Origin: an uncultured Porphyromonadaceae bacterium
Lineage (GTDB): Bacteria; Bacteroidota; Bacteroidia; Bacteroidales; Muribaculaceae
Direction of reading: 5' to 3'
NCBI GenBank assembly: GCA_947177185.1
Contig: CAMWTJ010000006.1
Location: 1 to 64,000 of the forward strand
Length of the DNA stretch: 64,000 nt
Part shown: in pieces, positions 1 through 64,000 of the stretch
How positions within the stretch are numbered: position 1 is the first letter of the stretch
How the letters are laid out: each line of letters starts with the position of its first letter
The notes under the pieces: model-generated
Databases searched by the model: none
What the model saw: the letters and a program-made list of their open reading frames with translations, nothing else
Told to the model about the DNA's origin: nothing
Position numbers and translations under genes: made by a program

Positions 1-53
1 GAGGTGCCCTCGAACTTGATTTTGCCAATCTCGGGAAAATATTCTTTTGCCAT
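1..53 (-). CDS. xylA: xylose isomerase, second copy, 5' end only (cut by window start)
   Basis: Reading leftward from the ATG at 53, the codons give [16 protein letters not shown] and run off the window edge. The nucleotides of 1-55 are identical to 55913-55967, the start of the complete xylose isomerase gene in this window. Beyond base 55 the two sequences diverge at once, so the upstream regions differ: xylB lies upstream of the complete copy, a VOC-like remnant lies upstream of this one. Position behind an alpha-xylosidase operon would suit a second xylose isomerase. The match may instead mark an assembly repeat boundary, so a real second gene is not proven. Confidence 0.6.
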   Translation of the reverse strand, partial: MAKEYFPEIGKIKFEGT

Positions 54-112
54 TTTGATAAAAATTATAGGATTGTTTTTCTTGTTTATTCTGCGTTGCA
101 CGACGACATCTC

Positions 113-280
113 TTAGAATTTCGCACGCGGATACAGAATCAGACGCATGCCGTCGAGCGTCATGCCCACGATATCCGAACCGGCCCGGTCGGTGCCCGGA
201 CCCGTAACGTCGCGGTAGAACGCCACCATTTCAGGCTGCAGGACCGTGAAAAGACCGATTGTGTTGAATTTGAATTTCAT
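113..280 (-). pseudogene. truncated VOC/glyoxalase-family remnant (55 aa)
   Basis: A 55-residue frame starts MKFKFNTIGLFTV and contains EMVAFYRDV and a MTLDGMRLILYPR stretch. This is the first beta-alpha-beta-beta unit of VOC (glyoxalase/dioxygenase) proteins, where a conserved FYRDVLG helix follows the first strand. Family members are usually about 120-140 residues, so the second half is missing; the frame ends in TAA just before the xylose isomerase start at 53. It lies 28 nt downstream of the GH3 gene on the same strand. It is probably a broken gene, although a short functional product cannot be excluded. The family call is from motif recognition only. Confidence 0.5.
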
Positions 281-308
281 ACACAAATATACGAATAATT
301 CTGATTAA

Positions 309-2543
309 TCACTCAACCAAACGGAATTTTGCACGCGCAGGAGTGTCGGCCGACGAAGTGCCCACATAGAGTGTGAACGCGCCGGGCTCCGTGCGCCATG
401 CGTGGGCGTCGGCGTCGAAGAAGGCGAGCATGTCGGGAGTGACAGTGAAAGTGACCTCGCGCGTTTCGCCCGGAGCAAGGGTGATTTTCTCAAAGGCTTT
501 CAGCTCCTTGGCCGGGCGGAGCACCGACGCTTTGTCGTCGCCGACGTACATCTGCACCACTTCCGAGCCTTCGCGCGCGCCGGTGTTGGTGACGGGCACC
601 GTGACTGTAAGGCTGCCGCCGGCGCGAAGCTCACGTGCGGAAATGGCCGGCTTGCCATAGGCGAAGGTGGTGTAGCTCAGACCGTGGCCGAAGGCATAGC
701 GCGCCGGAATCTTTTTGGTGTCGTGCCAGCGATAGCCAACGAGGATATCCTCGGCATAGGTCTGCTGCGGAGCGCAGACGCCGAACAGCACATCGCCCTC
801 GGCGCTCTCCACGCCGGGATAGCTGTCGGTGCCGAAAGCATGCGCGCCGCAGTCCTGCAGACGCACGGGTATGGAGTAAGGCAGCTTGCCGGAGGGGTTG
901 ACGCGCCCAGACACCACATCGGCAAGCGACGCGCCGCCCATGGTGCCCAGATAGGAGGCGTGCAGAACGGCCGGCACGCGTGCGGCCCACGGCATGGCAT
1001 AGGCATTGCCTGTGATGTTGGCCACCACCACGTTGGGGTTGACGCTCACGAGGGCCTCTATCAGCTCGTTCTGCCCGAAAGGCAGGTCGTAGCTCTCGCG
1101 GTCGGTGCTCTCGCAGTCCTGCCATGCGTTTTTGTTAAGACCGCCGAACACCACCACCACATCGGCATCGGCCGCCTTGGCCACCGCCTCGGCGCGCAGC
1201 GAATCCTGCAAGGCCTGAGGTATGGTGTCTACACGCTCGTACATGGGACGGCCTGCGGCATAGCCGCGGGCGAACTCGACGCGGTCGGCGCCGAACACCT
1301 CGCGCATGGCCTCGAGCGGAGAAATGTAGTCTTTTACTTTAAGTTCGGACGAGCCGCCGCCGTCGGTAAGGCGTCGCACGGCATTGTCGCCCACCACGAG
1401 CACACGCATGCCGCGGGCAGGGTCGAGCGGCAGGATGCCGTTGTTTTTCAGCAGCACGATGCTTTCGTCGCCAATGGCTTTCGCGGCGGCATAATGCTCG
1501 GGACTGTGCAGCGAGCCGAAAGGCTTGCGGGTGTTCATGGCCGTACGGAAAATGAGCCGCAGGATGCGGCGTGCCTTGTCGTCGGCCACGGATTCGGGCA
1601 CTTCGCCCTTGCGTATCAGTTCGAGGAAGGGGTCGGCGAGGAAATAGTCGTCGTAGGTGAACTCGCTTTCGGAAGTAAGACCGTTGGTGAAAGAGCCCAT
1701 CTCGATGTCGAGGCCGTTGAGAGCGGCCTCGCGGGTGTCGTGGGCGCCGCCCCAGTCGGTGATCACCACGCCGTCGAATCCCCACTCGCCGCGGAGTATG
1801 TCCTCGAGCAGACGGTGGTTGTGGCAGCAATGCTGGTTCCACACTTTATTGTAAGCGCCCATGATGCTCCACGCGCCGCCGTCCTGCACGGCTGCCTTGA
1901 ACGCGGGCAGATATATCTCGTAGAGAGCTCGGTCGCTGACATTGACGTTGATATTGCCGCGCCATTTTTCCTGATTGTTAAGCGCAAAATGCTTGACGCA
2001 GGCAGCCACGCCGTTTTTCTGAAGCTCGCGCACGTATGGCACGGCCATCACCGAAGCCAGATACGGGTCTTCGCCCATATATTCGAAGTTGCGGCCGTTG
2101 AGCGGCGTTCGGTAGATGTTGACGCCGGGGCCGAGCAGCACGTCCTTCTCGCGGTAGCGCGCTTCCTCGCCTACGTTTTTGCCGTATAGAGCCGACATTT
2201 CGGGATTCCACGTGGCAGCAAGGGCCGTGAGAGCGGGAAATGCTGTCACGGAGTCGTTGGTCCAGCCGGCGTGTCCCCAGTCGTTCCAGTTGATTTCGGC
2301 ACGCACTCCGTGCGGACCGTCGCTCATCCATATTTCGGGGATGCCCAGACGCGGCACACCCGGCGAGCTGAATTTGCTCTGCGCATGGCACATGGCCACT
2401 TTTTCTTCAAGGGTCATGCGGCTCAACGCATCTTCTACACGGGCATCCAGAGGGGCGTCGGGGTCGAGATAGACCGGCACTGCGGCCGAAACACCTGCGG
2501 CCGAAACTGCAGCCAGCAGCAGCGGATATAATGCTTTTTTCAT
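309..2543 (-). CDS. GH3 family beta-glucosidase/beta-xylosidase, periplasmic
   Basis: 744 residues with a Sec signal peptide (MKKALYPLLLAAVSAAGVSA). The GH3 (beta/alpha)8 domain shows SDGPHGVR, the KHF motif in CVKHFALNNQE and the nucleophile motif VVITDWGGAH, with the catalytic Asp near residue 263. The alpha/beta sandwich domain follows, then a C-terminal fibronectin type III-like domain ending around residue 740. The length is typical of BglX-like enzymes. It would remove beta-linked glucose or xylose from the non-reducing end of oligosaccharides imported by the SusC/D system. Its ATG overlaps the stop of the upstream GH2 gene by 4 bp (ATGA), which suggests translational coupling. Exact sugar specificity cannot be read from the sequence. 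Confidence 0.93.
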   Translation of the reverse strand: MKKALYPLLLAAVSAAGVSAAVPVYLDPDAPLDARVEDALSRMTLEEKVAMCHAQSKFSSPGVPRLGIPEIWMSDGPHGVRAEINWNDWGHAGWTNDSVTAFPALTALAATWNPEMSALYGKNVGEEARYREKDVLLGPGVNIYRTPLNGRNFEYMGEDPYLASVMAVPYVRELQKNGVAACVKHFALNNQEKWRGNINVNVSDRALYEIYLPAFKAAVQDGGAWSIMGAYNKVWNQHCCHNHRLLEDILRGEWGFDGVVITDWGGAHDTREAALNGLDIEMGSFTNGLTSESEFTYDDYFLADPFLELIRKGEVPESVADDKARRILRLIFRTAMNTRKPFGSLHSPEHYAAAKAIGDESIVLLKNNGILPLDPARGMRVLVVGDNAVRRLTDGGGSSELKVKDYISPLEAMREVFGADRVEFARGYAAGRPMYERVDTIPQALQDSLRAEAVAKAADADVVVVFGGLNKNAWQDCESTDRESYDLPFGQNELIEALVSVNPNVVVANITGNAYAMPWAARVPAVLHASYLGTMGGASLADVVSGRVNPSGKLPYSIPVRLQDCGAHAFGTDSYPGVESAEGDVLFGVCAPQQTYAEDILVGYRWHDTKKIPARYAFGHGLSYTTFAYGKPAISARELRAGGSLTVTVPVTNTGAREGSEVVQMYVGDDKASVLRPAKELKAFEKITLAPGETREVTFTVTPDMLAFFDADAHAWRTEPGAFTLYVGTSSADTPARAKFRLVE

Positions 2544-5047
2544 TTTTTGGAATTAATGGTTATCGAAGCCGGACGGAGCCCTGCGGCCGTGGCGTCAAGC
2601 ACTGCCGGGCCGGAGGCTCCTGCATTGTTCTGAAGGATAATGAGCGCGCGGCCATAGAACGCCTTGCGGGTATCGGCCTTGAAGCGTTCGAGAGATATGG
2701 GGCTGCCGTTGTCGACACCGGCATTGAAAGCCGAACCGCTGACAGTGAAGGCTATCTCGTTGTCGGCCCACGGGCAGAGGTTGCCGTCGCTGTCGACCAC
2801 TTCCACGGCCACGTAGCTCAGGTCGGTGCCGTCGGCAGCTATCTCGCTGCGGTCGGGCGTCAGGCGTATGGCAGCGGGGGCACCGGCGGTGCGGCGCTCG
2901 GCACGGGCCACCTCTACACCGTCGCGCCGACTCACGGCCGTAAGCACGCCGGGGCTGAACGGCACACGCCAGCTGACATGAAAGTCGTCGCGACCCTTGC
3001 TGCGGGTGCCGAGGCTCTCGCCGTTGAGGAAGAGTTCCACCTCGTCGGCGTTGTTGTAGTATGCCCACACGTCGACTTCGCTGCCTTCGGTCCAGTTCCA
3101 GTGCGGAAGCAGATGCAGCACCACCGAGTCGGGACACCACTCGCTCTTATACATATAGTATATGTCTTTCGGAAATCCGGCGAGGTCGACAATGCCGAAA
3201 TAGCTGCTGCGCGCCGGCCAGCCGTAGGGAGTGGGCTCGCCTATGTAGTCGAAGCCGGTCCAGACGAACTGCCCGGAAATGAAATCGTTGTCGCGCACAT
3301 GACGCATGGTGCCTTCGTGGGTGTTGCCCCAGGGCACGTGGCAGTTGTCGTAGCTCGAGCATGAGAACGAGTCGTTGAAGAAGGGCTTGTCCCAGCGCTC
3401 CGGCCAAAGGCGGATGCTGTCGGAAGGCATGTCGTAGAAGCCGCGGGTAGCGAGTCCCGATACGCTTTCGGTGACAATAAAGGGCTTGCCGGGGAAATTG
3501 GAAGGCACTCCGGCAAACCAGTCGTCGTGGTAGTTGAAACCGATTATGTCGAGCGCGCCGCTGCGGAAGAGATGGTTGCCCGGATCGGGCTCGTTGCATC
3601 CGGCGGTGACAGGACGCGTGGGGTCGAGCGAGCGCACGCGGTCGGCAAGTTTGCGAGTAAGCAGCGAGTTGACGCTCATCTCTCCCTCGGCGGCAAGGTT
3701 TTCTTTGCCATGTCCGAAATTAAGAATCAGATTGGCCTCCTCGAGGCTCAGGGTATCGGCCGCGGCGTCGGTCCACTGCTCAAGCACCTCGTTGCCGATA
3801 CTCCATATAATAATCGACGGATGGTTGCGGTCGCGGCGTATGAGGTCGTCCATGTCGCGTTCGTGCCATTCATTGAAATAACGCGAATAGTCGTGGGCGG
3901 TCTTCTTTTTCCGCCACATGTCGAACGTTTCGTCCATCACCATAAGGCCCATCCTGTCGCAAAGCTCGAGAAGCTCCGGCGCGGGCGGGTTGTGCGACGA
4001 GCGTATGGCGTTGACACCCATGTCTTTCATGATCTGCAGCTGGCGCTCTATGGCGCGGCGGTTGACCACGGCTCCGAGTGCGCCGGCATCGTGGTGCAGA
4101 CACACGCCGTTGATTTTCATGCGCCGTCCGTTGAGTGAGAAACCGTTGCGGGCGTCGAACTCAAAGTAGCGGAAGCCTACAGGCTGCTCGTACGTGTCGA
4201 GCACGCGGCCACGCGCATCGGTCACTTTGGTGACGAGCGTGTACAGGTAGGGCGACGCAGGGCTCCAAAGACGGGGTTTCGCCACGCTGATTTCAGAGTC
4301 CACCGTCAGCTCGGAATCATTTTTTTTCGCACTCACGGTCTTGGCGCCGGACTCCGCGACCACAGCACCGGCGGCGTCGAGAAGCGCAGCGCTCACGCTC
4401 ACCTTAGCCTTGCGCCGGAAAGCCAGCTGTGTGGCCACACGCACGGTGGCGCGGGCGCTGTCGACCTCGGCTATGATGTGCTGTCCCCACAGCGGCACAT
4501 GCACATCGGAGAGCGTGCGCAGCCACACGTTGCGGTATATGCCGCAACCGCTGTACCAGCGCGAGTTGGGCTGCTCGGCATTGTCGACGCGCACAGCCAC
4601 CACATTGCGCCCCGCATGCAGATAGGGTGTGATATCGTAGCTGAACGAAGCGTAGCCGTAGGGGCGCGTGCCGAGTTTGTGGCCGTTGACATACACGGTG
4701 GCGTTCATATACACACCGTCGAAATCAATATAGGTGTATTTTTTAAGTTGTGCAGGTTCGACATCAAACGATTTCCGATACCAGCCCACACCGCCGGGGA
4801 GTGCTCCGCCGCCTGTACCGCTGGGATTGTCGATACTGAAATCGCCTTCTATGGCCCAGTCGTGAGGCAGCGAGAGCGCACGCCAGTCGGCATCGTCAAA
4901 ATCGGCGCGTGCGGCGTCGGGTGTATCGCAAAGGCTGAATTTCCATCCGTCGTTGAAACTTACCGCGCGGCTGTCGGCACCATAGGCCGACAGTACCGCG
5001 ACAGCAGTCACCACAAATACTATAAATAACCTGTTGAGAAAAACCAT
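2540..5047 (-). CDS. GH2 family beta-galactosidase-like glycoside hydrolase
   Basis: 835 residues with an N-terminal hydrophobic signal (LFIVFVVTAVAVLSAYGADS). Domain order is GH2 sugar-binding jelly roll (about 30-190), immunoglobulin-like domain (about 195-300), TIM barrel (about 300-600), and C-terminal DUF4982-like and Ig-like domains. Signatures are SSHNPPAPELLELCDRMG, the acid/base Glu in IIIWSIGNEV (near residue 419) and the nucleophile Glu in PFIVTESVSG (near residue 526). In xyloglucan loci a GH2 enzyme removes side-chain beta-galactose, which fits the alpha-xylosidase upstream; beta-glucuronidase activity is the alternative. Two stem-loops lie just upstream of its start. Confidence 0.92.
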   Translation of the reverse strand: MVFLNRLFIVFVVTAVAVLSAYGADSRAVSFNDGWKFSLCDTPDAARADFDDADWRALSLPHDWAIEGDFSIDNPSGTGGGALPGGVGWYRKSFDVEPAQLKKYTYIDFDGVYMNATVYVNGHKLGTRPYGYASFSYDITPYLHAGRNVVAVRVDNAEQPNSRWYSGCGIYRNVWLRTLSDVHVPLWGQHIIAEVDSARATVRVATQLAFRRKAKVSVSAALLDAAGAVVAESGAKTVSAKKNDSELTVDSEISVAKPRLWSPASPYLYTLVTKVTDARGRVLDTYEQPVGFRYFEFDARNGFSLNGRRMKINGVCLHHDAGALGAVVNRRAIERQLQIMKDMGVNAIRSSHNPPAPELLELCDRMGLMVMDETFDMWRKKKTAHDYSRYFNEWHERDMDDLIRRDRNHPSIIIWSIGNEVLEQWTDAAADTLSLEEANLILNFGHGKENLAAEGEMSVNSLLTRKLADRVRSLDPTRPVTAGCNEPDPGNHLFRSGALDIIGFNYHDDWFAGVPSNFPGKPFIVTESVSGLATRGFYDMPSDSIRLWPERWDKPFFNDSFSCSSYDNCHVPWGNTHEGTMRHVRDNDFISGQFVWTGFDYIGEPTPYGWPARSSYFGIVDLAGFPKDIYYMYKSEWCPDSVVLHLLPHWNWTEGSEVDVWAYYNNADEVELFLNGESLGTRSKGRDDFHVSWRVPFSPGVLTAVSRRDGVEVARAERRTAGAPAAIRLTPDRSEIAADGTDLSYVAVEVVDSDGNLCPWADNEIAFTVSGSAFNAGVDNGSPISLERFKADTRKAFYGRALIILQNNAGASGPAVLDATAAGLRPASITINSKK

Positions 5048-5071
5048 TTAAAAAAGTGTCGAAAAAAAGTT

Positions 5072-5133
5072 AGGGGATATTACATAAAGCTATCCCCTAT
5101 AGTGTGCCGGGCCGCGGCAAACCGCGGCCCGGC
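5072..5133 (-). terminator. two stem-loops between GH31 and GH2, one terminator-like
   Basis: Transcribed leftward, the first hairpin (5106-5133) has a perfect 12-bp stem, gccgggccgcgg with ccgcggcccggc around a 4-nt loop. The second (5072-5098) has an 8-bp stem, aggggata with tatcccct, followed by AACTTTTTTT, as in an intrinsic terminator. The GH2 start codon is only about 25 nt further on, and no promoter motif fits in between. The pair therefore looks like an attenuator or a 3'-end-protecting structure that lowers GH2-GH3 expression relative to GH31. Confidence 0.6.
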
Positions 5134-5159
5134 GGGGATGCGGGAAATAAGTCGGGAGC

Positions 5160-8042
5160 CTACAGACGCACGCTCACAGATTTGCCGTCGTAGTCGACGG
5201 GTGTGCCTTTGGCTTCGCGGCTGAAACCTACGGGGGAGTCGGGGCTTACTTTTATCACGTTGAAGCGACGGTTCTTGAGCATGCCGGGGAACTCGCCCAC
5301 GCGCTCGCCGATGGTGAGCGTGCCGGTAGCGTCATTCCACTCCATGGGTATGTTGGCGAAAGCGCCTTTCTCGTAGTTGTAGTTGAGGTTTTCGTCCTCA
5401 TAGAGAGTGAAGGAACCGTCGGCGCCGGTGTAGACGTAGAGGTCGATGAGTTCGGCGGGTTTCTCGGCGCTCCACTGCATGTCGGGACCGACGGGCACTA
5501 TCGAGCCGGCGGCCACAAAGAGCGGCATACGGCCGTAGGGAGCTGCCACAGCGGCCTTTTCTCCGCCGTCGCGAGCCGCGCCGGTGTAGAAATCATACCA
5601 GCGGATGCCGGCCGGGAAATATACCTCGCGTTCGCGGGCACCGTACTCCGTGACGGGAGCAGCCATGAAGGCCGGACCGAACATGAACTGGTCCTTGATG
5701 TCGCGCGTGGCCTTGTCGGCGCCGAAATCCATAACGAGCGGACGCATGATGGTGTAGTCGTCGAAATAGGTCTTGCCGGCAAGCGAATAGATATACGGCA
5801 TCAGGTTGTAGCGCAGACGCGTGTAGTAGAGCATGCTTTCGTAGGCGGGATGGCCTTCGGGAGCTATGTTGTAGATTTCGCGGAAAGGCCACTGGCCGTG
5901 GGCGCGGTAGAGGGGAGCGAACGCTCCGAACTGGAACCAGCGCGTGTTGAGTTCACGCCACTCCTTAAGGTCGGCGTTTTCGCGGCCGGTCTTGTTGAAC
6001 TCCTGCTGAGCGGCCACATAGCGGTCTTCGACGCAGAAGCCGCCGATGTCCATGGTCCAGTAGGGCACGCCGCTGACTGCGAAATTGAGGCCTGCGGCTA
6101 TCTGCGCAGCCATATCCTCCCAGCGGGTGGCTATATCGCCGCTCCAGGTGGCGGTGCTGTAGCGCTGCTGGCCGGCGAAGCCGGAGCGTGTGAGAAGGAA
6201 CACGCGCTTGTCGGGGTCGACGCCGCGCTGGCCGTCGTAGATGGCCTCGGCGTTCATGAGCGCGTAGGCGTTGAAATATTTAGTCGACGGACCGAGGTGG
6301 GTCGGGCCGCAGAGGTCCTTGCGATACTGTATGTCCGTGCAGTCGCGGATGTTGGGCTCGCTGGCGTCCATCCACCATGCGTCGATGCCGAGAGGATAGT
6401 AATGTTCCTCCATCTGATGCCAGAAGAGTTTGCGTGCATCGGGATTGTAGGCGTCGTAGAACGAACCGAGATAGCCGGGGCCTACCCAGTCGCGGATGCT
6501 GTCCTTGACGGCCTGCTGATACATCCATCCTTTTTCGTCGAACTCCTTGTAATGCTCGGTGGTGACGTAGAACTTGGGCCATACGGACACCATCACACGG
6601 CCGTTCATGGCGTGGATGCTGTCGACCATGCCTTTGGGGTCGGGGAAACGCGTCTTGTCAAATTCATGGCAGCCCCACGAGTCCTGCGGCCAGTGCAGCC
6701 AGTCTATCACGATATTGTCGATGGGGATGTTGCGCTTGCGGTATTCGGCGAGTGTGGAGAGCACCTCTTCCTGCGTGTTGTATTTCTCGCGGCTCTGCCA
6801 GTAGCCCATGGCCCATCGGGGCATCACGGGGGCTTTGCCTGTGAGAGTGCGGTAGCCGTGGATCACATCGTCCATGGAGTCGCCGGCTATGAAATAATAG
6901 TCAATCATATCCTGCATCTCACCCCACCAGCTCATATCGTTTTTATTGATATCGGCTTTCGGAGCATATACGCGCAGGCCGCAATATGCCACTCCGCCGT
7001 TGGGCTCCCACTCTATGCGTATCGGGGTGCGCTTGCCGGCCACGAGGGGCACAGTGAACTTGTAGCTGTTGGGGTTCCAGGCTGTGCGCCAGCGTTCGGG
7101 CACCACCAGATTGCCGTCGATATAGACTTTCTGATAGCCGGAATAATAGAGAATGAAATCGAAATCGCCTGTCACGTCGGACTCTATCTCGCCCTCATAG
7201 ACCACTTTCGCACCCTGGAACTTGAAATCCTCGGGAGCGTTGACCACATGGGCAAGGTCGCCGCGCTTCAGATGCTCGAAATAGATTTTATCCTCGCGAC
7301 GGGTCATTTCCTTGCCGTCGGCTTCGGTGTATGTGCCGGTGAGGGCGCCTTCGCGTCCGTCTTTGTCGTACAGTTTGAACGCATCGCCGAGCTGGCTATA
7401 GTCGTCGGGGCGGCCGAAGCGCAGCAGCGAATAGCTATCCCAAAGCAGACCGTAGTTGCCGGAGCTGACCACGAAGGGCACGGAAACTTTGGTATTGTAC
7501 TGAAACAGTTCTTCGTTCAGTCCCTTGTAGTTGAACTCGTTGCTCTGGTGCTGGCCAAGGCCGTAGATGCCTTCTTCGTCGTCGGTCGAGGCAAAAGTCT
7601 GCTGCACAGTGTAGGAGTCCGTGCCTTCGACATTTATGGGCGTAAAGTTGCGGCCGCCGCCGTTTTCGGCGAGTATGAGCTCGCCGTCCTTGCCGTAGAA
7701 GCTCACAGCGCCGTCGGTGGTGCGCACGAGAGCGCTGATTTCGGGAGTGGCGACACGGATAGTGGTGTCAGACTCCTGCTTCACGGAAAAATCCGTATAG
7801 GCCTCCTGCGGGAGCACTACGAGGCTCTCGCCATCGGCAAATCTGCCGTCGGGGGTAGCGCTTACACGGATGATTTTAGGACCGAGCACCTGGAGGCGCA
7901 CCTTTGTGGCGCCACCGGCTTTGTCGGGGTCGACTTTGACAGTTACGCTCTGGCCATCCTTCGTATAGGCTCCCGAACAGCCGGCCAGAAAGGTCGGCAG
8001 CGAAAGGCCAAGTGCCATGAGCGACAATGTGCGTAGTTTCAT
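5160..8042 (-). CDS. GH31 alpha-xylosidase with PA14 insert, lipoprotein
   Basis: 960 residues. The N-terminus has a lipoprotein signal with lipobox FLAGC. After the N-terminal beta-sandwich there is a PA14-like insert (about 225-385; FDFILYYSGYQKVYIDG, IEWEPNGGVAYCGLRVYAP). The GH31 barrel has the nucleophile Asp in AWWMDASEPN (near 559) and the acid/base Asp in ATWSGDIATRW (near 635). C-terminal beta-domains follow. A PA14 insert in a GH31 enzyme of this size is the architecture of the characterised Bacteroides ovatus xyloglucan alpha-xylosidase BoGH31A, so xylose removal from xyloglucan oligosaccharides is the likely role (inference from architecture). First gene of the leftward unit GH31-GH2-GH3. 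Confidence 0.92.
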   Translation of the reverse strand: MKLRTLSLMALGLSLPTFLAGCSGAYTKDGQSVTVKVDPDKAGGATKVRLQVLGPKIIRVSATPDGRFADGESLVVLPQEAYTDFSVKQESDTTIRVATPEISALVRTTDGAVSFYGKDGELILAENGGGRNFTPINVEGTDSYTVQQTFASTDDEEGIYGLGQHQSNEFNYKGLNEELFQYNTKVSVPFVVSSGNYGLLWDSYSLLRFGRPDDYSQLGDAFKLYDKDGREGALTGTYTEADGKEMTRREDKIYFEHLKRGDLAHVVNAPEDFKFQGAKVVYEGEIESDVTGDFDFILYYSGYQKVYIDGNLVVPERWRTAWNPNSYKFTVPLVAGKRTPIRIEWEPNGGVAYCGLRVYAPKADINKNDMSWWGEMQDMIDYYFIAGDSMDDVIHGYRTLTGKAPVMPRWAMGYWQSREKYNTQEEVLSTLAEYRKRNIPIDNIVIDWLHWPQDSWGCHEFDKTRFPDPKGMVDSIHAMNGRVMVSVWPKFYVTTEHYKEFDEKGWMYQQAVKDSIRDWVGPGYLGSFYDAYNPDARKLFWHQMEEHYYPLGIDAWWMDASEPNIRDCTDIQYRKDLCGPTHLGPSTKYFNAYALMNAEAIYDGQRGVDPDKRVFLLTRSGFAGQQRYSTATWSGDIATRWEDMAAQIAAGLNFAVSGVPYWTMDIGGFCVEDRYVAAQQEFNKTGRENADLKEWRELNTRWFQFGAFAPLYRAHGQWPFREIYNIAPEGHPAYESMLYYTRLRYNLMPYIYSLAGKTYFDDYTIMRPLVMDFGADKATRDIKDQFMFGPAFMAAPVTEYGAREREVYFPAGIRWYDFYTGAARDGGEKAAVAAPYGRMPLFVAAGSIVPVGPDMQWSAEKPAELIDLYVYTGADGSFTLYEDENLNYNYEKGAFANIPMEWNDATGTLTIGERVGEFPGMLKNRRFNVIKVSPDSPVGFSREAKGTPVDYDGKSVSVRL

Positions 8043-8076
8043 GTATGGGGATTTAACGGTTAAAATTCTCTGAAGG

Positions 8077-8084
8077 CAAATTTA
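8077..8084 (-). promoter_or_regulatory. -7 element for the GH31-GH2-GH3 unit
   Basis: On the minus strand the sequence TAAATTTG matches the Bacteroides -7 consensus TAnnTTTG, 35 nt before the GH31 ATG. No TTTG -33 element occurs at the usual 19-21 nt spacing; the nearest TTTG is 27 nt upstream, at the edge of the proposed operator. A missing -33 box is compatible with activator-dependent transcription. Confidence 0.55.
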
Positions 8085-8114
8085 GCAATACACGCGCGAA
8101 CGCAGGGGGTGCAA

Positions 8115-8143
8115 ATGTTAACTGCTGGGGATTGAAATGTTAT
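8115..8143 (+). promoter_or_regulatory. candidate operator of the hybrid two-component regulator (copy 1)
   Basis: The motif ATGTTAACTG-N8-TGAAATGTTAT occurs here and, on the opposite strand, at 12209-12237. Both ATGTTA cores are 22 bp apart, about two helical turns, as expected for a dimeric AraC-type DNA-binding domain reading direct repeats. It lies 30 bp upstream of the -7 element of the GH31 gene and overlaps the stop codon of the regulator gene. Function is inferred from the shared sequence, orientation and placement. Confidence 0.6.
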
Positions 8144-11100
8144 TTGCCTTCGTTTTCCTGATATACCGACGGCAATACTCCGAACTCCTCCTTGAAATAG
8201 CGGCTGAAATACTTTGGATTATTGAATCCGCAGCGATAGGCTATCTCGCTTATGTTGAGCTGACTTTCGCGCAGCAGTTGCGCCGAACGCTTGAGTCTGA
8301 GCAGGCGTATGAACTCTATAGGCGTCTTGCCGGTGATCTGCTTGAGGCGCTTGTACAGATGCACACGGCTCATGCCGAGCTCGGCGGCCAGTTCCTCTAC
8401 AGACAGGTCGGTGCGGGTCATATGGTCGTCGATATAGCGCACGGCGCGCTCAATGAGTTTCTCGTCCAGCGACGTGATGTCGAGGCTCTCGGGCTCGGGG
8501 TCAATCAGCGCCCTGCGGGCTCCGAGCCTGCGCAGCTCGAGCAGCTTTTTCAGACGCAGGCGCAGCTCCGTAATGTTGAACGGCTTCGTCATGTAGTCGT
8601 CGGCTCCGAGCGTAAGTCCTTCTATCTTGGCTGCAACATCGTGTTTCGCGGTCAGTATGAGCAGAGGTATGGCGGCTGTGTCTTGGCTGCTTTTCAGGCG
8701 TCGGCACAGCTCTACGCCGTCCATTTCGGGCATCATAAGGTCGCTCACAATCACATCGGGAGCAAACACCGGCACCTCGTCCATGGCGCGGGCGCCGTCG
8801 GGCGCCGTGGCCACGGCATACTCGCCGGAAAGCTCGCCGGCAATAAATTTCAGCAGGTCGGGATTGTCGTCCACCACAAGCAGACGAGGCTTGGCGGACT
8901 GCTGAGGTTCGGCCTCGGCCTCCGCTCCGGCGGCAGCGGGCTCAACACCTGCGCTCTCGCCGCTTATGGGCATGCGCACAATGAACACGGCGCCGCGCAC
9001 GGCATTGTCGGCCACGGCCACCGTGCCGCCGTGCAGACGCACGTATTCGGCCACCAGGCTGAGGCCGATGCCTGTGCCGCCGCCGGCGCTGCGGCCGCCG
9101 TCCGACTGGTAGAAGCGCTCGAATATGCGCTTCTTGTCCTCGTCGCTCACTCCGCAGCCGCTGTCGGCCACGCGCAGCTCGAACTCGCCGTCCACCACTC
9201 CCAGCGACACGTCCACGCGGCCGTTTTCGGGAGTGAATTTAAACGCGTTGCCGAGCAGGTTCATCAGTATTTTGTTCATCTTGTCCTCGTCGAAATCCAT
9301 CATGAGCGAGGGCACCGAACTGAAAAATGTGAGATGTATGTGCTTCGATTCGGAAAACGAGCGGAAGCCTTCGCAGACTCCGCGTACAAAACGCACCACA
9401 TCGCCGCGCGACGAGTCAAGCGTCAGACCCGTCACCTCGTTTTTGCGGAAGTCGAGCAGCTGATTGACTATATTGAGCAGCCTGTCGGCATTTCCGCTTA
9501 TTATCTTGAGCTTCTCACGGGAGTCGTCGTCGAGCGGTTTCTTCAGCAGCGATTCGAGCGGAGCGGTGATAAGGGTCAGAGGTGTGCGCAATTCGTGGCT
9601 CACGTTGGTAAAGAACCTGAATTTCAGCTGGTCGAGCTCTTCCTGCTTGCGCACCGCCTCAAGCCGCTCGCGACTGCGGGAGAGTCGGCGCTCGTGTCGC
9701 CGCACGAGCACAAAGGCCAGGAAGCCGGCGGCCAGCACCAGCACCGCATAGAGCAGTTTCGCGCCTGTGGTGGCATAGAACGGCGGACGTATCTCGATGC
9801 CGAGCGACGCTACGTTGGCAGACGCCACGCCATCGCCGCTCACCGCCTTTACATGAAGCGTATAGCGCCCGGGGGCGAGATTGGTGTAAGCCACATTGTT
9901 CACTCCGGCCGGAAGCACGCGCCACTCCTCGCTGAAACCGTCGAGGCGGTAATGATACACCGTCTTTTCGGGATTCACATAGTCGTCCGTGGCGAAATAT
10001 ATGCAGAATTCATTGTCGCTGTAGTCGAGTTTTATGGCGTCCTGATGCGAAAGGCGCTCCTCCAGCACCACTCGCCCGTAGCGCTCCTCCCCCACCCTCA
10101 CCGGGTGGTTGAAAAGCGAAAGCCCCGTGAAGTACACGTGCGGCTCGGTGGTGCCGAACTTGAGTCCGTCGGGGCGGAAGCTGTTCACTCCGTAAAAGCC
10201 GCCCACCATCATCTCGCCGTCGGGCAGAGCACACAGCGAGCGCTGGTTGAAATCGCAAGTCTGCAAGCCGTCGCTGCTGTCGTAGGCATGAATATCGAAA
10301 TCCCAGGCGTTGCCATCGGCCGAAGCGCTCACACCTATGCCTATAAGCTGACTTCCGGCGCTCACCCACACCGTGTGGGTGGCATCCTCGGCCACACCGA
10401 GCACAAAGCGCCGCAGGCCGCCAGCGTTCACGCTGTAGATGCTGTCGGCCGAGGGGTCGTAGACGTTCAGTCCGTCGCGGGTGGCCACCCACACCAGCCC
10501 GCGGCTGTCGCACATCACGTCGTTGATATTGTCGTTGTCGAAGCGCTGCGTGCCGCGACGATTGCCTGCGAGCGGCGAAAGGTCGTTGCGGGCGGCATCG
10601 TACACGGCCATTCCGCTGGAAGTGCCTATGTAATACAAGCCGTCGCGCGCCTGCGAGATACTGCTCACATAATCGGAGCCTATCGGCGAATTGGACGAGT
10701 TGAACACCGTGGAGCGCCCCGTGACCGGGTCGAAACGCTGAAGGCCGCCGCCCAACGTGGCAAGCAGCAGCGTGCCGTCGTCCATCGGGCGTATGCCCCA
10801 CACATTGTCGCACGCGAGGCCCCCCTCTGTGGTGATTCGCGAAAGGCGCCCCGAGGGGTCGATTTTCAGCAGGCCGCCATTGTAGGTACCTCCCCACAGT
10901 GTGCCGTCGGCACCGGCTGTCAGCGCCACCACGGCGTCGGGGCGCTTTCCGGCGCGCGCCACGTCCACATAGCGCTTCTCGCCGGTGGCGCGATTCCAGG
11001 CTATCAGGCCGCTGCCGTCAGTTCCGAGCCATATGGTGCCGTCGAGGGCGGGCAGTATGCAGTTGACATCGGGGAACGACGTGAAATCAAACTTAAACGC

Positions 11101-12105
11101 GGCGTCATTGTACGTCGACACGCCGTTCTTTCGGGAGCCTACCCACATCGTTCCGCTTCGGTCCTGCATGAGGGCCGTCACGGTGTTGCTGGCCAGCGCG
11201 CGGTCATCGCCGGTCACTGAAGCGATGCGCGTGTATTTCCCGGAGCGGTCCAGCACCGCGATGCCATCGTGGTCGAAACCAATCCATATGCGCCCCTGGT
11301 GGTCCTGTGTGATGCACTTTATGTTGCCTTGTGGCAGCGGCGTACCGCCCGGCGCGTCGAGCCACACGCCGGTGTCGGGATTGTAGAGCCACAGCCCATA
11401 GTCGGAATACACCCACACCAGCCCGTCGCGGTCCACAAACGCCGTGTACACATGGTCGCCGGCGCTGTCGCCACCGGGCACGGAGGTGGCGCCGCATATG
11501 CGCGACGAGCGTGTGTCGACGAACGTCAACCTTCCACTCTCGTCAATAGCGAGGAGGCGGTCGGTCCCGGCGCTTGTCAGCTCATATATCCTGCGCCGCG
11601 TCAGCCGCCCGTCGGGGTCGTCGATGCGCTGCGTGCGGCCGTTTCGGTGCCGAAACAGGCCTATGCCGTCAATCGCCGCCCAGCAAGACCCGTCGCTCCC
11701 GAAGGTGACAAACGACGGAACGGCCTCCAGGCCCATGCGCGCGTACACGCCATCCATGTTCTTCTGAAAACGCTCTGTGGACGGATTGAACACAGAGTAC
11801 GAGCCGCCGGCCCGCACCCACAGCTGCCCGTCGGGCGCCCGCAGTATCTCCTCCACATAGTTGTCGTGTATCGACGTCGAATCGTCGTCGTCGCGCACAT
11901 AGGTACGCACGCTGTAGCCGTCGTAGCGGTCGAGCCCCGACGCCGTGCCTATGTAGATAAACCCGTCGTCGTCCTGATAAAACACATTCACCAGCTTACT
12001 CGAAAGGTTCATCCCGGGGGGCATATGCCGGAACTGATAGCCTGCTGCCGAAGCACCGGCCACCGCCAGCATCTGGAGCAGAATAAGCAAGACAGCTTTT
12101 TTCAT
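8140..12105 (-). CDS. hybrid two-component system sensor/regulator (HTCS)
   Basis: 1321 residues in a single chain. A signal peptide leads into a periplasmic sensor of Reg_prop-type beta-propeller repeats (to about residue 690), then a Y_Y_Y domain (about 695-775), one membrane helix (about 779-798, LLYAVLVLAAGFLAFVLV), HisKA with the phospho-acceptor His in NVSHELRTP (near 837), HATPase_c (GTGIGLSLV), a receiver domain with phospho-Asp in VIVSDLMMPEMDG (near 1120), and an AraC-type HTH ending in GFNNPKYFSRYFKEEFG. All catalytic residues looked for are present. HTCS proteins sense oligosaccharide in the periplasm and activate the adjacent PUL. Placement between two divergent PUL arms, each with the shared 29-bp motif, supports local control. 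Confidence 0.97.
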   Translation of the reverse strand: MKKAVLLILLQMLAVAGASAAGYQFRHMPPGMNLSSKLVNVFYQDDDGFIYIGTASGLDRYDGYSVRTYVRDDDDSTSIHDNYVEEILRAPDGQLWVRAGGSYSVFNPSTERFQKNMDGVYARMGLEAVPSFVTFGSDGSCWAAIDGIGLFRHRNGRTQRIDDPDGRLTRRRIYELTSAGTDRLLAIDESGRLTFVDTRSSRICGATSVPGGDSAGDHVYTAFVDRDGLVWVYSDYGLWLYNPDTGVWLDAPGGTPLPQGNIKCITQDHQGRIWIGFDHDGIAVLDRSGKYTRIASVTGDDRALASNTVTALMQDRSGTMWVGSRKNGVSTYNDAAFKFDFTSFPDVNCILPALDGTIWLGTDGSGLIAWNRATGEKRYVDVARAGKRPDAVVALTAGADGTLWGGTYNGGLLKIDPSGRLSRITTEGGLACDNVWGIRPMDDGTLLLATLGGGLQRFDPVTGRSTVFNSSNSPIGSDYVSSISQARDGLYYIGTSSGMAVYDAARNDLSPLAGNRRGTQRFDNDNINDVMCDSRGLVWVATRDGLNVYDPSADSIYSVNAGGLRRFVLGVAEDATHTVWVSAGSQLIGIGVSASADGNAWDFDIHAYDSSDGLQTCDFNQRSLCALPDGEMMVGGFYGVNSFRPDGLKFGTTEPHVYFTGLSLFNHPVRVGEERYGRVVLEERLSHQDAIKLDYSDNEFCIYFATDDYVNPEKTVYHYRLDGFSEEWRVLPAGVNNVAYTNLAPGRYTLHVKAVSGDGVASANVASLGIEIRPPFYATTGAKLLYAVLVLAAGFLAFVLVRRHERRLSRSRERLEAVRKQEELDQLKFRFFTNVSHELRTPLTLITAPLESLLKKPLDDDSREKLKIISGNADRLLNIVNQLLDFRKNEVTGLTLDSSRGDVVRFVRGVCEGFRSFSESKHIHLTFFSSVPSLMMDFDEDKMNKILMNLLGNAFKFTPENGRVDVSLGVVDGEFELRVADSGCGVSDEDKKRIFERFYQSDGGRSAGGGTGIGLSLVAEYVRLHGGTVAVADNAVRGAVFIVRMPISGESAGVEPAAAGAEAEAEPQQSAKPRLLVVDDNPDLLKFIAGELSGEYAVATAPDGARAMDEVPVFAPDVIVSDLMMPEMDGVELCRRLKSSQDTAAIPLLILTAKHDVAAKIEGLTLGADDYMTKPFNITELRLRLKKLLELRRLGARRALIDPEPESLDITSLDEKLIERAVRYIDDHMTRTDLSVEELAAELGMSRVHLYKRLKQITGKTPIEFIRLLRLKRSAQLLRESQLNISEIAYRCGFNNPKYFSRYFKEEFGVLPSVYQENEGK

Positions 12106-12139
12106 AGCGGAGGTTACATAAGGATTGTCAAATCTATTG

Positions 12140-12170
12140 CAAATTTAACTTATTTACCCCTCGACTGAAA
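12140..12170 (-). promoter_or_regulatory. promoter of the HTCS gene
   Basis: On the minus strand TAAATTTG (12147-12140) fits the -7 consensus and is preceded, after exactly 19 nt, by TTTC (12170-12167) at the -33 position. The half-site TGAAATGTTA at 12166-12175 overlaps the -33 box, so the regulator may bind its own promoter (inference). Confidence 0.6.
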
Positions 12171-12208
12171 TGTTAACGCGCATGTTGTATAACATAAAAC
12201 GGAAAAAT

Positions 12209-12237
12209 ATAACATTTCATATACCTCCAGTTAACAT
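12209..12237 (-). promoter_or_regulatory. candidate operator of the hybrid two-component regulator (copy 2)
   Basis: The minus strand reads ATGTTAACTG-GAGGTATA-TGAAATGTTAT. All 21 fixed positions match the copy at 8115-8143, where the central eight bases are different. Relative to the gene it precedes (SusC), it points the same way as copy 1 relative to GH31. It is 49 bp upstream of the SusC -33 box. An additional palindromic ATGTT-N4-AACAT lies at 12182-12195. Confidence 0.65.
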
Positions 12238-12286
12238 CGCTCGCCTGCGCTTCTACATTCTATACCGCTGTAGGCAACATATCGTA

Positions 12287-12317
12287 TTTGCATATTTTAA
12301 ATAATCGCGTAACTTTG
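12287..12317 (+). promoter_or_regulatory. SusC promoter (-33 and -7)
   Basis: TTTG at 12287-12290 and TAACTTTG at 12310-12317 are 19 nt apart, matching the Bacteroides sigma-ABfr consensus (TTTG, 19-21 nt, TAnnTTTG). Transcription would start near 12324, leaving an untranslated leader of about 105 nt before the SusC ATG. The 12106-12428 gap holds this promoter, the HTCS promoter and the operator; no other gene is seen in it. Confidence 0.75.
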
Positions 12318-12428
12318 CGTTGTCTTGATTTGCATGCGCAGCGCGCGGCATAACGACGCCTCTCTCCTCCCAATCACTACCTGAAAACAATTTAATCAAC
12401 CTTATCTTCAAACCAAAAATCTTTATCA

Positions 12429-15400
12429 ATGGGACAAACACATTGCAATCGTCACCGTTGGCATAGCTCCATCCGAGCCATGCTGCTGGCTTTAAGCATG
12501 TTGATAGGGGGGGTCTTTTCCGCTAACGCGCAATCGCTGACCGTCACGGGCACCGTGACCTCGGCCGCCGACGGCGAACCCCTTATCGGCGCTTCCGTCA
12601 CTGTGAAAGGCGCCAAGGACGGCGTAACCACGGACATTGACGGCAACTACACCATCAAAGTCAGCCAGGGTGCGACTCTGACCTTTTCCTACATCGGCTT
12701 CACCGCCCGCGAAATCAAAGTGACCGGCAACCGCCTCGACGTAGCTCTTTCGGAAAACTCCGAAAGCCTAAACGAGCTCGTGGTGGTCGGCTACGGTGTG
12801 ATGAAGAAAAAACTCGTGACCGGCGCCACCGCGCAGATCAAGGGCGACGACATCGCCAAGATGAACACCACATCGCCCCTTCAGGCCATGCAGGGCCAGC
12901 TCCCCGGCGTCAACATCAGCTCCAACTCCGGCCAGCCCGGCTCGAGCATGAAGGTACAGATTCGCGGCCTCGGCACCATCGGCAACGCCAATCCTCTCTA
13001 CCTCATTGACGGCGTAGGCGGCGACATCTCCACCCTCAACCCCGCCGACATCGAAAGCATCGACGTGCTCAAGGACGCAGCATCCGCCGCCATCTACGGC
13101 GCGCAGGCTGCCAACGGCGTAGTGCTCATTACCACTAAGCAGGGCCGCGAAGGCAAAGCCACCGTCACCTTCGACGGTTACTTCGGATGGCAGAGCGCTG
13201 CCAAGAAGGTCGACATGCTCAACGCACAGCAGTACATGACCATCATGGACGAGCAGATGATAGCCGAAGGCTCCGCTCCCTACGACTGGGCATCCATGAA
13301 CAGCATCTGGCGCACCGACGCCGAAGGCAACCGCCTGGGCGTGTATGATACCGACTGGGTAGACTCCATGTTCAAGGACAACGCCACCACGCAGAGCTAC
13401 ACCATCGGCGTGACCGGCGGCAACAGCACCAGCACATACGCTCTCAGCCTCGGCTACCTCAACCAGGAAGGTATCGCCGGCGGCAAAGACGTCAGCGACT
13501 ACTCCCGCTACAATTTCCGTATCAACTCCGACCACAAGCTCTTCAACGGCATACTCACCGTGGGCGAGCAGGCCAGCTTCGTATATGTGAAGAGCACAGG
13601 CATAGGCGTGGGCAACCAGTACAACAACACCCTGCGCGGCGCTTTCGGCACATCGCCCCTCTCTCCCATATATAATAATGAAGGCGAGTTCAACAACACG
13701 AGCAACAGCGACTGGAACAATGCCGACGGCAACCCCTACGGCGCAATGATGGTGAACACCAACAACCGCACCAAGAACGCCACTTTCTCCGGCAACGTAT
13801 ACGCCCAGCTCGAACCCATCAAGAACCTGAAGATACGCACCGTGTTCGGCGCAGTCTACGGCTCCAGCGAATACCGCAAATACAGCCCCACCTACAGCTT
13901 CTCGATCTACAACTACAGCGACCACACCAGCGTAAGCCAGAACATGAACCACAGCCTGGGCATGACATGGACCAACACCGTGAGCTACGACTGGAACATC
14001 AAGGATCACGCGTTCAACGCCCTGCTCGGTATGGAAGCCTACCGCTACGAAGGCACCTACCTCGGCGCCAACCAGCGCGACCTTAAAGAAGGTTTCGACA
14101 CATGGCCCTACGCCTGGATCAACAACGGCACGGCAGCAACTACTGCCGACGGCCTCAGCGCCAACGGCAACCCGCACGACGACAGCCGCTCCGTCAGCTA
14201 TTTCGGCCGTATCGGATGGAACTGGAAAGAAAAATACATGATCAACGTGACAGTGCGTTCTGACGGCTCTTCCAAATTTGCCAGCGGCCACCGCTTCGGC
14301 ACCTTCCCCTCGGTTTCCGCAGGTTGGAACATCAGCAACGAAAACTTCATGGAAGGCACGCGCACATGGCTTGACTACCTGAAAATACGCGGCAGCTGGG
14401 GCCAGGTCGGCAACCAGAACATAGCCAACTACCGCTACCTCGCTCCCATCAAGGTGAGCAACACCCACTATTTCTTCGGACAGTACATGGGCGCCAACGG
14501 TGCCTACGGCGACTACTCCACCATCCTCGGCAACAACTGGGGTGCATATCCCAGCCGCCTCGGCAACCTCGACCTCACTTGGGAAACTTCCGAGCAGCTC
14601 GACTTCGGCTTCGACGCCACCTTGCTTAAGAACCGCCTGCGCGTAAACTTCGACTGGTACCGCAAGAGCACCAAGGACTGGCTCGTGGAAGCACCCGTGC
14701 TCGCCACCGCCGGCACCGACAGGCCCTTCATCAACGGCGGCGACGTAGTCAACACCGGCGTCGAACTCGGCATCGCCTGGAACGACGTAATCGGCGACGA
14801 TTTCTCCTACAGCATCTCTGCCAACGGCGCCTACAACAAAAACAAAGTAGGCTCCATCCCCACCGAGGACGGCGTAATCAAGGGTGAAACCGGACAGCTC
14901 TACGACAACTCGCCCGTGTTCTACCAGGCATCCAACGGCCAGCCCATCGGCTATTTCTGGGGCCTCCAGACTGCCGGTATCTTCCAGAACCAGAAAGAAA
15001 TCGACGAATGGATTGCAGCCGGCAACGGTATCCTTCAGAACAACGTGAAGCCCGGCGACGTCAAGTTCGTGGACCAGAACCACGACGGCCTTATCAACAC
15101 CGACGACAATGTGAACCTCGGCAACGGCATACCCAAATTCACATTCGGCTTCAACATCAATCTGTTCTACAAGAATTTCGACCTCGGCCTGACCGCCACA
15201 GGCGCTGCCGGCAACAAAATCGTGCAGGCATACCGCAACCAGACCAACATGAAGGCCAACTACACCACCGAAATACTTGACCGCTGGACCGGCGAAGGCA
15301 CCAGCAACAAGATTCCGCGCGTGACCAATACCAACACCAACTGGCAGTTCTCCGACCTCTACGTGCACGACGGCGACTACCTGCGCCTCAGCAACCTCAC

Positions 15401-15626
15401 GTTCGGCTACAACTTCGCACCCATCATGAATCAGAAATGGTGCTCGCAGTGCCGCCTCTATTTCCAGGTGCAGAACCTTGCCACTTTCACCAAGTACAAC
15501 GGCATGGACCCCGAAATCGGTTACGGTCCCGAAGACTCCAACAACAACAGTTGGGTGAGCGGCGTCGACCTCGGCTACTACCCGCGTCCCCGCACGTTCC
15601 TCATCGGCGTAAACCTCACGCTCTAA
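12429..15626 (+). CDS. susC: SusC-like TonB-dependent oligosaccharide transporter
   Basis: 1065 residues. A signal peptide ending in FSANAQ is followed by a carboxypeptidase-regulatory-like domain (about 38-115, VTGTVTSAADGEPLIGASV), the SusC-specific ELVVVGYG segment, the plug (about 125-225, with QIRGLGTIGNANPLYLIDG) and a 22-strand-type barrel ending in the aromatic-terminated segment RTFLIGVNLTL. The length is normal for the family. It forms the outer-membrane channel that works with SusD, 39 nt downstream, to import glucan oligosaccharides. Codon use is strongly biased to C-ending codons, as in highly expressed genes. Symbol denotes family only. Confidence 0.96.
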   Translation: MGQTHCNRHRWHSSIRAMLLALSMLIGGVFSANAQSLTVTGTVTSAADGEPLIGASVTVKGAKDGVTTDIDGNYTIKVSQGATLTFSYIGFTAREIKVTGNRLDVALSENSESLNELVVVGYGVMKKKLVTGATAQIKGDDIAKMNTTSPLQAMQGQLPGVNISSNSGQPGSSMKVQIRGLGTIGNANPLYLIDGVGGDISTLNPADIESIDVLKDAASAAIYGAQAANGVVLITTKQGREGKATVTFDGYFGWQSAAKKVDMLNAQQYMTIMDEQMIAEGSAPYDWASMNSIWRTDAEGNRLGVYDTDWVDSMFKDNATTQSYTIGVTGGNSTSTYALSLGYLNQEGIAGGKDVSDYSRYNFRINSDHKLFNGILTVGEQASFVYVKSTGIGVGNQYNNTLRGAFGTSPLSPIYNNEGEFNNTSNSDWNNADGNPYGAMMVNTNNRTKNATFSGNVYAQLEPIKNLKIRTVFGAVYGSSEYRKYSPTYSFSIYNYSDHTSVSQNMNHSLGMTWTNTVSYDWNIKDHAFNALLGMEAYRYEGTYLGANQRDLKEGFDTWPYAWINNGTAATTADGLSANGNPHDDSRSVSYFGRIGWNWKEKYMINVTVRSDGSSKFASGHRFGTFPSVSAGWNISNENFMEGTRTWLDYLKIRGSWGQVGNQNIANYRYLAPIKVSNTHYFFGQYMGANGAYGDYSTILGNNWGAYPSRLGNLDLTWETSEQLDFGFDATLLKNRLRVNFDWYRKSTKDWLVEAPVLATAGTDRPFINGGDVVNTGVELGIAWNDVIGDDFSYSISANGAYNKNKVGSIPTEDGVIKGETGQLYDNSPVFYQASNGQPIGYFWGLQTAGIFQNQKEIDEWIAAGNGILQNNVKPGDVKFVDQNHDGLINTDDNVNLGNGIPKFTFGFNINLFYKNFDLGLTATGAAGNKIVQAYRNQTNMKANYTTEILDRWTGEGTSNKIPRVTNTNTNWQFSDLYVHDGDYLRLSNLTFGYNFAPIMNQKWCSQCRLYFQVQNLATFTKYNGMDPEIGYGPEDSNNNSWVSGVDLGYYPRPRTFLIGVNLTL

Positions 15627-15665
15627 TCCATACCACACGAACAACACAACATCTCATTCACTACA

Positions 15666-17321
15666 ATGAATAAGTTCAAATACAGCATATTATCTGCCGG
15701 TATCGCCGCCATGGGCCTCATGACGGGTGCCTGTGCCGACAGTTTCTTGGATGTATCGAGCAAAACCGAATCGAACACCGAGAATTTCTATAAAACCGAA
15801 GGCGACGCCTGGCGCGCGCTTATCGGATGCTACGACGGCTGGCGCCAGATCAGCTCCAACCCCGGCGTAGGATTCTACGTGGCTTCTACAATCCTCTCTG
15901 ACGAGTGCTACGGAGCCACAGGCCAGGGCGACCAATACGAGTACCAGATAATCGACGGTTTCGACCTGAGCAAAGATGCCAGCAAGCAGGACCTGTATCT
16001 CCAGGACTGGAAAGTGTACTACGCCGGAGTGTACCGCTGCAACGAGCTCTGCGCACACGAAGACCAGATAAACTGGGACAGCGAAAGCGGAAACCGGGCC
16101 CTCTACATGGGCGAGTGTCGCGCTCTGCGCGCCCTGCTCTACTTCGACATGGTGCGCCTGTGGGGCAACATACCTCTCTTCCTTGAGCCCGTCAACGAAA
16201 ACCGCGAGCCGGCCAACCCGGACGAAGTGTACGCAGCAATCGTCAACGACCTCAAATTCGCTGCCGAAAACATCCCAGCCGGTGCCAACCTTGGCGCCAG
16301 CAACAACGGACGCATCACCCGCTACGCCGCCGAGGCCATGCTCGCACGCGTCTACCTCTTCTACACCGGCTATTATGGCAAAGACCTCGCAGGCCTGACC
16401 CGCGAGGAGGTGCTCGGCTATCTCGAGGATGTAGTGGCCAACGGCGGCTACTCGCTCGTGCCCGAGTTCAAAAGCCTCTGGCCCGCAGCATCGCTCGTGC
16501 CCGCAGAAGGCAAGAACGAGTGGGACCCCGAGCTTTCCACCTACGCCGGCGAAGCCAACAGCGAGTTCATACTGCAGCAGAAATTCACACCCACCCAGGA
16601 CTACAACGGCAACAACGACTCCAACCGATGGCAGGTGATGATGGGCATGCGTCAAATCAATTTCTCGCCCTACGGCAAGGGATGGGGAGCAGCCACCGTC
16701 ACCCCGGCCTACATCAACAAATTCGTCGCCGGCGACAAGCGTCTGACTGCTTCCGTAATCAACCTTGCCACAGAAGGCGTCACCTCCGCAGCCGATTTCA
16801 GCACCGGCTATAAGGACTGGCGCGAATACACCGGCTACTGCGTGAAGAAATACTCGCCCATCGCCTTCCCCGACGGCCTGAACGCATCGCGCCCCGACGG
16901 CAGCGGCGACTTCCAGATTACCAACGCTCAAAACTGGGTAATCATGCGCTATGCCGACGTGCTCCTCATGGTGGCCGAACTCGGCGGCGTGCCCTCTATG
17001 AGCGCACAGGCCGCTCTCGACGCCGTGCGCGAACGCGCAGGCCTCACCCCCGTGCCCGCCACTCTCGAGAACGTAATGAACGAACGCGCTGTCGAACTCG
17101 CTTTCGAAGGCCACCGCTACTGGGACCTCCTGCGTCAGGGCATCGACAAGGCCGCCGACGCAATCGCCGCCACCGCAGGCCCCGTGAAGACCGCAGGCAT
17201 CGATGCCACCGTAAGCTACAACCACAGCAAGATTGTAGCAACGAAAGGCCTCAGCCAGATTCCCAACAACGAAATCAATCTCTCCAACGGCGTGCTCAAA
17301 CAGAACGCCGGCTGGGAATAA
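15666..17321 (+). CDS. susD: SusD-like surface glycan-binding lipoprotein
   Basis: 551 residues with a lipoprotein signal (lipobox MTGAC) followed by the typical ADSFLDVSSKTE start. Four TPR-like helix pairs carry the SusD signatures ALRALLYFDMVRLWGNIPL (about residues 155-175), AMLARVYLFYTGYYG and the C-terminal NERAVELAFEGHRYWDLLRQG. It lids the SusC transporter at the cell surface and binds polysaccharide. It shares a 39-nt gap with SusC and is followed by a 165-nt gap holding a long stem-loop. The family is certain; the ligand (xyloglucan) is inferred from neighbouring enzymes. Confidence 0.96.
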   Translation: MNKFKYSILSAGIAAMGLMTGACADSFLDVSSKTESNTENFYKTEGDAWRALIGCYDGWRQISSNPGVGFYVASTILSDECYGATGQGDQYEYQIIDGFDLSKDASKQDLYLQDWKVYYAGVYRCNELCAHEDQINWDSESGNRALYMGECRALRALLYFDMVRLWGNIPLFLEPVNENREPANPDEVYAAIVNDLKFAAENIPAGANLGASNNGRITRYAAEAMLARVYLFYTGYYGKDLAGLTREEVLGYLEDVVANGGYSLVPEFKSLWPAASLVPAEGKNEWDPELSTYAGEANSEFILQQKFTPTQDYNGNNDSNRWQVMMGMRQINFSPYGKGWGAATVTPAYINKFVAGDKRLTASVINLATEGVTSAADFSTGYKDWREYTGYCVKKYSPIAFPDGLNASRPDGSGDFQITNAQNWVIMRYADVLLMVAELGGVPSMSAQAALDAVRERAGLTPVPATLENVMNERAVELAFEGHRYWDLLRQGIDKAADAIAATAGPVKTAGIDATVSYNHSKIVATKGLSQIPNNEINLSNGVLKQNAGWE

Positions 17322-17352
17322 TAAATTAATATTTCGCACGTTAAATCTTACA

Positions 17353-17431
17353 CGCCAGGGAGCAAGCGCTTCCGTATCATACCCTCTCCGCCGGCTCTTC
17401 TCTATAATACGGCTGCTATTGGTCCCTGGCG
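17353..17431 (+). ncRNA. long structured element in the susD 3' region
   Basis: Arms CGCCAGGGA (17353-17361) and TCCCTGGCG (17423-17431) are perfectly complementary. Inside them CCGTAT (17372-17377) pairs with ATACGG (17407-17412). The 10-nt segments between the two arm pairs are equal in length on each side and contain further pairing (CAA/TTG, GC/GC). The whole makes a stem of about 25 bp with internal mismatches and a 29-nt loop. There is no U-tract, so it is more likely a transcript-stabilising or processing structure than a terminator. Confidence 0.5.
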
Positions 17432-17486
17432 CGCAGACCTTGCGAAAACAAACGATTCATTACTCCTCCTTAATTAATTTCTTACA

Positions 17487-19325
17487 ATGACAAAATCTTT
17501 CAAATATCTGAGCTACATGCTCGTGGGCGCTGCAGTCGCTGCCACGGCATGGTCCTGCACAGACGAAGACTACAACATGCCCGAGCCCAACATATCTTCG
17601 GAAGAGCTGGTGGAAGGCGTGGCATTCTCCGTAGAGCACGACGCTCAAAACCCCAACATCATCCACCTCACCAGCCTGATGCCCGAGAGCTATCAGGTGG
17701 CGTGGATCACCCCCCAGGGCCGCAAGACGGGCAGCACTGCATCCCTGTCGATTCCCTTCGACGGCACTTATGAGGTGCAGATGGGTGTCGACACCCGCGG
17801 CGGCTACGTGTGGAGCGAACCCTACAGCTTCACTATCGACGAGTTCTGCGCCGATTTCGTGGAACATTTCCTTTGGACGCGCATCAGCGGCGGCGTAGGC
17901 CAGAGCAAGACATGGCAGTTTGACCTCGGTGTGCTCGACGACGGCACCGTCAAGACCACGTGCTGGACCGGTCCCCACTGGTTCTTCACCCCCACCTACA
18001 CATGGGACAACCTCCATGCCGCCAACGAAACCGAAAGCACATACGCCAACTTCAAGGACTCCGACCCCTGGGAAGCCGCATCGGCCATCACTCCGAGCGA
18101 CGAATGGTACTGGGCAGCCGACTACGCCGGCAACAGCTGGATGTGCACCGCACAAAACTACGGTTACATCACATTCGACCTCATCAACGGCGCCAACGTC
18201 ACTGTGACTGACGCCGACGGCAACGTGGTGGGCAAAGGCACTTACATGCTCGACACCGACGCCCACACGGTGACCCTCTCGGACGTATATCCGCTCGAAT
18301 CGACCGACACACGCACGCACGAGCGCTTCCTGCAGCTGCTCTATCTCTCGGACGACGCCATGATGCTGATGGCTCCCTCGGAAGGCGTATCGCTCAACTA
18401 TGTGACCAAAGAATACTTCGAGAACTATGTGGCTCCCACACCCACTGTAATCACTCTTCCCGAAGGCTGGTACGACGCTTTCACCACCCAGATCAAATAC
18501 TCGAGCTGGGCTCTTGATGAAAACGCTCCCTTCGACTGGTACGACCTCGGCGGCGAAGCCAAAAACGGCTTTGAGAGCCTCAGCTCCTACCCTGCCGAGT
18601 TCGCACCCGTGCGCGACGTCATAGACAGCTTCAACATGAACCTCTGCGACCCCGCAGCCGGCCAGTACACCGCCGGCGACGTCACGGGCGCAGTAACCAT
18701 CAGCCCCAAAGGCACCGTCAACCTCTCCGAAGGCCTCGGCGGCATAGCCCTCGGCGGCAGCCTCGTGCGCCTCGAAGGCACCGATTTCAACATAATCACC
18801 GTCACGATGGACGACGCCGGACGCGTGGAAAGCTTCGTACTCGGCCTGCCTCAGACCGACGTCAACGGCACTGTCTACGAATATCTCGGCTACAAGTTCG
18901 TTGCAGACTACGGCGTAGAGAAAAAGACCAAATACCGCTGCGACCTCGCATACGCCAACGGCGATTTCGTATTTGACCACGGAGAACTCTACTTTGACTC
19001 CGACGGCCAGTACAGCATCACGGTCAACATCTCCGACCCCGCCATCTATCTGCTCTACTTCGACATCTTCAAGGTGCTCGGCGACCATCCCAACTTCAGC
19101 CTCACCATCAACGACATCAAGCTCGACGGCAACTCTACCGGCATCACCGACGACGATGTGGAAAAAACCGTAGGCGACGACGCCAAGGACGCACGACGCT
19201 ACATCCTGAACCCCTGGAATCCTGTTTCCGCACCCGTAATCACCCCGAAACTCACCGGCGGAACCAGCATCACAGTCGATTTCACCGCACAGCTTGACTC
19301 GGCCACACCGTGGGTCACTGAATAA
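17487..19325 (+). CDS. PUL surface lipoprotein, probable glycan-binding protein (SusE/F position)
   Basis: 612 residues with a lipoprotein signal (lipobox ATAWSC) followed by acidic residues TDEDYN, a pattern associated with surface export of Bacteroidota lipoproteins. A PKD-like N-terminal domain (about 35-130; TYEVQMGVDTRGGYVWSEPYSFTI) is followed by aromatic-rich beta-sandwich segments, for example TWQFDLG, WTGPHWFFTPTYTWDN and EWYWAADYAGNSW. No catalytic motif is recognised. Position directly after SusD is that of surface glycan-binding proteins (SGBP-A/B, SusE/F). The exact family is not recognised; polysaccharide capture is an inference from position and aromatic content. Confidence 0.8.
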   Translation: MTKSFKYLSYMLVGAAVAATAWSCTDEDYNMPEPNISSEELVEGVAFSVEHDAQNPNIIHLTSLMPESYQVAWITPQGRKTGSTASLSIPFDGTYEVQMGVDTRGGYVWSEPYSFTIDEFCADFVEHFLWTRISGGVGQSKTWQFDLGVLDDGTVKTTCWTGPHWFFTPTYTWDNLHAANETESTYANFKDSDPWEAASAITPSDEWYWAADYAGNSWMCTAQNYGYITFDLINGANVTVTDADGNVVGKGTYMLDTDAHTVTLSDVYPLESTDTRTHERFLQLLYLSDDAMMLMAPSEGVSLNYVTKEYFENYVAPTPTVITLPEGWYDAFTTQIKYSSWALDENAPFDWYDLGGEAKNGFESLSSYPAEFAPVRDVIDSFNMNLCDPAAGQYTAGDVTGAVTISPKGTVNLSEGLGGIALGGSLVRLEGTDFNIITVTMDDAGRVESFVLGLPQTDVNGTVYEYLGYKFVADYGVEKKTKYRCDLAYANGDFVFDHGELYFDSDGQYSITVNISDPAIYLLYFDIFKVLGDHPNFSLTINDIKLDGNSTGITDDDVEKTVGDDAKDARRYILNPWNPVSAPVITPKLTGGTSITVDFTAQLDSATPWVTE

Positions 19326-19342
19326 AAGCAGCGATACAGACA

Positions 19343-19372
19343 GCCGGGCGGCGCCCAATGCCGCCGCCCGGC
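19343..19372 (+). terminator. GC-rich stem-loop between the two surface lipoprotein genes
   Basis: GCCGGGCGGCG (19343-19353) and CGCCGCCCGGC (19362-19372) form a perfect 11-bp stem with an 8-nt loop. It is followed by GTAAACC rather than a U-tract, so termination would be inefficient; a role in 3'-end protection of upstream mRNA segments is the alternative. Confidence 0.45.
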
Positions 19373-19418
19373 GTAAACCAATCAATCTATAATCTGAATC
19401 AAATCCATCGACACAGAT

Positions 19419-21566
19419 ATGAATAAGAAAATACTGGTAGGCCTGCTGTCGCTGACTCTCGGCGCATCGTTCGCACTCACATCGTGCGACGACGACGATC
19501 CCGTAGTCAACACCACTCCTATCATCAAAGAAGTAGTGACCGGCGGAGCCGAAGTTACAGCCACGAGCGCCACCGTCACCGGCACCGTAGCCGGCCTTTC
19601 CGGGCAGAACGTATTGGCCTACACCGTAGGCGTGGTGTACAGCACCTCCGAAAATCCCACGGCCGGCGGCAGCCGCGCCAACGGCACACTGGGCGAGGAC
19701 GGCACCACCGTCACGACCACCATCAACGGCCTTACCGACGGCGTGACCTACTACTACGCGCAGTTCGTGACGCTGCAGGGCACCATCACCCAGTACGGCG
19801 AGGTTAAAAGCTTCATCACCACCGATTCTGAAATCGCCACTGCAGCTCCCGCAGCCGTTGAAGCCACTACGGCCAACCTGAGCGGCACAATCAACGGCAT
19901 GCAGGACAAACTCGACGCAGGCTCGCTCAACTACGGCATCATCATCGCACCCGCGGCCAAACCCATAGCCGAAGGCCACAAGATAGCCGCCGAAGGCACC
20001 GACAACGCCTTCACCGTGACGGCCAAAAACCTTGTGCCCAACACCGCCTACAAGTTTGCTGCCTACATGACCGTCAACGGCGCCGATGTGCTCGGCAACG
20101 AGCAGACGCTCAACACCCCCGTGGGCTTGGACGCCAACGCTGAAAGCGTCGACGACTACGTGGACATGGGCACACGCCTCCAGTGGTGCCGCTACAATGT
20201 GGGCGCCGCTTCCGAAACCGAAGCCGGCGCACTGCTGGGCTACGGCGACGTGACAGGCTTCAACTACTCGACCTCACTCGCCGACTATGCCACCGGCGAT
20301 ATCGCCGGCACTTCGTTCGACGCTGCAGCCGCTGCCGGCATGGGCATGACTCCCACCGCCGCCGACTGGGCCGAACTGCTGGCCGTATCGACCGTGGAAT
20401 CGGCCGTGAACGGCGACGCAGGCTGCCTTAAAGTGACATCCAACATCACCGGCAACAGCATCCTGCTGCCCGCCGCCGGCAAACGCGAAGGCACATCGGT
20501 CGACAACAACGACCTGGCCATGTACTGGACCGCCAACGCTTCCGGCACCAACTCCGACTACGCCACCCTCGCCACCATCTCCGACAACGGCTTGGCCACG
20601 TCCAACGCCCTGCGCTACACCGGCGCCCTCGTGCGTCCCGTGCGCAAGCCTTACATCAACAATGTGGAAGCCGACGTTGAGAAACTCGCCGTAGGCGACC
20701 TCGAAGAAAACGGCCGCATCCGCATCGAGATTTTCAACCAGTTCGGCTCCACGGCCGCCGATCCCGCCGTGAACCCCGCCGCCATCTCGTTTGAATCTCA
20801 GATGGTGATAGATTTCACCATCACGGGCCTTAAAGAAAACCTCAAGGAAGGCGCCAAGGGCAGCTACCGCGCAGGCCTTGAATATGCAGCCGGCGGCTGG
20901 AGCCCCGACTATTGGAGCAGCTTCGACGGCAACGCCCAGGACTGCATCGTATGCGGCGACGGCGACTACCGCGTATGCTTCAACACCACCAAAGCCGCTG
21001 AGGGCGCCGAAGTGTTCTGCATCGACATCAACGGCCTCGGAGCCGACGTAGTCGACATGAGCAAGGTGAAGGTGGAAAAACTCGTCATCTCGCTTGACCC
21101 CAAAGAAGCCATGTACACCGACGTTGACCTCTCTGTGGCCAACATCATCACCGGCGAGAAGGAAGACAACGGCACCGACGTGCGCGTGGAAATCTACAAC
21201 GAGTACGGTCCCACCAACGTTAACGGCGATCCCTTCGCCGACACCAAGTTCGGCCAGGGCACCACGGTGGCCAACGTGACCTTCTCCGGCATCAGCGGCA
21301 ACCTCAAGAGCGGTGCCGCCGGCAGCTACGTAGGCGCCATGAGCCTCGCTTGCGGCGGCTGGTATCCCCAGTGGTGGGGCGGAGCCGCTTCCGACGTGAC
21401 CATCACCGGCGACGGCACCTACAATTTCCCCGTCTACCTGGAGTCCTACGCACAGGGCACAGTGGTGTGGGTAATCGACATCAACGGCCTCTGGAAGGAC
21501 CTCATCGACGCTTCCAAACTTGAAGTGACCGTGAACCGCGTGACCACACCCGTGCAGACTCTCTGA
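19419..21566 (+). CDS. modular surface lipoprotein with FN3-like, FISUMP-like and duplicated CBM-like domains
   Basis: 715 residues. Lipobox LTSC is followed by DDDD. Two fibronectin-III-like repeats (about 38-130 and 135-235; ATSATVTGTV, GVTYYYAQFVT) lead to a segment YVDMGTRLQWCRYNVGA that resembles the FISUMP/DUF1566-type domain (about 240-405). The C-terminal half contains two related modules (about 420-560 and 565-707). Each has an R-I/V-E-I-F/Y-N-Q/E-F/Y-G motif, a K-G/A-A-x-GSY motif, and a Trp-containing GGW-(S/Y)-P motif, which looks like an internal duplication of a carbohydrate-binding module. No catalytic domain is seen. Probably the second surface glycan-binding protein of this PUL. 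Confidence 0.75.
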   Translation: MNKKILVGLLSLTLGASFALTSCDDDDPVVNTTPIIKEVVTGGAEVTATSATVTGTVAGLSGQNVLAYTVGVVYSTSENPTAGGSRANGTLGEDGTTVTTTINGLTDGVTYYYAQFVTLQGTITQYGEVKSFITTDSEIATAAPAAVEATTANLSGTINGMQDKLDAGSLNYGIIIAPAAKPIAEGHKIAAEGTDNAFTVTAKNLVPNTAYKFAAYMTVNGADVLGNEQTLNTPVGLDANAESVDDYVDMGTRLQWCRYNVGAASETEAGALLGYGDVTGFNYSTSLADYATGDIAGTSFDAAAAAGMGMTPTAADWAELLAVSTVESAVNGDAGCLKVTSNITGNSILLPAAGKREGTSVDNNDLAMYWTANASGTNSDYATLATISDNGLATSNALRYTGALVRPVRKPYINNVEADVEKLAVGDLEENGRIRIEIFNQFGSTAADPAVNPAAISFESQMVIDFTITGLKENLKEGAKGSYRAGLEYAAGGWSPDYWSSFDGNAQDCIVCGDGDYRVCFNTTKAAEGAEVFCIDINGLGADVVDMSKVKVEKLVISLDPKEAMYTDVDLSVANIITGEKEDNGTDVRVEIYNEYGPTNVNGDPFADTKFGQGTTVANVTFSGISGNLKSGAAGSYVGAMSLACGGWYPQWWGGAASDVTITGDGTYNFPVYLESYAQGTVVWVIDINGLWKDLIDASKLEVTVNRVTTPVQTL

Positions 21567-21598
21567 ACTGAATATTCTGAAATTTTAGACTGAACCTG

Positions 21599-21634
21599 AA
21601 AAAGCCCGGTTTCTACCAGCGAACCGGGCTTTTT
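21599..21634 (+). terminator. intrinsic terminator downstream of the modular surface lipoprotein
   Basis: AAAAAGCCCGGTT (21599-21611) and AACCGGGCTTTTT (21622-21634) form a 13-bp stem with a 10-nt loop, ending in a run of five T. This is a textbook bidirectional terminator. The GH5 gene starts 33 nt later without an evident own promoter, so readthrough presumably supplies it at a lower level. Confidence 0.85.
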
Positions 21635-21667
21635 CAAGCCTCTCCCGAAAGCCAAACTATCCAAAGC

Positions 21668-23356
21668 ATGAAATTCAGACACATTCTTTTTGCAACAATG
21701 CTCGCAGCCGGCTTCGCAGCCTGCAGCGACGACGACAACGAACCCGCACCCGCGTGGGGCGAAGGCATCACCGTGAAAAAAGAAGTAGCCCTCGCCGCCG
21801 CCGCTCCGCAGACTCTCAACATCAAGGCTCCGGCAGCTCCGACTCTGAAATCGGAAGCCGAGTGGCTGCACATAGGCCAGCCCGAAGCCAAATCGGCCGG
21901 CATATACGCCGTGCAGCTGCAGGCCGACATCAACCCCCTGGGCGAACCCCGCTCCACTGAGATTGAAATCACGGCCGGCCAGCACAAAGCCACCGTGAAG
22001 CTCACCCAGCTTGCCGGCGACGCCGTGCAGATACTCGAAATCACTCCGGGCACCACACTCGACCCGCAGGGCGGCACCGTGACCATCAAATACCTCGCCA
22101 CCGCAGAGCCGTCGGTCACGGCACCCGACTGGATGGCCGTGGAAAAAGGACGCGCCCTGACCGAAGGCGTGGTCACCCTGACCTATAGCGGCAACTACAA
22201 GGACGCACCCCGCGAAGCCGAAGTAGTGCTGTCTATCACCAAGAGCATCAGCGCCTCTGTAGTTCTGCAGCAGGCCAACACCAGCCTCCCGCAGGAAATG
22301 GGCAGCACCGCCAAGGAGCTCGCAGCCAAAATGTATGCCGGCATCAACATCGGCAACACCATGGAATGTCCCGGCAAGGAAGGCGACTGGAGCATGCCCG
22401 TCAACGAAGCCTACGTAGCAGCACTCGCCCGCATGGGCTTCAACGCCGTGCGCATCCCCTGCGCATGGGACAGCCACGTGAGCGACGCCGCCACCAACAC
22501 CATCGACCCCGCATGGCTCGACCGCGTGGACGAAGTGGTGGGCTACGTTATCGGCAACGGCATGTATGCCATTGTCAACATACACTGGGACGGCGGATGG
22601 CTTGAAAACACCTGCAAGGACGGATGGAACGCCGATGTGGACAAAAAACAGCGCGACTACTGGAAGCAGATAGCCGAGAAGCTCAACCACTACGACGAGC
22701 ATCTGCTGCTCGCAGCCATGAACGAGCCCAACCACACCAGCCACACCAGCACCGACGCCATAATGAAATACCAGCAGGCCATGCTCGATGTGGTGCGCGC
22801 CACCGGCGACAACAACGCATCGCGTGTGCTCGTGATGCAGGTGCCCAACACCAACATCGACCTCGGAACCCAGGGATACTACAAGATGCCCGTCGACGTT
22901 GTGGAGGACCGCCTCATGGTCGAAGCGCATTTCTACGACAGCTACCAGTTCAACATGATGACACAGGACGAAGGCTGGGGCAAATGCCACTGGTATTGGG
23001 GCGAAGAAAACTTTGTGGCCGGTTCGGACCGCAATGCCACCCACACTCCCGACGACGTGCGCCGCCAGATGCAGAAGATGAAGACCGCATACGTGGACAA
23101 GGGCATACCTGCCATCATAGGCGAATACTGCGTGTGCGAGGACCGCTCCAGCTACGCAGGCATCGACAAGGCCAAGCACCAGGCCAGCTTGAAGCTCTGG
23201 AACCGCGTCACCACACGCGAAGCCAAAAACGCCGGCTGCGTGCCCTTCTTCTGGGAAACGGGCGGCGACATCAACCGCATCGACGGTTCCGTCCGTCGCT
23301 CCTATCAGCTCGACGGCGTGTTTGAAGGCGCAGCCGAAGGCGTGTATCCTTTCTGA
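21668..23356 (+). CDS. GH5 endo-beta-1,4-glucanase (xyloglucanase-like) with BACON domains, lipoprotein
   Basis: 562 residues. Lipobox AACSDDDNEP marks a likely surface lipoprotein. Two BACON-like beta-sandwich domains (about 40-120 and 125-205; SEAEWLHIGQPEAKSAG, TVTIKYLATAEPSV) precede the GH5 barrel (about 215-560). The barrel has NIGNTMECPG, the acid/base Glu in AAMNEPNH (near 351) and the nucleophile Glu in AIIGEYCV (near 485). BACON plus GH5 at the cell surface is the architecture of BoGH5A, the endo-xyloglucanase that starts xyloglucan breakdown in Bacteroides ovatus. GH5 subfamily 4 is likely by this analogy but not proven; a cellulase or mixed-linkage glucanase activity is possible. 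Confidence 0.93.
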   Translation: MKFRHILFATMLAAGFAACSDDDNEPAPAWGEGITVKKEVALAAAAPQTLNIKAPAAPTLKSEAEWLHIGQPEAKSAGIYAVQLQADINPLGEPRSTEIEITAGQHKATVKLTQLAGDAVQILEITPGTTLDPQGGTVTIKYLATAEPSVTAPDWMAVEKGRALTEGVVTLTYSGNYKDAPREAEVVLSITKSISASVVLQQANTSLPQEMGSTAKELAAKMYAGINIGNTMECPGKEGDWSMPVNEAYVAALARMGFNAVRIPCAWDSHVSDAATNTIDPAWLDRVDEVVGYVIGNGMYAIVNIHWDGGWLENTCKDGWNADVDKKQRDYWKQIAEKLNHYDEHLLLAAMNEPNHTSHTSTDAIMKYQQAMLDVVRATGDNNASRVLVMQVPNTNIDLGTQGYYKMPVDVVEDRLMVEAHFYDSYQFNMMTQDEGWGKCHWYWGEENFVAGSDRNATHTPDDVRRQMQKMKTAYVDKGIPAIIGEYCVCEDRSSYAGIDKAKHQASLKLWNRVTTREAKNAGCVPFFWETGGDINRIDGSVRRSYQLDGVFEGAAEGVYPF

Positions 23357-23421
23357 CAAATAGAAAATAGACGATAAAAACAGCGCAGCCGCGCCACACG
23401 GTTTTTTATCTGATATTCATA

Positions 23422-23452
23422 TTTATATATTTGAATTTTATCGTTACCTTTG
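23422..23452 (+). promoter_or_regulatory. possible promoter for the GH43-GH97 pair
   Basis: TACCTTTG at 23445-23452 matches the TAnnTTTG -7 consensus; TTTA at 23422-23425 stands at the -33 position with 19 nt between. The region is AT-rich (a 60-nt AT block after the GH5 stop). The start would fall near 23459, inside the hairpin at 23455-23477. Confidence 0.45.
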
Positions 23453-23454
23453 TG

Positions 23455-23488
23455 GAGCCGCATATGCCGTGCGGCTCTACTCTTTTTG
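23455..23488 (+). terminator. stem-loop with U-tract between GH5 and GH43
   Basis: GAGCCGCA (23455-23462) pairs with TGCGGCTC (23470-23477) over a 7-nt loop, followed by TACTCTTTTT. It could end the GH5 transcript. Because a promoter-like -7 box sits immediately before it, it could instead be a leader hairpin of the GH43 transcript. Confidence 0.55.
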
Positions 23489-23515
23489 GGTGGACGAACG
23501 CAATCTACACATCCC

Positions 23516-25090
23516 ATGAAAAAAACCAGACTCGCAGCCGTCGCTTTGGCCACTGCCGCCATTGCCGCAACTGCGGCGACATACACTAATCCCGTGTTGC
23601 CGGGCTTTTATCCCGACCCAAGCGTGTGTCGTGTCGACTCGGATTTTTATCTGGTCAACAGCTCATTCCAGTTTTTTCCCGGCGTGCCCGTGTGGCATAG
23701 CCGCGACCTTGTGCACTGGGAACAGATAGGCAACGCACTCGACCGCCCGTCGCAACTGCCGCTCGGAGAGTCCGGCGCGTGGCTCGGCATATACGCGCCG
23801 ACCATACGCTACCATGAAGGCACGTTCTACATGATTACCACCAACGTGGGCCCGCATGCAGGCGGCAATTTCTTTGTCACCGCCACCGACCCTGCCGGAC
23901 CGTGGTCGGAACCCGTGTGGCTCGAACAGGGCGGCATAGACCCCTCGCTATATTTCGAAGACGGCAAGGCATACATGACCAGCAACCCCGACGGAGCCAT
24001 CTATCTCTGCGAAATCGACCTCTCGACAGGCGCGCAGCTCACACCCTCGCGCGCCATATGGCAAGGCACGGGCGGACGCCACCCGGAGGCTCCGCACATC
24101 TACAAGAAAGACGGCTGGTACTACCTGATGATAGCCGAGGGCGGCACCGAACTGGGCCACGGCGTGACCATGGCGCGCAGCCGCGACATCTACGGCCCAT
24201 ACACGCCGGCGCCGTCGAACCCCATACTCTCAAATTTCCGCATGGCCGCGCAGAGCAGCCGCATACAGGGCGTGGGACACGCCGACCTGGTCGACGCGCC
24301 CGACGGTTCGTGGTGGATTGTGGCCCTTGGCTACCGCACCGTGGCCAATGGCGTACACACCCTCGGACGCGAAACCATGCTCGCGCCGGTGCGCTGGGAC
24401 GAGGGAGCGTGGCCGGTGGTCAACGCCGACGGCACTCTCGACATAGACATGAACGCCCCCACCCTGCCGCTGCACGCGGTGGCCGAGCGGCCGGAACTCA
24501 CCGATTTCACAGCCCTCACGCATCTCGGACCCGAGTGGGTGTATCTGCGCAACCCCCACCCCGAAAACTACGCGCTCGGCAGCGACGGGCTCACACTCAC
24601 GGCCACACCCGTGACGCTTGACGACTCCGACAGCCCGACCTGGACAGGCGTGCGCCAGACCCAGCACCGCTTCACGGCCATCACCAAGATGTCGCCGGAC
24701 GCCGCAGCCCCCGCCGGCGCGACGGCCGGCATCACGGTATACATGGACGGCGGAAGCCACTACGACCTCGCTGCGGAAAGCCTCGGCGACGGACGGCAGC
24801 AGCTCGTGTGCACACTGCGGCTCAACGCCATCACACACCGTTTCGACGCCATACCGCTGCCCGAGGGCGCCACGGCCGTGCTGCGCGTCGACGGCGAGGA
24901 GGACATGTACAGCTTCAGCGTCAGCACCGACGGAGCGCGCACCTGGATACCTGCCGGACAGGCCAACGCACGCTACCTCGCCACCGAAACCGCGGGCGGA
25001 TTCACAGGCATGACGATAGGCCTGTTTGCCACCGCACCCACATCCACAAAAGCAACCTTTAAAAACTTTTTATACCGCACCGAACAATGA
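23516..25090 (+). CDS. GH43 family arabinofuranosidase/beta-xylosidase, exported
   Basis: The start chosen is the ATG at 23516, which gives the signal peptide MKKTRLAAVALATAAIAATAAT; an upstream in-frame TTG at 23450 would add 22 non-signal residues across the hairpin. The product has 524 residues. The five-bladed propeller shows the base Asp in FYPDPSV (residue 34), the second Asp in GGIDPSLYF and the acid Glu in RHPEAPHIYKK. A C-terminal beta-sandwich (GH43_C2/DUF1349-like, starting near LGPEWVYLRNPHPENY) follows, as in GH43 subfamilies 10-12. In xyloglucan loci GH43 enzymes remove arabinofuranose side chains. The stop overlaps the GH97 start by 4 bp. Confidence 0.92.
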   Translation: MKKTRLAAVALATAAIAATAATYTNPVLPGFYPDPSVCRVDSDFYLVNSSFQFFPGVPVWHSRDLVHWEQIGNALDRPSQLPLGESGAWLGIYAPTIRYHEGTFYMITTNVGPHAGGNFFVTATDPAGPWSEPVWLEQGGIDPSLYFEDGKAYMTSNPDGAIYLCEIDLSTGAQLTPSRAIWQGTGGRHPEAPHIYKKDGWYYLMIAEGGTELGHGVTMARSRDIYGPYTPAPSNPILSNFRMAAQSSRIQGVGHADLVDAPDGSWWIVALGYRTVANGVHTLGRETMLAPVRWDEGAWPVVNADGTLDIDMNAPTLPLHAVAERPELTDFTALTHLGPEWVYLRNPHPENYALGSDGLTLTATPVTLDDSDSPTWTGVRQTQHRFTAITKMSPDAAAPAGATAGITVYMDGGSHYDLAAESLGDGRQQLVCTLRLNAITHRFDAIPLPEGATAVLRVDGEEDMYSFSVSTDGARTWIPAGQANARYLATETAGGFTGMTIGLFATAPTSTKATFKNFLYRTEQ

Positions 25091-27084
25091 CCATCAGGAG
25101 CACCATCGCATCAGCGCTGCTGCTATGCGCAGCGGCCGCCAACGCACGCAGCTATACCGTAACGGCGCCCGACGGCGCCCTCGCAGTCACAATCGACGCC
25201 GGCAAGCAGCTCACGTGGGCCGTCACATTCGACGGCCTGCAAGTGACTGCGCCTGCACCCATCGGCCTCACTACCGCCGACGGACGCACACTCGGCGACA
25301 ACCCCAAAGTGAAAAAAGCGTCGCGCCGGAGTGCCGACACCGAGTTCGCCACTCCGCTGTACCGCAAAAACACCGTCGCCGACCGTTTCAACGAACTCAC
25401 CCTGCGCATGAGCGACGGGTACTCGCTTGAGGTGCGCGCCTACGACGCCGCCGCGGCCTACCGAATAGTGCTCGCACAGCGCGACTCCACTGACATAGCC
25501 GCCGAACATGCCGAATTCCGCTTCGGCGCCGACCGGCGAGCGTGGCTGCCGCTGGTCAACGACCTGCGCGATCCCTCCTATCCCTACTGCTTTTCTTTTG
25601 AAAGCTACTACGACGAGCTGCCCCTGGGCCAAATGCCCGCCGACACACTCTCCTGCACTCCGCTGCTCATAGAACTCGACGGCGGCCGCAAGGCTCTCGT
25701 GATGGAAGGCATGCTCGACCGCTATCCGGGCATGATGCTGCGCAGAAGCGCCGACGGCGCGGCTTTGCAGAGTGTGCACGCGCCGCTGCCCGTGGCCGAC
25801 AAGATAGGCGGTTTCAACCGCTTGAATCTCATCCCGGTGGCCGACGCCGGCATCATCGCGCGCACGGCGCCGGACGCCGCGCTGCCATGGCGTGCGGTGG
25901 CTCTGGTGCGCGACGACAAGGATCTGGCCGACCTCGACGTGGCCATGCGCCTTGCCGAACCGTCGCGTGTGGCCGACACCTCGTGGATACGCCCCGGCAA
26001 GGTGGCGTGGGACTGGTGGAACGACTGGGGACTCACCGGCGTGGATTTCGAATCGGGAATAAACACCGCCACCTACAAGCATTACATTGATTTCGCCGCA
26101 CGAAAGGGCCTCGAATATGTGATTCTCGACGAAGGCTGGGCTCGCGACAACGGCGACCTGCTCGACATCAACCCCGCCATAGACCTGCCGGAAATCATAC
26201 GCTACGCTTCCGAGCGCGGCGTAGGCATAATCCTGTGGGCCACATGGCGGCAACTCAAGGACGACTGTCCGGCTCTGATGCAGCGCTTCGCCGACATGGG
26301 CGTGAAAGGCTTCAAGGTCGATTTCTTCGACCGCGACGACCAGCAGGTGATATCGTCCGTGGCCGATATCGCACAGGCCGCGGCCGAACGCCATCTGCTG
26401 CTCGACCTGCACGGCTTCCGGCCTGTGGGTCTGCACCGCACCTACCCCAACATCGTCAACTACGAAGGCGTCAAAGGCCTCGAGAACTACAAATGGGGGC
26501 GCTTTGGCGAACCCGGGCAGCCCGACCAGATGCGCTACGACGTGACCATACCCTTCATACGCATGGCCGCCGGCCCGCTCGACTACACCCCCGGCGCCAT
26601 GACCAACAGCACCCTCGCCTCCTACCGCCCCAGCAACGACGCACCCATGAGCATCGGCACGCGCGCGCACCAGGTGGCCATGTACGTCGTGTACGACGGC
26701 GCCCTGCAGATGCTCGCCGACTCGCCCACGGCCTACGACCGCGAGCCGGCATGCGCCGATTTCATGGCCGCGCTGCCCACCGTGTTCGACGAAACGCACG
26801 TGCTGGACGGCCGTGTGGGCGAATACGTGGCCATAGCGCGCCGCGCCGGCGACGTATGGTACGTGTCGGCCATGACCGGCACGGATGCGCGCACGCTCTC
26901 GCTGCCCACATCCTGGCTCGCGCCCGGCGTGACCTACGAAGCCACGATTCTGTCCGACGGTGTGAACGCCGCCAAGCATCCGTCCGACTACGCCATAGGC
27001 CACAGGCAGATACGCGCCGGCGAAGCCATCGACGCCGCTCTTGCCCCCGGCGGCGGCTTCACCGCCGTGCTGCGTCCGCTCTGA
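25087..27084 (+). CDS. GH97 family alpha-glycosidase (retaining alpha-galactosidase-like)
   Basis: 665 residues with a signal peptide ending in ANARS. Domains are an N-terminal GH97 beta-super-sandwich (about 22-290), a (beta/alpha)8 catalytic domain (about 300-570) and a C-terminal beta-sandwich. Motifs are KVAWDWWNDWGLTGVDF, YVILDEGWA, GFKVDFFDRDDQ, and VNYEGVKGLENYKW. In GH97 the retaining alpha-galactosidases use an Asp nucleophile at the strand carrying KVDF, whereas inverting SusB-type alpha-glucosidases use Glu residues elsewhere; the Asp here suggests the retaining type (knowledge of family, subgroup inferred). It is translationally coupled to GH43 (ATGA overlap). The substrate within xyloglucan or an associated galactan is open. 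Confidence 0.9.
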   Translation: MTIRSTIASALLLCAAAANARSYTVTAPDGALAVTIDAGKQLTWAVTFDGLQVTAPAPIGLTTADGRTLGDNPKVKKASRRSADTEFATPLYRKNTVADRFNELTLRMSDGYSLEVRAYDAAAAYRIVLAQRDSTDIAAEHAEFRFGADRRAWLPLVNDLRDPSYPYCFSFESYYDELPLGQMPADTLSCTPLLIELDGGRKALVMEGMLDRYPGMMLRRSADGAALQSVHAPLPVADKIGGFNRLNLIPVADAGIIARTAPDAALPWRAVALVRDDKDLADLDVAMRLAEPSRVADTSWIRPGKVAWDWWNDWGLTGVDFESGINTATYKHYIDFAARKGLEYVILDEGWARDNGDLLDINPAIDLPEIIRYASERGVGIILWATWRQLKDDCPALMQRFADMGVKGFKVDFFDRDDQQVISSVADIAQAAAERHLLLDLHGFRPVGLHRTYPNIVNYEGVKGLENYKWGRFGEPGQPDQMRYDVTIPFIRMAAGPLDYTPGAMTNSTLASYRPSNDAPMSIGTRAHQVAMYVVYDGALQMLADSPTAYDREPACADFMAALPTVFDETHVLDGRVGEYVAIARRAGDVWYVSAMTGTDARTLSLPTSWLAPGVTYEATILSDGVNAAKHPSDYAIGHRQIRAGEAIDAALAPGGGFTAVLRPL

Positions 27085-27140
27085 TATCACAAATAATATC
27101 CTACGAAAGGTTTTATTACATACATGTTGGAAGAATTGCG

Positions 27141-27148
27141 TAAATTTG
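27141..27148 (+). promoter_or_regulatory. -7 element for the KDG kinase-KDPG aldolase pair
   Basis: TAAATTTG at 27141-27148 matches TAnnTTTG, 46 nt before the kinase ATG in an AT-rich stretch of 110 nt. No clear TTTG -33 box at 19-21 nt. It suggests that the pair is transcribed separately from the PUL. Confidence 0.5.
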
Positions 27149-27194
27149 TCGTCTGAAACGAATTTTACAGAAACTTACAACTACAACACCTGAT

Positions 27195-28217
27195 ATGAGC
27201 AAAATCGTTACTCTCGGCGAAATCATGCTTCGCCTCTCGCCTGCCGGCTGCAAACGCTTCGTGCAGGTCGACAATTTCGATGTTATATGGGGTGGCGGCG
27301 AAGCGAATGTAGCCGTCAGCTGCGCCAACTACGGCCACGAAGCCTTCTTCGTGAGCAAACTGCCCGCGCACGAGATAGGCCAGGCTGCCGTCAACGCACT
27401 GCGCCGCTATGGTGTCGACACCCGCTTTGTGGCCCGCGGCGGCAATCGCGTCGGCATCTACTATTGCGAAACCGGCGCTTCAATGCGTCCGTCGAAAGTG
27501 ATTTACGACCGCGCCGGCTCCTCCATCGCCGAAGCCGAGCCCGAAGATTTCGATTTCGACGCCATTATGGAAGGTGCCGACTGGTTTCACTGGAGCGGCA
27601 TCACTCCTGCCATCAGCGACAAGGCAGCCGAGATAACACGCCTGGCCTGCGAGGCTGCAAAGCGCCACGGCGTCACGGTAAGCGTCGACCTCAATTTCCG
27701 CAAAAAACTGTGGACCAGCGAAAAGGCACAGAGCATCATGCGTCCGCTCATGCAGTATGTCGACGTGTGCATCGGCAATGAGGAAGATGCCGAACTCTGC
27801 CTCGGCTTCAAGCCCGAAGCCGATGTGGAAGGCGGCGAAACCAATGCCGAAGGCTACAAAGGCATATTCCGCGCCATGGCCGCCGAATTCAGTTTCAAAT
27901 ACGTGGTGTCGACCCTCCGCGAAAGCTTCTCGGCCACGCACAACGGCTGGAAGGCCATGATCTACAACGGCCGGGACTTCTACGAGTCGAAACGCTACGA
28001 CATCGACCCCATAATCGACCGCGTGGGCGGCGGCGATTCGTTCTCGGGCGGTCTTATCCACGGCCTCCTCACCATGCCCTCGCAGGGCGAGGCCCTTGAG
28101 TTCGCAGTAGCCGCATCGGCTCTCAAACATACCGTCAACGGCGATTTCAACCTTGTGTCCGTGGCCGAGGTGGAAGCATTGGTGGGCGGTAGCGCCAACG
28201 GCCGCGTGCAGCGCTGA
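27195..28217 (+). CDS. kdgK: 2-dehydro-3-deoxygluconokinase (KDG kinase), PfkB family
   Basis: 340 residues, cytoplasmic. PfkB/ribokinase signatures are the N-terminal substrate-binding [17 protein letters not shown] and the C-terminal [17 protein letters not shown] with the catalytic Asp in GGGDSF. It phosphorylates 2-keto-3-deoxygluconate to KDPG with ATP. Substrate assignment rests on the adjacent KDPG aldolase 25 nt downstream and on the uronate genes (49663-54559) in the same window, which produce KDG. A general sugar-kinase function is unlikely given this pairing. Confidence 0.92.
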
Positions 28218-28242
28218 GTCTAACCCCTATTCATTCTGCAAC

Positions 28243-28905
28243 ATGGCAAGATTCGATAAAATAGCCGTTCTCCGCAAAATGGCGGAGGCACCCATGGTCC
28301 CGGTGTTCTACCACGCCGACGCCGATGTGGCCTGCAGCGTGGTCAAAGCATGCTACGACGGTGGCGTGCGCGCGTTTGAATTCACCAACCGCGGCGACTT
28401 CGCCCACGAGGTGTTCGCCCAAGTAGTAAAATTCGCCGCACGCGAGTGCCCTGAGATGGCTGTCGGTGTCGGTTCCATAGTAGAGCCCGCCACCGCCGCC
28501 CTCTACATGCAGCTCGGCGCATGCTTCGTGGTAGGCCCGCTGTTCAACCCCGAGGTGGCCCGCGTGTGCAACCGCCGCGGCGTGCCCTACACACCCGGCT
28601 GCGGCAGCGTAAGCGAGGTAGGCTTCGCCCAGGAAGCCGGCTGCGACCTGTGCAAAGTGTTCCCCGGCGACGTCCTCGGCCCCAAATTCGTAAAAGGCCT
28701 GCTCGCTCCCATGCCCTGGAGCAAAATCATGGTCACAGGTGGCGTAGAGCCCACAGCCGACAACCTTAAGGGATGGTTCGGCGCCGGCGCCTACTGCGTG
28801 GGCATGGGCTCCAAGCTCTTCCCCAAAGACCGCGTGGCCGCGGCCGACTGGGCCTATATCAGCGAACAGTGCCGCTCGGCGCTCGCCGCCATAGCCGCGC
28901 TCTGA
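28243..28905 (+). CDS. eda: KDPG aldolase (2-dehydro-3-deoxyphosphogluconate aldolase)
   Basis: 220 residues, starting at the ATG at 28243 ([10 protein letters not shown]); an upstream in-frame GTG inside kdgK is not credible. Class I aldolase fold with the Schiff-base Lys in [10 protein letters not shown], the phosphate-binding stretch [11 protein letters not shown] and the family-typical [12 protein letters not shown] and [10 protein letters not shown]. It splits KDPG into pyruvate and glyceraldehyde 3-phosphate, the last step of uronate breakdown. AFEFTNRGD replaces the EVTLRT-type motif of enterobacterial enzymes, as is usual for Bacteroidota homologs. A terminator-type hairpin follows. 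Confidence 0.94.
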
Positions 28906-28928
28906 CGCACCCGGCTCACAACACTACA

Positions 28929-28970
28929 GAACGCCCCGGCAGCGGTATCACACCGTAAGCCGGGGCGTTC
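28929..28970 (+). terminator. terminator hairpin between convergent genes
   Basis: GAACGCCCCGGC (28929-28940) and GCCGGGGCGTTC (28959-28970) form a perfect 12-bp stem with an 18-nt loop. The U-tract is weak (TTC). It sits between the eda stop and the stop of the oppositely transcribed gene at 28984 and may serve both directions. Confidence 0.65.
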
Positions 28971-28983
28971 TTCAACACACACA

Positions 28984-29826
28984 TCAGCGGACGCGCAAAA
29001 GCTCGTCGGGAGAAGCGTCGCGCAACTCTACACTCCCGTCGGGAGCTATCAGATACAGAGTCGGCAGCGCAGGAGCAAAATACAATTCGTCGTCGCCGAG
29101 CACAGCTTCGGAGGCGATACCGTCGGTCCAGCCGCCGGGCACAACGGCCCGGCGCTCCCACACGTCGCATTTTGCGCCGCTGTATATGGCCACTACGGGC
29201 ATATCAATGTCGCGCAGGCGCGCCATGGCGGCAGCACAGCCTGCACAGTCGGGGTCGTAAAACATCAGCACGAACTCGCGGCCGAAATGCTCCGACAAGC
29301 GGTGCACAGCGCCGTCGCGGCCCGTGTATTCAAAATCAGGCGCAGCAGTCCCGGGGCGGTTGAGGGCCATAAGGTCGAGCATCACACGCGCCCGCGTAGT
29401 GTCGGGGTAGCCCAGGCGCAGCTGCTCGCCGAGAAACACCTCGCAGGCGTCGAGGTTTCGCACCGGCGACTCACGTTCGAAAAGATACTGCATGCACAGC
29501 GCAGCAAACATCGCGCAAGCCACAGAGTCACGCATATACGCCTCCGACAGAGCCGAAGCTGCCACGCGCAGGGCATCCGTGCCCGCGTGCGGAATCACTG
29601 ACGCGAAATCGGCAAAACTCTGCTCGGCCAGCGCGCGGTCGCGCACGGCCGCCGTGTCGTCCCACGCCATGGCATCGTAAAAATGCAGCAATATATAGTC
29701 GGCACGCGCAGCAGGCGTGCGCAGACTATCAGGCACGGCGGGCAGCGGCAGCCGCCGCGCCACCGCGGGCGCAGAGGCAATCACCGTCAGAAGCATCAAC
29801 AATACTGCTCTCATGTCTGCCGTCAT
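28984..29826 (-). CDS. DUF5106/thioredoxin-fold exported protein
   Basis: 280 residues. The hydrophobic N-terminus MRAVLLMLLTVIASAPAVA is a signal peptide. The N-terminal helical half resembles DUF5106 (FYDAMAWDD, CMQYLFERESPVRN), and the C-terminal half is a thioredoxin/AhpC-TSA fold with the CxxC pair in YDPDCAGC and the cis-Pro stretch ALPTLYLIAPDG. Such proteins act in periplasmic disulfide or redox chemistry. The ATG at 29826 overlaps the stop of the upstream fimbrial gene by 4 bp; an ATG at 29814 (MRAVLL) is equally good as a signal-peptide start. It is the last gene of the pilus operon, so a role in folding pilus parts is possible but only inferred. Confidence 0.75.
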   Translation of the reverse strand: MTADMRAVLLMLLTVIASAPAVARRLPLPAVPDSLRTPAARADYILLHFYDAMAWDDTAAVRDRALAEQSFADFASVIPHAGTDALRVAASALSEAYMRDSVACAMFAALCMQYLFERESPVRNLDACEVFLGEQLRLGYPDTTRARVMLDLMALNRPGTAAPDFEYTGRDGAVHRLSEHFGREFVLMFYDPDCAGCAAAMARLRDIDMPVVAIYSGAKCDVWERRAVVPGGWTDGIASEAVLGDDELYFAPALPTLYLIAPDGSVELRDASPDELLRVR

Positions 29827-32800
29827 TTAAACGATACTGTGCGAATAAAGCAGGCATCGCTGCGGCTGCCGTCGCGCTGATAGTGATATCCGTCCGATAC
29901 CACGGAGCCGTTTTCAAATCCCTCGAAGCCCATGGTAAAATAGTTGATGTCGAACGCCGACGACTTTGTAACGTCGTTGACACTGCGCTCGTCGACACCA
30001 CCGTCGGCGTTGGGTATGCTCACCGTGCGTTTCTGTATAGGATACTGATAGTATTTACACCAGTATATGGCCCCGGGACGACGGTAGAGGTCGTAGAACA
30101 GCGGCTGGTCTTTTGCTATGGCCGCGCTGTACTGCGAGCGGCTGGCATAGCGCTGCGTGCCCACAGGGTCGGCGGGCGATGGTGTCCAGCCGCCGTTGCC
30201 CTTGCGTCGTCCGTAGCCCGACATGCCTATGGGCAGGAATATCATGCGGTAGTTGTCGGAATTGTATACAAACACACCGCGCATACCCTTTGGCGAATCA
30301 TCGCCGGTTTCGCTGTCGTAGCCGTACGCATCGTTAAGACTATAGGCCACAGTTTCGGCGCCATCGCCGTAAAGCACACCGTAGGCCTTTTTGTATTTGA
30401 ATTCGGGGTCGTTGGTCACCGACGTTATAGTGTAGAAATCGTCGATTGACGCTATGCGCATGCCCGGATTGGATATGCCCCAGTCGTGATTGGCGCTTTC
30501 ATCCGACGGCAGATTGAACGGCTTCACGGGGTCGGCCATTTCGGCCGCTGTGGCCTGGCAATCGGCCCAGGTGGCCGTGGTTTCCGACCGCGAGCCGGGT
30601 TTTATCACAGCAAAGCCACGGTTGCCGCTGTTGGCATCCACCGCATTTACCTTGCTGTTCTTGGCCAGTATGGCAGTGCCGCTGCCTCTGCGAAACAGCG
30701 AACCCTCCTGCAGCGGCGAAGTGGCGAGCACAGCCTCGTTGCCTTCGAAATGATGCACATTGCAAGTGCTCCATTTGACTCCGCTTCCGGGCACAAGCTC
30801 CACATCGTCGTAGCCCACGCGCACGAAAATGTCGTGCTCGCAGGTGTAGTTGTGGTAACGCACACGTATTACGGCAAATCCTTTGCCACCGTTGAAATTC
30901 ACGTTAAAATCCACCGGGCACTCGCTCTCGCCCTCAATGCGCGACATGTGGCTCTGCTGCACGGCATCGGGGCCGGTGCCGACCGGCGTGGACGACAGGC
31001 TGATTATGGGATCGCTGGCGCGCATCACCTCGGCGCTCCATTTGCCCGTGGAGCTGAAGCTGACAAATTCCGATGCTCCGTCGGACGGCAGACGCAGCAG
31101 ACGCACATGGAAATCCTTGACATTGGAACCACGGCGCCATATGCCCTTGGGGTTGACCACACGGCGCACCTGTACCACATCCAGAATCACGCTGTTGTCT
31201 TCCCACGCCTGCGTTTCGTCGTTCCATATGGTGGCCGTGAAACGCACTTTTTCCTTGCGCGGATAGGCCGTATATGGATTATTGCCGGTGAAGCCCGTGC
31301 GCGTCACCAGTTCCTTGGCCCTGGTGAAAAGCGGTATGCGATACAGGCGTTCGAGTATGGTATTGTCCGTCGGGTCGCGGCGGGTCACCTGCATAGTGTA
31401 CACGCCGGCATGAGTGTCGTTCATGTCCGGGTCGTTTTCTTCTATCGCGTAGTCGCGTTCGCCCTCCTTGTTGTCTTCATAATACTGCTTCGCATATTGC
31501 AGAGCCTCGGGCACGCTTATCTGATAGGACGACGCCCCCTCCCATCCGGGTTTTTCAATGCGCAACACATTGCCGTAGCGCAGCGACAGAAACGATGTGG
31601 CCGGTCCGTCGGAGAGCGAGTTAAGGTCGGCCCCCGTATAATATATCTTCTGATTTGTGCCCGGCAGCGTGGCTTTGTCAGGATCGGGAAACGCCTCGCT
31701 GTTGTTTCCCCACGGGCGCCAGTGCGTGCGCTCCCATCGATCTTTTTCAGATCTGTCGTCGACTATCTCTGCGCGCACTTTCGTACCCGGCTTGATTCTG
31801 CCCACTATCTTCACGGTGGCGTACATCGACTTGTTGTACAGATATGAGATATACTGCGGTGTGGTCACGAATATGCCCGTACGTTCCTTGTAGTCGATGT
31901 GCCAGTCGTAGTCGTTGCCGTAGCCGCGCAGTTTGAGAGTGAGCTTGTAGTGCGTGTTGCGGAACGCGTCGTAGTCGCACTCGGTGTCTTGCCCGAGCAT
32001 GAAACGGTATTTTATCCAGCCCGAGCTCATGGAGCCGTCGACGCTCGTGCACCTGTAGAAACCGCGCACCTCCACATATGTGCCATACGCCTTGTTGTCC
32101 TTCCAGCCGGAAGTGGTGTCCTCGGGCACAGGCCTTGGCCAGTCGATGGTGGCGCCGTCGGACGACTGCGCCTTCCGCTTGCCGGTGCCCTGCAGGTTTT
32201 CATAGAAATAGAGTGCCGAAGCTGTAGCCGAATGTTTATGCGACAGTATCTCGGGGTCGTTGGCGGGCTGGTCAGAGCCCATATAGGGGTGCGACGTATT
32301 GCACACATGATAGTAGTTTTCGGGAGCTATCAGCCGCAGGTCAGTTTCCGACAACGCCTGCACGCTGTGCAGCGCTCCCACCGGCAGCACACCGTTGTCC
32401 ACCTTGTAGCGGTCGGCCGGCGCGGCCCATGTTTCGAGATCGTCGAGCTCTCGCCCCGGATAGTTGTTTTCGCCAAGATAGCACTGCCGCGGCACGTCGC
32501 AGAGCATTATGGTGTCGATATACACCTGCACATTGTCGTAGAGTTCCCTGCCGTCGAACGCCACAGTCACCTTCGAGGCGAGCCGGCGCAGCCAGCAGTG
32601 CAGCTGCGCTCCGTCGGCGCGCAGACCGATGGCCGTGGCGTCGTCGGCGCCGCGGTTGGCACCAATGGAAAACACCCCGAACATCTCGCTGTTGGCCATG
32701 AGCGATGTTTCATCCCACAGACGACGCATGCGCTTGAGTTCGTCGCGATGGCTGCCAACGGGCAGCGAAGCCACCTCGGGCACATTGGCCACACCGTATA

Positions 32801-33230
32801 TAAAATACCTATCGGATGTGGTATGCAGGTCGAAGGTGAGCATGCCCGACGAATTGTCCTGCAAGTCGCCTTCCGACGGCAGACGGTTATCGGCACGGCG
32901 GTATTTTGCGTTGAGTACCTCGCCGGACGGGTCGTCCACCACCCTGCCGCCTTCCATGATGTGGTAGCGCTTTTTCAGGCAGCCGTCCGTGTCGTACATG
33001 AGCATGTAGAACGAGTTTATATCCTGCAGGGCGTCGCCTGCTTCGGCTCCGAGCGCGCGGCTGCGCAGCTCCACGCTGTCGTCGGCATCAAAACGCACCG
33101 TAATGGCAGCGACTGTGGGCCGGCCCGGCTCTACACCGTCGGGCTCGTACAGCAAATCGTCCTCACACGCATGCAGCACAGCTGCCGCACACAGAGCACA
33201 CATGAGTTTGAAAATATCTTTTACCGTCAT
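29823..33230 (-). CDS. large fimbrial lipoprotein, probable pilus tip component (DUF4906-like)
   Basis: 1135 residues with a lipoprotein signal (lipobox VLHACEDD). The N-terminal part has features of Bacteroidales fimbrial accessory proteins (DINSFYMLMYDTDG, RLASKVTVAFDG, NTHYKLTLKLRGYGND). A central region (about 480-830) is beta-rich with an RNPLT-type Ig-like character. The C-terminal part includes VKWSTCNVHHFEGNE and RIASIDDFYTITS, recalling FISUMP-like domains of exported proteins. Large fimbrial lipoproteins encoded downstream of the anchor gene form the pilus tip in Mfa1-type pili (for example Mfa3-5). Its start overlaps the upstream gene by 4 bp. The domain name is from recognition, not a search. 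Confidence 0.65.
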   Translation of the reverse strand: MTVKDIFKLMCALCAAAVLHACEDDLLYEPDGVEPGRPTVAAITVRFDADDSVELRSRALGAEAGDALQDINSFYMLMYDTDGCLKKRYHIMEGGRVVDDPSGEVLNAKYRRADNRLPSEGDLQDNSSGMLTFDLHTTSDRYFIYGVANVPEVASLPVGSHRDELKRMRRLWDETSLMANSEMFGVFSIGANRGADDATAIGLRADGAQLHCWLRRLASKVTVAFDGRELYDNVQVYIDTIMLCDVPRQCYLGENNYPGRELDDLETWAAPADRYKVDNGVLPVGALHSVQALSETDLRLIAPENYYHVCNTSHPYMGSDQPANDPEILSHKHSATASALYFYENLQGTGKRKAQSSDGATIDWPRPVPEDTTSGWKDNKAYGTYVEVRGFYRCTSVDGSMSSGWIKYRFMLGQDTECDYDAFRNTHYKLTLKLRGYGNDYDWHIDYKERTGIFVTTPQYISYLYNKSMYATVKIVGRIKPGTKVRAEIVDDRSEKDRWERTHWRPWGNNSEAFPDPDKATLPGTNQKIYYTGADLNSLSDGPATSFLSLRYGNVLRIEKPGWEGASSYQISVPEALQYAKQYYEDNKEGERDYAIEENDPDMNDTHAGVYTMQVTRRDPTDNTILERLYRIPLFTRAKELVTRTGFTGNNPYTAYPRKEKVRFTATIWNDETQAWEDNSVILDVVQVRRVVNPKGIWRRGSNVKDFHVRLLRLPSDGASEFVSFSSTGKWSAEVMRASDPIISLSSTPVGTGPDAVQQSHMSRIEGESECPVDFNVNFNGGKGFAVIRVRYHNYTCEHDIFVRVGYDDVELVPGSGVKWSTCNVHHFEGNEAVLATSPLQEGSLFRRGSGTAILAKNSKVNAVDANSGNRGFAVIKPGSRSETTATWADCQATAAEMADPVKPFNLPSDESANHDWGISNPGMRIASIDDFYTITSVTNDPEFKYKKAYGVLYGDGAETVAYSLNDAYGYDSETGDDSPKGMRGVFVYNSDNYRMIFLPIGMSGYGRRKGNGGWTPSPADPVGTQRYASRSQYSAAIAKDQPLFYDLYRRPGAIYWCKYYQYPIQKRTVSIPNADGGVDERSVNDVTKSSAFDINYFTMGFEGFENGSVVSDGYHYQRDGSRSDACFIRTVSFK

Positions 33231-34603
33231 CTTGGAGCGGGGATTTCTGTGGTTTTGTCTTGCGGGTCGTAGTATTTTCCTGTAGCGGGGTCGTAATAGG
33301 CTATCACGGCATCGTTCATATCGCGGATTATGGTATAGCCGGTGGCGGGATCTACCGTAAGGTACGGGTCTTCTATCTCCGTCTGTCCGTCAGGACCGTA
33401 ATACTGCCCCGTTTCGGGATTATAGTAGTAGCGCACAGAGCCGTCGGGCTCGAATACAGGCACAAGGTCCTTGTGTATGAGCAGCCCGAACAGCGGAAAG
33501 AGGTCGACCTCGTTGTAGGGCACAATCTGCACAGTCGGAGAAGCCTTTTTCTTGACAGTGAACTTATACCAGGTGTTTCGCAGCACATCGAACGATTCGC
33601 CCGCCGCGCCCGAACTGTCGTAGTTCTTGAAATGCACCGTGTCGTACTCATAGTCCGAATCCTCCCCGGGATCGCTGAAGCGTATGCGCAGACTGCATTT
33701 TTCGCTTTCGGCGCGTCCTTTGTTGAGGTATTCGGGCACATACGCTATCCACGAGCCGTCGGCCGCCGGCATGAATTCAAGATCGGCGTCCGACTCTGAC
33801 GCGTCAGGCACCGACGGGGCCGACACATAGTCCTTGTCGTAGGAATAATGCACGTAGTCGCTTTCGTCCGACACTCCGCCGGGCGCGCAGTAGCCGCGCG
33901 TATTGTAGCGGTGCAGTTTCACCCACTCTATGGGAAAAACACTGTCGGCCGAGGGTATCACCTGCACCTTGGCATAGGCGCGCAGCATATGCACGGTGCC
34001 TATTTCCGCACGGTTGAGCGCGTCGAAACGGAGCGTGTGCAGCGAGCTTACGCCGAACAGCGGTATGGTGGCCGTTTCGCTCAGCCTCATGTTTTCAGCC
34101 GAGAATTCGTATATATACTCCCAGAAATGCCCTATGGTGGTGCTTCCGGCTATAAGCGCCGACTCGGACGGATAAGCCGGCCAGTTGGCAAGCACGACCA
34201 CGCGCAAGTCGCGTCCGGCTATGGCAGGGTCGCAGACCGCATCCACGGCATAGCTTCGGGAGGTGGAGGTGGACTCCGTGGGCAGCACGCTTTCCACAGC
34301 CACCGGGCTTATGAACACACCCTCGGCGTCAAAGAAATAGAATCTGAAATTGCCCCCGGCCACGTCGATATAGTTCTCGAAGCCCGAGCCCGTGTCGTAG
34401 CCGTCGCCGAGATAACCGGGCGCACGCATGCGGCTGCCGGACGTGCCGGCGCCTGTGTCGCTGACAGTCAGCGTGAACACCGCGCGGCACTCCGCAGCCG
34501 ACGCGTCAGGCTCCGCGCCTGCCACGCCGGAACAGGCCGGCAGGCCGACAAGCGCCGCGACGCTCAGCATTATAATCAACGCTATGTGGGCAGATATCCG
34601 CAT
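33227..34603 (-). CDS. fimbrial lipoprotein with C-terminal YY-P-TG repeats
   Basis: 458 residues. Lipobox LPACSG. The body resembles Mfa2/FimB-like two-domain fimbrial subunits (FRFYFFDAEGVFISP, LRVVVLANWP, RAYAKVQVI, NTWYKFTVKK). The last 68 residues are unusual: YYYNPETGQYYGPDGQTEI, then VDPATGYTIIRD, then AYYDPATGKYYDPQDKTTEI, giving about three 21-23-residue units with a YY(N/D)PxTGxYY core. Tail repeats of this kind are not part of the fimbrillin fold I know. It is likely a minor or tip-proximal pilin. It overlaps its downstream neighbour by 4 bp and follows the anchor gene by 9 nt. Confidence 0.65.
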   Translation of the reverse strand: MRISAHIALIIMLSVAALVGLPACSGVAGAEPDASAAECRAVFTLTVSDTGAGTSGSRMRAPGYLGDGYDTGSGFENYIDVAGGNFRFYFFDAEGVFISPVAVESVLPTESTSTSRSYAVDAVCDPAIAGRDLRVVVLANWPAYPSESALIAGSTTIGHFWEYIYEFSAENMRLSETATIPLFGVSSLHTLRFDALNRAEIGTVHMLRAYAKVQVIPSADSVFPIEWVKLHRYNTRGYCAPGGVSDESDYVHYSYDKDYVSAPSVPDASESDADLEFMPAADGSWIAYVPEYLNKGRAESEKCSLRIRFSDPGEDSDYEYDTVHFKNYDSSGAAGESFDVLRNTWYKFTVKKKASPTVQIVPYNEVDLFPLFGLLIHKDLVPVFEPDGSVRYYYNPETGQYYGPDGQTEIEDPYLTVDPATGYTIIRDMNDAVIAYYDPATGKYYDPQDKTTEIPAPR

Positions 34604-34612
34604 TTCCTGATA

Positions 34613-35638
34613 TTATAAATCGCTGTCCTGAAGGACCACACGCCAGCTGTTTATGAAAAGCTGCGTCATGGTTGATCCCTCGAGGTACACCACGATGCGG
34701 TAGCTGCTGCAGTAGTCGAGGTAGTCCTGGTGGGCAAGGTGCGCATGCTGGCCCTTGCTCATGAGAAAGTATTTCACAAGCGGCAGAGAGCATATGAGTC
34801 CGCGCTCGCGGTGGTATATCTTCAGACGCATGTCGCTGCCGGTGGTGATACGGGCCGTGGTGATGTCGGCCGACAGGCTCGGCACCCATTCGCCCGCCGA
34901 CGGAGCGTCGGCGGATGCGGAGGGCAGCATCTCGGCTGTTCCGGCCGTCTGCTGCCAGGGATAATATGTCAGCTGCTCGTCGTCGAGCAACGAATTGTCC
35001 CAGTCCATCATGCCGTTTCGGTCGGTGACGGTCACTATATAGTCGTCGGCCGAAACCGTGGGCGCATAGCGCTGCACCAGCTGCACGTTTATGTCGTTGG
35101 TGTCTTTGGTGAGTACCACCGTATAGACGTGCACACCCTGCTCGTCGGGAAAAACACTCGCCATGAGCCGGCCATGAAAAAGCGGCTTCAGGCATGCTGT
35201 GACAGCCGAGCCTTCCAGCCCGAGGTTTTCGGGATGGGCGGCGCGCTCGTCCAGCCGGCACGTCAGGCCTGTGTGCACATCGGACTCCGCTACGCTGAAA
35301 TGGCTGCGGTGGCCTTCGCCGCACCAGGCTATCAGAGAATATGTGCCGGGCGGCACATCTACATCCATCATATAGCCCGGCTCACGCAGCGCGGCGCCGC
35401 TATCGTGCTTCTGCCATACGATATGCCCGGTGGCATCGTCCACCACGTAGAGGGTCACCTCGCGCACTTGCGGAACAAATGCATCGGCGTACTCGAGGTT
35501 TCTGTCATAGACAAAGCGCACCTTGTAGTATGGGTCGCAGTCGCCCTCGCCGTCATAGATGAGGCCGCCGCACGAATTAAGGGCCAGGAGCGCGAGCGCC
35601 GACAGCAGTGTCCGAAATATGTGCAGTTTATGATTCAC
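34613..35638 (-). CDS. FimB/Mfa2-family pilus anchor lipoprotein
   Basis: The signal region reads VNHKLHIFRTLLSALALLALNSCGG, with lipobox LNSC. No ATG precedes it in frame; the GTG at 35638 gives an ideal signal peptide, so it is chosen (341 residues). A TTG at 35752 would add 38 unlikely residues. The mature start CDPYYKVRFVYDRNLEYADAF is the hallmark of the FimB/Mfa2 family, which caps and anchors the pilus at the outer membrane and limits its length. The C-terminus SSYRIVVYLEGSTMTQLFINSWRVV matches the family end. It sits directly downstream of the fimbrillin gene, as in mfa1-mfa2. Confidence 0.88.
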   Translation of the reverse strand: MNHKLHIFRTLLSALALLALNSCGGLIYDGEGDCDPYYKVRFVYDRNLEYADAFVPQVREVTLYVVDDATGHIVWQKHDSGAALREPGYMMDVDVPPGTYSLIAWCGEGHRSHFSVAESDVHTGLTCRLDERAAHPENLGLEGSAVTACLKPLFHGRLMASVFPDEQGVHVYTVVLTKDTNDINVQLVQRYAPTVSADDYIVTVTDRNGMMDWDNSLLDDEQLTYYPWQQTAGTAEMLPSASADAPSAGEWVPSLSADITTARITTGSDMRLKIYHRERGLICSLPLVKYFLMSKGQHAHLAHQDYLDYCSSYRIVVYLEGSTMTQLFINSWRVVLQDSDL

Positions 35639-35760
35639 AGGATTGATGTATATATGTGTGGTATATGTTGTGGCGGCACAAGTCCGCTCGTTACAGTCGT
35701 AATAGGAGGAAGACCTCACGGACGGGTCTTCAGGGATGGATTCGAGGAGCAAGGAGAATA

Positions 35761-35788
35761 ACCCGGCGCGGCGTGCGCCGCGCCGGGT
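35761..35788 (-). terminator. GC-rich hairpin downstream of the fimbrillin gene
   Basis: ACCCGGCGCGGC (35761-35772) pairs perfectly with GCCGCGCCGGGT (35777-35788) over a 4-nt loop. In the leftward direction it begins 20 nt after the fimbrillin stop and is followed by TATTCTCC, not a strong U-tract. It would allow partial termination, giving much more fimbrillin than anchor, as pilus stoichiometry needs. Confidence 0.6.
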
Positions 35789-35807
35789 AGATGTGTCAAA
35801 AACTTTA

Positions 35808-37643
35808 TCAGAGCACTATGTTGTCCTGATTTACAATACGCCAGGAGAGAACGCTGATGTTCACACCTACGTAGTAGAGGGGATCTTCGGGTTCGTCGGG
35901 GGTAACGGTTTCGTTGTCGGGGTCGAACACGCCATGGCCAACCTTGGAGAATTTGCTGACGGTGAGGCGGTAGGCATGGTTGCGCACCACGCCGTAGTAA
36001 CCTTCCGCGGTGTTGTCGACCTCGTAGGTCTGGTGCTCAACGGGTATGTAGTACACGGAAGCGCCGTCGTTGAAGTTCACGGCCGGGTGTTCGGCGTTCT
36101 GAACAGACGCTATAGTAGCCGCGAAAGTCTTGCCGGTATATTCGGGCGCGTCTACCTCGCCATACACATTGTTGCCGTTCTCGTCCTTGTCGCCGGTGCG
36201 GTAGTAGAGTTTCAGACCTTCGGCCGGAACAACAACCACCTGTCCCATCTTGCCTGTGCCGTCAGACTCCAGGGCAAGCGCTGCGGTGCCCACCTGAGTG
36301 TATTCATTGGCGGCGGCATCGTAAGTATAGAAGTTCAGTTCGCCCTTGCTCTTGAGCTGATTGAGCAGATAGTTTTTATAAGCCTCGGTCTTGAAGAGCA
36401 GACCATTGTAGCGCACCATGTCGATGGACGCGCCGTTGGCGTCGCACACGCGGGCTTTAAGCGCCACGTGAGTCACACGTGCGGGCTTCACAAGCATCTT
36501 GCCGGTTTCGGTCTTGCTTGCTTCGAGAATCATGTCGGTGGAGTTGGTGTTCTCGTAGCAGTATTCCACCTCGCCGAGGGCGCGGCTGAGGTTGCTCACA
36601 AGCGAGTAGTTCAGCGGGTAGCTGCTGTTGTTCACGGGGTCGGCGTTGAGTGCGGCGTCGCCGTACACAGAGCTCTTGGCCCAGTAGCTGCGGTGGCGCT
36701 TGCTCTCGTTCCAGTCGGCCCAGAGGTCGGATTCGCTCCATCCGTCGAACTGCTTGCAGAGGTAGCTCTGGGGATTTGTGGCGTTGAGCGCCCAGCCCTC
36801 CACCTCCACATAGAGGTCGGTGACGGCTTTGTCTTCGTCGTTCTCGTCGCCGTTGCCTGCACCTGCGAGGCTCTGGTCGAGTTTGTAGATTACGTGTTCC
36901 ACGCCTTCGGCATCGGTGTATGTGGTCTGCGGGGCGTTTTCAGAAATGTTGAGGGTAACTTTTGCAGCCAGACGCTCCACGTACACTTTAACTGCATTGC
37001 CGTTGGTCAGAGCTTCTTCGGCTGAGAGGTAGAAATCCTCGTCGCGCAGTCTGGTGGCATAATAGAAAGTGTCGTCGTGGTTGAGGTCGTCGGCGCTGAG
37101 ATAGCTAGAGGTGCTCATCACGAATGTGCCGTTGCTCTGCTTGTCGGGGAAAGCAGTTGCATACTGCTGCAGAGCTGTGGCGGCGTCGGTGATGTTGGTT
37201 TCGGGGCATACGAAATCGGGAGCGTTGAGCACCGTGACCATGAAGCGGGGATAGCCGGTGGAGGTGAGTCCTTCGAGCACGAGGATATTCTCGGTGCCTA
37301 TGTACTCGATGTTGTTGTTTTCATTGTCGCCGGGGGTTCCGAAAGAGGGGTTGCCCATGGAGGCGGTCATCACGTAATTGCCGGCGTTGTCGTAGAAGAA
37401 GAAACGCGCGCTGGTCACTTTGTGCTCATAGTCGGAGCCAAGCTCGAAATCGTCGGCGGTAGAGGGTGCACGCTGCGGAGCGGGACGCAGATTGTTCACA
37501 TCGCTGATGTTGATGGTCATGTAGGCCACGTCGCCCACGGGCTTTTTGTCGTCGACGCCGTTGTTTGAGGGCTCGTCGGCTGAGCATGCCGCAAGAAGTG
37601 TCATTGCGGCAAATGCCATTGAAAGTTTACCTGAGAATTTCAT
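35808..37643 (-). CDS. Mfa1-like major fimbrillin
   Basis: 611 residues. Lipobox LLAACSAD. Two-domain beta-sandwich pilin with typical segments: VTSARFFFYDNAGNYV, FMVTVLNAPDFV, VKVYVERLAAKVTLNI, WALNATNPQSYLCK, VVRNHAYRLTVSKFSKVG and the C-terminal strand NISVLSWRIVNQDNIVL, which in type V pili donates a strand to the neighbouring subunit. Arg residues near 53-58 (RPAPQRAPST) lie where related pro-fimbrillins are cut by an Arg-type protease; whether that happens here is unknown. It is the main shaft subunit. The hairpin just downstream fits excess production over anchor and tip. Confidence 0.88.
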   Translation of the reverse strand: MKFSGKLSMAFAAMTLLAACSADEPSNNGVDDKKPVGDVAYMTINISDVNNLRPAPQRAPSTADDFELGSDYEHKVTSARFFFYDNAGNYVMTASMGNPSFGTPGDNENNNIEYIGTENILVLEGLTSTGYPRFMVTVLNAPDFVCPETNITDAATALQQYATAFPDKQSNGTFVMSTSSYLSADDLNHDDTFYYATRLRDEDFYLSAEEALTNGNAVKVYVERLAAKVTLNISENAPQTTYTDAEGVEHVIYKLDQSLAGAGNGDENDEDKAVTDLYVEVEGWALNATNPQSYLCKQFDGWSESDLWADWNESKRHRSYWAKSSVYGDAALNADPVNNSSYPLNYSLVSNLSRALGEVEYCYENTNSTDMILEASKTETGKMLVKPARVTHVALKARVCDANGASIDMVRYNGLLFKTEAYKNYLLNQLKSKGELNFYTYDAAANEYTQVGTAALALESDGTGKMGQVVVVPAEGLKLYYRTGDKDENGNNVYGEVDAPEYTGKTFAATIASVQNAEHPAVNFNDGASVYYIPVEHQTYEVDNTAEGYYGVVRNHAYRLTVSKFSKVGHGVFDPDNETVTPDEPEDPLYYVGVNISVLSWRIVNQDNIVL

Positions 37644-37693
37644 TGTACTTTTTGTAGATTTTGAGTTATGATTGAACTGTTGTTTCTATTCTT

Positions 37694-39118
37694 TCACTGC
37701 TTGCCGGCGGTCTTCACCAGATACTCCACAGTAGCGCGGTTGCGCAGGGCAGCAACGCGCTCAGCCTCCGTGCGGGCTTCGGCGAGCCCCATGTCGGCGG
37801 CGGTGGCAAACAGTTGTTCGGCCCGCTCTAAATCGCCGCACATACCGGCCAGCACGCCGCGGGTATAGACAGCCTCAGCGGTGTCGCCGGCGCGTGTCAG
37901 ATGGCGCTCGGCCTCGGCCGTACGACCGGCCCGCAGCGCCACCGTGGCGGCGTTGAGATTGCACTCGGAATCAAACGGATGCACGGCCGCAGCGGTGGTG
38001 TAGACATCGGCATATTCGGGGCTGTCGGAGGCATATGTGGCAGCTATACGCTGGAAGTCCACTGGGCGAAGACGGTCGGGCGCTGCAGCGTACACGCGCT
38101 TCAGCTCCTCGACGGAGGTGAAGTCCCTGAAACGGTAGCGCACCGTGTAGTCGGAGTGGCGCAGGCCCGGATACACATGTTCAAGTATGTACTTGTATTC
38201 GGCAGGGTAGCGGCGGCGCATCTCGGCGTCGCGAGCATCGGGCTCGAGAGCCGAACGCGCTATCTGAACGAGCTCGTCGCGGTGCGTCAGGCCGCACGTG
38301 TCAAGAAAGGCGTAAAGGCCTTCCCAATCCTCGGGCTCATAGTCGGTGCTCATGATTTCGGGGCTGAAATTGTAGTGCTCGCGCACATATTCCTTGAGCG
38401 ACGCCGTGCGGCCCATGGCCAGGCGTATATTGTTCTGATACGAACCTTCGGGCGAGGCAAAGCCCTTGATGGTGATACGCGTGATTACGGCGTCAGGGTC
38501 GTTTTTCACCTTGTCTATCGAAGCGATAATCTTTGCTATCTCTTTGCGGTTTCCGCGATAGTCAGGCCGTATTTCGGTACGGTTCACCACGAAATCCACG
38601 AACGCTTTTCCCTCTGCCGTGCGCTCTACCACGCTGTCGCCTGTGAGCTCCACAAACCGAAACACCGGCTCGTAGACGGGCCGCTCGTAATCAAGCCTCG
38701 CCAAAGGCGTTTCGGGAGCCTGCACGGGCGCGTCGCAGCAGTGCGACACCTCTGCGCGCAGCACCACCACCGCCTGAGCCATCCATGGCATAAAAGGCGT
38801 AGATTCGCGGTATGCAATGACCCGGCCGCTGCCTGCCGGGTACATCGCACGACCCGCAGGCAAATCGTTGTTGCGGATATGCGAGTAATAACGGTTGCGG
38901 CCGGCCACGGCAAACGACGGCAGCACGACACTGTCGGTACCGGCGGCCGCGCGCACCACCGGGGTATAAAGCACCTCGCGGTCGCGGCCGGGCTGTATTC
39001 TTGCGGCGTCGACATCTATCGCAACGTGCAGTAAATCAGACTCTCGCCGCACGTCGACATCGGTCAGCGCAGACACATCTGCGGCGCGCAGGCCTATAGA
39101 GGCAAGTGCCACGGCCAT
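37694..39118 (-). CDS. DUF3868/OmpA-like protein of the pilus operon, signal peptide interrupted by a stop
   Basis: 474 residues from the ATG at 39118. The N-terminal DUF3868 domain (about 15-200) is followed by an OmpA-like peptidoglycan-associated segment (ITRITIKGFASPEGSYQNNIRLAMGRT) and a helical, TPR-like C-terminus rich in Ala and Glu. Such genes precede fimbrillin genes in Bacteroidales pilus operons. The reading frame extends upstream to an ATG at 39148, one base after the previous stop, but codon 5 is TGA: MNTI-stop-FVAALMAVALASIGLRAA. The restored peptide is an ordinary signal sequence, whereas the 39118 start leaves a short one without positive charge. Export may thus be impaired, or the TGA may be a sequence error. 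Confidence 0.75.
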   Translation of the reverse strand: MAVALASIGLRAADVSALTDVDVRRESDLLHVAIDVDAARIQPGRDREVLYTPVVRAAAGTDSVVLPSFAVAGRNRYYSHIRNNDLPAGRAMYPAGSGRVIAYRESTPFMPWMAQAVVVLRAEVSHCCDAPVQAPETPLARLDYERPVYEPVFRFVELTGDSVVERTAEGKAFVDFVVNRTEIRPDYRGNRKEIAKIIASIDKVKNDPDAVITRITIKGFASPEGSYQNNIRLAMGRTASLKEYVREHYNFSPEIMSTDYEPEDWEGLYAFLDTCGLTHRDELVQIARSALEPDARDAEMRRRYPAEYKYILEHVYPGLRHSDYTVRYRFRDFTSVEELKRVYAAAPDRLRPVDFQRIAATYASDSPEYADVYTTAAAVHPFDSECNLNAATVALRAGRTAEAERHLTRAGDTAEAVYTRGVLAGMCGDLERAEQLFATAADMGLAEARTEAERVAALRNRATVEYLVKTAGKQ

Positions 39119-39149
39119 AAGCGCGGCAACAAATCATATGGTATTCATA

Positions 39150-39737
39150 TCAGAAAGTGTAAATCAGATTGACTGCCGCTTTTGTCGGCCCTACGTAGTT
39201 GTGCGGGTGATCGCTCTCGACACGTTTGCCACAGTCGGCGCACTCAAAACGGTCGTAGCGCGTGTACACCCATCCGAAGCCTATGGCGGCCTCTATATTC
39301 CAGTGGCGGTTGAGTATCCATGAGTAGCCATAGACAAGTCCGGCGCCGGCCATCCAGCCCTGAAAACGATAGTCACGCAGCAGGCTGAAATCGGTGCCCA
39401 GGAATTTGAAATCCATGTCGAGATTGCCGAAATTGTATTGACCGCCTATCAGATGCGCGCCTATGAAATGGCCGGAAAAAGCCTGGCAGAACCAATAACG
39501 CGCCTCGGGCTGCACGGCCCAGTGTTTCCAGCGCCGGCCGCCAAGTGTCCATGCATTGAGATTGCCGCTCACATCTACTGTCCATTGCGGCGCAACGCGC
39601 ACTTCCGCACCACCGTTGAGTGTAGCGGTAGCATCATACAGCAGATTTGTCTTAATAGCCACATGCTGGGCGCCGGCCGTGCCGGGAAGCAGGCTACAGA
39701 TGAACACACACATAAATGCTATTATCTTCTCTCTCAT
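39150..39737 (-). CDS. DUF3575 outer-membrane beta-barrel-like protein
   Basis: 195 residues from the ATG at 39737 (MREKIIAFMCVFICSLLPGTAGA, a clean signal peptide); the in-frame TTG at 39758 is rejected. Typical DUF3575 features are AIKTNLLYDATATLNGGAEV, WKHWAVQPEARYWFC, GHFIGAHLIGGQYNF, and the terminal strand TKAAVNLIYTF, with alternating aromatic strands as in small outer-membrane barrels. DUF3575 and DUF3868 genes usually start Bacteroidales pilus operons, as here, where the next ATG of the operon follows one base after its stop. The precise role in pilus assembly is not established. Confidence 0.85.
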   Translation of the reverse strand: MREKIIAFMCVFICSLLPGTAGAQHVAIKTNLLYDATATLNGGAEVRVAPQWTVDVSGNLNAWTLGGRRWKHWAVQPEARYWFCQAFSGHFIGAHLIGGQYNFGNLDMDFKFLGTDFSLLRDYRFQGWMAGAGLVYGYSWILNRHWNIEAAIGFGWVYTRYDRFECADCGKRVESDHPHNYVGPTKAAVNLIYTF

Positions 39738-40119
39738 TTCAGTACAAGACAAGAACAATTGTTGTAAAGCAAGTGCAGTTTTGCAGATGAAGCAAAACCA
39801 GTGAAACCTATGTTATACCCTTACGGGTGCGTGTACGTTGTGAATCAGCGTCTTTTCTACCTTAGTCGCGCCATTTTTATGGCCGGCTGAATTTTTCGGC
39901 TGCAAAATTAGAAATATTTTTTGAATATTCGAGTTTATTTAACCAAAAAATATTGCAATTAATATTGATAACATGTTTAATTTATTGTAACATAGGCTAC
40001 TATAGTTATTTTATTAATATATAGATAGTTACATCCGCAAAATCATTTGCGGATGTAACAAGAGGAAATATTCGGCTTAATTAACCGGGACTATATTTTG
40101 CGGCAGGGGAGAACTGTGG
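39738..40119. other. AT-rich intergenic region with pilus operon promoter
   Basis: About 380 nt with no credible gene. It is much more AT-rich than its surroundings. On the minus strand TAATTTTG at 39910-39903 fits the -7 consensus for the pilus operon, giving a leader of about 160 nt; no TTTG -33 box is found at 19-21 nt. A perfect hairpin lies at 40028-40059. No tRNA or conserved RNA is recognised. Confidence 0.6.
40028..40059 (-). terminator. perfect 14-bp hairpin downstream of the GH30 gene
   Basis: GTTACATCCGCAAA (40028-40041) and TTTGCGGATGTAAC (40046-40059) are fully complementary with a 4-nt loop ATCA. Leftward it lies 60 nt after the GH30 stop and is followed by TATCTATATATTA, a T/A-rich but not pure U-tract. 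Termination of the GH31-GH30 transcript is the likely role; a protein-binding palindrome is an alternative. Confidence 0.6.
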
Positions 40120-41628
40120 CTACAGCGCGAACACGTAGGAAACGAACGAATGTGCCGCGAGCGTGTCGTTGATGTAGCCTCCGGGAGTCTGTATGGCCAG
40201 CGGCACATCGGTGTCTTCAAAATTGCCGGCCACCACCACGCCGCGGCCGTCGGGCGTGGCGTAGGCTATCACGGGGGTGTTGCAGCCCTCGGCGGGCGCG
40301 CGGTAGGCTATCATGCGGCTGCCTGGCGGTATCAGATTGCTAAAATGCTTGACAGCATAGAATTCGGGTGTGTAGCGCACTTTCCTCGTTTGTGAGTCGA
40401 CCTGTATCAGAGCGTTCTGCTTCCATCCCCAGGGGCTCTCGCCATCGTCGGGGAGCAGAAAGTTCCAGTTGTACCACTCGTCGCATCCATTGCCCATGTT
40501 GTCGGCTATGAGAAACAGCGTGTGCTCGCCTGCCTTCCAGTCCATAGAGCCGTTGCCGCACTCGCTCTCCGAACATATGTAGTGCAGGTCTGGATAAAGG
40601 CTGCGCATGGCCGGCAGTATCTCCCTGCCCTCCCACTGGAAGGCCGCACCGTCGATGCAGGCGCGCAGTCCGTCGTCGCCCATCACCTTCTCCACATGGT
40701 CCTGCCTGTTGGTGTTGAACGTGCCTATGTACAGCTTCACGTCGGGATGCTTACGACGCAGAGTCGGGGCCAGATAGTCGCGATTGAAACGTATGGTGCC
40801 CTCCGCTGTCCAGGGGCAGCCGGGATATGGCGTGTAGCTGTAGGCCTCGTTCTGATATATCACCATGTCCACCGGCACTCCCTGCTCGGCATACATGTCT
40901 ATGAACTTGCAGAAATAGTCAGCATAAGCCTGCAGATAGCGAGGGTCCTGTATAAAATAGTCCTGAGTGGCCAGTCGCCGCGGGAACTGCCCGTCGCGTT
41001 CGCCGAGAAACTTCATTTCGTCCTCGTCGATGCCTTCCACCTCGCCGAACAGCAGATAGTCCGTTTCGGGACGCGCATTGTTGTGTCTGCTGCTCACCAC
41101 CGGGTAGTCCTGGTTTATCTTCATCCAGCTCGGCGGGCTCCATGGCGAAATCCAGAACGTCAGCGCTGGGTTGTAACGCTGTGCGGCACGCACAAGCGGT
41201 ATGATGGAGCGTTTGTCGCGCTCTATATTGAAATGGCGCAATTCGAAATCGCCCGGCACCTCGTCGCAGCTGTACCACGAGCGGCCGTAGTCGTTGCAGT
41301 TCATGGATATACGGCCGCGTGTGAAGCGCAGGTCGCCGTCGGGGGCGAACAGCCGGCGCATTATCTCGTCCTGCTCCTCCCGCCTGAGCATCATGAGAGC
41401 GTCCCAGTCCAACTCGTTGAAGGTCGTGCCCCAGGCGCGGAGCTCCACTCCCGGCGCCGACGCGTCGAACTTCAGCGGCACCGCGCCGCCCTCGGCACGG
41501 GCCGAGGTACGGAGCGACGACTCCACCCACGGGGCAGCGTCTGTGGTGACTATTTTCCTGACTTTTGCCGCGTGCGCGGCAATGGCGGCCACTGCCGCCA
41601 GAACCATAAGCAATACTCGTTTCTTCAT
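40120..41628 (-). CDS. GH30 family glycoside hydrolase, exported
   Basis: 502 residues with signal peptide MKKRVLLMVLAAVAAIAAHA. The (beta/alpha)8 domain with appended beta-sandwich shows the GH30 start AWGTTFNELDWDAL, the stretch FWISPWSPPSWMK, the acid/base Glu in VIYQNEAYS and the nucleophile Glu in ICSESECGNGSMDW. The C-terminal side domain contains FSNLIPPGSRMIAYRAP. The family comprises beta-glucosylceramidases, beta-1,6-glucanases, xylanases and beta-fucosidases; the subfamily is not assigned here. It is cotranscribed with the GH31 gene 47 nt upstream. Confidence 0.92.
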   Translation of the reverse strand: MKKRVLLMVLAAVAAIAAHAAKVRKIVTTDAAPWVESSLRTSARAEGGAVPLKFDASAPGVELRAWGTTFNELDWDALMMLRREEQDEIMRRLFAPDGDLRFTRGRISMNCNDYGRSWYSCDEVPGDFELRHFNIERDKRSIIPLVRAAQRYNPALTFWISPWSPPSWMKINQDYPVVSSRHNNARPETDYLLFGEVEGIDEDEMKFLGERDGQFPRRLATQDYFIQDPRYLQAYADYFCKFIDMYAEQGVPVDMVIYQNEAYSYTPYPGCPWTAEGTIRFNRDYLAPTLRRKHPDVKLYIGTFNTNRQDHVEKVMGDDGLRACIDGAAFQWEGREILPAMRSLYPDLHYICSESECGNGSMDWKAGEHTLFLIADNMGNGCDEWYNWNFLLPDDGESPWGWKQNALIQVDSQTRKVRYTPEFYAVKHFSNLIPPGSRMIAYRAPAEGCNTPVIAYATPDGRGVVVAGNFEDTDVPLAIQTPGGYINDTLAAHSFVSYVFAL

Positions 41629-41675
41629 ATAAAGTAAATATATACCTTAGAATACGGCCTGCGGCGCCGGTCTAC

Positions 41676-44216
41676 CTATGGCCGCACGGCTTTATAGCCG
41701 ATGCGCGCAAGAAAACGCTCGGCCACCGGCTCCGGCATACCGTCGCGGCGCAGCAAGGCCGGAAGGTCGGAGTAATGCCTGCTGAAGCTCTCCACTATTT
41801 GGGCTGCACGCGCGGGATTGTAGGCCACGGCCTCGCGGACCACACCCATCGACGCGAGCTCGTCCTTGTGCGTGTCGTGCCCGTGGAACTTTATATACTC
41901 TACAGCCTGCGCCACGCGCCGGGCACGCCCCTTGATGCCGTCGGCCATATATTTCTCGGCCGAACCGAAATCCAGGCGCACCTCTGTGCGCGCATCGCAC
42001 GCCACGGAAGGCAATTCCACGACTACGGCGAAATCGTCGCCATCGTAGCTCCAGTCAGCCGGCTGTCCGTTCACGCTCACATTTTGGGGCACGGCTGAAG
42101 ACAGAAAACGCACCGTGCAGTCCCGCACCGAAGGCATGCCCGGATAGGCTCCCTCACGCGGCATCATGGTCAGGGCCACGGATGTGCCGGCGGCTTCGTG
42201 ACACACACGGGTTGTGGCGCAGGCATGCTCGTAGTCCTTGTCGTTGCCGGCGTCCTCATAAAGTGTCATGGTGTGCAGGCCGTCGCCGGGAGCGACTGCA
42301 AGCACCAGACGGCCGTCGGCATTGTCGGCACGACGCACGTCCGACGGATACATCGGCAGCACCGAAGCCGCTTTCACATATACTCCATACTCGTCGATGG
42401 CGAAATCACGCGTGTGCGTAGCGCCTCCGTCGAGCAGCGTGCCGGAATGTAGCTCGTACCACTGCCCTTCGGGGAGCCATACATCCACCGACGCATATCC
42501 GTCGCTTGCAGGAGTGGTGACAGGAGCCACCAGCACATCGTCGCCGAACATATACTGGCGGCTGCGCGCATACGCTTCGGGGGCTTCGGGATAGTCGTAA
42601 TACAGCGGACGGCACAGAGAAACGCCCTCGTCGTGGGCACGGCGCGCCATAGTGTATATGTAGGGCACCATGGCGTATCGCTGCAGTATCGTACGGCGTA
42701 TCACGTCGCGGTATTCGTCGGCGAACACCCACGGCTCCTTGTTCAGCTCGCTGCTTTTGCTGCTGTGGGTGCGCATCACGGGGCTGAACGCGCCGAACTG
42801 CAGCCAACGCACATACATCTCAGGGTCAATGCCCGCGCCGAGCGGCAGATGGCCGCCTATGTCGTGGCTCCAGTAGCCGTACAGCACGTTTGAGGCGGTC
42901 GATGTAAAGTACGGCTGATAGTCCAGCGATTTCCACGATATGGTGGCGTCGCCGGAGAATCCTATCTGGTAGCGGTGATTGCCCAGCCCTCCCCAGCGGT
43001 GATAAAGCAGCGGACGCGTGGTGCGGTTGCGCTCCATATCGCTGAAAAACACATAGTTCACCCACCACGTGTTGTTCAGTCCCGGCAGCACCGAATCGTT
43101 AATGGCCTGCTGCCAGTCGAGCCACCAGAAATCCACGCCGGTCTGCTCCATCGGACGGAACACCTCGTTGAAAGCAGCCGATATCATCTTCTTGTCGCTG
43201 TTCACCCAGGCTATTTTCGAGCTGTCGGTCACCCCGAGGCGCGATGCCAGGCGCGGATACGCCTCCTCGTAGGGTTCGAAACCGTCGGCAGGATGCAGGT
43301 TCAGCGTCACGCGCACGCCCTTGTCGTGCATATGGTCCATAAATCCCTTGGGGTCGGGAAACAGACTCTTGTTCCAGGTCCAGCCGGTCCAGCCGCCGCG
43401 ACCCGGATCGGTATAATGCCAGTCCATGTCGACCACAATCACGTCGAGCGGGATGTCATAGCTGCGGAATTTCTCCACCAGCCCGCGCAGTTCGCTGTCG
43501 GAATACGCCCAATAGCGCGACCACCAGTAGCCGAACGTGAATTTGGGCGGCAGCGGAATCTTTCCGGCAAAAACGGTGAAATCCTTGAGCGCCGACTTAT
43601 AATCGTGCCCGTAGGCCATGAAATACCAGTCCTGCGCCCCGGAGGCGGCGCGACGTTCCTGCACCCAGGGCCAGTCGCTGTCGCCGTCGAACAGATACGA
43701 GTCCGAATCGTCGAGCAAGGTCCAGCCGTCGGTAGCCAGCAGGCCGTCCTCAAGCTCGCGCGTGTCGCCCTGCTTCATGTCGGCCACCCACGTCTGAGTC
43801 TGCACATCGCCGTCCAGGCCGTCGAGCGTGCGCATTGTGCCCTTGAGGTTGCCTTTCTGCGTCACTCCGGGCCGCCAGCTGAACGGGAAAAACCCTTTAG
43901 CCGAAACCACCGACAGATTGTCGCGCGTGAACGCACCCGTGCCCAGCTTGTATGTGAGCACAAGGCGCGATGTGGACAGCGTGAGTTTTCCGGCGGTTTT
44001 CCTGACCTTGAAATCCACGGGTTCATAGTCCCTGTTCACGGCGAGCTGCGAACTGTTGTCCACAAAACGCCCGTCGGGGCTCCATTCCATGCGCACCACT
44101 CCGGGCGTAATCACCGTAAAACGCACAGCCGAGTCGGCGTAGGCCACATTGTCGGCCGCAAAGCAGGCCATGCCGGCCAGCGCCGACACCGCACACAGTA
44201 TAAGTTTTCTGATCAT
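41676..44216 (-). CDS. GH31 family alpha-glycosidase
   Basis: 846 residues with signal peptide MIRKLILCAVSALAGMACFA. N-terminal beta-sandwich, GH31 barrel (about 235-580) and C-terminal beta-domains followed by a helical extension (about 770-846; YIKFHGHDTHKDELASMG) that is not usual in the family. The nucleophile Asp stands in DFWWLDWQQ (near residue 364), where the common motif is DxxEP; the acid/base Asp is in GFSGDATISW. The DW variant marks a distinct GH31 subgroup whose specificity I cannot assign; alpha-glucosidase is the default. It heads a two-gene unit with GH30 and is divergent from a TonB-receptor-like gene. Confidence 0.9.
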   Translation of the reverse strand: MIRKLILCAVSALAGMACFAADNVAYADSAVRFTVITPGVVRMEWSPDGRFVDNSSQLAVNRDYEPVDFKVRKTAGKLTLSTSRLVLTYKLGTGAFTRDNLSVVSAKGFFPFSWRPGVTQKGNLKGTMRTLDGLDGDVQTQTWVADMKQGDTRELEDGLLATDGWTLLDDSDSYLFDGDSDWPWVQERRAASGAQDWYFMAYGHDYKSALKDFTVFAGKIPLPPKFTFGYWWSRYWAYSDSELRGLVEKFRSYDIPLDVIVVDMDWHYTDPGRGGWTGWTWNKSLFPDPKGFMDHMHDKGVRVTLNLHPADGFEPYEEAYPRLASRLGVTDSSKIAWVNSDKKMISAAFNEVFRPMEQTGVDFWWLDWQQAINDSVLPGLNNTWWVNYVFFSDMERNRTTRPLLYHRWGGLGNHRYQIGFSGDATISWKSLDYQPYFTSTASNVLYGYWSHDIGGHLPLGAGIDPEMYVRWLQFGAFSPVMRTHSSKSSELNKEPWVFADEYRDVIRRTILQRYAMVPYIYTMARRAHDEGVSLCRPLYYDYPEAPEAYARSRQYMFGDDVLVAPVTTPASDGYASVDVWLPEGQWYELHSGTLLDGGATHTRDFAIDEYGVYVKAASVLPMYPSDVRRADNADGRLVLAVAPGDGLHTMTLYEDAGNDKDYEHACATTRVCHEAAGTSVALTMMPREGAYPGMPSVRDCTVRFLSSAVPQNVSVNGQPADWSYDGDDFAVVVELPSVACDARTEVRLDFGSAEKYMADGIKGRARRVAQAVEYIKFHGHDTHKDELASMGVVREAVAYNPARAAQIVESFSRHYSDLPALLRRDGMPEPVAERFLARIGYKAVRP

Positions 44217-44240
44217 AACATGGTATTACTTTTTCAGATG

Positions 44241-44248
44241 CAAAATTA
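44241..44248 (-). promoter_or_regulatory. -7 element for the GH31-GH30 unit
   Basis: On the minus strand TAATTTTG matches TAnnTTTG, 24 nt before the GH31 ATG. A TTTC lies 17 nt further upstream. It shares the 137-nt divergent gap with the promoter at 44318-44325. Confidence 0.5.
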
Positions 44249-44280
44249 GTGTTATTTTTTTAAAGGAAAGGCAGGCTGTT

Positions 44281-44296
44281 ATCAACATTTGTTGAT
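44281..44296. promoter_or_regulatory. perfect palindrome in the divergent promoter region
   Basis: ATCAACA-TT-TGTTGAT is a perfect 7-bp inverted repeat with a 2-bp spacer. It lies midway between the two -7 boxes (32 bp from the GH31 box and 21 bp from the receptor box), so a bound dimer could control both genes. No regulator gene is adjacent. Confidence 0.45.
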
Positions 44297-44317
44297 GTGC
44301 GTGTCGATGAAAAAAGA

Positions 44318-44325
44318 TAACTTTG
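44318..44325 (+). promoter_or_regulatory. -7 element for the TonB-receptor-like gene
   Basis: TAACTTTG matches TAnnTTTG and lies 28 nt before the ATG at 44354. The TTTG at 44288-44291, within the palindrome, is 26 nt upstream, too far for a standard -33 box. Confidence 0.5.
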
Positions 44326-44353
44326 CACCGCGAATAGAATCAATATCATACTC

Positions 44354-46432
44354 ATGAAACATATTTTCTCTGCAATATTGGCTTTAACGTGCGCAGCCGG
44401 AGCTATGGCGCAGCCGGAACAGGCCGACAGCGCCGCCACGCAGCAGCTGCAAGAGATTGTGGTCAAGGCGCCCAAAGTCATACGCAAGGCCGACATGGAC
44501 ATATACCACCCCTCGGAAAGCGCCGTCGGAAATTCCCGAAACGGCATGCAACTGCTGGGCAACCTCATGATTCCTTCGCTCACGGTGGACGATGCGCTCG
44601 GCTCCATACGTGCGGCCGGGCAGGACGTGCAACTGCGCATCAACGGACGCCCGTCGACCATAGACCAGGTGCGCGCCCTGCTGCCCGAAACCATCAAACG
44701 CGTGGAGTGGATAGACAATCCCGGCCTGCGCTACGGAGGTGCCACATATGTGCTCAACATAATAGTGACCAATCCCACTGCCGGAGGTTCGCTGATGGCC
44801 ATGGCAAAGCCGGCCCTCAACATGGCATGGGGCTTCTACATGGCCGACGCCAAAGTCAACACCGGCCGCTCGCAGTGGGAAGTGGGAGCCAATTTCAAGC
44901 TGACTGAAGGCACAAAGACCCATCGCGACTATCACGAAACGTTCACGTACGCCGACGGCACATCGCTCACCCGCAACGAAACCTCACGCGGCGGCGAGCT
45001 CGACAACTCGTTCAGCAACGTGTGGGCATCCTACAACTATATAAAACCCGACACCACCGTGTTTGTGGCTGAATTCGGCCTGTTTCAAAAGTTATCGGAC
45101 CGCTTTCTATACAACGGCCTTCTTTCCTTGTCCGACGGCTCGGACGACCTGCTGCTCACCGACTCGCACGGCGACAAAGGCTCCACACCGTCGCTCTCGC
45201 TGTACTGGCAGCAGAATTTCAGGCACAGGCAGATGCTCATAGTCAATTTCAACAGCTCGTTTTATTTCGGACGCTCGTACTCTGACTACATCGAGCAGCT
45301 GCCCGCACAGCCGTCGCCGCTCAACGACATACACACCGATATCCACGACAGCAACCAGGCCTACGCCGTGGAAGCAGACTACATCAAGAACTGGCAGAAC
45401 GGACGCCTCACAGCCGGAGCATCGTACACCGCCAACCGCAACCGCTCGGAATACCGAAACCTCGGCGGCGACATCTTCCACCAGCGGCAAGACAAGGTCT
45501 ATTTCTTCGCAGAGTATTTCCACCGCTTCGGCAAGTGGACGGCCACGGCGGGCATGGGAGCGCAATACACCCGATTCGTATTCACCGAAACCGGCCTTGG
45601 CAACAGCTCCTGGAGTCCGCGCCCGCAGGCCACTGTAACTTATGCCCTTAATCAGAACCACAATTTCAGGCTCAACTTCACATCGTGGCAGTCCACGCCC
45701 TCGCTGGCGGAAACCAACATAGTGCCGCAGCAGCTCGACGGCTTCCAGTGGCGTGTGGGCAATCAGAATCTGAAGACCGCCAACTCGTACATGCTCACTT
45801 TCCGCTACGGCTTCAACCTGCCGAGGGTCAGCGGCTCGTTCGGAGTGCGTGCGTTCACTTCGCCCAACGCCATAACGCCTATGCTCTACTGGGAAGGCGA
45901 GCGCCTGATCACAAGCTATGAAAACAGCCGCGGTCTGCAGAACGTGTCGTTCTTCCTCGCCCCCCAAATCGAGATAGTACCGGGCTGGCTCAACGCCGGC
46001 GGCTATCTGCAATACCGCATGGAGCGTATGCGCGGCACAGGCTACACGCACCACAACAACGCATGGAGCGGCAATGCCAGCATACAGCTCACTCACTGGG
46101 GCTTTGTGCTGTCGGGCCAATACATGCGCGCGCAACGCGACCTGTGGGGCGAAAAAATATCGTGGGGCGAAGACCTCAACATCATAGAACTATGCTACAA
46201 CTGGCGTGCATGGCAGTTCGGCGCCGGCGTAATCATGCCTTTCGGCAAATACGACCAAGGCAGCATGTCGCTCAGCAAATGGAACCGCAACGAGCAACAC
46301 ATGCGAATCGACATGCGCATGCCTTACATCACCGTGAACTACAACCTGCAGTGGGGCCGGCAGAAGCAGGGAGCGCACAAGCTCGTGGACGTGAGCGCCG
46401 ATGCCGACCGCTCCACAGCCGGAGGTCGCTGA
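44354..46432 (+). CDS. TonB-dependent receptor-like outer-membrane beta-barrel protein
   Basis: 692 residues with signal peptide MKHIFSAILALTCAAGAMAQ. A TonB-box-like LQEIVVKAPKVIRK is followed by a short plug domain (about 45-140; VQLRINGRPSTIDQVRALLP and VEWIDNPGLRYGGATYVLNIIV), then a barrel of alternating aromatic strands (YNYIKPDTTVFVAEFGLF, FFLAPQIEIVPGWLNAGGYLQYRM, YITVNYNLQW). It lacks the SusC-type N-terminal carboxypeptidase-regulatory domain, and no SusD gene is adjacent. The family of outer-membrane beta-barrel proteins with OMP_b-brl_3-type barrels fits. The substrate is unknown; divergent glycoside hydrolases suggest an oligosaccharide, which is only inference. Confidence 0.8.
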   Translation: MKHIFSAILALTCAAGAMAQPEQADSAATQQLQEIVVKAPKVIRKADMDIYHPSESAVGNSRNGMQLLGNLMIPSLTVDDALGSIRAAGQDVQLRINGRPSTIDQVRALLPETIKRVEWIDNPGLRYGGATYVLNIIVTNPTAGGSLMAMAKPALNMAWGFYMADAKVNTGRSQWEVGANFKLTEGTKTHRDYHETFTYADGTSLTRNETSRGGELDNSFSNVWASYNYIKPDTTVFVAEFGLFQKLSDRFLYNGLLSLSDGSDDLLLTDSHGDKGSTPSLSLYWQQNFRHRQMLIVNFNSSFYFGRSYSDYIEQLPAQPSPLNDIHTDIHDSNQAYAVEADYIKNWQNGRLTAGASYTANRNRSEYRNLGGDIFHQRQDKVYFFAEYFHRFGKWTATAGMGAQYTRFVFTETGLGNSSWSPRPQATVTYALNQNHNFRLNFTSWQSTPSLAETNIVPQQLDGFQWRVGNQNLKTANSYMLTFRYGFNLPRVSGSFGVRAFTSPNAITPMLYWEGERLITSYENSRGLQNVSFFLAPQIEIVPGWLNAGGYLQYRMERMRGTGYTHHNNAWSGNASIQLTHWGFVLSGQYMRAQRDLWGEKISWGEDLNIIELCYNWRAWQFGAGVIMPFGKYDQGSMSLSKWNRNEQHMRIDMRMPYITVNYNLQWGRQKQGAHKLVDVSADADRSTAGGR

Positions 46433-46440
46433 CACACCAC

Positions 46441-46492
46441 ACTATATAGAGAAGGGTGCGCCAAAAAATCAGGCGCACCCTTCTTATATAGT
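46441..46492. terminator. bidirectional terminator between convergent genes
   Basis: ACTATATAGAGAAGGGTGCGCC pairs across a 9-nt loop with the complementary segment at 46472-46492, with a small bulge; the 12-bp core is GAAGGGTGCGCC (46451-46462) with GGCGCACCCTTC (46472-46483). A/T-rich outer arms supply the U-rich tail in both directions. It separates the receptor gene from the leftward gene ending at 46510. Confidence 0.8.
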
Positions 46493-46509
46493 GCAGGGGG
46501 AGGCAGGCG

Positions 46510-47091
46510 TTATTCGACGACTACGACCTCGTTGTCGGCATGAATACCGAAGCAATAGAACACGGTAGTCTTTTCATCCTGCTCATTGGGGTTAAGAACA
46601 TGAACCCCGAATTCGCCTTCCTGAACCGGGAATGTAAGGATATAGGAGGATTTCCCATATTTTTTACCTTTGAATTCGATGTACTCCATGTTGCCTTCCG
46701 ACACAGTCCCGAGCCAGTTCACATTGGCCAATTCCGCGCGGCGCTCTTTCTTCTTTTCTTCAAACTTTACCAGCTGTATGAAGGTGGTGGGATCGGTTTC
46801 GTTGTCCTTGCATTTCACTATCAGGACAAGGTTTTCCGATGGAAGGAATTGAGTTGCAGCTCTAGGCTTTTTGATAACAGCCTTTTTGCGGACATTGCCT
46901 ACGCCGACAAGCAACAAGCCTGCCGAAGCCGAGGTCTTGACCTGAGGGATGGATTTTTCAGTAGCAACAGGGATTGTGTCGCCATCGGTTTTCAACACTA
47001 CGACTTCTCCCGTCCACTCGGGCTCAAACTGCTGTGCAGATGCCAGGAAACCCAACGAGAGAAGGACCACTAAAATAAAATACTTTTTCAT
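46510..47091 (-). CDS. exported protein of unknown function (193 aa)
   Basis: The ATG at 47091 gives the signal peptide MKKYFILVVLLSLGFLASAQ; a TTG 18 nt upstream is rejected because it lies near the predicted transcription start. The mature protein is beta-rich with a charged KFEEKKKERRAEL helix in the middle (SENLVLIVKCKDNETDP, MEYIEFKGKKYGKSSYILTF, GEFGVHVLNPNEQDEKTTVFYCFGIH). I do not recognise the family. Ends such as GEFGVHVLNP are seen in small periplasmic or surface beta-sandwich proteins. It has its own strong-looking promoter and no operon partner. Base composition is more AT-rich than the PUL genes. Confidence 0.7.
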   Translation of the reverse strand: MKKYFILVVLLSLGFLASAQQFEPEWTGEVVVLKTDGDTIPVATEKSIPQVKTSASAGLLLVGVGNVRKKAVIKKPRAATQFLPSENLVLIVKCKDNETDPTTFIQLVKFEEKKKERRAELANVNWLGTVSEGNMEYIEFKGKKYGKSSYILTFPVQEGEFGVHVLNPNEQDEKTTVFYCFGIHADNEVVVVE

Positions 47092-47106
47092 ACGCAACTT
47101 TTTTTG

Positions 47107-47137
47107 CAAAAATAAACATTTTTAATAATTTTCCAAA
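47107..47137 (-). promoter_or_regulatory. promoter of the 193-aa exported protein gene
   Basis: On the minus strand TTTG (47137-47134) and TATTTTTG (47114-47107) are separated by exactly 19 nt, a full match to the Bacteroides promoter consensus. The predicted start near 47100 leaves a leader of only about 10 nt. Confidence 0.7.
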
Positions 47138-47193
47138 AGAATTCGATAAAATTCGTCGTACAAGCCAACTTATCGCTTATTTTGAACAAACTA

Positions 47194-47224
47194 TTGACAG
47201 GTAATACAATATTTTGTAATTTTG
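47194..47224 (+). promoter_or_regulatory. promoter of the structured small RNA
   Basis: TAATTTTG at 47217-47224 matches TAnnTTTG. ATTG of a TTGACA-like sequence (47193-47199 region) lies 20 nt upstream as the -33 element. This is one of the best promoter matches in the window and no protein-coding frame starts for 270 nt after it. Confidence 0.65.
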
Positions 47225-47229
47225 CAAGC

Positions 47230-47403
47230 GACAAGGGACTTCCTTGTCAGGACATACTATTATATACATAGAAGCGTTATGTCTTCTTCTTGTAAGTGAA
47301 AAGCCTAGGAAACTTAATCACGAGAACAAGAGATGGCTGACGGTTCCCGCGCATCGTAGCGTGGGGCTGTAGTTTTTTGCATCTGTCCTCAATCGGTTTT
47401 TTT
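47230..47403 (+). ncRNA. structured small RNA of about 174 nt, 6S-like candidate
   Basis: Between a consensus promoter and a run of seven T (47397-47403) lies a region without a sensible reading frame but rich in pairing. A 5' hairpin GACAAGG/CCTTGTC opens the transcript. AGGACA near 47249 can pair with TGTCCT near 47384-47389 to close the molecule. GACATA/TATGTC forms an arm, and CCCGCGC/GCGTGGG forms an apical hairpin near 47346-47365. Length, strong promoter, closing stem and end U-run fit a housekeeping RNA such as 6S RNA (SsrS); the identification is from shape and size and is uncertain. Another Bacteroidales ncRNA family is the alternative. Confidence 0.6.
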
Positions 47404-47496
47404 ACGGCACCCTGTCATTTTCAAGACGTGGCATACAGTTCCACGCTTCTGAATATCTAATGGTTCATGGAACTGGGAACCGCCGGAAAACCAATC

Positions 47497-48183
47497 ATGA
47501 AAAGAATCTTATTGATGTGTTTCGTGGCCGCGGCTGCGATTTGTGCGTGGGGCAAGGACATAAAAATAGTCGTAATCCCCTCCGAAGCCACCATCAAAGT
47601 AAACGGCTCCTATTATGGCGACGGGAGCGCAGTGCTGAAAATCAAAAAGAACGATTTCGTATCGCTGGAGTGCAGCTGCCCGGGCTACGAAACCCTCAAC
47701 ACCCGCATCTACGGCAACGACGACCGAAAAACCATCGAGGTCAAGCTCAAAGAAGACATGCTGCTGAAGCAGACCACCGAATCGTCCGTGGCCAACAATT
47801 TCTTCTCCGTGAAGGTAAACAAATCCCTTTACTCCGACGACCCCGCCACCGGCAAGCGCAACTCTGAAAACGCATGGAAGCTGGCCCACAGCGTGCTGCT
47901 GAAATATTTCGACGAGATAATGACCTCCGACGCCGCTTCCGGCTTCATACAGACACCCTGGCTGTATAAAAACTATGTGGAAGCCGGCAAAACACTGCGC
48001 TGCCGCGTGACCATCAAGGAATCCAACATAGGCGGCGACCTCACATTCCAGATCAAGATGGCCTCTGAAATGGCTCCTATACAGGGCCGCAGCCGCGAGG
48101 AGTCCTTTCTTGAAACCAACCGCATCATGAAGGAGTTTGAAACTCTTATCAGCGAATTCCAGTCGCGCCTCGGCGAAAAGTAA
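47497..48183 (+). CDS. PEGA-like exported protein, first of two tandem paralogs
   Basis: 228 residues from the ATG at 47497 (MKRILLMCFVAAAAICAWG, signal peptide); the in-frame ATG at 47467 would only extend the signal. A PEGA-like domain (about 20-75; IKIVVIPSEATIKVNGSYYG, FVSLECSCPGYETL) is followed by a region of unknown fold (about 80-228) with FFSVKVNKSLYSDD, SGFIQTPWLYKNY and a conserved end EESFLETNRIMKEFE. The next gene, 6 nt downstream, encodes a protein over 80% identical after the signal region. PEGA domains are usually in surface or periplasmic proteins. The function is unknown; the first 93 nt after the small RNA carry a small hairpin but no clear promoter. Confidence 0.75.
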   Translation: MKRILLMCFVAAAAICAWGKDIKIVVIPSEATIKVNGSYYGDGSAVLKIKKNDFVSLECSCPGYETLNTRIYGNDDRKTIEVKLKEDMLLKQTTESSVANNFFSVKVNKSLYSDDPATGKRNSENAWKLAHSVLLKYFDEIMTSDAASGFIQTPWLYKNYVEAGKTLRCRVTIKESNIGGDLTFQIKMASEMAPIQGRSREESFLETNRIMKEFETLISEFQSRLGEK

Positions 48184-48189
48184 ACCGTC

Positions 48190-48930
48190 ATGATACGCTT
48201 GGTAATAGCACTTGTAAGTGTCTTGTTTCTCGGTTTCGCCGACGCATCCGCACAGCTGGATGAGGTGACAGGAAAAATCAACAAATTCTTAGGGCGCGAA
48301 AAGGAGATTCAGATTGTGGTGATTCCGTCCGACGCGACCATCAAAGTCAATGGTTCATACTACGGCGAGGGCTCGGCGATGGTGAAAATCAAGAAGAAAG
48401 ATTTCATTTCGCTCGAATGTTCCGCTCCGGGCTACGAAACCCTGACCACCCGTGTGTATGGCAACGACGGACGAAAGACCATCGAGATAAAGCTGAAGGA
48501 GGACATGCTGCTGAGGCAGACTTCCGAATCGTCCGTGGCCAACAATTTCTTCTCCGTGAGAATCAGCAAGTCACTCTACTCCGACGACAAGGCCACCGGC
48601 AAAAGAAATGCCGATAATGCATGGAAGCTCGCCCACAACGTGCTCCTGAAATATTTCGACGAAATCCAGACCTCTGACATGGCTTCGGGATTTATCCAGA
48701 CTCCGTGGCTGTACAAAAACTATATTGATGCCGGCAAAACCCTGCGGCATCGCGTCACTATCAAGGAATCAAACATCGGAGGCGACCTCACGTTTCAGAT
48801 AAAACTCACATCGGAAATGGCTCCGACGCAAGGCCGCAACAAGGAGGAATCCTTCTTGGAAACCAACCGAATCATGAAAGAATTCGATTCGCTGATAAGT
48901 GAGTTCCAAACCCGGCTGGGTGAAAAGTAA
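48190..48930 (+). CDS. PEGA-like exported protein, second of two tandem paralogs
   Basis: 246 residues with signal peptide MIRLVIALVSVLFLGFADASAQ, then a 15-residue insert (LDEVTGKINKFLGRE) absent from its neighbour, then the same PEGA-like domain and C-terminal region. By eye 35 of about 208 aligned positions differ, almost all conservative (D/E, K/R, I/V). The signal peptides are unrelated in sequence, so the duplication is old enough for these to diverge while the mature parts are kept under selection. Function unknown. It is followed after 24 nt by an unrelated exported protein and forms one operon with it. Confidence 0.75.
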   Translation: MIRLVIALVSVLFLGFADASAQLDEVTGKINKFLGREKEIQIVVIPSDATIKVNGSYYGEGSAMVKIKKKDFISLECSAPGYETLTTRVYGNDGRKTIEIKLKEDMLLRQTSESSVANNFFSVRISKSLYSDDKATGKRNADNAWKLAHNVLLKYFDEIQTSDMASGFIQTPWLYKNYIDAGKTLRHRVTIKESNIGGDLTFQIKLTSEMAPTQGRNKEESFLETNRIMKEFDSLISEFQTRLGEK

Positions 48931-48954
48931 ACACAAACAACCATACATACAACT

Positions 48955-49572
48955 ATGACTCGCAAACTGATCATTCTGCTCACACTGGCAGTGGCCGCAG
49001 CCGTCAACGCTCACGGCCAGCTGAAAGAAACCTTCGACTCCAACTCCTGGCAATGGACCGAGTATTCGGCCGACCTCGGCAAGGCATACATCATAGAAGG
49101 CGTGATGCGCCTGGAAAGCAAATCCGACAACAACAATACCACGCTGGCCGATATGGTGGCGAACGTGGCCACGCACTCTTTCCTGCCCATGGACCCCGCG
49201 AAAGGTTTCAACATCAAATGCACGGCCACAGTGGAGCGCTTCGAGGGTAAAAAGCAATTCGGAATCATACTCGACTACCTCGACGACATGAACTGCATCG
49301 TGTTCATGATAAAAGGCGACTGCGCATGGCTCTACAAAATGAAGGAAGGCAAGATTGTGGGCCAGCAGAGAAACCAGTTCAAGCTTCAGAAAGGCAAAAA
49401 AACCACATCGCTCGACATCGAGGTGATTTACCTCGGCGGCGAGCTGGAATTCCGCGTCAACGACGTGCAGGCTCTCATGAGCAAGTACGTGCCCATCACC
49501 TCCAACGGCTTCGGTTTCTTCGCGTTCGGCAAATGCAAAGTCGATTTCGACGATGTTGAAATCGTGAACTGA
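48955..49572 (+). CDS. exported jelly-roll-like protein (DUF1080/LamG-like fold suspected)
   Basis: 205 residues with signal peptide MTRKLIILLTLAVAAAVNAHGQ. The mature part reads as one concanavalin-like beta-sandwich: LKETFDSNSWQW at the start, GFNIKCTATVERFEGKKQFGIILDYLDD and LYKMKEGKIVGQQR in the middle, LELEFRVND-type strand (GGELEFRVNDVQAL) and the ending GFGFFAFGKCKVDFDDVEIVN. The end motif, with F/Y-x-D-D/N-x-x-I/V, is typical of DUF1080 and LamG-like sugar-binding or hydrolase-like domains. No catalytic residues can be assigned. Last gene of a three-gene operon with the PEGA-like pair. Confidence 0.7.
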   Translation: MTRKLIILLTLAVAAAVNAHGQLKETFDSNSWQWTEYSADLGKAYIIEGVMRLESKSDNNNTTLADMVANVATHSFLPMDPAKGFNIKCTATVERFEGKKQFGIILDYLDDMNCIVFMIKGDCAWLYKMKEGKIVGQQRNQFKLQKGKKTTSLDIEVIYLGGELEFRVNDVQALMSKYVPITSNGFGFFAFGKCKVDFDDVEIVN

Positions 49573-49597
49573 GCGCACTCACAATCCGACCATATAC

Positions 49598-49641
49598 ACA
49601 CGACACCCGGGCGGCTGTTTGCTGTCCGGGTGTCGTGTTTT
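49598..49641. terminator. bidirectional terminator between convergent operons
   Basis: ACACGACACCCGG (49598-49610) pairs with CCGGGTGTCGTGT (49626-49638) in a 13-bp stem, followed by TTT. It lies between the stop at 49572 and the stop of the leftward hexuronate transporter at 49663. Confidence 0.8.
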
Positions 49642-49662
49642 GCAGCGCGGCGCTCCTGCGCG

Positions 49663-51111
49663 TCAGTCTATCTCGATTTTCCTGTAGCGCGGCACGAGGA
49701 GCTTCATGATGCACCACGCGGTGATGTAGCTCACAGCGCATATGCAGAACACTATCATGTAGCCGGCAGGCTTGCCCGTGAAGCCGAAAAACTCAAAGGC
49801 ATCGCCACGGGCGGCTGCGTAGTCGAAAAACATGCCGCTGCCTTTGTTTATTACGTAGGCGCCTATGCCGCCGGCCATGGTGCCTATGCCCACTATAGAC
49901 GCTACGGTGCTGGTGGGGAACATATCGCCTATGGTGGAATACAGGTTGGCGCTCCAGGCCTGATGGCCGGCGCCCGCGAGGCCTATTATTATGGCAGGCC
50001 ACCAGGCTGAGTAGGCGCCGAGCGGCTGCGCAAGCAGCGCGAGCATGGGCAGGAACGAGAACAGCAGCATGGCGCGCATGCGGCCGGCATAAGGATTCAT
50101 GCCCATGCGGTCAACGAATATCCTGGGCAGGTAGCCGCCGCCAATCGACACCACCGTGACTATGAGATAGAGCGTGAATATGAGTGCCTGCCCCATGGGA
50201 GTGTAGGACGCATAGCCATACTGGTCTGAAAAATACGCCGGCGTCCAGAAAAGGAAAAACCACCATACGCCGTCGGTCAGGGCCTTGCCGGTTATGAAAG
50301 CCCAGGTCTGCCGGAAGGTGAAACAGCGCCAGAAAGGAATAGTGTCGTGTTCCTCGGCCTGTATCTGAGCCTCGGATTCGCCTGCCTCGTCCTGACGGAT
50401 GTAGGCCAACTCGGCGGCGTTGACATGGCAGGAGTGTTCGGGGGCGGAATACAGCCTGGCCCAGAAACCCATCCATACAAAACCCAGCGCGCCAATGATA
50501 ATGAACGCCATCTCCCAGCCCCACATGTGGGCGAGCACGGGGATGCACAGCGGAGCGGCAAGAGCGCCTATGGAAGCGCCGCTGTTGAACAGCGCCGTCG
50601 AGAAAGCGCGGTCCTTTTTCGGGAAATACAGCGCCGTCACCTTAATGGCCGCGGGGAAGTTGCCTGCCTCGCCCAAGGCGAGCAGCGCGCGGCAGGCAAG
50701 AAACAGCCACACGCTCACACTTGCCACGGCGAGCGCCAGAGCGCTGCCGCTCTCTATGGCACGCAGCGCAGCTGTGGACTCCACGCCCTCGATGTGCATC
50801 GTGAGCCAACCGCAGCCTGCGTGCATGCACGCCGCGAGCGACCACACGAATATGGCCCACAGATAGCCCTTGCGCGAGCCGAGCCGGTCTATCACTTTGC
50901 CCGCAAAAAGGCTCACGCCCGCATAAAACAGCGAGAAGAAGCCCGTGATGTCGCCATAGTCGGAGTCGGTCCAGTGAAATTCAGGAGCTATGAAATCTTT
51001 CCATGTGAGCGACAGCACCTGGCGGTCAAGGTAATTGATTGTGGTGGCGAAAAACAGCAGTGAGCATATCACCCATCGCCAGTTTGAGGGTCGTGTGGTT
51101 TGTGTGGTCAT
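49663..51111 (-). CDS. exuT: hexuronate transporter, MFS (ACS family)
   Basis: 482 residues, inner membrane, 12 predicted helices. The N-terminus NWRWVICSLLFFATTINYLDRQVLSLTWKDF is the anion:cation symporter family signature; the A-motif-like loop GKVIDRLGSRKGYLWAIF and LALGEAGNFPAAIKVTALYFP confirm it. A larger loop between helices 2-3 and 4 carries extra residues (about 105-135), a common feature in Bacteroidota homologs. It imports glucuronate or galacturonate with protons. Last gene of the long leftward operon, 43 nt behind uxaC, and it is followed by a strong terminator. Confidence 0.93.
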   Translation of the reverse strand: MTTQTTRPSNWRWVICSLLFFATTINYLDRQVLSLTWKDFIAPEFHWTDSDYGDITGFFSLFYAGVSLFAGKVIDRLGSRKGYLWAIFVWSLAACMHAGCGWLTMHIEGVESTAALRAIESGSALALAVASVSVWLFLACRALLALGEAGNFPAAIKVTALYFPKKDRAFSTALFNSGASIGALAAPLCIPVLAHMWGWEMAFIIIGALGFVWMGFWARLYSAPEHSCHVNAAELAYIRQDEAGESEAQIQAEEHDTIPFWRCFTFRQTWAFITGKALTDGVWWFFLFWTPAYFSDQYGYASYTPMGQALIFTLYLIVTVVSIGGGYLPRIFVDRMGMNPYAGRMRAMLLFSFLPMLALLAQPLGAYSAWWPAIIIGLAGAGHQAWSANLYSTIGDMFPTSTVASIVGIGTMAGGIGAYVINKGSGMFFDYAAARGDAFEFFGFTGKPAGYMIVFCICAVSYITAWCIMKLLVPRYRKIEID

Positions 51112-51154
51112 GGAGTCGGTTAAGGTTACGCCTTCCGAGGGGAAGACAGCTGTG

Positions 51155-52570
51155 TCAGAACTTGAAATAATTCTTGGCGTTGTAATAGCAGATATCCTCT
51201 ATCATCTGCTGCACGCGGCGCTTCTCATAGCCTGTGTACGGCACAAGCCCGGCCTCCACATCGGCGCCTACAAGGTCGCAGAGCGTGCGGCGGAAATACT
51301 CGTGGCGGGGATAGGACAGAAACGAGCGCGAGTCAGTGAGCATGCCCACGAAACGGCTCAGAAGCCCGAGCAGCGAAAGCGCGTTCATCTGTCGGCGCAT
51401 GCCGTCGGTCTGGTCGTTGAACCACCATCCCGAGCCGAACTGGATTTTGCCCGGCACGGAGCCGTCCTGGAAGTTGCCCGTCATGGTGGCCACCACCTCG
51501 TTGGCAGCCGGATTCAGGTTGTAGAGTATCGTGCGCGCGAGCTTCCCCTCGCTGTCGAGCCTGTCGAGGAAGCGCGCACACTCCGTGGCCGTGGCAAACT
51601 CGCCTATGGAGTCAAAGCCCGTGTCAGGGCCCACCGCGCGCATCATGCGTGTGTTGGAATTGCGGATAGTGCCGTAGTGGAACTGCTGCGCCCAGTCGGT
51701 TTCGTGGTCCATGGCGCCGAACAGCACGAGCATCTTGCTCTTGAAGCGCCCGGCGTCGGCTTCGGAAGGCTTGCGCCCGGCGAGCACCTCGCCGAAAATC
51801 CGGCGGATATCGCTCTCCGTATAGTCGTCGGCATAGAATTTCTCCAGTCCGTGGTCGCTCAGCCGGCATCCGGCCTCGGCAAAGAAATCGTGGCGGCGGC
51901 GCAGAGCCTCCTCCAGCTTTTCAAAGCAGTCTATCTCCACACCTGCCGCGGCACCGAGGCGCTTGAGGTATTCGGCATACGCGGCAGGGTCCTCAACGGC
52001 CATAGCCTTGTCGGGACGCCACGTGGGCAGCACTTTTATCTCAAAGCCGCTGCGGCGTATGGCTATATGGTGCTCAAGACTGTCGGCGGGGTCGTCGGTG
52101 GTGCATACCGTTTCCACATTGTAGCGGCGCATCAGTCCGCGCGGCGTCATGCCCTCGCCGTGAAGCAGCTGCCTGTTACATTCGTCGAATATGCGGCGCG
52201 CGCTTTCGGGATTGAGAGCCTCGTCGATACCGAAAGCCGTGCGCAGCTCAAGATGCGTCCAGTGGTAAAGCGGGTTGCGGAACGTGTATGGCACCGTGGC
52301 CGCCCACTGCTCGAATTTCTCCCAGTCGGAGGTATCGGTGCCGGTGATGTAGCGCTCGTGCACGCCGTTGGCACGCAGCGCGCGCCATTTGTAGTGGTCG
52401 CCTCCGAGCCACAGCTCCGTGATGGAGCGGAAGCGCGTGTCGGCGGCCATAAGCGCCGGATCGAGGTGGCAGTGATAGTCGATCACGGGCAGGTGCTCGG
52501 CATGCCCGTGGTAGAGCTCGCTCGCGGTGGGCGTTCCGAGCAGGAAATCTGAGTCCATGAACTGTTTCAT
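51155..52570 (-). CDS. uxaC: glucuronate/galacturonate isomerase
   Basis: 471 residues from the ATG at 52570 (MKQFMDSDFLLGTPTASELYH); an upstream in-frame start at 52648 lies inside the SDR gene and is rejected. Amidohydrolase-type barrel with the metal-binding HxH in VIDYHCHLDP, plus GGDHYKWRALRANGV, TVCTTDDPADSLEHH, and RLSDHGLEKFY, all UxaC signatures; the C-terminal FVGMLTDSRSFLSYPRHEYFRR is present. It converts glucuronate to fructuronate (and galacturonate to tagaturonate). It starts 10 nt after the SDR stop. The length is normal. Confidence 0.96.
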   Translation of the reverse strand: MKQFMDSDFLLGTPTASELYHGHAEHLPVIDYHCHLDPALMAADTRFRSITELWLGGDHYKWRALRANGVHERYITGTDTSDWEKFEQWAATVPYTFRNPLYHWTHLELRTAFGIDEALNPESARRIFDECNRQLLHGEGMTPRGLMRRYNVETVCTTDDPADSLEHHIAIRRSGFEIKVLPTWRPDKAMAVEDPAAYAEYLKRLGAAAGVEIDCFEKLEEALRRRHDFFAEAGCRLSDHGLEKFYADDYTESDIRRIFGEVLAGRKPSEADAGRFKSKMLVLFGAMDHETDWAQQFHYGTIRNSNTRMMRAVGPDTGFDSIGEFATATECARFLDRLDSEGKLARTILYNLNPAANEVVATMTGNFQDGSVPGKIQFGSGWWFNDQTDGMRRQMNALSLLGLLSRFVGMLTDSRSFLSYPRHEYFRRTLCDLVGADVEAGLVPYTGYEKRRVQQMIEDICYYNAKNYFKF

Positions 52571-52580
52571 ACGCCGGGCG

Positions 52581-53399
52581 TCACATTGCGAAAGCGTTGA
52601 ACCCGCCGTCGACCACCGCCACCGTGCCGGTGACAAAGGCCGCAGCATCGCTCATGAGATAGTGTATGGTGCCGCACAGCTCCTCGGGCTCGCCCATGCG
52701 GCCGAAGGGCGTCTGACGTATCACATCGCAGCCGCGCTGCGTGTAGCTGCCGTCGGGGTTGGTCAGGAGCGAGCGGTTCTGCTCTGTGATGAAGAAACCG
52801 GGAGCGATGGCGTTGACGCGTATTCCCTCGCCGAATTTCTTGGCGCACTCGGTGGCCATATAGGCCGTGAAATTGCTGATACCGGCTTTGGCGGCCGCAT
52901 AGCCGCACACGCGCGTCATGGGACGGAAAGCCGCCATAGACGAGAAGTTGATTATAGAACCGCGGCCCTGCGCCACCATCGGCTCGAGAAACACCTGCGT
53001 CGGTATCACGGTGCCGGTAAGGTTCAGTGTCAGCACCTTCTGAAACTGTTCGGGGTCGAGGTCGAAGAAGGTCTGCTCGGGTGTGATGGTGGCTCCTTTC
53101 ATATTTCCGCCGGCGGCATTGAGCAGCGTGTCGATGCGGCCGTAGCGGGCCATAATCTCGTCGCGGTTGCGCACCAGCATCTCGCGGTCCATCACATCCG
53201 TGGCCATGAACTCGATGGAGCCGGAGGGCTTTTCGGCCATCACGGAGTTTACGATTTCACGACCCACATCGGCCTTGCGGCCGAGGATTATCACTTTGGC
53301 TCCCTCGTGGGCCAGATACTTGGCTATGGCACGGCCGAGCACGCCGGTGCCACCGGTGATTACGGTCACATTGCCTTTGATGTCAAAAAGATTCTTCAT
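52581..53399 (-). CDS. D-mannonate oxidoreductase (fructuronate reductase), SDR type
   Basis: 272 residues, short-chain dehydrogenase fold. Cofactor site TGGTGVLG (residues 15-22), NAAG at about 94, catalytic Ser in NFSSMAAF and Tyr/Lys in YAAAKAG, and the end VVDGGFNAF. It reduces fructuronate to mannonate with NAD(P)H. This SDR type replaces the unrelated long-chain UxuB of Escherichia coli in many Bacteroidota and Bacillota. The assignment rests on its place between uxuA (4-bp overlap) and uxaC (10-nt gap), the exact slot this step needs. Confidence 0.9.
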   Translation of the reverse strand: MKNLFDIKGNVTVITGGTGVLGRAIAKYLAHEGAKVIILGRKADVGREIVNSVMAEKPSGSIEFMATDVMDREMLVRNRDEIMARYGRIDTLLNAAGGNMKGATITPEQTFFDLDPEQFQKVLTLNLTGTVIPTQVFLEPMVAQGRGSIINFSSMAAFRPMTRVCGYAAAKAGISNFTAYMATECAKKFGEGIRVNAIAPGFFITEQNRSLLTNPDGSYTQRGCDVIRQTPFGRMGEPEELCGTIHYLMSDAAAFVTGTVAVVDGGFNAFAM

Positions 53400-54559
53400 A
53401 GTTTTTCGGTATTTACAGCCGCCATGATACCGCTCACCATACCGAGCGCAAGCATGCGGCCATGAAAGGAATATCCGGCGTTGTAGCCCATCTTGTCGTC
53501 GCCGAGCATAAGCGGAGCATGGTCCACGCGCATAGGCACGCCGGGGCGCTCGCGCTCAAACGTGCGCACCACATCGATCAGACGCGGGTCGAGATGCGAC
53601 GACTCGCGGAAATCGCCGTCGGGGAGCACCTCGCATATGCGTGCATGCACGAAATGCGTGCGCCGCGCATACTTTCGCGCCAGGGCGGGCACGTCGTTGT
53701 GCGCGCCCGCGCTCAGCGAACCGGCGCAGAAGGTGAGGCCGTTGTGCTCGTCGGGCACGGCGTTGAGAAACCACTCTATGTCCTCGTCGCACGTGACGAT
53801 GCGCGGCAGGCCGAGTATCTGACGGGGTGGGTCGTCGGGATGCACACACATGTTTATGCCCCAGCGGCCGCACACAGGCATTATAGCCTCCAGGAAATAC
53901 TTCATATTGGCACGCAGGTCGTCGCGTGTCATGCCTTCGTACAGTGCGAGCAGCTCGCGGAATTTTTCAACGGGCTTCAGGTCGTTTTCGGAAATATTTC
54001 CGTTCACAAAGCCCTGTGTCTTCACAATTATATTGTCGACAAGACGACGGCGACCCGCTTCGTCCATAGAGTCGGCGAGCTTCTGCATGCGCTCGAGGGT
54101 AGCGTCGTCGTAGTCTTTTTCAGCGTTTTTACGGCCGAGTATATGGCAGTCGAAATAGGCGAACTCGGCCTTGTTGAAATACAGGTTCGACGTGCCGTCG
54201 GCATTGGGATACTCCAGCTCGGTGCGTGCCCAGTCCAGCACGGGCATAAAATTGTAGCACACGGTCTTCACTCCCGCGCGTCCCAGGTTTTCAAGACTTG
54301 TCTTATAGTTTTCTATAAGAGCGTCGCGGTCGGCGCCGCCGTATTTTATGGATTCGCTCACAGGCAGACTCTCCACCACCGACCATCTCAGGTCGTGGTT
54401 CTCTATGAAAGCCTTCATTTTTTCCACCTCGGCAAGGCTCCACACCTCACCGTTGGGGATATGGTGCAGCGACGTCACTATGCCTTCCACGCCTATCTGA
54501 CGCAGCATGTCAAGTGTGATTTTGTCGCCGGGGCCAAACCATCGCCATGTTTTTTCCAT
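53396..54559 (-). CDS. uxuA: mannonate dehydratase
   Basis: 387 residues. Barrel enzyme of the xylose isomerase-like superfamily. Signatures are KTWRWFGPGDKITLDMLRQIGVEGIV at the start, VKTVCYNFMPVLDWARTEL, MCVHPDDPPRQILGLPRIV with metal ligands, and FVHARICEVLPDGDFRES and MRVDHAPLMLGDD near the end. It dehydrates mannonate to 2-keto-3-deoxygluconate, the substrate of the kinase at 27195. Its stop overlaps the SDR start by 4 bp. A GC-rich hairpin in the 92-nt gap upstream separates it from xylA. Confidence 0.96.
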   Translation of the reverse strand: MEKTWRWFGPGDKITLDMLRQIGVEGIVTSLHHIPNGEVWSLAEVEKMKAFIENHDLRWSVVESLPVSESIKYGGADRDALIENYKTSLENLGRAGVKTVCYNFMPVLDWARTELEYPNADGTSNLYFNKAEFAYFDCHILGRKNAEKDYDDATLERMQKLADSMDEAGRRRLVDNIIVKTQGFVNGNISENDLKPVEKFRELLALYEGMTRDDLRANMKYFLEAIMPVCGRWGINMCVHPDDPPRQILGLPRIVTCDEDIEWFLNAVPDEHNGLTFCAGSLSAGAHNDVPALARKYARRTHFVHARICEVLPDGDFRESSHLDPRLIDVVRTFERERPGVPMRVDHAPLMLGDDKMGYNAGYSFHGRMLALGMVSGIMAAVNTEKL

Positions 54560-54597
54560 ATCGGATATTTTTTACTGATAAAACAGACAAACCGGCT

Positions 54598-54626
54598 TGC
54601 GGGGACGCGCCCAAGCGCGCCCCGCA
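54598..54626 (-). terminator. GC-rich hairpin between xylA and uxuA
   Basis: TGCGGGGACGCGC (54598-54610) pairs with GCGCGCCCCGCA (54615-54626), 12 bp with one bulged base and a 4-nt loop. Leftward it starts 26 nt after the xylA stop and is followed by AGCCGGTTTGTCTGTTTTATC. No promoter box is seen before uxuA, so partial termination or xylA mRNA protection is likely. Confidence 0.55.
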
Positions 54627-54651
54627 GCGGTTTTTATCGGAGGGTTACGCG

Positions 54652-55965
54652 TTATGCGTACATGTTGACAATGGCTTCGTAGAGCTCCTGCTTGCCGGAG
54701 GTCACGGCGGGCTCGCCCACCTGACGGCCATGCTCGGCCAGCTGCTCGAGGCTCAGACGGCCTTCTTCGAAGTCCTTGCCCATGCCGCCGTCGAAGCTCG
54801 AGTAGCGCTCCGTGAGCATCTGCTTGTAGGGCGATTTCTCAAGCACGTCGGCTGCGCTCAGAAGCGCGCGGGCCATGGCGTCCATGCCGGCGATGTGAGC
54901 TATGAAGATGTCCTCGGCGTCGGTGCTGTTGCGACGCGTCTTGGCGTCGAAGTTTGTGCCGCCGTGGCCAAGACCGCCGTTGCGGATGATCTGCATCATG
55001 GCCTGTGTGAGCTCGTAGTTGTCAATCGGGAACTGGTCGGTGTCCCAGCCGTTCTGATAGTCGCCGCGGTTGGCGTCGATGCTGCCGAGCATGCCGTTGT
55101 CGACGGCCACCGCAAGTTCGTGCTCGAACGTGTGGCCGGCAAGAGTGGCGTGGTTCACCTCGATGTTGACCTTGAAATCCTTATCCAGACCGTGGGCCTT
55201 GAGGAAGCCTACTACGGTTTCGGTGTCAACGTCGTACTGGTGCTTGCTCGGCTCCATGGGCTTGGGCTCGATCAGGAATGTGCCCGTGAAGCCTTTCGAG
55301 CGGGCGTAGTCGCGGGCCATCGTCAGGAAGCGGGCGAGGTGTTCCTTCTCACGCTTCTGGTCGGTGTTCAGAAGGCTCATGTAGCCTTCGCGGCCGCCCC
55401 AGAACACGTAGTTCTCGCCGCCCAGGGCGATGGTGGCGTCGATGGCGTTCTTGACCTGTACGGCAGCACGAGCCACTACGTCGAAATCGGGGTTCGTGGC
55501 GGCGCCGTTCATGTAGCGGCCGTGGCTGAACACGTTGGCTGTGCCCCAGAGGTTCTTGATGCCCGTGGCGGCCATCTTCTCCTTAAGATAGGCCACGATG
55601 GCGCGCATGTTCGACTCATATTCCTCGACGCTCGAGCCTTCGTCCACGAGGTCTACGTCGTGGAAGCAGAAATACTCGATGCCGAGTTTCTCCATTATCT
55701 CGAAACCGGCGTCGGCCTTGGCCTTGGCACGCTCTACGGGGTCAGTGGCCACGTTCCAGGGATATTTCTTCGTGCCGCCGCCGAACTGGTCGCCGCCCTC
55801 GGCGCACAGTGTGTGCCACCATGCCATGGCGAAGCGGAGCCAGTCTTTCATCTTTTTGCCAAGTACCACGCGCTCAGCGTCGTAGTAGCGGTAGGCCAGA
55901 GGATTGTAGCTCGAGGTGCCCTCGAACTTGATTTTGCCAATCTCGGGAAAATATTCTTTTGCCAT
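54652..55965 (-). CDS. xylA: xylose isomerase
   Basis: 437 residues. Signatures include [17 protein letters not shown] (active-site His-Asp), [28 protein letters not shown] with metal-binding Glu, [18 protein letters not shown] and [18 protein letters not shown] (here [18 protein letters not shown]). It converts xylose to xylulose and is cytoplasmic. The length is that of group II enzymes. It follows xylB by 57 nt in the operon. Its first 53 bases recur exactly at the window start. Catalytic residues appear intact. Confidence 0.98.
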
Positions 55966-56022
55966 TTCTTATAAAGTTTTATTTATGGGTTTTTATAGTC
56001 GAGTTTTGTATGTATAGACGTG

Positions 56023-57501
56023 TTATTCCGTCATGCGGCTTTTCCAAAGGGCATACGCCTCAAGCACGGCAGGACGCGTGGCAGCATCGGGAGTGATGGT
56101 GCCGAGCAGTTCGAGCGAAGCAAACGCTTCCTCGCGGTTTTTATAAATGCCCGCTCCGATGCCTGCGCCTTTGGCCGCGCCCACACTGCCGTCGGTATCG
56201 TAGAGGCGTATGGTGGCACCGCTCACATCGGCGAGTGTCTGCCTGAACACGGGGCTCAGGAACATATTGGCTTTGCCGGCGTGTATGCAGTCTACGGCCA
56301 GGCCGAGTTTCTGCATTATCTCTATGCCGTACATGAAGGAGAACACGATGCCTTCCTGGGCGGCGCGTATGATGTGCCTGCGGTCGTGGGTATTGAAATT
56401 GATGCCGTGCACCGAGCATCCCGGGTCGCGGTTCTCGAGCAGGCGCTCCGCACCGTTGCCGAAAGGCATGATGCTGATGCCGAGCGAACCGGCGGGCACC
56501 TGTGCGGCCAGCTCGTTCATCTCGTCGTAGCTGATGCCTGCGGGAGCGATGTTGCGCTTCACCCAGGAGTTGAGTATGCCGGTGCCGTTGATGCACGTGA
56601 GCACGCCTATGCGCGGCGCAGCGGCTGTGTGGTTTACGTGCGCGAAATTGTTGACACGCGACAGGGGGTCGTAGTCAATGGTGCCGTTGACGCCGTACAC
56701 CACACCCGACGTGCCTGCCGTAGAGGCTATTTCTCCGGGCTCGAACACGTTGAGCGAAAGGGCATTGTTGGGCTGGTCGCCGGCGCGGTAGGTCACGGGC
56801 GTGCCTTCCGCCAGGCCGAGCTCGGCGGCAGCGGTTGCCGTCAGGCGGCCCTGCTCGCAGAACGTGGCGCGCACCTCGGGCAGGATGTCGGCCGGGAATC
56901 CGAAATAGTCCATCAGGAAAGCAGCCGGCGCATCGGCCTTGAAATCCCAGAGCATCATTTCGGAAAGTCCCTCAGGATTGGTCACAATCTCGCCTGTCAT
57001 GAGCATGGCGATATAATCGGCCGGAAGCATTATCTTGTAGATGCGCTCGAACACCTCGGGTTCGTTTTCCTTGACCCACGCGAGTTTTGCGGCGGTGAAG
57101 TTGCCGGGCGAGTTGAGCAGGTGGCCGAGGCACTGGTCGGCGCCGAGCTCCTCAAAAGCCTTGCGTCCGTAGGATACGGCGCGGCTGTCGCACCAGATTA
57201 TGGAATCGCGCAGGGGCTTGAGGTTGCGGTCCACGCACACCAGTCCGTGCATCTGATAGGAAAAACCGATAGCGGCAATATCGGCCGGATTGACTTTGGC
57301 TTTTCCCACCACTGCTGCGGTGGCCTCCTTGAGGTATTTCCACCAGCTGTCGGGGTCCTGTTCAGCCCAGCCGGCGCGCAGCGCCTTGATGGGTGCTTCC
57401 TGCTTCGGATAGAAATCGGAAGCAAGGGCACGGCCCGTGGCAGCGTCAATGAGCGACGCCTTTACGGAAGATGTGCCGATGTCATAGCCTAATAAATACA
57501 T
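56023..57501 (-). CDS. xylB: xylulokinase, FGGY family
   Basis: 492 residues. The N-terminal FGGY_N domain has the phosphate loop LGYDIGTSSVKASLID (residues 4-19), the catalytic-type IAAIGFSYQMHGLVCVD and NPEGLSEMMLWDFK. FGGY_C contains EIASTAGTSGVVYGV and the ending stretch DGSVGAAKGAGIGAG. It phosphorylates xylulose to xylulose 5-phosphate for the pentose phosphate pathway. MHGLV is the xylulokinase form of the substrate-binding motif. 25 nt separates it from the GH67 gene upstream. Confidence 0.95.
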   Translation of the reverse strand: MYLLGYDIGTSSVKASLIDAATGRALASDFYPKQEAPIKALRAGWAEQDPDSWWKYLKEATAAVVGKAKVNPADIAAIGFSYQMHGLVCVDRNLKPLRDSIIWCDSRAVSYGRKAFEELGADQCLGHLLNSPGNFTAAKLAWVKENEPEVFERIYKIMLPADYIAMLMTGEIVTNPEGLSEMMLWDFKADAPAAFLMDYFGFPADILPEVRATFCEQGRLTATAAAELGLAEGTPVTYRAGDQPNNALSLNVFEPGEIASTAGTSGVVYGVNGTIDYDPLSRVNNFAHVNHTAAAPRIGVLTCINGTGILNSWVKRNIAPAGISYDEMNELAAQVPAGSLGISIMPFGNGAERLLENRDPGCSVHGINFNTHDRRHIIRAAQEGIVFSFMYGIEIMQKLGLAVDCIHAGKANMFLSPVFRQTLADVSGATIRLYDTDGSVGAAKGAGIGAGIYKNREEAFASLELLGTITPDAATRPAVLEAYALWKSRMTE

Positions 57502-57526
57502 TGCAATGTTATGTTTGGGGTTGATA

Positions 57527-59485
57527 TCATCTATAGAGGTTAAGGAGCGAGTCGGAAGGCGATTCGAAATTGCTGATGGGCAGCTGCACCTTCATGTACT
57601 CGTCGAGAGTGTGCGCGGGGCGCTCCATGTCGGCCGGCAGAGGCATGCCGGAAAACTGCGAGAAATAAAGCAGGCAGGCATCTCGCCACCAGCGCGCGTC
57701 GCGTGCCTGCGTGCGCAGCGAGGCTGCTGTGTGCGCGAAGACTTCGGGACTCACATACGGCTCGGCCGAATTCCATGCCGCCACATAGCCGTCGACGGCT
57801 TTCACGCCGCGGTCGTAGACCCGGCACAGTTCCTCCCAAAGCGTACGGCCGCTGCGCATGGTGCGCGTCCACGGCACATGGTGAAACCACAGCAGGAACT
57901 CTTCGGGACACGTGTCGGGGTTGTCAAGCACCCGTGCGAAGCTGTCGGGATACTGGGCCGTGGCACCGCTGCCGCGGCTCGAACGGTCGAAGCCCAGACC
58001 GTAGCGGTCGGCACGGTGGTAGTAGCGCGGCAGCCAGTCGGGACGTGATCCGGGCACATCGCACCAGGGCTCGGGTCCGTAGTGATGGCCGAACGCAAAC
58101 AGGTGATGGAGGCCGAGAGGCATCATATAGTCCACCACGGCCTCACGCGAGCCGAGAAGCATGGCGCGCACGGCGTCGCGCACACTGTCGGGCACGGCTG
58201 CGGGCTGCGTATAGAGGTGCATCGCGGTCCACTCGTCGGCGATATCGGCCGGGGCAAGGCCCGGGTTCCAGGCCAGGCGCCCGAAAGCATACCAATTGGC
58301 ATCGGCCAGCGGATGGCCGGTCATTATTTCGTCGTCGCCGGTATTGGCCACACCGGCTATGGCCGTGAGGCTCTCGGGGGCCACGTAACTGAAAAATTCC
58401 GTCCACATGGGAGCAAGGAAGGCCACGTGGTTGCTGTGGCCGAGATATTCCTGCGTGATCTGGAATTCCACCATCTGCGGCGTGCGGGGCATGGCTCCGA
58501 ACAACGGGCTGTAAGGCTCGCGCGGCTGAAAATCCACAGGTCCGTTTTTCACCTGCAGAATCACGTTGGGCGCAAACTCTCCGTCCAGGGGCTCGAATTC
58601 CAAATAAGCCTGCTTGGCGCGGTCTGCGTCGTCAGAAGAATATACGAACGCGCGCCACATCACCACGCCGTCGTGCGGCTGCAGTGCCTCGGCCAGCATG
58701 TTGGCACCCTCGGCATGGCTGCGTCCGAAATCGCACGGACCGGGCTGGCCTTCGGAATTGGCTTTTACCAGAAATCCTCCGAAGTCGGGTATCAGAGCAT
58801 AAATCTCGTCGGCTTTGCGGGTCCACCAGTCGCGCACGGCGGGGTCAAGCGGGTCGGCCGTAGGCAGCGAGTCAAGAGCCATCGGCGAAGCGAAATTCAC
58901 CGCGAGATATGTGCGCATACCATATGGGCGCAACACATCGGCTATGGCGCGCACCTTTTCGAGATACTCGGCCGAGAGTATGAGCGGCGATGCGTTCACA
59001 TTGTTGAGCACGGCGCCGTTGATACCTACCTCGGCACAGCGCTGCGCATATTCGGCATAGCGTGGCGAGATGGTGCCGGGCAGTTCGTCCCATTTCCAAA
59101 GGCTGCGGCCTGCATAGCCGCGCTCCACGGTGCCGTCAAGATTGTCCCAATGGTTGAGCAGTCGCAGAGCATACGCGGGAACCTCGACCACGTCGCAACC
59201 CGCCGTGTCGGCACCGGTGGCGTGCATGCGCACAAGGTGGCACGCGCCATACAGCAGGCCTGCCTCGGACGGCGATGCCACCGTATAGCGTCCGGCGCGG
59301 GAACTCGTTATGCGAAAGGCGTCGGCCGAGGTCAGCGCGGCGTCGGCAGTGTCGATGCGCAGCTCCACGCCGGCGTCAGGATAATGGTCGGCCAAATAAC
59401 GCGCGGCAAGCGGCGCGGGCTGTTCGGCCGCGCCACAGGCCGCGAGTATTACGGCCGCGAATATGTAGGTTGCGATGCGTTTCAT
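57527..59485 (-). CDS. GH67 alpha-glucuronidase, lipoprotein
   Basis: 652 residues from the ATG at 59485 (MKRIATYIFAAVILAACG, lipobox LAAC), which overlaps the upstream GH43 stop by 4 bp; a longer in-frame start is rejected. N-terminal GH67N domain, then a barrel with WDNLDGTVERGYAGRSLWKW, VKANSEGQPGPCDFGRSHAEG (the Glu expected to act as acid), LQVKNGPVDFQPREP (Asp of the base pair) and ITQEYLGHSNH (Glu of the base pair), and the C-terminal helical region with WFHHVPW. It removes 4-O-methylglucuronate from the non-reducing end of aldouronic oligosaccharides. The released uronate feeds the downstream uronate genes. Confidence 0.96.
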   Translation of the reverse strand: MKRIATYIFAAVILAACGAAEQPAPLAARYLADHYPDAGVELRIDTADAALTSADAFRITSSRAGRYTVASPSEAGLLYGACHLVRMHATGADTAGCDVVEVPAYALRLLNHWDNLDGTVERGYAGRSLWKWDELPGTISPRYAEYAQRCAEVGINGAVLNNVNASPLILSAEYLEKVRAIADVLRPYGMRTYLAVNFASPMALDSLPTADPLDPAVRDWWTRKADEIYALIPDFGGFLVKANSEGQPGPCDFGRSHAEGANMLAEALQPHDGVVMWRAFVYSSDDADRAKQAYLEFEPLDGEFAPNVILQVKNGPVDFQPREPYSPLFGAMPRTPQMVEFQITQEYLGHSNHVAFLAPMWTEFFSYVAPESLTAIAGVANTGDDEIMTGHPLADANWYAFGRLAWNPGLAPADIADEWTAMHLYTQPAAVPDSVRDAVRAMLLGSREAVVDYMMPLGLHHLFAFGHHYGPEPWCDVPGSRPDWLPRYYHRADRYGLGFDRSSRGSGATAQYPDSFARVLDNPDTCPEEFLLWFHHVPWTRTMRSGRTLWEELCRVYDRGVKAVDGYVAAWNSAEPYVSPEVFAHTAASLRTQARDARWWRDACLLYFSQFSGMPLPADMERPAHTLDEYMKVQLPISNFESPSDSLLNLYR

Positions 59486-60453
59486 TCGGCTGTTCCGCCA
59501 CCGTCTATGGTGTGTATGCGGCCGTTTTCGTCGTAAGTGAGTTCGCACACTTTAAGGCTGCGGAGCCAGGACTTGCCGCCGGAGGGCACGCTGTCGTGGT
59601 GGAACAGATACCACTTGCCTTCGTACTCTATGATGGAGTGGTGTGTGGTCCAGCCCACAACAGGTGTGAGTATCACACCCTGGTACACAAAGGGACCGTA
59701 AGGATTGTCGCCTATGGCATAGCACAGCAGATGGCTGTCGCCGGTGGAATAGGAGAAATAATACTTGCCGTTGTATTTGTGCACCCACGAGGCTTCGAAG
59801 AAGCGATGCGGGTCGTCGGCGCGCAGAGGTTTGCCCTCGGCATCCACCACCTGCACGGGACGCGGCTCTTCGGCGAACTGGAGCATATCCTTGGTCAGAC
59901 GCACGCAACGGCTGGGGAGCGACGGTTCGGCGCCTTCGGGCAGTTCGGCCGACTCAAGAGCCTTGTTGTCGCGGTAGCGTTGCAGCTGTCCGCCCCACAG
60001 TCCGCCGAAATACAGATAATACTCGCCGTTTTCAGGCAGCACGCATATATCCATGGAATAGCTGCCGCGTATGGGGTCGGGCTGCGGAATGAACGGTCCT
60101 TCGGGACGGTCGGCCACAGCCACGCCGATACGGAAAATATCGTTCTGGTCCTTGAGCGGGAAATAGAGATAGTATTTGCCGTCTTTCTCCGCGCAGTCGC
60201 AGTCCCAGAGCTGTCGTCCGGCCCAGGGTATGTCGGCTATGTCGAGCGCCTTGCCGTGGTCTGTGACTTTTCCCGTCATGGGGTCGCCGTCGATGGAGAG
60301 CACGTGCATGTCCTTCATCACATACTGGTCGCCGTTGTCGTTCTCCACGTTCTCGCACTCCCAGTCGTGCGAGGGATAAATGTATATCCGGCCGTTGAAC
60401 ACATGCACACTGGGGTCGGCCATATAATCGTCAGGAAAAAGATATCGTTTCAT
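59482..60453 (-). CDS. GH43 beta-xylosidase/arabinofuranosidase, no signal peptide
   Basis: 323 residues, start MKRYLFPDDYMADPSVHVF without a signal peptide, so intracellular. Five-bladed propeller with the base Asp in MADPSVHVF (residue 13), second Asp in SYSMDICVLP region and acid Glu in RFFEASWVHKYNG. The compact single-domain form with GRQLWDCDCAEKDGKYYLYFP is that of GH43 subfamily 1, which includes xylosidases. It would cut imported xylo-oligosaccharides to xylose for XylA. 4-bp overlaps with both neighbours (GH10 upstream, GH67 downstream) point to strict translational coupling. Confidence 0.92.
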   Translation of the reverse strand: MKRYLFPDDYMADPSVHVFNGRIYIYPSHDWECENVENDNGDQYVMKDMHVLSIDGDPMTGKVTDHGKALDIADIPWAGRQLWDCDCAEKDGKYYLYFPLKDQNDIFRIGVAVADRPEGPFIPQPDPIRGSYSMDICVLPENGEYYLYFGGLWGGQLQRYRDNKALESAELPEGAEPSLPSRCVRLTKDMLQFAEEPRPVQVVDAEGKPLRADDPHRFFEASWVHKYNGKYYFSYSTGDSHLLCYAIGDNPYGPFVYQGVILTPVVGWTTHHSIIEYEGKWYLFHHDSVPSGGKSWLRSLKVCELTYDENGRIHTIDGGGTAE

Positions 60454-61556
60454 TTTACGCTATGGTATTGGATAAGTTTTTTCATAAAGGGTTTCATCTC
60501 GTAGTTGCGGTCAAACAGCAGCGGGTATTCCTTGCGTCCGCGCATCGGCCATCCGTTTTTCCAGGAATCGCCGTCGCTCACCCCCCACACCGTCACGCGG
60601 TCTATCACATCGGCATGGCGCACGAACATGCTCATGAAGGCGTCCATGCGGCTGTTCCATATGGCGGCCACGTCGTCCGGCAGATTGTCGGGATACGGAT
60701 TGAGCGCTTTCTGGAACGCAACCACGTCGGCCACGTTGGCCGAGCGGGTGAGCGTGGGCAGGGCACTCATGTCCCACTCCGTGATCATCACCTTGCAGCC
60801 CGTGGAGGCAAACGCTTCTATGGCCTGCTCGAACTGTCGGAAATCGGGATAGTCCATGCCCATGTGGCCCTGCATGCCGATGGCGTCGATGCGCAGTCCG
60901 CGGTTCTTGAGCTCGCGCACCATGCGCACCACGGCATCGCGGCGGCCCGGCACGTTCATGCCGTAGTCGTTGTAGTACAGTTCCGCGTCGGGGTCGGCTT
61001 CGTGGGCATACTGGAAAGCCAGCGGTATAAACTCTTCGCCGAGTATCTCGTAGAAGGGGCTTTTGCGGTAGGCGCCGCTCTCGACAATGGCTTCGTTGAC
61101 CACGTCCCAGCCTTTGATGCGGCCTTTGTAGCGTCCGACCACTGTGTGTATGTGGTCGCGCATGCGCGCTTTCAGCGTGTCGGCGCTCACGTACTGTCCG
61201 TTGTCGTCGTACGGAAACCACGGAGCGAGCTGGCTGTGCCATATCAGGCAGTGTCCTATCACGGTAAGGCCGTTGTCCTCACCGAATTTCACAAACGCAT
61301 CGGCATCGTCCCAAAAATAGACATCGCGCTCGGGATGTATTTTTTCGGATTTCATCACATTTTCGGGAACCACGGTATTGAAATGGCGCTTCACCACTTC
61401 CGCGCCCCGCGCGTCGGTTTCCTTGGCCTGAGCGTCGTTGATGGCTACTCCCACACGGAACATGTCGCCGAAGGCGTCTTTCATGGTGGCTTCGCCTGAT
61501 GCGGCGGCGCCTAAGGCTGCGGCCGCTGCGAAAAGTAAGCTGACAGTCTTTTTCAT
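60450..61556 (-). CDS. GH10 endo-beta-1,4-xylanase
   Basis: 368 residues with signal peptide MKKTVSLLFAAAAALGAAASG. Complete GH10 barrel: NVMKSEKIHPER, VIGHCLIWHSQLAPW, the acid/base Glu in WDVVNEAIVES, NDYGMN, and the nucleophile Glu in VMITEWDMSAL, followed by VTVWGVSDGDSW. It cleaves the xylan backbone; without a lipobox it is more likely periplasmic. The GH43 start overlaps its stop by 4 bp, and the transporter gene is 7 nt upstream. Confidence 0.97.
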   Translation of the reverse strand: MKKTVSLLFAAAAALGAAASGEATMKDAFGDMFRVGVAINDAQAKETDARGAEVVKRHFNTVVPENVMKSEKIHPERDVYFWDDADAFVKFGEDNGLTVIGHCLIWHSQLAPWFPYDDNGQYVSADTLKARMRDHIHTVVGRYKGRIKGWDVVNEAIVESGAYRKSPFYEILGEEFIPLAFQYAHEADPDAELYYNDYGMNVPGRRDAVVRMVRELKNRGLRIDAIGMQGHMGMDYPDFRQFEQAIEAFASTGCKVMITEWDMSALPTLTRSANVADVVAFQKALNPYPDNLPDDVAAIWNSRMDAFMSMFVRHADVIDRVTVWGVSDGDSWKNGWPMRGRKEYPLLFDRNYEMKPFMKKLIQYHSVK

Positions 61557-61563
61557 TTCGGAA

Positions 61564-62973
61564 TTACAGTTTGTGTCGACGCTCTATCTCGGCATTGATT
61601 TCGTCAATGCGTGCGTCGTCGAGTTCATATTTTGATATGATAAACATGGACACAAGAAGCAGCACAGCGGGTATCACGGCCACAAGCCAGAGTATGCCCT
61701 GCTGCGCGAACGCGCTCTGCACGGCGGCGTCCTTGTCGAAGCCCACGAACGCGAGCACCAGGCCGGGCACCACTCCTCCCATGGCCATGCCGGCCTTGTA
61801 GAATATGCCGGTAAGGGCGTTGACAATGCCGCTGATGCGCTTGCCGTGGGTGTACTCGCCGTAGCTTATGACCTCGGGCACGAGAGCCCACATATAGCCG
61901 GTGGCCACTATTATGCCGGTGGATTTGACAAACTGCGCCACATATACGAGCCACATATGCTCTTTAAGGGAGGGTACCATCGATATGGCGTAAAGCATGG
62001 CCATGCCTACGACGGCCGTAGACAGGAAGATATAAAACATGCCGCGCTTGCCCACCTGCTTCTTTATCCACGGAATCATGGGCATGAATATAAACGCCGG
62101 GAAGGAGCCAAGGCCCATGAACACCGACAGCTCGCCGGCGCTGCCGCCGAGGTTGTAGTTGATGTAGTAGGCACCTGCGCTGTTGCTTATGGCCATAAGG
62201 GCGAAAGCGGTGATAAAGAAGAACGCGAGGATGCGCAGCGGGCGGTTGCGCACAAATTCGAGCCACAGGTCGCTGACCTTGACGTTTTCGGTTTCGCTTT
62301 TGTCCATCACCACGCGCTCGCGGCACTGCGAGAAGCAGAATATGAGCAGGGCAAGACCCACGAGGCCGTAAATCGACATGGTCATGAACCACGCGTAGTC
62401 GTTGCTCGAAAGGTCGGCGGTTTCGCCCGGGTCAAACAGTTTCACCAGCATCGGGATGCCCATGCCCACGGCAAGGCCGCCGAGATTGGCCATGAACATG
62501 CGGGTGGAGGTGAGCACCGTGATTTCGTGTGTGTCGCGCGTGAGCGACGCGTTGAGCGCGCCGTACGGCACGTTGACGAGTGTGTAGCACATCGAGAGGC
62601 CCACATAGGTCACGTAGGCATACACCAGCGAGCCGCTGAAGCCGTTCCAGAAGCAGAGTATGGCAAAACCGGTGAGGGGTATGCCTCCAAGCACGAGATA
62701 GGCCCTGTACTTTCCGAGCTTCGGGTCGCGCTTGTCGACAAACGCGCCTACGAGCGGGTCCCAAATTACGTCGACTATGCGCACTATGAGAAACATCACG
62801 GCGGCAACTGCCGGGTCGAGCCCGAACACATTAGTATAATAGAACAGCAAATACATGCTGATGGTCTGGTAAATCAGATTCTGCGCAAGGTCGCCGGAGC
62901 CAAAACCTATGCGCTGCAGCCAGGAGAGCTTGTAGAAGCCGTTGCTTTCTGTAGTCTTGTATGTGTCAGTCAT
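61564..62973 (-). CDS. GPH-family sugar:cation symporter (xyloside transporter)
   Basis: 469 residues, 12 predicted helices. The glycoside-pentoside-hexuronide family is shown by LSWLQRIGFGSGDLAQNLIYQTISMYLLFYYTN at the start, IVRIVDVIWDPLVGAFVDK and FVDKRDPKLGKYRAYLVLGGIP, then NVPYGALNASLTRD and ISYGEYTHGKRISGIVNAL. It sits in the inner membrane and carries xylose or xylo-oligosaccharides into the cell. Its place before GH10, GH43 and GH67 genes supports that cargo; the intracellular GH43 would then process it. The gap to the esterase gene upstream is 12 nt. Confidence 0.92.
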   Translation of the reverse strand: MTDTYKTTESNGFYKLSWLQRIGFGSGDLAQNLIYQTISMYLLFYYTNVFGLDPAVAAVMFLIVRIVDVIWDPLVGAFVDKRDPKLGKYRAYLVLGGIPLTGFAILCFWNGFSGSLVYAYVTYVGLSMCYTLVNVPYGALNASLTRDTHEITVLTSTRMFMANLGGLAVGMGIPMLVKLFDPGETADLSSNDYAWFMTMSIYGLVGLALLIFCFSQCRERVVMDKSETENVKVSDLWLEFVRNRPLRILAFFFITAFALMAISNSAGAYYINYNLGGSAGELSVFMGLGSFPAFIFMPMIPWIKKQVGKRGMFYIFLSTAVVGMAMLYAISMVPSLKEHMWLVYVAQFVKSTGIIVATGYMWALVPEVISYGEYTHGKRISGIVNALTGIFYKAGMAMGGVVPGLVLAFVGFDKDAAVQSAFAQQGILWLVAVIPAVLLLVSMFIISKYELDDARIDEINAEIERRHKL

Positions 62974-62985
62974 GGTATAGTCTAA

Positions 62986-64000
62986 TTATTTTTTCACGGG
63001 TAGAGATTTTGTCACTGCTTCGGCTACGCGTTTGCCGAGAGTCTTTTTGTCGAGAGGATGTATGTCGTTCCACTCTCCGAGGTCGCTGTTGCGGATGAGT
63101 GTCGCAGCGGGGTCGGCGTCGGCCACCTCGGCCTGACGGGCGCGCATTTCTGCCCATGCTCTGCGGCCGCCGACGTCGCTCTTGTGCAGGAAATCGGCCA
63201 GTTCCACGATATAGAACGGCATGTCCGAACGGCCGAATCCCTTGCGCCAGTCGGCAATCATTGCGGTAAGTTTGTCGGCATATTCGGCACGGTTGCCCAC
63301 GTTCGACTCGCCCTGATACCACACCACGCCGGCAAAAGGCACATTGAACAGCGGCGCAATCATGGCATCGTACAGCACCACCGGCGTGTAATGATAAAAC
63401 TCCATGCCGGGGCCCTGCGGCATACGCGCACCTGTGCGGTGGCGCCACTGCCCTTCGAGCGAAACCTCGCTGCCATCGGCAAGTATCAGTTTGTACGGCT
63501 TGTCGAGCACGAAACGCGCGCGGCCGCCGCCGCTTATGCCACGCACGGTGATTACGTTGTCGCCTTCACGCAGCACTCCGGCCGGCACCTTATAGATGCG
63601 CGGCGGATACTGGTAGCCCACCGTGCCCACGAACGTGCCGTTGACAAAAGCCGAATCGGCGCCCTCGAAGCATCCGAGGCGCAAAGTGGCATCGCCTGCA
63701 GCCTGACCGGCGTCGAGGCTCACATGACGCCGCAGCCAGTGGCTTCCGGGGTAGTGCCTGGCGCTGCGGGGGTCGTATGCCCAGTCGGACTCAAGCAGGT
63801 CCACCGTGTCCCAGTCCGAATCGTCGAGATTGAAATCGCTCCACTGCACGTCGCCCGTACGTCCTGGGTCCGACAGATAGAGCTGCTTGTTCCAGCGCGC
63901 GTAGTTCTCGCCTTCGAGCTTTTTTATGCGCTCGCGGTAGCCGTCGTCCTCATAAAGCTTTTTCTTGGCGAGGTCGGCCGGCCAGCGCGCAATGGTTTCT
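62986..64000 (-). CDS. SGNH-family acetylesterase (sialate O-acetylesterase-like/acetylxylan esterase), C-terminal part
   Basis: The reading frame is open to the end of the window, so the gene begins beyond it; 337 codons are visible, including the stop. A jelly-roll insert (about 45 to 190 residues in; FNLDDSDWDTVDLLESDWAYDP, GSHWLRRHVSLD, FEGADSAFVNGTFVGTVGYQYPPRIY) interrupts the SGNH hydrolase domain. Visible catalytic blocks are GVVWYQGESNVG and the C-terminal EWNDIHPLDKK with the Asp/His pair; the Ser block lies upstream of the window. In a xylan operon it probably removes acetyl groups from xylan or xylo-oligosaccharides (inference). Confidence 0.88.
   Translation of the reverse strand, partial: ETIARWPADLAKKKLYEDDGYRERIKKLEGENYARWNKQLYLSDPGRTGDVQWSDFNLDDSDWDTVDLLESDWAYDPRSARHYPGSHWLRRHVSLDAGQAAGDATLRLGCFEGADSAFVNGTFVGTVGYQYPPRIYKVPAGVLREGDNVITVRGISGGGRARFVLDKPYKLILADGSEVSLEGQWRHRTGARMPQGPGMEFYHYTPVVLYDAMIAPLFNVPFAGVVWYQGESNVGNRAEYADKLTAMIADWRKGFGRSDMPFYIVELADFLHKSDVGGRRAWAEMRARQAEVADADPAATLIRNSDLGEWNDIHPLDKKTLGKRVAEAVTKSLPVKK

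Follow-up and report, generated by a model that had tools for sequence, protein, structure and literature searches.

The window, that is, the whole stretch of 64,000 nucleotides which was analysed, comes from the genome of an uncultured Porphyromonadaceae bacterium (82 contigs, about 2.23 Mb, 91% complete) and contains a gene for a hybrid two-component system (HTCS) placed between two groups of genes for glycan use. The features of this part of the window are the following:

309..5047, minus strand: GH3 (309-2543) and GH2 (2540-5047) genes downstream of GH31
5160..8042, minus strand: GH31, best solved relative alpha-xylosidase BoGH31A (5jou)
8077..8084, minus strand: TAAATTTG, predicted -7 box for the GH31 operon
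8115..8143, plus strand: candidate HTCS operator at the GH31-GH2-GH3 promoter, a direct repeat with cores at 8115-8120 and 8137-8142, 22 bp apart
8140..12105, minus strand: HTCS, 1321 amino acids, with Reg_prop, Y_Y_Y, HisKA, HATPase_c, receiver and AraC-type HTH domains
12140..12147, minus strand: TAAATTTG, predicted -7 box for the HTCS gene
12166..12177, plus strand: TGAAATGTTAAC, the additional half-site noted earlier close to the HTCS promoter, unsupported as operator
12181..12196, minus strand: Crp/Cur-type palindrome TATGTTATACAACATG, matching TATGTTnTAnAACATA at 13 of its 14 fixed bases
12209..12237, minus strand: main candidate HTCS operator at the susC promoter, cores at 12232-12237 and 12210-12215, 22 bp apart
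12253..12280, minus strand: weaker, marginal promoter-proximal half-sites, ATGTTG (12275-12280) and ATGTAG (12253-12258), 22 bp apart
12310..12317, plus strand: susC -7 box TAACTTTG, predicted from sequence
12429..15626, plus strand: SusC-type TonB-dependent transporter (TIGR04056)
15666..17321, plus strand: SusD-type lipoprotein
21668..23356, plus strand: GH5 with BACON domain, solved relatives Cel5D (5oyc, 6ha9) best, then exo-xyloglucanase 4w8a and 3zmr

The HTCS unites periplasmic sensor repeats, a histidine kinase, a receiver and an AraC-type DNA-binding domain in one chain. As SusC, SusD, a GH31 alpha-xylosidase, a relative of GH5 xyloglucanases, GH2, GH3 and GH43 are all present, the gene content suggests that the cluster flanking the HTCS gene is a xyloglucan-type PUL. 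The xyloglucan locus of Bacteroides ovatus comprises SusCD, GH31, BACON-GH5, GH2, GH3, GH43 and an HTCS. The present locus, likened to it by gene content, has the same gene set and in addition GH97 and PfkB, and the solved B. ovatus enzymes BoGH31A (5jou) and GH5 (3zmr) are matched by the GH31 and GH5 of the window. HTCSs are described as major PUL switches of gut Bacteroides, and an S/CHIP motif in the receiver domain as the mark of those with an inhibitory REC-DBD interface (PMC11253607). The receiver of the window HTCS carries AAIP instead of this motif; among 25 related loci four gave no match to the pattern, and of the remaining 21 a single one carries H in the second position.

A preliminary description of this DNA had proposed ATGTTAACTG-N8-TGAAATGTTAT as a candidate operator on both sides of the HTCS gene. 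The motif is found exactly at 8115-8143 (plus strand) and 12209-12237 (minus strand), with all 21 fixed bases identical in both sites and the central eight (CTGGGGAT and GAGGTATA) agreeing at two positions only, both of them a G of a GG run which is kept in relatives. The ATGTTA cores are 22 bp apart in either site, and TAACAT, the core reversed, points toward the downstream gene, GH31 or SusC, in both, as had been described. None of 100 shuffles of the window had two matches at up to three mismatches (mean 0.00). The scan of the genome that had been suggested yielded two matches only at this threshold, both flanking the HTCS gene, and the reversed motif, taken as a control, gave none at up to three mismatches in the 2,229,081 bases. 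On the GH31 side the first core is 30 bp from the GH31 -7 box, and the stop codon of the HTCS gene (8140-8142) falls within the site. On the susC side the cores of the main pair are 72 and 94 bp from the predicted susC -7 box, and the weaker half-sites follow one 21-bp step from the main pair, at 29 and 51 bp from the box. A further half-site, TGAAATGTTAAC, had been described as overlapping the HTCS promoter. Its sequence is indeed present at 12166-12177, but an operator role is unsupported: the core TTAACAT is retained in L113 and altered in L114 and L115, so that it is intact in one of the three nearest relatives, and it stands 22 bp (hand count) from the HTCS -7 box, as against 30, 52 or 73 bp for most other sites.

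For the comparison across related loci, which had also been suggested, 24 of 32 fetched stretches and L033 were taken, relatedness being judged by gene order, which gave 25 related loci, 26 with the window, and 52 regions. Eight stretches with other gene order, a paralogous HTCS or a missing flank (L129, L130, L137, L138, L139, L142, L143 and L144) were left out of this analysis and entered a profile scan only. The gene upstream of the HTCS gene is SusC in 21 of the 26 loci, 43% identical in L120 and L124 and at least 67% in the remaining ones; L123, L134 and L136 have a different divergent gene at this place. In L033 the GH5 neighbour is co-directional with the HTCS gene, so that no divergent promoter is expected, and for L140, whose neighbour is unassigned, the 500 bp upstream of the HTCS gene were used. 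The repeat recurs in the predicted position and orientation. Two bare cores 22 bp apart were present, in one orientation, in 15 of the 25 HTCS-upstream regions and in 11 of the 25 regions between HTCS and GH31. All other spacings from 10 to 40 bp and the opposite strand reached at most five of 25 regions, and in 100 shuffles the means were 0.15 and 0.07 (maxima 2 and 1). When a half-site matrix was trained on either region and applied to its counterpart, the score peaked at 22 bp, by 7.3 and 8.0 standard deviations. Pair scores of at least 15 were reached in 48 of the 52 regions, so the repeat is conserved upstream of PUL genes, and the maximum in 520 shuffled regions was 10.2; the maximum of 32.0 from a first null was set aside, as its random segments could overlap a true site. 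The HTCSs of the related loci which share pair, spacing and orientation are 41-68% identical.

By this comparison the 21-base motif as first stated was too specific. The flanks ACTG and TGAA are not kept, while the GG, AAATGTTA and the 22-bp period are, and what the loci share is a half-site of about 16 bp (GGnnTnAAATGTTA) that is directly repeated after 22 bp; the earlier definition is thus to be corrected to a shorter invariant part which takes in the GG of the spacer. The position of the repeat is likewise conserved. Upstream of the HTCS gene the main pair begins 71-74 bp from a divergent TAnnTTTG box in 22 of 26 regions, and on the GH31 side it is 71-74 bp from the -7 box in 17 of 26. The window and its three nearest relatives (L113-L115) have the GH31-side pair at 30 bp, and in three of the 26 regions (L121, L122, L127) it is at 19 bp and its first half is poor. 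Fifteen loci in which a distant HTCS has SusC nearby were checked for the distance rule; only three of them showed a recognisable -7 box.

Two profiles were built for searches in other genomes, R1 from 43 of the 48 pair sites with a score of at least 15 (omitting both sites of L124, both of L128 and the GH31 site of L134) and R2 from 35 pair sites with the own genus left out. In the window the main susC-side site alone scores weakly (E 0.02 with R1, whose training set includes it, and 2.8 with R2), and the weaker half-sites are marginal (12255-12284, E 0.09 with R1; 12255-12285, E 0.21 with R2). Within the genus, where the best 137 candidates of each of 49 genomes were scored, matches at E of 0.05 or below occurred in four genomes with R1 and with R2; these are the four with the HTCS at 60% identity or more, and G004 and G015, whose HTCSs are 42-43% identical, had no match at E 0.05 among their best 137 candidates. 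Across the family a 38-bp profile was scored on the best 17 candidates of each of 397 genomes, and 23 of the 25 matches at E up to 1e-3 stood beside an HTCS gene. At this threshold, and among the best 17 candidates per genome, matches were found in 20 of 34 HTCS-bearing genomes, the other 14 having none, as against one of 363 others, and this single genome has a 36% identical HTCS beside its match. Genomes outside the training set (G080, G117, G229) have their matches beside the HTCS gene. Of the stretches left out above, L138, L139 and L144 matched R1 at E up to 0.05 and L130 at 0.18 only, and L129, L137, L142 and L143, like L188, had no R1 match up to E 0.5. The paralogous HTCSs of other genomes (L137, L138, L142, L144) have DNA-binding domains 62-69% identical, and as two of these four loci match, the motif extends beyond a single orthologous group.

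The recurrence in related loci and the profile matches almost exclusively beside such HTCS genes support the binding-site reading put forward earlier, and both 29-bp sites are very probably operators of the HTCS encoded between them. Many random hits elsewhere had been named as evidence that would speak against it. Such hits were for the most part lacking: in the other 396 genomes of the family no match at E up to 1e-3 lay away from an HTCS gene among the best 17 candidates per genome, but the own genome holds three unlinked sites, C55, C45 and C9, which are unexplained by the PUL. C45 and C9 lie upstream of genes for secreted-looking proteins; at C55, where the gap is 54 (hand count), the following gene is beyond the contig end. 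The C9 protein has a homolog in one genome (G033) among the 48 others of the genus, and the copy there is without a site upstream. These unlinked sites would also suit the view that the operators are bound chiefly by a different regulator, of the AraC or HTCS type, encoded in this genome. A second full HTCS, the only other one detected, lies at C6:71015-73168, and from an assembly 91% complete a further regulator may be missing. This explanation is nevertheless very unlikely: the DNA-binding domain of the other HTCS is 40% identical to that of the present one, no profile match was found at its locus, and the genus matches, from the best 137 candidates in each of 49 genomes, occur only where the present HTCS is found.

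The palindrome at 12181-12196, which begins 20 bp past the second core of the susC-side site, has one mismatch to TATGTTnTAnAACATA from the Crp/Cur (BT4338) consensus, wwwTATGTTnTAnAACATAwww (PMC6989115, PMC3878776); its upstream A/T flank fits and the other does not. A third HTCS half-site considered at 12190-12195 was recognised as one half of this palindrome, and part of a 43-bp signal from the half-site matrix stems from it as well. The palindrome recurs in 10 of the 26 loci. In all ten it is 113-115 bp from the divergent -7 (TAnnTTTG) box, while from the HTCS -7 box it is separated by 32-33 bp in five and by 43-66 bp in the other five. Because of this variable distance on the HTCS side, an action of Cur mainly on the HTCS gene is not favoured. 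As the consensus half-site TATGTT resembles the core, and as the only detected Crp-family gene of the genome (one HTH_Crp_2 match) has such a palindrome upstream, the 29-bp sites themselves could be ascribed to Crp/Cur, the global regulator of carbon starvation, which is however highly improbable, since both are direct repeats without a palindromic partner, the profile matches track the presence of the HTCS, and none of 26 GH31-side regions has a Cur palindrome at up to two mismatches. That the two copies, the only ones in the genome and both beside one gene, are a recent local duplication or a functionless chance similarity is scarcely credible, as their cores match while the spacers differ, and as pair, spacing and orientation recur with HTCSs 41-68% identical, mostly at set promoter distances.

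As operators of the HTCS the sites suggest the following course of events. In the periplasm the HTCS would sense a ligand, presumably a xyloglucan oligosaccharide, and the 22-bp direct repeat would be bound by its AraC-type domain. Since this step is about two DNA turns, two HTCS protomers are proposed to lie on one DNA face. Bound to the one site, the HTCS would activate GH31-GH2-GH3, and bound to the other it would activate susCD together with the enzyme genes that follow. As the strong pair on the susC side (72 and 94 bp) is followed in the direction of the promoter by weaker in-phase half-sites (51 and 29 bp), bound HTCS may reach RNA polymerase, and with a Crp/Cur-type site one further step from the pair, distal to it, glycan sensing and global carbon status may meet at one promoter.

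A more far-reaching reading, which is possible but rather doubtful as a whole, joins these elements to a rigid composite switch. It would consist of the -7 box, half-sites recurring about every 21.5 bp like the rungs of a ladder (at 30, 52, 73 and 94 bp) and, on the next rung, the Cur site at 113-115 bp. The HTCS would occupy the strong distal pair, spread along the ladder to RNA polymerase and touch Cur on the same DNA face, whereby PUL induction would require glycan and carbon limitation together. The GH31 operator would have been shifted by two ladder steps in the window and its nearest relatives L113-L115, and the same HTCS would control three unlinked promoters in this species, at least two of them, C45 and C9, before genes for secreted-looking proteins.

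In the E. coli araBAD promoter an AraC-family direct repeat is combined with an upstream CRP site; here sensor and polymerase are other ones, and the HTCS pair is farther from the promoter. The operator type as such is already known for HTCSs. For Bacteroides thetaiotaomicron, Ravcheev et al. 2013 (PMC3878776), likewise by comparing orthologous loci, describe HTCS motifs as direct repeats in which a spacer separates two conserved sites. Their average period is 21 bp, about two helix turns, and they precede PUL genes close to the gene for the HTCS. The present repeat shares this architecture and differs in its period of 22 bp, the conserved GG run in the spacer, the set distance to the -7 box and the additional in-phase half-sites; the word xyloglucan does not occur in the main text of that paper. 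In the arabinan PUL, with a different HTCS and glycan, a fragment of the HTCS BT0366 is reported to shift promoter regions on either side of its own gene, and predicted BT0366 and BT4338 sites are boxed in Figure S3 according to its legend (PMC5061871), which offers a precedent for HTCS and Crp/Cur sites in one PUL. The promoter geometry and the HTCS-Cur spacing look new. A literature search covering main texts and few subscription journals found no xyloglucan HTCS operator or set HTCS-promoter distance. The comparison yields an operator consensus, a promoter distance rule and an HTCS-Cur spacing, each of which mutagenesis could test, and it points to a place at which glycan sensing may converge with global carbon status. 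What sets the Crp/Cur-type site apart from the published one is that in 10 of 26 loci it keeps a fixed distance both from an HTCS operator and from the divergent promoter. The palindrome before the Crp-family gene of this genome has its counterpart in those reported upstream of the genes for BT4338 and its orthologs (PMC6989115, PMC3878776).

The HTCS gene, encoding a hybrid two-component system regulator, is flanked by two exact copies of a 29-bp motif which a preliminary description had proposed as its operator. Both copies were confirmed, with no others in the window at up to three mismatches, and a scan at the same tolerance found the pattern nowhere else in the 2.23-Mb, 91% complete genome.

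Features of the locus and related features of the same genome
8115–8143, plus strand: 29-bp site on the GH31 side, exact match
12209–12237, minus strand: 29-bp site on the susC side, exact match
8140–12105, minus strand: HTCS gene, 1321 amino acids, with sensor repeats, kinase, receiver and AraC-type domain
12181–12196: Crp/Cur-type palindrome, one mismatch to the published consensus
G000 C6:71015–73168 (fetched stretches L143, L190): second, distinct HTCS of the own genome, outside the window but on its contig, accompanied by GH43 and SusC relatives
L159 10549–10581, L160 1559–1591 and L161 9440–9472: unlinked copies of the repeat, in coordinates of the fetched stretches

GH31, GH2 and GH3 are encoded on one side of the HTCS gene, and SusC, SusD, two proteins without confident Pfam match, a GH5 with BACON domain, GH43, GH97 and PfkB on the other. 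As the best solved match of the GH31 protein is the alpha-xylosidase BoGH31A and the GH5 is matched best by Cel5D entries, followed by an exo-xyloglucanase and 3zmr, the locus is classed by sequence as of xyloglucan type, xyloglucan being the presumed glycan. The two proteins without Pfam match (612 and 715 amino acids, 17487–21566) occupy the usual place of surface glycan-binding proteins. The stop codon of the HTCS (8140–8142) lies inside the GH31-side site, and reading-frame end and operator constrain each other.

Of 49 genomes of the genus, 6 carry the HTCS (E ≤ 1e-200), as do 34 of 397 of the family (E ≤ 1e-250). From the window and 25 related loci the regions from the HTCS start to the upstream neighbour and from the HTCS stop to GH31 were cut out and searched, untrained, for pairs of the bare core ATGTTA at spacings of 10–40 bp on both strands, with at most one mismatch per pair. 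Pairs at 22 bp in the predicted orientation recurred in 15 of 25 related regions upstream of the HTCS and in 11 of 25 between HTCS and GH31, whereas no other spacing or strand gave more than five regions; shuffled regions averaged 0.15 and 0.07, with maxima of 2 and 1. A half-site matrix built on either region and applied to the other had its maximum at 22 bp (7.3 and 8.0 sd), with far weaker peaks at 43 bp (2.8 and 1.4 sd), 21 bp (2.4 and 1.9 sd) and 64/65 bp (1.5 and 1.4 sd), the last not above the level of unrelated spacings, for example 10 bp (1.5 and 1.0 sd). From 48 pairs the consensus GGnntnAAATGTTAacTtatanGGtaTaAAATGTTA was obtained. The central eight bases do mostly differ between the two sites (agreement at 2 of 8), as first described, but a GG run before the second half is kept in this consensus, and the spacer is therefore not free.

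The two sites are very probably operators which the HTCS encoded between them would bind and activate from; the preliminary description was right in substance, and the finding is of a known kind. In the best supported mechanism HTCS protomers would bind the repeats two turns apart, activating both operons. Binding of this kind is what PMC3878776 proposes for HTCS motifs at large, and in PMC5061871 a fragment of an HTCS shifted the promoter regions on either side of the gene encoding it.

For genome scans a 38-bp sequence profile from 43 sites (R1) and a second one trained on 35 sites outside the own genus (R2) were used. R1 matched 8108–8143 (E 1.9e-5), the unlinked sites C55 (3.7e-5), C45 (4.5e-5) and C9 (0.005) of the own genome and, more weakly, 12209–12238 (0.02), 12255–12284 (0.09) and two more places above 1. 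With R2, 8108–8143 reached 1.8e-4 and 12209–12237 only 2.8; the susC-side site is therefore weak alone and rests on the exact repeat, its position and local conservation. Within the genus both profiles matched the same 4 of 49 genomes (E ≤ 0.05), all with an HTCS of at least 60% identity; the best candidates of each genome, at most 137, gave no R1 or R2 match at E ≤ 0.05 in the remaining 45, including two with an HTCS of 42–43% identity. Among the best candidates of each family genome, at most 17, R1 (E ≤ 1e-3) matched 21 of 397 genomes, comprising 20 of the 34 with the HTCS and one of 363 others (G073), where GH31 and a 36% identical HTCS surround the match. By coordinates 23 of 25 family matches adjoin an HTCS gene, the other two being C55 and C45. 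Most matched family genomes supplied training sites; G073, G080, G117 and G229 supplied none. As only these best first-look candidates were scored, under stricter filters, absence of matches is less certain than presence. Of eight stretches outside the two-region analysis three had R1 matches at E ≤ 0.05 (L138, L139, L144) and L130 one at 0.18; the remainder, including L143, had none up to E 0.5.

A single other full HTCS was detected in the own genome; its DNA-binding domain is 40% identical, and its locus (C6:71015–73168) gave no R1 match. Paralogous HTCSs in other genomes have DNA-binding domains 62–69% identical, and the motif was found at two of four such loci; related HTCSs may therefore share it. 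The receiver loop of the window HTCS (residues 1144–1147, 8665–8676) reads AAIP instead of the S/CHIP of most HTCSs, from which related HTCSs likewise deviate. Such deviation is tied to loss of an inhibitory contact between receiver and DNA-binding domain in PMC11253607; the reading of AAIP against S/CHIP comes from pattern matching rather than from a model.

The -7 element of Bacteroides promoters is TAnnTTTG. This box was looked for at up to 150 bp on the target strand, and distances were measured from it to the first core of whichever pair was best. Upstream of the HTCS this distance was 71–74 bp in 22 of 26 regions, including the window, and no more than two regions fell into any 6-bp bin whose start was under 60 or over 81 bp; L131 and L135 had 84 bp, and L117 and L033 had no box within 150 bp. 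On the GH31 side 71–74 bp was seen in 17 of 26 regions, 30 bp in four (window, L113–L115), 19 bp in three and 51 bp in one, with no distance assigned in one. Additional half-sites lie 29 and 51 bp from the -7 box on the susC side of the window, a pair with profile E values of only 0.09 (R1) and 0.21 (R2). Averaged over loci, the half-site score one step promoterward was raised by 4.0 sd upstream of the HTCS, mostly in loci with a palindrome for the Crp-family global regulator Cur (4.4 versus 2.1 sd without), and by a smaller 2.7 sd on the GH31 side. As the unrelated offset -77 also reaches 2.7 sd, a ladder of half-sites past the main pair is suggested but not proven. At 12140–12160 a GGGG run and, after it, a half-site-like GTTA lie over the HTCS -7 box; this arrangement, which L113–L115 have as well, with variations, might be an autoregulatory half-site.

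The palindrome starts 20–22 bp past the second core. Allowing one mismatch to the consensus of BT4338 (Crp/Cur), wwwTATGTTnTAnAACATAwww in PMC6989115 and PMC3878776, it occurs in 10 of 26 regions upstream of the HTCS, in none of the GH31-side regions (0 of 26) and in none of 30 shuffled sets. It lies 113–115 bp from the divergent -7 box in all ten loci, and from the HTCS -7 box 32–33 bp in five and 43–66 bp in five. In the own genome the palindrome is found at 8 places at this tolerance versus 1 for the reversed control, and lies directly upstream of the one detected Crp-type HTH gene (232 amino acids), as described in PMC3878776 for BT4338 and orthologs. There (L150, 1486–2184 and 2201–2216) it stands just downstream of a -7-like box, which suggests autoregulation. 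PMC10294740 detected no binding of Cur upstream of either roc, an HTCS gene, or the PUL gene BT4299, yet both need Cur; Cur can therefore act on PULs indirectly, and these results count against a general role of Cur.

A composite switch of rigid geometry, in which the HTCS would spread along the ladder to RNA polymerase and contact Cur, as the spacings hint, with unlinked promoters also controlled, is a tentative and rather doubtful extension. Confidence both in it and in the operator assignment was slightly lowered by the scoring of best candidates only, by the presence of the motif at loci of paralogous HTCSs and by the weakness of the ladder statistics. Promoter geometry and the HTCS–Cur composite are the parts worth testing.

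The repeat is present at the three unlinked sites C55, C45 and C9, which may be additional targets or may belong to another factor. In C45 and C9 its orientation is correct, with a -7-like box (in C45 with one mismatch) at a distance of 54 and 53 bp, and it stands upstream of secreted-looking proteins and of a G-tract; a homolog of the C9 protein in G033 is without the site. C55 has nearly the same promoter sequence, its gene lying beyond the contig end. The G-tracts near the three promoters, of 10, 10 and 7, might be phase-variable.
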